The notes under the pieces: model-generated
The model's input: the letters and a program-made list of their open reading frames with translations, nothing else
Database searches by the model: none
Told to the model about the DNA's origin: nothing
DNA from: Cliona cf. orientalis
Lineage: Eukaryota; Porifera; Demospongiae; Clionaida; Clionaidae
Length of the DNA: 64,000 nt
Direction of reading: 5' to 3'
NCBI GenBank assembly: GCA_963930775.1
Contig: OZ005691.1
Span: forward strand, 4,833,000-4,896,999
Translations under genes and position numbers: made by a program
Part shown: in pieces, positions 1 through 64,000 of the stretch
Layout: every line of letters starts with the position of its first letter
Numbering within the stretch: position 1 is the stretch's first letter

Positions 1-39
1 ATAGGCATGCCTATCTCTCTCTCTCTTTCTCGAAAAAAA

Positions 40-330
40 TGTTTGTTGCATACATGTACATGTGCAATACAATGAGGGGAGGATGATCCAAGGTCACACT
101 GCCAAAATTAATTTTCCCCTTTGGGTTTAATTTACCACCATTGTGGCTAACGGTTTTACATCCCCTCCAAAGGATGCGTAAAAGTACCTCCCCATTCTTT
201 GGGGTAGAGCTGAATAGACTCAAGGGAATGGAAAGAAAAGTGCCCTGACACTAGTGGGACTCGAACTCATGACTGTAGATCAAGAGTCGAGGTCTATGTA
301 ACCCTTGGTTCCTCTCTCCCATCCTCTGCT
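40..330 (-). repeat. SINE-like repeat, copy 1
   Basis: Read on the minus strand, about 262-275 matches a tRNA B box (GAGTTCGAGTCCC) and is followed by a conserved body and a GA-rich tail near position 20. No convincing A box is seen, so the tRNA head may be truncated. The same unit recurs in opposite orientation at 39370-39660. Both copies sit upstream of a kringle exon, so they may be one insertion duplicated with the gene rather than two insertions. Confidence 0.5.
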
Positions 331-364
331 TTCCTCTCACCAAACACATTCATGTACAATGTAG

Positions 365-2493
<2,129 letters not shown>

Positions 2494-2665
2494 GCTACAT
2501 GTATAGGGATCAGGATACACACATAAAAAAAAAACAATTCATTGACAAGCTGAATGGTTAGTGTATAGTATGCAACCTCATTCGACGACTCGCACATGAA
2601 CGTAGTGATTGTTATACATGTACCTTTTTCTTATCAAAGATTGTACCATTATTTCATAGTAGATT

Positions 2666-4213
2666 TGAGGTATTAGGGATTGCTTTTACTATTTTCTCTC
2701 TTGGTACATGTAGCACTTTCTGCTTATAAATCTGTATCCACCTAGCTTTCATCTTGTACATATGCACACATACGTCATGGCTACAGTGTACATCATAATA
2801 ATAATTTATTGTTGTTGACATGCGTTTTCAAGTATTGTGTTGTAGGTCAGTAATAATTTCATCACACCAATCATTTTAATCATCATTATCCTGCCTGATC
2901 AATTCTATTATTATCCTCAATGCAAAATTATTATAATTATAAAAATATTTGGTTCCAATTTCAGTGAAACAAACGTGTTTGCGCATATACATGTACATGT
3001 ACAGTGTTCTCCCCAAGCAAAATTTAAGGCATGGTGTGGGTGGAGCCTGTAGCCACATCAAAGCTTTTTGGTTATCCCATTCCCACATCAAAGGGAATTC
3101 TGTACTGAAGGCTTGTTGGGCTGACATGCCTGAGTTAAGCTAGGGAGAACACTGATACGAATGTATCAGCATAGATGATATACATGTACGTAGTATATGG
3201 ATGTCATGGTGCAACTGATCGAAGGGGACTGCACAGGTGCATGGAGCTAACGGAAGTTTGCACTATTCCATGTAGACAGTTGATGTATAATGACATTGTG
3301 TACCGCCGGCATGGTTGTGATAATGCTGTACTGGGTATACGTAAACACCTTGATACATAGCTTCCTCAAGGCACACAAATACTTCAAGGACGTAGGCTAG
3401 GTAAACAACAAAACTACCACAGTGTCCTGGGCAAGCACCCATGTACCGCATTTCAAGGGGCCACTGTAGCAGCTTCTATACAAACAATGTCATATGAAAT
3501 TTTGATCCCGGGTAAGCACCCGTGAGGTCCAAGATCACAACTTTATGTTTGAACACCCATGGGCGCTTACCCGGGATACTATGCTATACACAATAATATG
3601 ATCACGTATAGAGTGTTGCATAGCGCATGATCACCCGCAACCACCCCCCCCCCCCCCCCCCCCCCCCCCGTCCAGTATTAATATTATTAGCCTAGCTTGA
3701 GAACAAGATTGCCTCTCTTCTACAGCACATGCCATATTAAATATCGTGGGGAAGCTTGGCAAGCATTAATTTATAAATAATAATTATTTTGGTGAAAAAT
3801 TGAGGATCTGGTAAAATACATGTACACATGTATAACTAACTTCGGTGATCTGAATGGTACTGTACATGTACATGTATATGGACTCCCAGTTTAAATATTA
3901 TTACTGGTGCCTTGGGTCTTCTGTTGAAATAGGCTGTGCATTAATTTTACTAACTGAAATATTGATCGTGTACATGTTTGATCAAAGTGAGAATTGTACG
4001 TAAAATTAATATTTAAAAGTGATGGCACACGTAAAAAAATAGTTTATTAAGTCTTTGCTATGAAGTTTTTACTTGTTTGAAATATACTAGACACGGCCGC
4101 TTCAAAAGACCTACATGTATAGTGTCAGGAATCGTACGGTACAACTTTAACACAATGTCATGTGTCACTTACTACATGCTACCAAGAAAGGTTCCCTAGC
4201 ATAATAATAATAA
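2666..4213 (+). repeat. 3' flank of the kinase gene, tandem duplication copy A
   Basis: This non-coding block downstream of the kinase stop is repeated with small indels at 4801-6190. Shared marks include the ATTAGGGATTGCTTTTACTA start, the TGGAGCCTGTAGCCACATCA stretch, an M1-type inverted-repeat element, and GACACGGCCGCTTCAAAAG near the end. Copy A also carries a 26-base C run (3644-3669) that copy B lacks. No gene is seen here. Confidence 0.9.
3414..3594. mobile_element. M1 inverted-repeat element (MITE-like), copy 1
   Basis: About 180 bp with imperfect terminal inverted repeats: GTGTCCTGGGCAAGCACCCATG on the left, described here by its core CTGGGCAAGCACCCATG, and CATGGGCGCTTACCCGGG on the right. 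Non-coding. Other copies: 5454-5653, 10069-10236 (inverted) and 22831-22995. Confidence 0.8.
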
Positions 4214-4648
4214 TAATATGTGACCTGCTATGAGAAAAGGGACCACTCGGGATGTTTTATAAAAATTGAGTTTTTGGCATGGATTGATAGCTCTATGTGT
4301 GTTGAATCCAATGGTGCAAGTTCCATGAAAAAATATTGATCACAAGCCGAGTTATGACCATTTGTATGCATTCGGGTAGGTATATTCGTTTTTCGGAAAA
4401 TGCGCATTTTTAATTGAAATTTACATTTATTTGTATGTGCCCAAGTAAATAATAATGCCCATAACTATAGTTAACATGTTGCAACCCTATGAACATAGCA
4501 TATCATTATGAAGCCAAAAATCTACATTTCCTAATAGACCAAAAAAACAGAAAAGTGAAAAATAATAATCTTCCACACATTTTAGCAATTATTAGAAAAT
4601 GAAAAAATATCCCAAGTGGTCCCTTTTCTCATAGCGGGTCACATATTA
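4214..4648. mobile_element. M0 non-autonomous DNA transposon with about 36-bp terminal inverted repeats
   Basis: Left end at 4214 and the reverse complement of the right end at 4648 share about 36 bases; the core is CTATGAGAAAAGGGACCACT, with only a few mismatches. The 435-bp interior has no reading frame. It separates the two copies of the duplicated flank. A truncated inverted copy lies at 58319-58455. Confidence 0.88.
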
Positions 4649-4658
4649 TACGTATTGA

Positions 4659-6190
<1,532 letters not shown>

Positions 6191-6492
6191 TACATGTACG
6201 TATTGAATATTTAAAAATCAGGCTCATCCAAACCGGATTGCTAAAATTAATATGATACACTTCTTATTACATGTAATTTTTTCCACTGTACAATAGTGAA
6301 AAGCTATGATGAGTGATGAGGAGACTATAGGGACAACACTACTAACTAATAAGTAAAGATAGGTTTGCAATATTTATATGTAGGCAGGACTCACTTTGAT
6401 TTGATCTTTGTACCTGGAGTGTAGAAAGGGTTGCTGAACATGTCCGTATAGGCAACGTGTAAGTTCTTGAATAGCTGCAATGAAGAAAGGAG

Positions 6493-6683
6493 TACTGTAA
6501 ATTGCGAATATGTCGTTGTTAAAATATTTTCCGACAGTATGGCTTGTACAAAAATTAAACGCACGAAAATACATGTGCAACATTAACGATAATGCTGTAC
6601 AGGGTCGTTTGTCCAAAAACTATTTAATGTGAAAATTTATCGCATGAAGTATTTTAGACACGAAATATTCACGAATTACAGTA
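6493..6683. mobile_element. M3 inverted-repeat element, copy 1
   Basis: About 190 bp with ends TACTGTAAATTGCGAATATG and the matching inverted ACGAATTACAGTA. Interior is shared with 17416-17607, including AATTAAACGCACGAAA and CAGGGTCGTTTGTC. This is the more decayed of the two copies. Confidence 0.85.
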
Positions 6684-6689
6684 GTTGCA

Positions 6690-11335
<4,646 letters not shown>

Positions 11336-11693
11336 GAATAATTATTTATTGCAATCATGCCATGGCATAGTATGTTGTGCCTGTATAATTCGTGCACACA
11401 ATGATTATAGCAGATCTATAGTGAATCTGGTGCAACTTATGCATGGTTGGTGACAAACATCGATATTGTACAAAAGTAGCAAGGTGAATAGACAGCTTTG
11501 ACAGATAAGCCATTGAGTGAGCATGTGTCATACACTGCTACATCAATAGGCCACATCAGAGGACTATCCAATTGATGATCGATATTACGTATGTCTGTCC
11601 ATTTTATATGATAGTATACCGATACTCCATAATGTCCCAAACTGCATGGGTAACTGTTGTTAGAGACTTGAGGCAAACTTCAAAGTTACTGTA

Positions 11694-13240
11694 ATGTGGA
11701 AGCTAAAGAGATCAGTGCTCTGCAAGAGAGTTCTTCCACTAGCAATCTTCACTTTGATTGTGCTGATAGTCATCGAAGTCTGCTATAGCTGTTTTATATC
11801 ATGTGATGTCATCATACTGGATGAGCCCAACAGGTATCAATCCATGATGTTATAACAGTGTGCAAGCTCTGAAAGATGACTAAAGTTTTAATTAATAAGG
11901 ATTATCCCCCCATTGTATACATTGTGCAGTAATAATTATTATAATACCCTGATAGTAGAGGTATACTGTTAACACAGTATCTATTATTTTAGGAAAATTT
12001 CGGAGGGATCTAGTGATGAGCAGTTGATTGTTGAAGCAGCTCACCGTGCTACCGTGTACCACAGCAGTACTAGTGTAACTGCTAGCACTCATACTACCAC
12101 TAAACCATCACATCACCGTGAGGTTGAGGCAACAAAGGTTGAAGTACCACCATCAGGGACAGCAGGGCATGATCAGCTCAGTTTTTGGAATCTTTCTATT
12201 TCTCAAAGAGTGGAGGTATAAGGACTAATCTTCTACATTGGCCAGCTAAGTACAATGTGTTTATGCCTCAGTTATGTAACAGGATCTAATCCACATGTAC
12301 ACCATGCATGCATTCACATGTACAGCTACAGCAGAAACAGGTTGAAAAGTTTTGCCAACTCTACATGTTTAATGTTAAATACAAACTCCCCCGAAGTCGG
12401 TATCAGGATCTGATTCTCAGTAGACATCTCTTAATCGACGACCACAGCAACACACTGTTCTGTTTTGCACCCAAAGTTGGCTGCACTAACTTAAAGCTAG
12501 CACTGTTTTATGCCCAGGGATTGCTGACAAAAGAAGACATCGATAAAACAAGGGACGACATTGATCAAGACAAATTGGAGGAATGCATTGTTTCGAGCTC
12601 ATTCCTATCCCGTAATAAACCAGAAAAGATTAAAATACTGAAGAGGCACTTCAAGTTCATAATGTATCGTAATCCACTAGAGAGATTACTCAGTGCTTAT
12701 CGTTCAAAAGTTGAGCGCTACCCACTTGTGGGCCTGAGGAAAGACTCTCCACACTACAACTGGTTGAGAAGACGTATCTATGGACACATTCGTCCCAGTC
12801 AGTACAAGGATTGGCTCCTCCATGGAGGGAGATCAGAGGTCAGCATTTCATTCGGTGATTTCATCGACTACTGGCTGACTTATGATCTGAATAGTGATGA
12901 ACACTTCAGAACAATCTTCAGCCTGTGCGAACCATGCCGTGTACGCTACAACTATTATGGAAACTTTGAGACATTCGATAAGGATGCTAACGTGTTGCTA
13001 GACAGAATTGGGGGTCAAGATGTGATGCTACGAAGTGGATACTATGGGGACGATGGCACCGTTCCTACCAAGAATCTCCTGAGGCAGTATTATGGAGAAT
13101 TAAACCTTTATCAGAAACTGGCTGTGCTCCGCAAACTTGCTCTAGACATTGATTTCTATTACCATATATTTCCACCTGAGGAGGATGCTCATAAACACAT
13201 ACTGGGAATTGATTATGACATTCAAAGACCTTATTACTAG
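11694..13240 (+). CDS. Carbohydrate sulfotransferase (sulfotransferase family 2, CHST8-14 type)
   Basis: Three exons, 11694-11833, 11993-12215 and 12326-13240, give 425 residues in one frame. The start places a short basic cytoplasmic tail (MWKLKRS) before a hydrophobic signal anchor of about 20 residues, the type II topology of Golgi sulfotransferases. A Ser/Thr/His-rich stem follows. The catalytic domain has the 5'-phosphosulfate-binding loop CFAPKVGCTNLK and the 3'-phosphate-binding segment FIMYRNPLERLLSAYRSKV, the PAPS-binding motifs of the chondroitin/dermatan/HNK-1 sulfotransferase group. It should transfer sulfate from PAPS to a glycan in the Golgi lumen; the acceptor sugar cannot be told from sequence. 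It is convergent with the receptor gene on the minus strand, with 220 bp between their stop codons. Confidence 0.93.
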
Positions 13241-13460
13241 CAGTAATGATTTCGTATACTTTCATGTTTGTACCTAAATTGAGTTGGAGGCTATCATGAT
13301 GTTCACTTAAAATACCGGTACCTTATTGGGAAATAATTATGAAGCCTGGCCTATTAAATTTTATCCAATCTTAAGACCATAGGTACAAGATTTTGAAAAG
13401 TTTATGGTTGGAAATGAGCATAATAAATTATTTCCGTTCAAGATTATTGTAATGTTTGTT

Positions 13461-16400
13461 TTACTCAGATGAGGCAGTATTGACAACATCTTCAGCTGCT
13501 GCAGTAGTTGGTGAAAGCATGTGAGCAAGGTTTATATCACAATGTTCAATCCTCTCATAGCGACTAATCTGCTCATAGCCACCCGAGTTGGAGTTAGCTA
13601 TAGATCCCTCGAAACAAGTTTCCATGTCATTCTCTTGAAGACCTTCACTTTCACAAACATCTGGTACAACAGAAGATTCAATTTGTACACTAGCACTATC
13701 AAGGGCAATGGGGTCTCTAATGAAGTTACTTTCCATGATATTTTCAATATCCTGATTTTCACATGCTGTCAGAGAAATTTCCAGATTGTGCTCTTTACAT
13801 TCATGGCAAGAATCAGCTAGGTGACACTGTGCCTGACTGATATCTTCACTTGACCGAGCAGATAATGCAAGAGTTGATGCTGGGGTTGCGGCAATTTCAA
13901 CTTGAGCTTCGCCCACCAATTGAGCAAGGTTAACATCACAGTGCCGAATTTTCTCATAACGTTGAATTTTCTCATAGTCTTGAATTCGCTCGTAATGATG
14001 AATTTTCTCATAGCCTTGAACTTGCTCAGAGCCACTAGTTTGTCTAGAGGGGAGCACATTGAATACAGGGAGTTTAGATGAATTGGCAATTACTGGACCG
14101 CATAATTCCTCCATCCTTTCTGTATGATCAAGAATATGCATTGTAGTTCCATTTACTTGTACTGGGATGGAGGGTGAGGCATTACCTTCTGGGTTATCAC
14201 TGGGGACTAGTTGGTGGCAACAATTATTGCCAGTGAGTTGAGTGTGATCACAACTTGCTTCTTTCATTTCCTCCTTGAAGTTCCAGTTTGGCTCCATTTT
14301 TGTGCAATTCTGTGCATCTTCGATGGAACTGTCTTTAAGCTGCTTTCTATCTTCTGAGCATAATAGCTGATCAGTTGTTTGTAACTTGCTCTGTCTGGGT
14401 GGCAAAGAAGGTCGGAGGTCATATAAATCAGGTATGTCATATATATGCTCGTTGAGATCGACAGGTGCTTCAATTTTCTGGCAATATCTTCTGTTAATGA
14501 CCACAATTGCTATTACTATTAAGAGAAGAAAAATTGTGACTGCTCCAGCTATACCAATGAAGTAGAAATTCTCGCTGTCTCTTGGTGAATCCAACTGATG
14601 AGAACCAGCTGCAACCATAGAATGATATCATCACCTCTAGCTCAGATGTCTACCTAGCTAGCTATTGGCCATGTATTAGTAGTCTATTACCATTATTATA
14701 GCTATATAGTCCATGAATACACAGAGTTGTGCACCTACAATAAGAAATTACACTACATTAAATATATTTAAGCTCACTAAGGGCTATAGCTATAGCCTGT
14801 GGACGTGTGTGAATACATGACTTTATACAATCAAGATTAAAATTTAGTTTTATCTGTGGGCTTTTTGATCTGATGTATGAAAAGTTACACCAATGAAACC
14901 TTCCCGTTATACGGATGTACAAAGTTAAATTTATGGGCTATATAGGCACTTTTGAGTCAAAGTTTCATTACTGTTTTACAAACACAGGCTAGAGACTACA
15001 CATATTTGAGGGAGATACATACTATAATTTGTGCAGTAGTCCCAGGATGACTCTGATGTGAAGCACCAGATCCTGTCCTTCAGCTGTCCAGGGTTCCTGC
15101 AAAGGTTAGCTGCACTATCCAGCTCAGGATAGAAACCAGGATGAAAGAGAAGGTGTGGTTCTTTCCATGACTGGCAGTGCTCTCCTCTCTGGGTGGTTGC
15201 CAGCTGATCAGCGAAGCTCTTACCACGGCCATCTGTAAGTGATACATGTAATAAAGTATTATGGTGTAGGCTATAATTATGTGCATGATGTGTGTCAAAA
15301 ATTAATACTGTTTATCATCAAAGTTTATCATAGGCTATATCACGATAGGCATAATAATATTATATTCATGCAGTGATACAGTAGTAACTTCTAGTACTAC
15401 CATAGGACGTGTTTTGAATGCGTAGTTAAATGATTGCGAATGGTGTTGTATAAGCCAGATTGCGATTCTAATGATTGCAAATAGCCAAACGAGAAAGGCA
15501 TACCCTCAATCTTAGCTATAGAGGTGTGGCTTATGAGGCTGCTTGTGGGGTGGGTTATAGAATGCCATACTGCTTGAGTGACAGTTGCGCTTGGCTTGGC
15601 ATTGATCATTGTGTTGGCAAGTTGGTAGTTGGCTTGAAGAATCGAAAAAGACTCATTCTTGACGATCAACAGCTGTACGTACATGCATGCAAGTAGATCG
15701 AGCACATGTGATATCGATAATGCGTGCACGTAAGTGAGCACGCATGCAAAAGGGATGTGATCACGTGTAACATTATTCATTGCGTATTCTTTTCTTGCGA
15801 TTCTTTTGATTGCGTCTTGTGTAAAAACTCGCAATTCGCAATCAAAAGAACCTCACATTCAAAATACGACCTACGGTATCTGAAAGGGGATCTGGTTGCC
15901 AGGTCCATATAATATAGGTGTGTACATGATGCATATGGAATGATGGGAGGCATCCCAACACGTTATTCCACAGAAAATCTATCACTTGGAAATCAGATGT
16001 ATACAGGGATGCCTCATTAATTTTGTTATTATCCCTAGTTATTATAATAATGCTCTCATTTGCAATAAAAATTTTGTAAATAGCTGTAATGGTATAATCT
16101 CACCAGTTTCACTGGGTAGTCCTTGAGGATGGGGCATACAGTCAGGACCAATAGGATAAAGGCTGTGGCCGGTAGCTGTGTCATCAAGGCAGTTGTCAGG
16201 CTGAAAGAGGAACTTCAACGATTGTCTCCGCATCTCAGTGACCAGGCGACTGTACACGACTGTTGAGCAAAACTGAATGGTGTCCAGCAGTTGACATCCA
16301 CTGCAGGCCAACATAGGAGCTGCTGTTTCTGCAAACAAGGAAATAATTTTTTCTCTCTTTCTCTCCCTCCCTTCCAGGTCACCTTGTTTCTTGCAGAATG

Positions 16401-19400
16401 GCAGTATCACATGGCAGAGTAGCTGCCTGGTGAAATGCTCACAACCAGGACTCCATGTGTCATTCTCAATGTCCATAGTTAACTGCAACAGCAGCTCACT
16501 CAGATATTGATTGATAGAGTCAAGCCCAAGTGGTCCCCATGCGGAGGGGCTTCTATCCACAAAGACCGTCCAGTTTCCATTACCATATCCTTCAATATCA
16601 TGACAAAAGCCGTAGCTTTCATACCGTTGACAGACCTCTATAGAGTTAAAAGCAAAAGGCTAGTTTCATCAAGGTACAAGTTTAAATTAAATATTATGTG
16701 TAACACTATCAGAGCATTCGGTTGCTAGTTATTATAATATTATATTATTGTGGCAACCTCTAACAATTTTATACTTTAATAGCTACGATCAAAAAACCAG
16801 TTATTATAAATTTTATGATGTTGATTGACCTACCAAATTGACTTAACTTACCACATTGAGGTACATCACAGTACTCCCACCTGACGTTAGGGTCACTGGT
16901 ATAACACCAGGGCCCAGCCCCCACCCCGCCAGGGTTGCGACAGGCAAATCTGTCAAAGAGCTCAGGAGAGTAAGTGGACGGGAGGAAGGGATGTTTGTGA
17001 GGAGCCTGTGAGCCCCACGACTGACAGTCTAGTCCACTCCTAGTCCTACGCACATATCCAGCATAACTTCGACTATCACTATGAGCACACCAAGAGGGCT
17101 CAGTATAGTGGCCTATTGTGGGTGCTGTGTGCATGAGTGAGAGTATACTTTTGATGCGTACAGTGTATAATAATGTGCGTATGCGTGCGTGAGTGTAGCT
17201 GTATTTGTATCACAAGAACTGTTAACTGCTCCTCAGGTTTATGAATTACCACATTGGTAAACCATTATCGAATATTTCTATAATGTAAAGTAACTAAGGT
17301 TTGGAGAAATACTTGTGCTATAATATTATGGTAATATACAAGTAATGAAAAACACTATCATTATAAGTGCCTTGTGTACAAAGATCAATCCATATAACAT
17401 CATATCCTATGCTGGTTACCGTAAATCGCGAATATTTCGACGTTAAAGTATTTTCGGACAGCATGGCTTGTGGGAAAATTAAACGCACGAAACACATGCG
17501 CGATATTAACGACAATGCGGTACAGGGTCGTTTGTCATAAAATTATTTAACGCGAAAATTTATCGCATGAAATATTTTTGACACGAAATATTCGCGATTT
17601 ACGGTAATTACCAATTTATATTATAGTGCTCCCATCTGAGAATTGAACTTTATAATCTCTAGCACAACATAAATTTAGCATTAATATCGCTGGTTTGTGC
17701 CTACCAATTCTTGCTACTTCCAAGTCAATAGGTATGCACTCTGGATTGGAGCCAGCAGGGTGCTCCCGAGTATCACACTTGGCAGCTAGTCGTGAGTACA
17801 GTTCAGGTGTCTCCGCTTCACTGATGAATCTTTCACAGATGCTTCCGGCTGAAAAAGTATCGCATGATGTTTTGCAGATGAGCCGAGGAGTGGGGACATC
17901 GTGACTGGGGTCACAGTACGGGTAGACACTGTGACAAGCTATGGACTGGGCCAGCCTCTGGCACCTGTTCTTGAGGGCAGGATCGAGGCTACTCAACTCA
18001 CTCCTGAAGAATGAAATTTGTACATAAAAGGTTTACTATCATTATTGCATATATTATGTACCTGTTGGCTGTGCCCTCAATTCTTTGAAGTAAATCAATC
18101 ACCTGTTTCAGTAACTCCAACCATCCCATATCATTGTTCATGCTTTCATTAATGAACACCAGAATCGATTGATCCACAAATGCACTGCATTGGCTATGAG
18201 TGTAGTGGAGACATTCGCTGCAATAAAGAGAGAGAGAGAAGGAGAAGAGAGGGAATATAAGAGGGCCGGGAGAGAAGGAGGGGAGAGAAAGGAGAGAGGG
18301 AGGGAGGGAGGGAGGGAGGGAGGGAGAGAGAGACTAACTATGGCTGCTGGATAGTCATGATTCAGGTAGCCATCATCATCTCAATGTCTTTCCTAACCAC
18401 ATTTAACAAAAAGTAACTGCACCATAATGTGTTACCAGGACTAAAATTAATACTGATAGCTATGCTTGAAGGTTAACATAATTGGTTATTCCGCTATTAT
18501 TAATAGTGATTTGCAGTACCTGACATTGTCTGGAGGATCTGTAGGAACTATAAAAACAGAGAGAAATAGAGAGAGAGAGAGAGAGTGACAAGGTTCAACT
18601 ACAACTAGCTAACACATTCAGCATACACATGATAGCACAAGCTTACCTGGTTCTACTATCAGGATAATGGTCTTCCAATCTCTAACAGGCCTTTTTCCTT
18701 CAGGGGGATTTACCTGTAAAAGGATGAACATACGAATTAAATAGATCTAAAATTCAAGCAATTTCATCTTAAGCACTACAAATCCATAAAGTTATTTTTT
18801 TCCATGAAATACCTCCTAAATTCCGTTTACACTAGGCCTTAAAACCGCTTTGGAAGCCAGCTTAGGTTTAAGCTGGATTATTGTTAATGCGCAAAACCGC
18901 CTTACAAGTTACATGCCCAGTAGAAATATACTTTTCTGTGGTTATTAGGTAATGATGACGTAATCTAAGAGGTAATTGCCAGAAAATTCAGGGCCTCTGA
19001 CAGTGTGGAGCCTTTCCGCTGAGACTTGAAAATCGGTATTATATGTAGACTCTGAGTATCTGACGCATGTATCCAGCGAATACATTACAAACTGAGTGCT
19101 ACTTTCTCTGCCAAGTACCGCCGGCCGAACTTCACGCGTTCTCTTGGCTGACGTAATCCCGTGGACGAACCTGTGGATACTATGAAACTAGAGCTCTGTA
19201 GAGCACATACCCCGCGCGCACATTGCGCAATCTATAGAGTTAGCTACTTTTGTGTGCATGGCTATAATTTTGTGAACTTTAAAATGATTGTATGTAGCTA
19301 CCAGAGGTCCCTATACCAGATCTAGACTACTAGGAGATATGAACTGATACTTCCAATATTATTTTTATTGTAATAGTATAGCCGTGTTTACACTACGATT

Positions 19401-22400
19401 TGGCTCTGTCAGCGGATGCGGATAGACTATAGATTTCATTATCAATTTCGACGATCTTTACCAGTCATAATATTATTCTTGGCTATACTTAGTTGTGCGT
19501 ATGAGCAGAAAACACAATGGCATGCATTATGCATTGAGTAGGCACTGTCGATAGGCGTAGCTACATTAGCCAACAAAAAGGCACTATTTGTGATGCCTGT
19601 GGACCGTGTCACTGTCCATTGATTTGACGTACAGTGAAGCCAGTTTTTCGCCGAATTCAATTGATTCGTTGTGCTTACGAGTCGCTTAGATGCCTACATC
19701 TCGAGATATGGCGATTTTTGTGCTCACGATGACAACAACGACAACGATGACGACGATAACAACAACGATTACTTTACCCCTTGCGCATGCGCACGGGGTA
19801 ATAAAGTTAGCTTTGGGCTATATATAGCACGCGCGCTGTGTGCCATGCCGCGACTTGATGTTCAAAAGCTGTCGAGTTCGTCTCCTGTGATTGAAATTTG
19901 TCAGTGTCGAGGTTGAAGTCAGTCGACTCTCAGACTCCATCTCTGCGATTGAGGTGCCAGTATCAATGTGTGTATGCACTATATTGACGACCTTTTACCA
20001 TATGAACCATTATGCAGCTACTGGGCATGTGGTCAAGTATTCATTGTCTTCTATACTGATTTTTTTTTCAAGGGACCACTCACTAAGCAGAAAAAAGAAA
20101 TGGTCCAGAAACCACCACATAGTTGAGCTGGATGCGTAGTAGAGCCATACAATGCAAGCAGGGTAGCCTATACATCAATATTGACCAAAGTGGGTAATGG
20201 TAATGGTCGTCACGTTTATGTGCGCGCGTGGCCCCGCCCCTCACGTAGCGTGTGGGCGGAAAACATTACATATGGGAAAACTTTAAAGGGTTATGCCATA
20301 ACTAATTCTAAGGCGTGAATCAAAATTCTTTCAAGTCGAATCTCTAGTTTTGACCCATTCTGCGTGCCCATGTAAAAATTGTCCCCCAAGTGCTCCCAAA
20401 CCCCCATGAATTAGATTATTTAATTATTTAACTTTGCTTTTTTTCTACTTAGTGTGTAATTTTTTTTCAAGGGGACCACACACTAAGCTGAAAAAAATGG
20501 TCTGAAAACCACCACACTTTAATTCTAAGGTTGTATCAAAATTCTCCGCCGTCACGTCAAATCTCTAGTTTTGATCCATTCTGCGTGCCCATGTGTCCCC
20601 AAGTGCTCCCAGCCTTCCTCCACGAATTATTTCTTTTTTTTTCTACTTAGTGTTTAACTAGCGTAATGTGCCAGTTACCGACAGGTATCAACTATCGGAA
20701 GTACGGGTATCAATTATCGACATAGGGCCTTAGTATAGGCAGTGGGCGTGGCGCGTTTAATAATAACTTCGCGTGGTCGATCGCGACTCGCTTCTGTGCT
20801 TCAGGCTGGACTTTTGAAGGTAGGTTTTGCTTCATTTGTGATAAGATGACCCTCACAGTGTCTTACTTTCTCAATACAGGGGCAAAGACGCGATGGTGCC
20901 GTTCCGAGGCGCTTCTGCCAAGATTGAAAAAACGATAAAGATCGAACAAGCTCACCTATGAACATGAAGTTGTCTCAGTAGTTAGAGCTCATGATTATGC
21001 ACCTGCTAGTATTTTTATATAATTTTCTTACTCTTGGATTGCATGCACTGTGATGACAAAGCTCCAAGCGACGATAATTGATTGTATTGAAAGTATACGG
21101 TGTGCCGATAATACGTACCGACTGTTGATAACTGGCATTCGCAATTATAAGCTAAAATTGCCATTGCAGACGTATTTTGATCGGCAGCCCCCTGAGACTT
21201 TAGGTACTTGTAGCTCTGGCGACCCCCTACCTTTTGGTCCAAATTCGAAGTTCAGGTGATGTTCCTAATTAAGCAACAGCACACGCGGGAGAAAACCGTA
21301 TGTCGATAATTGGCACTTTACGCTACTTAGTGTGTAATTAGTGTGTAATTTTTTTTGTCTATAATAATTTCGATCTGTACATAGTTACAGGGGAGCACAA
21401 AAACTTAGCGGTGAACTTGAACCATGTCCTCAAGAGGGAGAAAATCCAAGAACGAAACGTGATTTGTAAACCATGTCTTGGAGGTGGTTTGAACCAGTTT
21501 AGGATATGTTGCTATTCAAACTGTCCTGGTGTAGCTAAGCGTTCTAATTTGGCTTATGGCGCTTACATAAGCTAGATTAAGGCCCTGTGTGTAAATGCGA
21601 TTAAAGGGTATTCCAAAGTGGTTTAGTTTAAGCCAGCTTGTAGGTGTAAACGGGGCTCTAATGGGACACCCCCCCCCCCCATTGATCTCTCTCTATCCCT
21701 CTCTACCGCTTATACATTTATTTAGCTAATATATAGTTAACTTCCTCTACTTACCAATGTGTTATCAGCCACACAGCAATACTCTCCAGCATCTTGTTCT
21801 GAAACTGCTGGAATAAAATTAGGGCATCCATTGCGCACAAGAGGCACACTTGTAACTTCTCTCAGCAGCCGAACGGACGGGGAGGGTATGCCTGTTCCTT
21901 CACATGGAACTGTGACCGAATCTCCTTCAGTGACTCGAATAACAGTGTGACCTCGCACAGGATTGGTGACTCTTGCTGGGGCTTGATCTCCAAAGTAGTG
22001 CACATAAGAATAGTATCTATTAGACCGAGGTGGTGACTGCATACGCAATTCAAACAGGTAGTAGGTGTCTCGGTTGATATCGTTGAATAGGTAGTTTATC
22101 TGTTGGTTGACTTCCTCATACCTCCCATTAGGATTATGTGGTGGTTCCATATTATCCTCAAAATCATAGGGTACACTCGACTGGTGAACCCGTACAGAGA
22201 AGGTATGCTGGCAGATAGTCTTATTCTCTCTCACGAGTGGAGTCCAGGAAAAATTGACAGAGGGCGAGTCAGCACTTGACAACAGCTGAGGACGGTTGAG
22301 CAAAATATCAGGAATCACACACTCTCCAATAATACTGTTGATAGAAGCAGTAGACAACGGAACTATGCTTGTGATATTACTACCTCCGAAGAAATCATAG

Positions 22401-25091
22401 ACAGTGCACTTGTACTCTCCCATATATCTTATCGGGCAAGGCCTGATATGTAGATCACAGTCGTAGACTCCACTGATAGAGCCACCTCTTAACTTACAGT
22501 AATTTGGATAATTTTTGAAGAATAGCTCATATTTTTCCCAGAATGTTGCATTTGACAGTGGGACATAGGAGAGCCTTGGCTTATATAAACGCTCCCACCT
22601 GACATAGGGAGGGTGTATTAGGTTCTTTCCATCAGTAGTCTGAATGGAGCACGGAAGGACACATGACGCGAAATTCATATCGATCTCAATACATCTTTCA
22701 TCATGATAGAGACGAACTGTAGGGTTTGCAATGCAAGCATACAGCTAGATAATAACATTTGAAAAGGAAAAGGTATGTGTATTATCCAAGCACAGCTTCC
22801 TTTGCATTCGCTGAAATATTTCATGGAAAGTACCATAGTGTCTCGGGCAAGAGGGTATACCCCCATGCACTGCGTTTCAGTGTAGTAGCCTCCATAAAAA
22901 TGCATGGCATTTTCATTCTGGGTAAGCACCCCCGTGGGTTGAAGTCACCAGTTATGTTTAAGTGCCCATGGGTGCTTACCCGGGACACTATGGTATATCT
23001 AGCAATCATTAAAGGCATACTGATCTATACTGTAACTTGCGTTAACTTGGTTTTCGTGCAACAATAATAATAATATTATTTTTGTAATTAAGTAGAGCAT
23101 CATTGCTATGTTTCTAGATACTTGAAAGACCTTAGTTATTGAGCATAGACGTGGTATACTAATAACTTCATATACCACAATTACATTACTACAGCAGACT
23201 ACCAGGTGGTTGTTACTCACTGTTGACGTTTGTAACGTGCCACAATGGCTCCGTGCGACGTACTGGAATGGCCATAGGGAGGCGTGTGCAATATCGGTGC
23301 AAAACGCATACAACAATATTTCGTTCAATGACATGTATATTTATATACGTATACATGGTATGGATAGGAGGGGTTGGGATATGGGTTGCCAATGGTTAGC
23401 AGGGTTAGTCTCTAGGGTTTGTCTATGACAGGGGGGAGATAATGATTGGCAGCAGCGACAACAGCGTTGGTGTAGTGGTTGGAGCTGTTGTGTATGGAAC
23501 AGAATGTAGCTAGCGGGTTCAAATCTCGCTTTATGCTTTGATTTTTTTTATTCACTTGTCGAAATTTTTCTAAGTTCATTGAACATAGCTACTGGTATTG
23601 GTGGATTTAAATTTAGCAGTTGCTGTGCATGTGTGTATTGGATAATTATTACACATCATAGATTACATATAATTACCTCCGATGATAACCACAGAAAAGT
23701 AAGGGTTCTATCTAGAAATTTTGGTTTGGGATGGAAGGGGGCGTGGCACTTTCACGCACAGTCCCCTCCTCCAAACCTTTAAATATTAGTTAGACACTGT
23801 TTAGGAGGTTTCTGTGTGATTTAGAAGACTGAAGGATTCCATAATGTAGAGTCCCGAGCGAAGCGAGGGTTCCATGAGAGCCCTGAGGTCTTCTAAATCA
23901 CATAGAAACCAACTAAACAGTGTCTAACAAGTTTAGATCATATAGCTTTGTATTGCTAGAGCCAGAGAGCAAACCTGTAGGTGACTATGAAAATCTTGTA
24001 GGTGACTATGAGATATAGATACCTGTCAGTAGCCAATCAAATTGCAGTATTTGTACATGTTGCAGCTATGATCTAATGGGTATTAATATTTGTGGGTTTT
24101 AGGCATAAATGTATACTCTATGACATAATTCAGAAGAACTTACTATTTACTTGTATTTCAAATAGTATATGTTCCCCGCCTCCTCCCTCTCTCTTTTTTG
24201 TCTTGCTACTCTTCTATGAGGGAGAAGCTGGGTGCTTTGGGGGGGGGGGGGGGGGGGGGGGGAAGCTACCCCTCTGCCCCCCCCCTACGGATAGAACCCT
24301 GAAAGTAACTTGCTCCAAGGGATAAGCATATAGCTATGTAGCTATTATATAATAGGTGTGTGTACTCTGAGCGTATATGTGTGTTTGAGTGGATATCAAA
24401 CTATAATTTCAAAAAACATCATGCATGAAGCCCAATTTTGGAATTCCGAGGCAGCAGAGTGCTATAGCTAGCTATAATAGTGGTCAATCAGTACAGTGGT
24501 AATCATGGGACCCGAGTATGCTGGGTGCTCACACCGTAGCTATAGTGAGGTGTCTGCTTTACTGGCCCGTTGCATCTCTCATGCCCAGCACCATTTCACA
24601 TGCAGAAGGGGGCTGGGCATGAGACTAAATTACATAATAGTTAGACACTGTTTAGGAGGTTTCCATATGTGATTTAGAAGACCAAAGGATTCTCTATATA
24701 GAATCCCGAGCGAAGCGAGGGTTCTATGAGAGCTCTCAGGTCTTCTAAATCATATAGAAACCGACTAAACTGTATGAAACCCTGAAAACTATATGATCTA
24801 GATACTACTAAGCACTGACAAGTCACCGCTCATCGGCAGCAATGATTTTGGCCCGGAAATAATATATTTATAGGCAGAAAATTACATCTTCGTGAACAGA
24901 ACAAGACCAAAATAATTAAATTAAATTGTATATAGCTAGGCTACCTTCTTGTCAGTTGATCATAATTTGTAAGAAAGCATAGAGAAATTAGGCTAGTTGT
25001 ATGGTATGAAAATAGACTCACTTTCTACTGAGCAGTAGACTGTAGCCACGAGCAGAACAATGCACGATATTAATACTTGCCAATGAATCAT
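13461..25091 (-). CDS. Kinase-less ROR-like receptor with YExI-repeat cytoplasmic tail (receptor B)
   Basis: Eleven exons in transcription order: 25022-25091, 21755-22716, 18647-18713, 18520-18547, 18062-18217, 17705-18003, 16852-17124, 16383-16637, 16104-16328, 15023-15232 and 13461-14608. All phases agree and give 1230 residues. A signal peptide starts the protein (IVLLVATVYC). Then come a divergent Ig-like plus FN3-like region, an Ig domain ending DAGEYCC, a Frizzled-type CRD (CHSVYPYC, CKTSC), a six-Cys kringle (DCQSW, CRNPGG, PWCYT), a second CRD (YGFCHDIEGYG, CHVILPFC), a degenerate kringle, a membrane span (ITIFLL-type, about 14510-14575) and a tail of about 340 residues. The tail has IYDIPDLYDLRP, four YExI units, LPPR, and a second YEQISRYERI pair. 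No kinase is present. Ig, CRD and kringle together are the ROR/MuSK plan, so Wnt-like ligands are a reasonable inference. Tyrosine phosphorylation of the tail and SH2 recruitment are inference. Confidence 0.85.
13935..14034 (-). repeat. 18-bp coding repeats (YExIxx)4 in receptor B tail
   Basis: Four in-frame units read YEKIHH, YERIQD, YEKIQR and YEKIRH, followed by CDVNLAQL. A related two-unit module, YEQISRYERIEH then CDINLAHM, lies about 120 residues later (near 13515-13570). The paralogous tail at 31593-32650 has four units; the dead copy at 35482-36972 has two. Confidence 0.9.
17416..17607. mobile_element. M3 inverted-repeat element, copy 2 (near-intact)
   Basis: 192 bp with almost perfect terminal inverted repeats (TTACCGTAAATCGCGAATAT and its complement). 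Located in the receptor B intron between the first CRD and the first kringle. Confidence 0.92.
18226..18336. repeat. GA-rich tract in receptor B intron
   Basis: Purine-rich GAGAGGGAGG repeats on the plus strand. Transcribed, they would give a pyrimidine tract immediately before the CRD1 exon acceptor at 18217. Confidence 0.8.
18916..20025. mobile_element. Element X, copy 1, interrupted by element Y
   Basis: Ends CCCAGTAG and CTACTGGG. Left part (18916-19180) and right part (19805-20025) match the uninterrupted copy at 37508-37995 (for example CTTTTCTGTGGTTAT and TATATATAGCACGC). The middle is element Y. Located in the second intron of receptor B. Confidence 0.85.
19188..19801. mobile_element. 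Element Y, copy 1 (inverted), inserted in X
   Basis: Ends AGAGCACATACCCCGCGCGC and TTGCGCATGCGCACGGGGTA form inverted GC-rich termini in an otherwise AT-rich region. It carries an internal run of ACAACGA/GACGAC triplets. Other copies: 48441-48836, 52660-53246, 56052-56632; a diverged relic is at about 25566-25795. Confidence 0.85.
20070..20660. repeat. Element W and a 240-bp tandem repeat
   Basis: About 20302-20460 is repeated at 20520-20660 (shared AATCTCTAGTTTTGA and CATTCTGCGTGCCCATGT). The flanking CACTAAGCAGAAAAAAG and the body recur inverted at about 45610-45950. Non-coding. Confidence 0.75.
22831..22995. mobile_element. M1 inverted-repeat element, copy 4
   Basis: Ends TACCATAGTGTCTCGGGCAA and TTACCCGGGACACTATGGTA; the terminal inverted repeats are the best preserved of the four copies. 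Located in intron 1 of receptor B. Confidence 0.88.
23455..23545 (+). repeat. tRNA-like SINE head or tRNA pseudogene
   Basis: TGGTGTAGTGG matches an A box and GGGTTCAAATCTC a B box at the usual spacing, followed by a T run. The stems do not pair convincingly into a cloverleaf, so this is not called as a functional tRNA gene. Confidence 0.45.
23789..23928. mobile_element. M4 hairpin element, copy 1
   Basis: Nearly self-complementary over its full 140 bp: GTTAGACACTGTTTAG and GATTTAGAAGAC at the left pair with the same sequences inverted at the right. The centre has CCGAGCGAAGCGAGGGTTC. Confidence 0.92.
24239..24262. repeat. 24-base G run
   Basis: Uninterrupted G homopolymer. Comparable C or G runs lie at 3644-3669, 33657-33682 and 36902-36920. 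Length in the true genome is uncertain because such runs sequence badly. Confidence 0.9.
24640..24773. mobile_element. M4 hairpin element, copy 2
   Basis: Same element as 23789-23928, about 850 bp away and in the same orientation. The right end has decayed (CTAAACTGTATGAAAC instead of CTAAACAGTGTCTAAC). Confidence 0.9.
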
Positions 25092-25142
25092 GGTAGGTAC
25101 TAGGCAGTGGACTCAGGATCGCGTATATAGCTACCTGGTTTC

Positions 25143-25487
25143 TACGCTAACGTGTGAAGAAATTTTAATGAGATGCAAATGATATTCAGTGCCATTTCAG
25201 GAAGTTCCGGCCAGGTCTATCGGAGCAGCGTGCATTTTGGAGGCTGCAAAGAGCTTCAGGGTAGGTACAGAAAAACGGCGCTAGCTACGGAACTCTAGGA
25301 TGCCGTACATCATGTAGCTGAGACGCTTTTTTGAGAGACTCAGAGCTAGTCTAGTATTCGCCTGGCTAGCGTGATACATGTACGATTTTGATTCCCACCA
25401 ATGGGCGTGGCAGGAACCTGGGCGGAACTTCCTGAAAGGGCGCTGAGTATCATGCATCTCATTAAAAGTTCTTCACACGTTAGCGTA
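25143..25487. mobile_element. M5 element with about 68-bp terminal inverted repeats, just upstream of receptor B
   Basis: Starts TACGCTAACGTGTGAAGAA and ends with its complement; similarity between the two ends continues for about 68 bases. TA on each side fits a TA target duplication, as in Tc1/mariner-derived elements. It begins 52 bp upstream of the receptor B start codon, so it occupies the promoter or 5' UTR region. Confidence 0.88.
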
Positions 25488-26905
25488 ATGCAGTGGCGGT
25501 TTTTGAGGGGTGTGATTGCATAGAGGATATGGCGACCTTTACCGCATTGGCGAAATTTTTCTGGCTTGGCAAAATATTTACCCCGCGCGCATGCGCAAGG
25601 GATAGCACAAGCGCCAGATCTGGTGATCTAGGCGTCTGTGATTCGTAAATAATTACAGGTATTATCCGTCGATATCGTCGAAAACTGGCTTCATTATGCT
25701 TCGAATCGTTTGGCAAGGTCAATGAGCGTTGGCAACGCCTATCAATACTGCCCACCATGTGCTTTCTGCTCATGCGCATAACCTGGCACAAGTTGTGCCG
25801 TCTGTTGACAGCCGTCACTATAATAATGTAAGTGAAGACCGTCAACAGACTGCAGGTGGCATGCATGGAGTTCGAGCTCCCTCTCAGCGTGCGGGATATG
25901 ACATATGCTGTACCCTGCCCCCTAATATCAATAATAATAATATTCAAGGACTGAAGGGGCAATGCACCCCTTTATTCTCAACTCAGATTTCTAAACATTT
26001 ACCAGGCCTGATTATGAGTAAATGCGCCTTAACAGCTTCCAAATCTATTCCACTCGACTTGCAATTCATTTTTCACCGAAAAAATTGTGATATCAGCCTC
26101 GATCGTGTCAAAAATGGGCGTGGTTTGACAAAAGTGGGCGTGGTTGTAAAAATTTTGCGCACGCTTCGCTTATTGCTATAGCTAGCTGTTGTTATTATTA
26201 AACCCCCTAGTAGCTAACGCTGCATTATTTTATCCATACAATGCTGTAATTATTATGAACCACTCTGTCCATACATTCTAAAATTAATCTTTATCTTTTG
26301 AATCCAATAATAATATTCATACAATATATGTCATAAAATTAATATCAGTAGCTATATTATGGCCTAGCCATATTGTTTAGTTCACTACTCTTACTCTTTG
26401 AGACACAGTGAGTCACAATAAATTTCTTACAGTTGAGTCATGGAATGTTAGAGCAATTGGGACATCTGTCGATGATGGATCAGCAGCCGTAAGTGCCACG
26501 ATCCCAGTAGAAGCTGGTTTACTGCATAGGCATGGCAGTCACATGAGCTGAGCTGGAGTGACCTAGGCTGGGTTCATACACTTGAAGTGATAGTTCAGTA
26601 TGTAGTGGGCTCTACACTGACAACCAGAGGGATTGACAATCTACAGGATGAAAACAGTTAACTTAAACTTAAGCATTTGTAAGTCCATCCACCCCTGCCG
26701 GGCCAAAGAATATTAAATTGCAAAGGCCAAAATTTAATTATTATAGTTTTCCACATAGTATGGGGACAACAAATTGTGTGCGTGAATTATAAGCAATTCC
26801 AAGGAAAAAGAGTGCTGGTATCTGCCATCTTTACAGTTACAAAAACTAATGCCAATACTTGCAATTAGTGAGTGCTGGATCGATGAGATCCACCACACTT
26901 TCAGA
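25488..26905. other. Intergenic; diverged element Y relic and no supported gene
   Basis: About 25566-25795 resembles the middle of element Y (TTTACCCCGCGCGC, GTGCTTTCTGCTCATGCGCA). Around 26433-26488 a possible exon (ESWNVRAIGTSVDD in one frame, with acceptor and donor) could belong to an unrecognised gene, but nothing joins to it convincingly. Confidence 0.5.
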
Positions 26906-27312
26906 TTATGAAACTGATCATTATCACTTCGATAAGCCAACAAGCACATATCCTTTTTACTTTATCACTGATATCATAAAATCTGGTATTGATGACCATA
27001 TTAATTTAAATTTTATGCTGCCATTGCCACATCCATACACAGCATTTCCTTAAATTTACAAGTGTGAAGCTGATCATTCTCATTTGGATAAGTCAACAAA
27101 CACCTAGCTATTCTTTTTACGTTATCATTGACATCATCAAATCTGGCATTGATGACCATAATTGTTAATAATGTACAAATTAATGCAGCCATTGCCAGAT
27201 CCATACACAGCATTTCCTTAACTTTATAAGTGTGAAGCTGATTATTCTCATTTGGATAAGTCAACAAGCACCTATTCTTTTTACGTTATCATTGACATAA
27301 TCAAATCTGGCA
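26905..27312. repeat. Tandem repeat, unit about 156-168 bp, 2.6 copies
   Basis: The landmark TGAAGCTGATCATTCTCA or a close variant begins at 26909, 27065 and 27233, and ATCCATACACAGCATTTCCT ends the first two units. Non-coding. Confidence 0.88.
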
Positions 27313-27441
27313 TAAACACAACAATCTGATGTTTATCCAAGTTATATAGTATACTGCAGCTATGAGCTATAAAATGAACAGCATGCGTATGTGCAGCTCA
27401 GATCCAGAACAGAGAAGATCTGAAGTATCAATGACCAAGTG

Positions 27442-30400
27442 ATGCACAGATTACTTGTGAGTTGTATTCTCTTGCTGTAGCGTAGGTAGCTAGCATAATT
27501 AGTTTATCACAATTAAATCCTCTAGCATAATTAAATTTATACTTAATTTATCTATTTCTACAGGCAGAGGAGAGACAGTTTAGGGTAGGTTTCATTCTTT
27601 ATTTTAAGCATGAAGAAAAATATTATGATATCAATACTCTTGTTATAATGTTATTATAGGATGAGAGGGATCAACATGGAGTAAGTTGATACATGTTTTT
27701 AATTCACTCTGAATCATGTAGCTGTCCTGTGTATGTATTGCAACATGAATGAAGGAAAACAGGCATAGGCTGGGCAAGGTATGTTAGTTACATTGTAGCT
27801 AAGTTTTCATTATTTTCTGATAATCATAATCTTTTCAATTTTGGCTATTATAGAGAATGGAGTTGCTTCAAATTCAACTTCAGGAAACCAGTGACGAAAA
27901 CACAAAAAAAGAGCTACAAGAAGAAATACTAATAACAGAAACAAAGAAAGAATTGGCAAATGCAAAATATGTGAGCTAAATTGTGCATGCAAGCTATATT
28001 ACTTTAACATAACAGTAATTATCATAGGAAAAAGCAGACAAACTGTGGAGGCAAAGATATTTTGAGCAAGTAAACTGTTAAAAGTCAATGACAAGCTATA
28101 AAATTAATTATTCAGTGTTTAATTGAGCTTTGACATAATTAATTTTACACAGAGACAAGTATGGGGTGCAGCTACTGCAGACCAGTACGTTGTACAATGG
28201 AAGGAAAAGGCAGAGGAATGGGACAAAAAGATCAAGATAAGCGAGGAGCATCTGAAGAAGCTTGAAATTGCAAAAGAGCAATACATTGATGGTATGTTGA
28301 TCGCGGTAACTACTATTATTATGCAGTAGCCTTCTACTCCACGTAAATCTATATTAATTGCAATTATTATTGCTCCCGCTTTTTTTCCCCAGATTCAGCT
28401 GAATCCAAGCGCCTTCTGGAAGAGGCCTTAAAGGATGGCTATATAGAAGTAGTAATCATAGTATGCATAGTATTGGGATTGCCTGGAGTGGGGAAAACAC
28501 ACTTAAAATTCCTTTTACTGGACCAGCGACCACCACACCTTCGAACTAGTACCATTTGTGCTGAAACCCCTGTACGAATAGAAATCCGAACCATCACAGG
28601 GACCAGGGTACAAACAGTTGAAGGAAAATGGTCAGAAGTTGAAGGTGAAGATATGTTTGATGTAGTAGCGGAAATGATCCTGTTAGCTGAACCGGAATCC
28701 TCAAGTGAAATCCACCCGCATGTAACCGATGACTCTGTGGCTGCAGCTCAGAAGCCAAAAAAGAAAAGCGTTTTTACTAGACTCATCCGTAGGCTAAAAA
28801 AGCGTAGTACATCAGTCGAACATTTGGAGGCCACTGATAGTCCTCAAGCTAGTGCTAGTGCTTCTGCTCTGCTTCAGGCTTCAGATTCAAGTGCATGTGA
28901 GAAAGCTATGAATGTGATCATGAATAAACTCACTCAACACATAACTAAAATGAAGGGTAAAATTTATGAAGGCAAAGAGTCCCTGCTTTCGTGTAAACAA
29001 AGATTGAAGTCAAAATGGGTTTACTTTACAGATAGTGGTGGGCAGCCTCAGTACCATGAACTACTTCCACTCTTCATGCGGCGCATATCTTCGGCACTGT
29101 GTGTCATTCGCCTCCCTGATAAGCTAAATGAGATCCAATCAGTTGAATATTTTAAGGATGGTAAGCAGATTGGTGCTGCTCAGTGTTCTCAATTCACTTC
29201 CTTGGATACCGTAAAGTGCCTTGTAAACACAATTCAGTCATACGCCAATCAAGATAATCCTCCAAAAATTATTCTAGTTGGCACGCATCTTGATAAGTTA
29301 GAGGAACAATCCAAACATGATACAGAAGGGCTTGCAGCCGATTCTCATGAAACATTGGAAGATAAAGATAGGCAGCTGATAGAGATTCTTGAGCGTGATT
29401 TCTCGGATCAACTAGTATACTACTCTGAATCGAGCAAGGAAAAGCGATTGCTATTTACCCTAAATACGCTCAATCCAGGTGAGCATGAGAATATTGCTGC
29501 TCAGTCAATTCGACGATCAGTAGAGGCATCAGGAACAAAGGGGATTAAGATTCCCATCTGGTGGTATATCTTGGAGCTGATGCTCCAGGAATTATCCAAG
29601 GAGCTAGGTAGAGGGGTCCTTAGCAGGACAGAGTGTCTGGAAATGGTTCATCTGCTTGGTATTGAAGAAGATTCATTTAATGCAGCTTTGGTGTATTTTG
29701 ATGAACTCAATATCATCAAATACTCACCGAACATCCTTCCAGATGTGGTCTTTATTGATTCACAGGTACCTCTTGACAAGGTGTCCGAATTAGTGCATCA
29801 TAGTTACCTGCTCAGGCAGCCTACTTCTTCCTTGGACGCAGAATGGAGGCACTTTAGAGATCAAGGAGTAGTCAGCAAGGAGTGCTTGAAGACGTTTGAT
29901 CGCCACTACGTTCCGGGTATCTTCTCAGAGAGTCACCTTGTCCAGTATCTCAAACAGCTTCTTGTACTTGCACCAATCCCTAGGCCAGAGTGGGCACCTT
30001 GCTCAAAACAACTGCAACAATCAGATGCTGGCAAAGCAGAATCTGATGAAACACACTTTGTGATGCCAACTCTCTTGCCCACGCTTTCAGAGGGTGACCT
30101 TGAAAAATGGCGTCTTTTTTCTCCCATAGCAGCTCCTCTTCTTATTAAATTTCCTAAGGGTTCTCGACGTGCTGGGGTCTTTTGCTGTTTTATAATTCAC
30201 CTTATAAGGCATTGCAATTGGAAGTTTCTTCTCAATAAAGAAGAGAAGCTGTACCGAAACTGTGTTAGAATGCATGATATAATTGACAGTCCCCCTATGT
30301 CTGTTGTGCTCATTGACTCTAATTCATACACTGAAGTTCACGTGAATGCTACCACTGGCATTCCCATAAGTGAGTACACTTCTCTCTTGCCCACCATCAA

Positions 30401-31223
30401 GCAGACCATCCTCAGTGGCATATTCTCAGCATGCAGAGCACTAAAGTATGACCTAACTAAGCCTGAATTTGCATTCTACTGTCCACATACTACTCCCTCA
30501 GAAAAGGCAACAAAAGTAACAATATCTAGCACTGTTTCAAGTAGTCAACCTGCAAAAACCCAGCATACAGCAAGTCTCACCACTGATAGGAAGTATTGGA
30601 AGTGTGATTTAGATACTGCAGGTACATACTTCGGCCCCCTTGAAGAGCAAAAACACACTATTTGGTTTGGTAAACCAAAAGGTACTCCACAATATAATTA
30701 TATTAGAGATAACTCTACACAAAAACTATACTAACATGCTGTGCCTATGCAGATTCATGTGTGAGATCCAAAATTTCTGCTAAATGTGGCGAATTCTGTG
30801 AGCATATACAGCTAGTAGCTAATTGCTATAATATTATTATGTTTAAGTACATGCATGTATGAACACAAATTGATTTCTCTCCACATACTTGCAGCCCATC
30901 CAACTCCTAGCAATCTAGAGCTAATTAAATGGAAAAATGAGCGAGGAGAAATAAAGAAGTTTCATTTGAAGAACGAAATCTGCCACAAATGGGAACGACT
31001 TGGTAATCTCCTTGAGATACCATTACCGATTCTTAAAAGTATGGAGCAACAGTACCGTGGAGATGCAAGAGTCAGTATGACTGCTGTGTTCCAGTACTGG
31101 ATACTAGAGAGACCCTCAGATTTATACCCTCTCACTTGGGAGGGACTGGATCGTCTCCTTAATGATGCAGAGTTAGGTGAAATAGCTGAAGACCTTAAGC
31201 AAGCCCTGAATAATCATTTATGA
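27442..31223 (+). CDS. Coiled-coil, Roc-COR-like GTPase with C-terminal death domain
   Basis: Exons: 27442-27456 (tentative start), 27564-27584, 27660-27680, 27854-27970, 28028-28069, 28153-28291, 28393-30621 and 30895-31223; one frame of about 970 residues. The N-terminal third is charged and helical (KKELQEEI, EKADKLW, EEWDKKI), a likely coiled coil. The GTPase has P-loop GLPGVGKT, DSGGQPQYHELLP as the switch 2 motif and GTHLDK as the base-specificity motif. A COR-like winged-helix region follows (WYILELMLQEL, YFDELNIIKYS). The last exon encodes a death domain (WERLGNLLEIP, VFQYWILE, TWEGLDRLL). Such proteins are candidate scaffolds in stress or innate-immune signalling; this is family-level inference. 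If the last intron is retained, the frame ends at 30734 without a death domain. The 3' half has a decayed copy at 34310-34915. Confidence 0.82.
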
Positions 31224-31592
31224 TTCTTTGTGCATAATTTCGGTATTATGACATTGTAGTGATATGGGTGGAGATCACTCGTGCTGTGGCACCTACGTAT
31301 CTGGCTGTCCAAGTTGCTGGTTGAAGAAGCTGTATTGGATCGGTTGTTGGCATCATTTCTCTTTGTTTATTAATTTTTTTTAAAACGCGAAATGATTGTA
31401 TTATTATGAAGCCTGTTTATCTGATTACAATACCATGGATAAAAGATTGTGAAAATTAATTTTAATGGTTGGGGATTCAAGTATTATTAATAAGCATAAT
31501 AAAAAAATTTAGTAATTGTAGCTACACCATGGCACTGATAACAAACTATATAGCTATAATACATAATTTTGTTCAAGAAAATTATTGCAATA
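31224..31592. other. Short intergenic gap between convergent genes
   Basis: AT-rich, no frame or repeat recognised. It holds the 3' ends of the death-domain gene (+) and receptor C (-). Confidence 0.6.
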
Positions 31593-51303
<19,711 letters not shown>

Positions 51304-51630
51304 AGTTGGCAAAGGACTTGATCTAGCCCGGCAGAGTAGTACGCTCAAGTATCAGCGACACGCAGGACAATCGGACGACCACCAGGCCGGATCGCAGTTT
51401 AATCGGCCACGCCTACTGCCGTATTCACACGCACGCGCAGTACTATGATATTAAATTTTAATAGAGGAAGCTGAGAGACCACACTCGGAGCCTTGCTCTG
51501 AGGAACACGACCTATTAAAAGACGTGATAGTGCCGACATGTATATTTATTGGTGATTTCTACTGTCGCTACTTATATTTTCAAAATTCTTCCTCCTGTGC
51601 AATACTAGCAGGTAAGTTTGAATTTTATAT

Positions 51631-52197
51631 TAGGCCAAACAAACTTAATTACTAGTTTCTCAGGCTTTCAAATTTCAAAACCCACGCGGGAGGCGGCTTT
51701 TTATTTTATTTTTTAATGAAAAATGGGCGTGGCGATAGTGACCACGCCCATTTTCGCTAGTGCTGCACGTGGTTGATACACAAGCTATTGCTGAAATACA
51801 AGTATTGAAGTCCAACCAGAGAGAATATATAGCCTAACAATCAAGTTTAGCTTTCTATTTAGTAGAGAAAAGTTTTATCAGTCGTACTAACCTTGTAAGA
51901 TGACAAGATTAGCCTGCACCAGATGACGTCATCATCTTTGAAGAAAATAGCTAGCTAGCTGCTGGCTAAATACCACTTTCACGGAGACTTCAGTTGTGAG
52001 ATGTCAACCAAACTATCCCGAGATGCCAGAAAACAGTTAGTTTTATGAACTCTTTACTGTATGTTCCAATTTTTGTCTGTTAATTAAATTAATTAGCACG
52101 TGACTGCTCACGTGAAAAATAAATAAAAAAGTCTTGCTTTCTCAAAATTTGATGCGGGCGGGCCTGAGAAACTATTAATTAACTTTGCTTGGCCTTA
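51631..52197. mobile_element. M7 inverted-repeat element upstream of receptor C
   Basis: Ends TAGGCCAAACAAACTTAATT and AATTAACTTTGCTTGGCCTTA, with inner GTTTCTCAGGC also inverted. A second palindrome, ATGGGCGTGG...CCACGCCCAT (51723-51751), lies inside. It starts about 330 bp upstream of the receptor C start codon. Confidence 0.85.
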
Positions 52198-52659
52198 TGT
52201 CAGTAACTGCTAAAATGATGGTAAGAGGTCGTCAATAAGGTTTACGGATCCCCAGACCTAGCTATTGGTGGATGCCCATTGTGATCGATGATTAATACCA
52301 CAATTTACCAGGACTACAAGTAACTATATGTCATATGGGGCAGCCTATAAGATTGTATCGGCAATGGTAATTTAGTTTTTAGCTAACTAATTGCGAATGC
52401 CAATTATCGCAAGTTAGTATGTATTATCGGCAGCCTCGCAGTGCGTATTATCACAAGTTAGTACATATTATCGGCAGCCTGTATACTTTCAATACAACAA
52501 TAATTGTAACTACATGATGATATCCAGGAGTAAGAAAATTACGAAGCTTGTTAACAGGTGCGTGGTCACAAAGTAATGGAGGCAGCTTTATATTCAAAGA
52601 GGTCGACATGGAAAATTTTTCATTCTTGCCAGGACTGACTTAGAAATGTTACCAACACA

Positions 52660-53246
52660 TCTCGGTTGTGTCGTCCTTGTTGTTATTGTTGTTGTAGTTG
52701 TTGTTAGCAGAAAAATCGCCATATCTCGAGGTTCAGGCACCTGAGCGACTAGTAATCACAATGAATCAGTCGCATTTGGCGAAAAACGGGCTTCAGTATG
52801 CTTCGAATTGAGGGATATGGCCCACGAGTGTTACAAATAGTGCCTTTTTGTTATAGCCTTCGTAACCACGCCTATCGACAGTGCCCACTCAATGCATATG
52901 CATACAGGCCTTGTGCTTTCTGCTCATGTGCATAACAATGGATGGTAAAGGTCGTCAATAATGCTAGTGGCACACGTTTTGGCTGGTGGCTATCCACAGA
53001 CTGGAATGCAAAGCACCATCGAGTCAGAATGTAAGATACCTATATTTACCTAGTCTAGATCTGGTGCAGAGAGAGATTCAGTGAACCTTTGGCTGATATC
53101 ACCAAGAGCCCTATAATAATTATTATTATACAACCAGGGGCTTATGGGGTCTATATATGAGTTTTTGACACAACCAAGCAACAACAAAAGCAGACCTATA
53201 GATTGCGCAATGTGCGCGCGGGGTATGTGCTCTATAGAGCTCTAGT
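52660..53246. mobile_element. Element Y, forward copy
   Basis: Matches 56052-56632 closely (ATCGCCATATCTCGAGGT, ACCACGCCTATCGACAGTGC, GATTGCGCAATGTGCGCGCG) but lacks the outer left end. Confidence 0.88.
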
Positions 53247-53588
53247 TTGTTCAAAGATATTATTATTATAGCAACAATATTAATGGTGACTATTTCTATC
53301 TGGTGCTTAATTAAAGTAATAATGCAACGCAGATGTACTCTTTGAAGCTACACGTAAGTCACTCCTGAAATTAACCAAATAGGTCACTGCCAGATATCCG
53401 GCCCCCTCTCCGGACCGGTACTCAGTATAGTGCATGTAAAAACACCTATAATATTAATAAGCACGAGCGAATTTTATTTAAGCACCAAACTACGTTGGAA
53501 TTAATTTTTTCTGGTTCCTAAATTACAGTGTTACATATGTTTCATTACGCACACAACAAATTATTGGTATATGAACCCTTGACCATCT

Positions 53589-54134
53589 CCCCAGTAGCTG
53601 CATAGTATAATGGTGCATGTGGTAAAAGGTCGTCAATAGAATGCGTACACATCGATCGATGCTCGCTCCAGAAATCATGGAGATTGCGTCTAAGATCGAC
53701 TCTCAGCCTTGACAGCGACAAGTTTCGATGCTTCAATCACAGAGACGAACTCGACAGTACAGTATTCCTTCCGAACTTCAGGTTGGTCACGCTGCTGCAG
53801 TCGCGCGCGGGACAGCCCCTTGTGACAATGCATGCTATATATAGCGCAAGGCTAGCTTTATTTATCCACGGCATTACATAAGCCAAGAAAACACGTGAAG
53901 TTTAACCAACAGTACTTCTCAGAGAAAGTAGCGCTCAGCTTGTAATGTATTCGCTGGATACACGCGTAAGATACTCTACATATTTACTGATTTTCAAGTC
54001 CCAGAAAGGCTCCAGCGAGGCCTTGAATTTTCTCATAATTACCTCATAGATTACCTAAGAGATTACACCATAGGTTTCATCATAATTACACCATAATTAC
54101 CTCATAACCACAGAAAAGTAAATTGCTACTGGGG
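53589..54134. mobile_element. Element X, inverted copy
   Basis: Ends CCCCAGTAGC and GCTACTGGGG; body is the reverse complement of copy 2. Its right end lies 41 bp before the acceptor of the orphan Ig exon. Confidence 0.88.
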
Positions 54135-54175
54135 AGATAAATAGGACAGTGGTAAAAGAGAGGACTCTTTTACAG

Positions 54176-54760
54176 ATTGCATCACCCCTGATGCAATACT
54201 CGATGCTCCACTCATATTCTGTAAATTTCTCCTGGACATTTGAGAATGACAACAGCACAATTTGCCATCATGTCTTCTCTGTACAATCCTATCAATCATC
54301 TGTACCTTATGACCTTGAAGATAAAACAGAGCCTATACATGTAGGAGCAGTATATCAAAGGTACACGCAAGTCAACCAACAGACTTACCATATCTTTGCT
54401 GACATTGACAGAACCTCCTACCACCAGTTTGAGTTGCGTATACAAGCTAACCTGTTTACCACTAGTGTCAGAGTTTACAGGCATTTCTCTTTCTTGTACC
54501 ACTTTGGAGATCAAGTACCGGCAAAAGTTGTTGAGCCTGCTTCAGATAACACTGTCATTCGAGCGTATCTTGGACATTTAGTAATACTTCCTTGTTCTGG
54601 AATTGGCATGCCGGATCCATTGTCATTCGTACTGAGGGATCCACACATGGAACTTCCTATATGTGATTATTGTGCGTATATAGGGGCCTATTTTAGTTTT
54701 ATAGCTCTGGTCAGCGAATTTGATTTTGGAGAGTACTTCTGTGTGACTACTAATATCTTG
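54176..54760 (+). pseudogene. Orphan FN3/Ig exon of the ROR-like receptor family
   Basis: Homologous to exon 2 of receptors B and C: VNFSWTFENDNSTICHHVFS, YLFELR-like YHQFELRI, YHFGDQVPA, an Ig core with LPCSGIGMP and FGEYFCV, and a donor at 54761 in the same phase. Acceptor at 54175 gives CITPDAILDAP in the expected frame, but about 20 nt are missing relative to the paralogues before VNFSW, shifting the frame. No partner exons (signal peptide, 67-nt, 28-nt, CRD or kringle) were found on this strand. Best read as a broken gene fragment in divergent orientation to receptor C. Confidence 0.8.
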
Positions 54761-54906
54761 GTGAGTTGTGAAGGATGCAGCTATACTTCATAGTAATAAT
54801 AATAGTTGATGGATTTGAATATCACTGGTTGGCATTATTTTGTTTTGACAGATTGAAATGATGATAATAATAATATTATTGTACTGTAGACTCAGTTTTA
54901 ATACTG

Positions 54907-55310
54907 CAGAGCTTGAAATAAGGAGTTAAAAGTGTTCAGACATAATGTCTGTGTACATGATCAGTTTCATTCAGATATTTTAAATTTTTGTACAGGCATT
55001 TCAGATTCTGTTCTATGAGCTGATCATGAGCTGCAGCTACATTTCCGTTTGTACTAGTACTAGTAGTATCTGCAAACTTAGCAGATTCCACAGACCACCA
55101 AACATGACTGTGGTTTGACAGGTAGTGGTACTAGTGAAAACTGTTATTCCCCATATGCACTATGAACGCTGTAGGCAACCACAGTACTGAGCTCTTGCTC
55201 TAGGCTATATCTAGATCTGGACATTATGTCCGCACAAAGGCTGCTATGCTCGGACATTCAGGCAATATGCACGGAAAATGTCCGATGTCTGACTGTTATT
55301 TCAAGCTCTG
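54907..55310. mobile_element. Element with CAGAGCTTGAAATAA ends (hAT-like)
   Basis: 404 bp with terminal inverted repeats CAGAGCTTGAAATAA and TTATTTCAAGCTCTG and subterminal GACAT/ATGTC repeats. The termini resemble hAT-derived MITEs; no clear 8-bp target duplication could be fixed. Confidence 0.85.
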
Positions 55311-56051
55311 AATATTATTACTTCCGTGCTATTTGCTGTGTATGTGATCAAATATGCCCAATCGAATTAAATGCAATACAGAACAGGTTGTTTTAGTAGC
55401 TTAGTAGCTATGGTGTTAGCTACTACTGATTGTTGTCTCTCTGCAGCACTGTGCAAGTATCCCAAAGTGCTGATTGGTTTTCTCGTGGACGGTCACAAAT
55501 AGTTTCCCGTCCCCCACCCGCATGCTATTTTGGCACCCGCATCCTCACTTATTATTGGCAGTATCATTGGCCACACCCCTTAATTCGAGGCAGGTTTAGG
55601 GGTGTGGTCAGATTCTTGCAAACAACGAAGTCACTGAGTTGTATGCTAGCTAATAGCAGCAGAATAATAATGTTATTAAAAATATCCGCCCGCCCACATG
55701 GGTTGATGGCAAATCGGGGGACAGGAAACAAGTATATTGTTAACTGTTTGTTTCAGGCAGATTAATAAGCATTCTTCATCATAATTTGCTTCTTAAGTCA
55801 TGCTCTGTTGGTAGTGGTAAACACTGTAGTGACTAGGCCTGAGCTAATTATTGAGGGTTATCTAGGATTGCCAACGACAGTCCTAGGACGTCCCCAAACC
55901 CCTATCCCCAATCCCATATAATGCACCTATCATCAGTGACAATCCCCACCCCCAGGTTGGGTGGGGGAATAGTGGGGATTTGACCAAGTGCTGTGTAGAA
56001 AACCCCACCCCTGGGGCTCTGCCCAATGTCAATACCCCTATAGATCCCAAT
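55311..56051. other. Intergenic, no supported gene
   Basis: No convincing exon. About 55930-56030 has C-rich and G-rich patches (CCCCACCCCCAGG, GGGTGGGGG) that can pair. Confidence 0.55.
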
Positions 56052-56632
56052 ATTTACCCCGCGTGTGTGCGCAAGGGGGTAAAGTAATCGGTCGTGTCGT
56101 CGTCGTTGTTGTTGTCATTGTTAGCACAAAAATCGCCATATCTCGAGGTCTAGGCACCTGAGCGACTAATAAGCACAATGAATCAGTCGCATTTGGCGAA
56201 AAACGAGCTTCAGTGTGCCTCGAATCGAGGGATATGGTCCACGAGCGTGACAAATAGTGCCTTTTTGATAGCTTTCGTAACCACGCCTATCGACAGTGCC
56301 CACTCACTGCATTATGCATACAGGCCTTGTGCTTTCTGCTCATGCGCATAGCATTGAATAATTATGGATGGTAAAGGTCGTCAATAATGCTAGTGGCACA
56401 CGTTTGGCGGACTGGAATGCAAAGCCCCATCGAATCAGAATGTAAGATACCTATATCTACCTGGTGCAGAGAGAGATTCAATGATGTTTTTGCTGATATC
56501 ACCAAGAGCCCTATATTGTACAACCAGGGGCTTATGGGGTCTATAAGTCCTTGATGCAACCAAGCAACAACAAAAGCAGACCTATAGATTGCGCAATGTG
56601 CGCGCGGGGTATGTGCTCTATAGAGCTCTAGT
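56052..56632. mobile_element. Element Y, most complete forward copy
   Basis: Runs from TTTACCCCGCGTGTGTGCGC to GTGCGCGCGGGGTATGTGCT plus CTATAGAGCTCTAG, so both GC-rich inverted ends are kept. No protein-coding frame recognised. Confidence 0.88.
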
Positions 56633-56929
56633 ACTATAGGGGATACATAGGGGATTTGAACTCGATGTAACAAACTACTGTGTCAATATCCTGTATCCTC
56701 AGGGGGAAACTCCTATCAATTCCCCGTCAACTCCCCTCTATAGCACGGGGGTGGGGTAGTGGGGGGGGGGGTGTCATTGACAGGTGCATAAGTTTGACAA
56801 TACGGCTTGAAAAATGTTTAGAGCAAAATTAGCTACCCATTTTCTCAGATCCTATCACATAATTATTATTATTATTATTACAAGAAGACTGCTAAGTGGA
56901 AAAAAGTGTGTTCATTTAGCTAGAAAAAC

Positions 56930-57259
56930 ATCTGCATTAGGAGGAACAAACTGAATTTAACAAGTTTAGATCCATCAGAGGCTTTGGTACCACTGGGCCT
57001 ACCTCCACTTGTGCCGACAGAATAGCCATCAGATGCTTTGGTACCACTGGGCCTACCACCACTAGTGCTGACAGAATATCCATCAGAGGCTTTGGTACCA
57101 CTGGTGCCCACAGAATAGCCATCAGAGGCCTTAGTATTACTTGGCCGACCATCTTTTTTACCAAACATAAATTCACAAGATGTACACTGTTTTAAATTAT
57201 TAAAAGCATAATTCAGTATAGGTAGAACAATTATTGCACTATTTTTTACCACGAGGCAT
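56930..57259 (-). pseudogene. Zinc-ribbon/GRP-repeat (AT-hook-like) protein fragment
   Basis: Minus strand: MPRGKK then an in-frame TAG, CNNC, and after further disruption CTSCEFMFGKKDGRP and tandem units of the type GTKASDGYSV-TSGGRPS (54-bp DNA unit, three full copies). The plan of a CxxC pair followed by GRP repeats is typical of repeated proteins common in sponge and cnidarian genomes, with GRP cores like AT-hooks. The stops suggest a relic, or an intron-containing 5' end. The conserved repeats still form one open frame. Confidence 0.6.
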
Positions 57260-57609
57260 AGCTACTATTCAACAATTCACTGACTGAATGATAGTAGATC
57301 ACAACTTGAAACACTTTAACAACCAGCCACCACCAAAAGGACGACAATCAGTCAGTCAGCTTGCACCACAAAGATTGATAATACCACAAGATACAGTACT
57401 TGCTACCAAATCATGTGGTGCTTAGTGATCATTATCTAGAGCATGAAGCAGCCAATGACGAACTTTCCCTAACTTTGCTTCACTCTAGTATTTTAATAGC
57501 TATGGTGAATATTGTCATTGGCCTAAACTGTGTATTGATGATGATGCATCAGTATACATACTAGTATTTAATCTTTTATTATCCAATATACATGTAAGAC
57601 AACCTTTCC

Positions 57610-57805
57610 CGGCATAATCTATGAGGTAATTATGAACTGTCAATCTATATAGGGTCTCAATGGAGTCTTTCTGAGACTTGAAAATCGCTGAGTATAAATA
57701 TGTAGAATATCTGACTCATGTATCTGTACAAGCTGTTTATCTGATAAGTACAGTAACTGTGGTTGAAGTTCACATGTTCCCTTGGCTTACATAATCTCGT
57801 GTATG
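57610..57805. mobile_element. Element X, partial copy
   Basis: Similar to the left half of X (ATCTATGAGGTAATTATGA, GAGACTTGAAAATCGCT, ACTCATGTATC), without terminal repeats. Confidence 0.6.
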
Positions 57806-57919
57806 TGCATTCGCTCAATCAGACGCTGCTCTTGATTAGTTGCCACACTTCCGGAAGTACTGAAAGAAATAACTGTTAACACACTGCTTTAATAAATTAT
57901 TAATGAAGCTGCTACTTAC

Positions 57920-57985
57920 AGGTCTAGGAAGTTCGTCATACTGGACTTGCTCTAATTGTTCAAAAATAATTTTTAATTTGGCCAT
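57920..57985 (-). CDS. Possible short first coding exon
   Basis: ATG at 57985 opens 22 codons (MAKLKIIFEQLEQVQYDELP) ending at a GTAAGT donor at 57919, phase 0. The nearest downstream acceptor (57877) leads to a stop after seven codons in that phase, so the continuation is not established. No family recognised. Confidence 0.25.
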
Positions 57986-58318
57986 TTGGTGTTAAATAGA
58001 AAGTAAATAAATTTAGCTGACAGTTTGTTTGAGTGAAAATAGAACTGATCTATAACAAATAGAGAAAGCACTAGCTATATATAGTAGCTACCTTGCTTAA
58101 CTATCTCTGGTGGATGTCCAGCTATCAGGTTTATCGATTGTTGTCAGCTCTATAGTGTCAGAGTGCAATCGATCTTCAGTTTCTGTAGTCACCATTCTCT
58201 GCGATGAATGTGGAAGCCTCCGAGTAATAGCTGTAATGAGAAGCCTAACTCTGATATATCTCCTCGTGGAACCACGGACCGTTGATCAATGGACCATCGA
58301 CCATCAAGTGCCCTTCTG

Positions 58319-58455
58319 GGCCACTGTAGATCAAAAAGTTTCATGAAACTGGCACCATTGGATTCAGCACACATAGAATTATCAATCCATGCAAAAATTC
58401 AATTTTTATAAAAAATTGCAAAATTAATGTTCTCATAGCAGATTATATATTGTAG
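58319..58455. mobile_element. M0 element, truncated inverted copy
   Basis: Reverse complement matches 4217-4330 (ATGGATTGATA, AATCCAATGGTG) including part of the terminal repeat (TTCTCATAGCAG); the other end is missing. Confidence 0.8.
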
Positions 58456-58612
58456 GTACATGATGTACCAGAATAGTGTAGTAATCTACTGTCTGCATTA
58501 TGTTTATGCACATGCACATACATAAACACACTCATGCACACACACTCACACTCACACGCACACATACCCAAAATATTCATAAATATGAATATGAAATTAG
58601 CCATGACCCCAG

Positions 58613-58782
58613 TATCCTTCCAGACTGACTATCGCTGGACGGTCTCAACTGTCCTTGCTATCCTCGTTGCAACATGCACATTCATTGTGGGGATCACATG
58701 TTGCTTTTTGGTCGACATTGGCAGGAAATATTTCAGGAAACAAGTGAGCCGTAAATCAATCTCTACATCTCAGACTGTGTAA
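58613..58782 (+). CDS. Possible last exon: membrane span and short basic tail
   Basis: After an acceptor at 58612, a frame gives a short extracellular piece, a hydrophobic span (VLAILVATCTFIVGITC) and a 20-residue basic tail (RKYFRKQVSRK) to a stop at 58782. It could be the membrane exon of a small receptor, perhaps connected with the orphan Ig exon at 54176, but no intermediate exons were found. Confidence 0.3.
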
Positions 58783-59508
58783 TAACTTTATTGACATCTG
58801 TTTGTGCCTGTGTACCCCTTTTAATCAGCTGATCACATAATATAATACTAAGTGTTTTCTTGATCTATAATGATTATTATGTTATTGCTGGGCTATCTTA
58901 TAATGTAGCTATTAGTATAATATTTATGCATGTATGCAGAGATGGTCCGGTCTATCTTATCTCGTATAATGTGCCAGACTCCCCTATCCACAGAGGGAGA
59001 AAGAACCTGGCAAAAGGTGTATTCTACAATAATATGACATACTATCTGGCTGTATTCCATGGCTGCACTACACTTGGGACCATAATAAAGCGTGATACTT
59101 AGGTATCACTAGGTTGATAATAGAAGCTTGTGTGGTACAGGAGTAGATTAATTAGATAGGAGTGTTGAACTACATGCAAACGCGTTCCGGGAGGATGATG
59201 TAGATAGTACGCGAAGTAACTGAGGTGATGTAGGTGAGTAGAGTGGGTGTGTGCAGCTGCAGTCTGCATTTACATAACACCCACTTAAAGTACAAGATGT
59301 GATAGTGCATGGCAGCCTTGATTATAATTTGTCTAGATACCCGAACGCTGTTACTATGTTTGTACCGTAGTCCTATCTAATCTACTCCTGGTGGTAACAG
59401 ACATGCACTTGGACACGCAACTATACAAAATGGTGTCATAGTATTATAATACAGCATATATAACAAAATGTCATGATATTATTGTGCTGTCTTGAGACTA
59501 TAACTTCT
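58783..59508. other. Intergenic, no supported gene
   Basis: No frame with recognisable content. GGAGTAGATTAATTAGATAG at 59140 and the inverted CTATCTAATCTACTCC near 59370 mark a possible 250-bp inverted-repeat element. Confidence 0.5.
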
Positions 59509-60189
59509 ATACCGTATAGCGGGTAAATTTGGCGAGCATTAAATTTGGCGAATCACTCCCTTAAAGATATTGGCGAATTTTAAATTTGGCGACTTGACAA
59601 ATTGTGAGCGCAAGCGCATGACGCGATAAACAAGTGACGTAATATGCATGGATCAGCTGGCCGGCCGGCCACTCCATTCGCCGAGCTAGCTAGCAGTGTC
59701 AGATCGAGAGTTGTGTTCTAGGCCACCATATTTACAAGAACATTTGGAGCCCATCTGTTGGAGAAGAGTTAGATTGCAGGTGTGAGCCAACAAATACCGA
59801 GGATCCATATGCTGTCGCTGTAGTACGTAGAAGCACTGTGGTTGGCCACGTCCCCCGAAAGATATCGGCTACGTGTTCTAGTCACTTTTCTTCAGATAAA
59901 AGGGCACTATATGACGAAGGTAGCGTCGGATGTTTAACCTGAAAGAACTTGAGCAGTGACATTGATTCCTGACAAACAATTCTGTTTAATATACACCAAG
60001 GTTGCGAGCAATCAATCTAATTTTGCTGAATTCGCACTGCTCTCGTTCACATGCGCATGCGCACACGTAGTCATTACGTCATAAAAATACGTTATTTAAA
60101 TATTGGCAAGCTTTAATTTGACGATTTTCTTCAAAATTTGCCAAATCGCCAAATTAAAAACCTTGCCAAAGTTTCTTGCTATACGGTAT
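59509..60189. mobile_element. M9 element with ATACCGTATAGC ends
   Basis: 681 bp. Termini ATACCGTATAGCGGGTAAAT and the inverted TTCTTGCTATACGGTAT; AAATTTGGCGA motifs are repeated at the left and inverted at the right. It encloses a HIRAN-like coding relic. Confidence 0.9.
59727..59942 (+). pseudogene. HIRAN-like domain relic inside element M9
   Basis: 51 codons read HIYKNIWSPSVGEELDCR, then NTEDPYAVAVV and VVGHVPRKISATCS, the hallmark pattern of the HIRAN-like proteins linked with mobile elements in invertebrates. After CS the family sequence is lost and the frame stops at 59942. No start codon or splice acceptor is evident. Confidence 0.8.
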
Positions 60190-62125
60190 ATGTATTAGAT
60201 TCTGAACATGAAAGCATGTCCTATACACAGCACACGTGCATATGGGTGCATGCATACACAATATCATAATAATAAACTAAGAGCTGTCAGCTTATACATT
60301 CTGTACCAGGACAATGACAGAGTCAAAAGTGACTTGTTTATAATATTATAGCAAATGTCATACATGTACTGATTTTAAATTTAGTGCTGCCTTTAGAAGA
60401 GAAGCTCTTTTAGGCTAATGGAGGCCATTGCTTGAGTCTACAATTATCGATAGAGGCTTGCCTAAAGCAAACTTATTCCTTGCCATATCTAGTACAGTTT
60501 GTGCATATAGCAAGCCATTTGCTGAATAATGATAAAAATAACTACTTAAAAGCACTCATGAAACTGGCACTTGCAACATCTCCAAGAATTAAATGTTGGA
60601 TATAATAATATTATCATAATGGAATAAGTATATAGTTGATGTTAATAGATATGCCTTAGCTTGTTTCAACAATCACTTCAAGTTCTTTGCCATATTGAGC
60701 ACTGAGTATACAAAACACCATTAATCAGCTGTTTAGTTATCAATAATATGAAACCTTGTGACTTCATATTTTAAGGTCAACATTCAAATGAAAAGCCATG
60801 GCTTAAGTCCAGGGTTGCATACAGGATTTTATTGTGAAGGGAGGAGAATAAATCTGCACATACATATAGGCATATATAGCACTGTATTATTACCCTTTAC
60901 TTCTTTAAATACGAATTTCACACTGAGATTTCAGCAATTCACTACTACAATATGTTTTTGTGCACTTTCTGACATCGTTACTAAAACTTCAATGATAGTT
61001 TCAAGATGTTTTATAACAAGAGCTACATGCTTACTATTGTTTTGGAGTTTTTACTTCAAGAAGCTGCTTGTCAATCCAAAGGAGAAACGACAGTGTTTCT
61101 AGTTGTTTCAGAGTTGACCAGTAGCTTCAACGTCTGTGGAAGTCAAAGTTCACTCGCATGGCAGTCCAGCGGTGTGGCTCTACTAAGTTCGTCCATGATC
61201 ATTGGTTGATACCATTCCAGTCACACACCTACAAAAGACAAAGTTATGTTCAAAAGATATCTTTATTACTTCTATGTTCAAAAGATATCTTTATTACTTC
61301 TACTTGTTGCTATTGGCATAGTTTCTGGTAGGATCAATCATGCAGATGCAGGATATATAACACTTATACCATGATCACCATGGATTTATAGCTGAAAACC
61401 ACACCTCTCTCTCAGGCTACACCTTTTCTGCAATAAATCCTTGGTGACCGTGGTATACCTATAACCTATGCGTCAGCATCCACGCAGACAACCACGTATC
61501 AGGCATACTTTAATGAGTAAACTTCCTTATGTGGGATAGTGTAGTGATGAGAGAATTAGCTTAGTAATACATGTTCAGTAGCAATCTTACATTAGGTTTA
61601 TCAGGCACGTTTGTGTATGTATATTCTGTATAGCTGGAAATTTCGCCAGGAGAAAATTTCGTCAAATTTTCCTCCATTGGTGAAACTTCTATCTGCAGAT
61701 TTTTGTCCGTGCTGATAGTTGCATAGAGAACATGGCAACCTTTTACTGCATTGACAAAAATTTATTCCATCAAATCAGGGGCAGATCTAAGATTTTTAGA
61801 ATGGTGGGGTTGTAATACTGCTGCGCGCAAAGCGCACAAAAATTTTTAGGTCACACCCACTTAATTAAGACCACACCCCATTTAATTATCTTGAGAGCTA
61901 CTTTGCTGTATAACGCACTCCAACAAGTGCAAAACCTCACACTTCACCATAGTTTATCTAGAGAGCGGTTTTACAACTTCTCTAGAACATGATCACTACT
62001 AAGCACTTCAGTAGTGCTGCATTTTATACTGCTACTCAGACCATTTGGGGGGGGGGGCATGATTATGATATGTGTACAAGTGCTACGAATATTACATACA
62101 AGAATCTTTGTTTACTTGTATTTAG
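60190..62125. other. Intergenic, no supported gene
   Basis: Only weak frames. A 28-bp tandem duplication (ATGTTCAAAAGATATCTTTA...) lies at about 61246-61300. TTTCGCCAGGAGAAAATTTC near 61640 resembles M8 termini. Confidence 0.55.
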
Positions 62126-62238
62126 GCAGCAGAACCAGATGACCCACAAGCCTGATGCAGTAGTTGCCAAACAATACAAGGAAAATTATGAAATCTATAG
62201 AAAAACAGCTAACCACTGGGCACAAACCTTTGCTGGAG
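62126..62238 (+). pseudogene. UBE2K-like ubiquitin-conjugating enzyme exon relic
   Basis: Between an acceptor (62125) and a GTGAGT donor (62239) the sequence reads AAEPDDPQ, then after a 4-nt insertion DAVVAKQYKENYEIYRKTA, then NHWAQTFAG. This matches the end of the E2 core of UBE2K (E2-25K), with one frameshift. Other E2 exons were not found. Because the splice sites are preserved, it arose by genomic duplication, not retroposition, unless the insertion is a sequencing error. Confidence 0.75.
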
Positions 62239-63249
62239 GTGAGTGAGAGCAAGAAACACTCTTTGAAGAGTACAGAGGTCAACTTGTGTAATGCAATGCA
62301 CACAGAATGCACTTATCTACCCACAAAGTCCAGCTTGGTAACCACTACTTACAGCTACCTCCTGTAGCTCAGCACAGCAGTGTGGTCACACATCTGGATG
62401 CAGTTACCATAACAGTTATGCTAGCGCTTGTACTTATGGTCAGTTTGACCTATATACTCTTCAAAGAGTGGTCAATACAGAGTCAGACACTCTCTCTACC
62501 CCTTCTTATATACTCTTACTTGGTGAGAGTGATTGTGTAGAAGTTCAAATGTACATTTTCTATATACATTTCCAATATACAAGTTGTTGGACTCCAGTGG
62601 TTCAGTAACTTTCTACATGTATATTATATGTATGTATGTATGTTTGTGAAAGTGAAAGAGTGGGTATGCCAGTTTTACAGTACATAATCTTCTTAGGGAG
62701 GTGGGTAAGGAAGTTATATGATAGGAATACAGAATGGCACATTATTAAAGCATCATGCCAAACCAAGGTGGTGCGTTAGAGCTAAGTGGGTGGGCTCATT
62801 TAAATAGAGCATAAAAATTGTACTTCAAAATTAGGTGGCTCATTTTATTAGAGAAGAACCTTAATTAGAATGGCTACAGTAAGACTTGAATACACTGAAT
62901 TTTCACCATTGTCCAGTACCAATATTAAGCATTTTGGAAGCCTTTGCAACCTCTGTGGTTGTAATGATCACTGACATAGGTAGTTTGATTATTATGTTTT
63001 ATAGCAGCACCCTAATAATTTTCTTGGTGTGTTCACTATAATGGTGTGCACTGATGTACGAAAAGGTAATCTTGTAGCATGCATTCAATGAATGTTTCAT
63101 CCAAATTTGTCATACTATGTAACTACACTCTGTAACTAACAGGCAGCGGTTATACACAATTTAAAAGTATAATAGTCAATTTTGGCTATAGCCTACTAAG
63201 ACATGGAGTTGTTTATAGTACGACAGTGTCAGCAAGTCATATGAGCTCT
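62239..63249. other. Intergenic, no supported gene
   Basis: Apart from TCTTCAAAGAGT-type short inverted motifs near 62260 and 62460, nothing recognisable was seen. Confidence 0.5.
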
Positions 63250-64000
63250 TTAATCTTCATTTCAGAGAAACAAGATTCCTCCAAGTGCGCCACTCCACAC
63301 CGTGTCTATTACTCTAAGTATAGACCATTGAGGTTGGAGTAACTACAGGCATTGTACCACCAGCCTCCTCGGCGATGATCAGCACACTGTAAACTTCCAT
63401 GATTGTCGTTATCTCTGTCACGTGTAGTAAATTTCATTGAATTATGGTAGACCAAGGAGTCCCCAGCTGTTCCACTATATCCGGCAACATTCAGTATATA
63501 CTTACTGGATTCGCTTCCCACAGTGAATGTGCTATACTGAGCATAAGCTGTGCTACTGAAATCCCTCAAGTCGACACGCAGTGTAGTGTTGTTGGAAGTC
63601 AGAAGGTGAATTTTATCCAAACCCAGCCAAAATTCATTCTCCCTGTAAATCTCCAAATCCATTTTGATAATCAGTCCAATTTCTGTAGAAATCAACAGAC
63701 CCATCTTTTCTTCGCTGAAACACCGTCCACCCTCCTCCATCAGTCATCATGTCACAGTAGACCTCAAATGAAGTATCATTAGCATAAATTTGATACACTC
63801 CTGACTCATTTTTGCCACCATCATACAATTCTTTGCAGCTTTTGTATGTTTTAAGCTCTATTATTGGATTATCTGAATCAAAATAACATTTCAATATTTA
63901 GCTATAGTTGCCACTCATAAAAAAGTCAAGATTATCCTAATTTAACTTACTTTCTGAGCAATCTGTAGCATCCATAACTTTGCTGCAAGTGCAACTTTCG
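63250..64000 (-). pseudogene. Fibrinogen-related domain (FReD) protein, damaged, 5' end off window
   Basis: Exon 63951-64000 (partial) encodes a Cys-rich piece (SCTCSKVMDATDCSE). It joins in phase 1 to an exon starting at 63872 that carries the FReD: ELYDGGKNESGVYQIY, CDMMTDGGGWTVFQRR, DFYRNWTDYQNGFGDLQGE, WLGLDKIHLLT, DRDNDNH (calcium site) and WWYNAC. After LQGE the frame is broken by an extra 4 bases, a tandem GAAT. Beyond NGLYL come two stops and further shifts before VEWRTW and EMKIK remnants at about 63250-63290. Intact relatives are secreted lectins of innate immunity (ficolin, tachylectin, angiopoietin-like). The lesions argue for a pseudogene; assembly error at GAATGAAT would not explain the end. 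Confidence 0.82.

Follow-up and report, generated by a model that had tools for sequence, protein, structure and literature searches.

Candidate ROR/MuSK-type receptors of a sponge with a tyrosine-repeat tail in the place of the kinase

The window, that is the whole analysed stretch of 64,000 nucleotides (C3:4833000-4896999, in a sponge genome of 216.8 Mb and 149 contigs), contains two genes on the minus strand, C and D, together with the end of a kinase gene, B, and parts of a further gene, E. Both models proposed in the initial annotation (13461-25091 and 31593-51303) are confirmed as real, as is the anatomy observed in them. The splice models are phase-consistent, that of gene C on the assumption that it shares the 28-31-nt linker exon of A, B, and D; this exon (~28 nt, phase 1 to 2) was not located in gene C and is written as N. 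The parts of the two genes, all on the minus strand, are as follows.

25091 to 13461, minus: gene C, whole model; 11 exons, 10 located; splice sites by homology and phase
25022..25091, minus: C exon 1, signal peptide; hydrophobic start, donor GTGAGT in phase 1
21755..22716, minus: C exon 2, first module ("Ig1", by eye), FN3-like module (by eye), and Ig2; phase 1 in, 0 out
18647..18713, minus: C exon 3, end of Ig2; DNA matching B 4828307-4828391 at 87%
17705..18217, minus: C CRD1, exons 18217-18062 and 18003-17705; 10 Cys, Cx8Cx6C
16852..17112, minus: C kringle 1; Kringle 4.9e-21, 6 Cys
16104..16637, minus: C CRD2, exons 16637-16383 and 16328-16104; 10 Cys, Cx8Cx6C; Fz 0.053, below the Pfam cut-off
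15023..15232, minus: C kringle 2; Kringle 4.4e-11; four of six cysteines (six in B and D)
13461..14608, minus: C terminal exon, membrane span and YExI tail; 6 YE-x-I/V
51303 to 31593, minus: gene D, whole model; 11 exons, all located; phase-consistent; 1088 aa
51225..51303, minus: D exon 1, signal peptide (exon model)
49424..50019, minus: D exon 2, FN3-like module (by eye) and Ig2; DNA 86% to B from the acceptor onward; Ig_3 2.2e-08
49208..49274, minus: D exon 3, end of Ig2 (exon model)
49037..49064, minus: D linker exon; 28 nt, phase 1 to 2; homologue in B
42841..43491, minus: D CRD1, exons 43491-43336 and 43139-42841; Fz 3.8e-09, 10 Cys
41979..42245, minus: D kringle 1 (Pfam Kringle)
40815..41804, minus: D CRD2, exons 41804-41550 and 41039-40815; 10 Cys, Cx8Cx6C
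39043..39279, minus: D kringle 2; 6 Cys
31593..32650, minus: D terminal exon, membrane span and YExI tail; 5 YE-x-I/V
35485..36494, minus: D', spare terminal tail exon in the last intron of D; two in-frame stops

The remaining members of the cluster, the layout of which was taken from tblastn over 199 kb, lie partly outside the window; positions preceded by C3 are those of the contig.

365..601, plus: gene B kringle 2; the remaining ectodomain lies left of the window
872..2493, plus: gene B terminal exon, membrane span and tyrosine kinase; PF07714 5.5e-89
4659..4802, plus: scrap of the B kinase, 48 residues, 97.9% identical to it
54122..54793, plus: gene E, FN3-like and Ig module (Pfam / tblastn)
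58603..58782, plus: gene E terminal exon, membrane span and short tail without YExI; 80% to that of G
about C3 4823-4817 k, minus: gene A, doubled CRD-kringle and kinase
C3 4824-4835 k, plus: gene B, doubled CRD-kringle and kinase; 1397 aa, phase-consistent throughout
in the cluster: F, an FN3-like/Ig piece in two frames (tblastn)
about C3 4937-4976 k, plus: genes G and H, CRD-kringle-CRD-kringle

Comparison with Pfam identifies, along the ectodomain and membrane span of gene C, two kringles (whole-protein E 9.2e-30), Fz (7.6e-10), and one Ig domain, and along those of gene D two kringles (whole-protein E 3e-33), Fz (3.8e-09), and one Ig domain. In gene C, Fz is found in CRD1 with 4.5e-07 on 17616-18032, and Ig_2/Ig_3 reach E 3e-08 in exon 2 for the last module only. 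The first two modules of the B and C ectodomains, called "Ig1" and "FN3-like", are named by eye and have no Pfam match, so that an assignment to FN3 through Pfam was given up; gene D is devoid of a homologue of the first of them. CRD1 and CRD2 each contain ten cysteines and the pattern C-x8-C-x6-C in B, C, and D. Taken alone, CRD2 stays below the Pfam cut-off, with 0.053 in C, 0.0016 in B, and, for A, 2.4e-05 across positions 1-104 of a model of 110. A profile comparison of CRD1 with CRD2, built on four sequences each, gave a probability of 3.5 and E 0.012, and CRD2 of B matched no PDB sequence up to E 1. The membrane span of C and D, recognized by eye in the terminal exon after the kringle, is a hydrophobic stretch followed by basic residues. 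Kringle 2 of C is two cysteines short, which, like the linker exon not located in that gene, counts against the reading preferred below.

The ectodomain ascribed to C and D from the start, with Ig, Fz-type CRD, and kringle, the latter two each present twice, is thus borne out by Pfam and the cysteine patterns, the membrane span by eye, and the missing kinase by Pfam and tblastn; the profile search proposed as a check found Fz and the kringles, with CRD2 below the cut-off. A kinase exon behind the kringle exon, which the initial annotation had named as a finding that would speak against its view, was not found: tblastn with the B kinase (E 1e-3, 199 kb) returned A, B, and the 48-residue scrap at 4659, with no kinase in or behind C or D, and an overlooked kinase exon there was rejected on this search. 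The kinase-bearing relative announced for the window is present as gene B, of which the last two exons only (365-2493) fall inside it. The doubled CRD-kringle unit had been put forward, together with the tail, as what sets C and D apart; the combination holds for both, whereas the doubling by itself was dropped as the novelty, being common to the kinase genes A and B, and probably to a third one, L024.

The ROR-like character of these ectodomains is reflected in the match of the CRD1-kringle 1 region of B to ROR2 as one stretch (9fse_A, 108 bits); the rows scoring above it, plasminogen and HGF, do so by kringles alone. Among the PDB rows for the B kinase, an EGFR-labelled chain comes first, followed by MuSK and Trk, and later by ROR1. 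The kinases nearest to that of B by score (95 of 1222 candidates scored) are those of A (67% identical), then of L024 (C3:206-212k, 45%), then others at 35-45%. L024 has Fz, kringle, and kringle-plus-kinase frames, and between the kringles a cysteine-rich frame that is read by eye as a second CRD and is not recognized by Pfam; judged from these frames, it probably shares the doubled CRD-kringle with A and B. This third kinase gene points to the kinase form as the ancestor, and since that form is the more widespread, C and D would be derived.

Three kinds of cytoplasmic ends are found in the cluster, namely the kinase (A, B), the YExI tail (C, D), and a stub (E, G, H), and in each kind the membrane span and the cytoplasmic part form one phase-1 terminal exon. 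The acceptors of the kinase, tail, and stub exons all read as phase 1, and terminal exons entered in this phase are interchangeable without loss of frame. The stub exon behind G, H, and E encodes a membrane span and ~23 residues with no YExI; two further copies lie at C3:5035k and 5369k, one of them with a stop, and no terminal exon was found for F in the cluster. Gene E has an in-frame stop in the upstream stretch matching the signal-peptide exon of G, and gene H has lost its kringle-2 acceptor; by these marks gene E looks damaged, and perhaps H as well.

The point at which the kinase and tail forms part can be located by comparing B with D. The two genes share blocks of DNA of 76-86%, exons and introns included, which begin with the FN3-like exon and run on for 28 bp beyond the kringle-2 donor; the match ends at B 4833628 and D 4872014, in the phase-1 intron just behind the last kringle. 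It ends at the same point when the kinase exon of B and both tails of D are included in the comparison; beyond this breakpoint lie the kinase exon in B and the tail exons in D. A single breakpoint is thus preserved to within tens of bases. Comparison of the B and D ectodomains over 590 codons in six segments gives dN 0.033 and dS 0.127. Nearly identical, clustered ectodomains with different cytoplasmic parts, as in paired receptors, are therefore found in B and D, and their near-identity fits the use of a kinase form and a tail form as co-receptors or as paired receptors. The co-receptor role suggested earlier for the tail genes is consistent with this similarity; the tail itself is not specific to ROR-like genes. 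Gene C is a mosaic, with the FN3-like/Ig exon and kringle 1 like those of B/D, and CRD2 like that of G. Its kringle 1 has dN 0.088 vs B and 0.206 vs G, and its CRD2a has dN 0.020 vs G and 0.292 vs B, whereas CRD1b does not discriminate between B/D and G. The spare tail exon D' is possibly an alternative terminal exon of D with its end at 35851. An integrase-like ORF, so called by eye, lies near the first module of D and has no convincing Pfam match.

The tails of C and D are open over 353-380 codons and match nothing in Pfam above the cut-off. Most tails share a box like HIYDTPDSYDLRPSLPPRPSKL, of which D lacks the YDxP part, L029 (a tail copy on C1) the PPRP part, and L030 (on C4) both; the box is followed by an array of YE-x-I/V at six-residue steps and, in the longer tails, by a second box, YERI..HCD.NLA. 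The repeated YExI motif that had been noted at the outset is confirmed: YE-x-[I/V] occurs 6 times in C and 5 times in D, where shuffling gives means of 0.13 and 0.16, and in each of six tails tested the observed number was reached by 0 of 10000 shuffles. In C the YE-x-I array is built of an 18-bp tandem repeat, in L027 (on C1) of a 36-bp repeat with 98% matching, and the motif copy number of such an array is easily changed; the seven own tails have 2-9 motifs. ITAM-like pairs (YxxL/I-x6-8-YxxL/I) number 2 in C, 1 in D, 0 in D', and 1-3 in three others, in all cases between non-adjacent motifs. The six-residue spacing is not the canonical ITAM spacing, which counts against the preferred reading. 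The dN/dS of the tails is 0.38 for C-D and 0.36-0.58 for the nine pairs that involve neither D' nor two C1 tails, compared to 0.47-0.68 for the five D' pairs and 0.68 for the C1-C1 pair. Constraint on the tails is thus moderate, with no sharp contrast to the broken copy D', and this moderate dN/dS also weighs against that reading.

The tail is not confined to the ROR-like genes, as had been implied, and the idea that it is unique to C and D was refuted by a genome-wide search in which the C tail served as query. At least 18 matches, grouped as at least 13 copies and one weak match (C1:12172994, E 0.05), were found; all counts are lower bounds, with three copies on C3 (C, D, D'), six on C4, and four on C1. 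Most of the query is covered by four copies (C, D, D', and C4:3683350), the others being partial or split, and C4:3402482 contains stops; that most copies outside C3 are partial is a further point against the preferred reading. Two of the six C4 tails, L026 and L030, were examined in detail. Upstream of the tail, L026 has EGF_CA exons, the nearer of which reads as ending in a phase-1 donor. In L030 the tail, alike by eye only from SVDTKQL onward, is preceded by one exon with Ldl_recept_b and another for the membrane span. With 150 of 186 candidates scored, three of the six tails on C4 have an Ldl_recept_b match no more than 2.5 kb upstream. In L029, Ig exons precede the tail; the visible Ig donor is in phase 0, so that at least one further exon is needed before the tail. 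The upstream frames in L027 were assigned to no family, and their link to the tail is uncertain because of the repeats in between. Judging by order, strand, and distance, the basis of the link in all these cases and likewise a point against that reading, such copies outside C3 would belong to genes with EGF, LRP-type, and Ig exons upstream.

A protein search with the seven tails returned 35 proteins, for none of which a Pfam domain had been precomputed. Two of them, P0005 and P0023, are marked as belonging to the window itself; P0012 and P0019 sit at zero branch length from tails of this genome, and P0001, at 98%, is possibly its other haplotype. Differing relatives are P0002 and P0014 (82 and 80% to C), P0020 and P0024 (50 and 48% to C), P0007 and P0016 near D, and P0009 and P0011, which are close to D' and free of its stops; the open relatives are at 80-82% for the C tail and about 90% for the D tail. 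In a tree of 33 rows, from which nine of the 35 protein matches were left out as shorter than 180 aa, and which includes neither the copies beside the Helitron-type element described below nor four of the C4 copies nor the weak match C1:12172994, the six longer own tails each group with at least one differing outside relative, one C4 tail with weak support. If the sources of these relatives are other species, the tail duplications predate their split. Across 15 chosen pairs with outside relatives, gapped cells left out, the motif residues are identical in 69/70 (Y), 68/70 (E), and 64/70 (I) aligned cells vs 3399/4175 elsewhere, a contrast that is overstated since tandem repeats can align in register; the middle residue of YE-x-I is kept in 60/70 aligned cells. 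Host contamination was also considered as a source of tail relatives in prokaryote genome contigs, and none of 24 pattern matches was confirmed.

The reading that we prefer, with a probability slightly better than even (about 0.56), is that C and D are ROR/MuSK-type receptors in which the kinase-bearing terminal exon was replaced by one encoding a membrane span and a tyrosine-repeat tail, and that they belong to a paired-receptor-like system. The kinase form would have come first, with the tail exon replacing the kinase later. Starting from the observed anatomy, we infer every step from ligand binding on, phosphorylation and adaptor binding included. Ligand binding would gather the tail receptors with their kinase siblings or with a Src-type kinase, the tyrosines of YE-x-I would be phosphorylated in trans, and, together with the membrane-proximal YDxP and PPRP sites, they would recruit SH2/SH3 adaptors. 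Src-type SH2 domains prefer sites close to pY-E-x-I, and Crk/Nck-type SH2 domains sites close to YDxP; PPRP-type boxes resemble SH3 sites. The same or a similar ligand could thus have three outputs, with the stub receptors binding it without signalling. The gene models behind this reading were derived from DNA alone, which counts against it.

Among the other explanations, the most probable, although unlikely in our estimate, is that the tail serves endocytosis or sorting, its repeated YxxPhi motifs binding clathrin adaptors, so that ligand is cleared or taken up without kinase signalling. YxxPhi is a clathrin-adaptor sorting motif, and LRP-type receptors are a class known for uptake; YE-x-I/V fits the motif, Ldl_recept_b exons of the LRP type precede some of the tail copies, and the number of repeats varies. 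That YxxI also fits an endocytic sorting signal counts against the preferred reading. However, YxxPhi does not demand the glutamate at +1, which is kept in 68/70 aligned cells, and most longer tails have, besides, a site like YDxP and a box like PPRP (D and L030 are without YDxP), which look like SH2/SH3 sites. We consider it still less probable that C and D do nothing but bind ligand, as kinase-less decoys or dead ends with tails that are neutral leftovers. The stops of D', the stop of E in the stretch matching the signal-peptide exon of G, the two cysteines missing from kringle 2 of C, and tail dN/dS values only moderately below 1 would agree with such decay, but the tails of C and D have stayed open over their whole 353-380 codons and have open relatives, and YExI is, with the caveat on register, their best kept part. 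A decoy role, one of those proposed initially, would suit the separate stub-tailed genes E, G, and H better than C and D, for which it is not favoured, although E (perhaps H) looks damaged.

It is also conceivable, at a far lower probability, that transcripts of the same ectodomain end in kinase, tail, or stub through alternative or long-range splicing to different 3' exons. The terminal exons do read as phase 1, and two tail exons follow D on the same strand. Yet every one of A, B, C, D, E, G, and H is followed on its own strand by a terminal exon, no kinase match is found in or just behind C and D, and joining C to the kinase of A would mean skipping the ectodomain of A over ~30 kb.

Returning to the preferred replacement of the kinase by a tail, C and D resemble ROR/MuSK in having Ig, Fz-type CRD, kringle, and membrane span, and differ from them in the doubled CRD-kringle and in the absence of the kinase, which is present in A, B, and L024. 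In common with ITAM immune receptors, which carry repeated YxxI in a long tail with no enzyme of its own and serve as docking sites for tandem-SH2 kinases, they have just such a tail, whereas their repeats are spaced by six residues and the ITAM-like spacing occurs between non-adjacent motifs. Signalling by ROR2 is reported to occur even when its intracellular region is missing, and ROR2 is reported to act together with Frizzled (PMC11219042), so that lack of the kinase need not leave a ROR-like receptor without a function. CEACAM1 and CEACAM28 are reported to combine matching ligand domains with antagonizing tails (PMC2110893; compare also PMC2832619). The cluster is similar to these paired receptors in its clustered paralogues with near-identical ligand-binding parts and differing cytoplasmic ends, and in signs of exchange between copies (the mosaic gene C), and unlike them in that ITIM is set against ITAM there, and a tyrosine tail against a receptor kinase or a stub here, on a ROR-like ectodomain. 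By analogy with the kinase-less ROR2 and the CEACAM pair, the version with the same or a similar ligand and three outputs would be favoured; paired receptors proper would moreover share a ligand, be co-expressed, and send opposing signals. Among the open-access papers listed, none mentions such receptors or the tail in its title or abstract opening.

The dispersal of the tail exon has one further facet. L028, at C1:18.00 Mb, contains a Helitron-type element by its Pfam matches (Helitron_like_N 1.1e-31, PIF1 1.9e-27, and OTU 0.0011, the last below the cut-off), and this element is flanked by two pieces of the 5' part of the tail exon, in tandem with it. A segment of 988 bp at L028 is 98.6% identical to L026 8240-9219, comprising the last intron, the acceptor, the membrane span, and the YDTP/PPRP box; of the tail exon in that EGF-type gene it thus takes in the 5' third. 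A splice-ready tail fragment therefore lies beside, perhaps within, a mobile element; this is not evidence that the tails of C and D arrived that way. Helitrons, whose ends are 5'-TC and 3'-CTRR with a hairpin, capture gene fragments, and L028 resembles such capture in having a fragment of a tail gene beside, or possibly inside, a Helitron-type element, and differs from it in that no functional gene is seen to have been made so. We can speculate, and would regard it as somewhat doubtful, that the tail exon is a mobile phosphotyrosine cassette of the sponge lineage, in which a single exon encoding the membrane span, the YDxP/PPRP box, and a YExI array of variable copy number was repeatedly joined to ROR-like, EGF, LRP-type, and Ig ectodomains, with Helitrons able to carry the exon and its acceptor. 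It would then parallel the ITAM principle independently, outside the immune system of vertebrates, and would have arisen in part through replacement of a receptor's own kinase. To our knowledge, little is known in sponges of the coupling between surface recognition and tyrosine signalling, and the cluster, with kinase, tail, and stub versions side by side, offers a concrete candidate for a sponge tyrosine-tail signalling system in which a receptor kinase gene may have become an adaptor-type receptor by the swap of one terminal exon. Counted exon by exon, SH2 matches in this genome number 103.

At L028, a locus on contig C1 (~18.00 Mb), a Helitron-type element (within locus positions 1-10000) is flanked on both sides by fragments of the tail exon, the terminal exon with the membrane span and YExI tail, and the fragments on its two sides are mutually 100% identical over 366 bp. 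At L027, another locus with a tail-exon copy, a domain (...NIPSGVVIERVLLV...) with no Pfam match above cut-off is present upstream of the tail exon in two copies (892-1744 and 2546-3252, + strand). A near-identical frame (NGACGKRSSIECVHIDRC...), found in the window at 53606-53881, in L027 at 5306-5638, and at C3:4981649-4982062, is a dispersed repeat.

Other features of the window:

12290-13240, +, Sulfotransfer_2 gene in one frame (Pfam 3.2e-26), facing the 3' end of gene C
28347-30734, +, large frame, P-loop-like start by eye; weak Ras/Roc matches below Pfam cut-off
30819-31223, +, Death-domain frame; weak match below Pfam cut-off
33078-33371, -, cysteine-rich 98-aa frame with a signal-like stretch
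49974-50552, +, tyrosine recombinase-like frame, judged by eye
54122-58782, +, gene E: FN3-like/Ig exon, then stub terminal exon
63312-63743, -, Fibrinogen_C exon (Pfam 1.8e-35), right edge of the window

The recombinase-like frame, for which the Pfam search gave no convincing match, overlaps the start of the FN3-like exon of gene D, where D is devoid of the first ectodomain module. The 98-aa frame, located inside the last intron of D, had no match in Pfam. In gene E, tblastn found no CRD or kringle between the FN3-like/Ig and stub exons, and the stretch matching the signal-peptide exon of G, a related stub-tailed gene on the same contig, contains an in-frame stop. Between C and D, the large frame and the Death-domain frame that comes after it may encode a ROCO/STAND-type protein.
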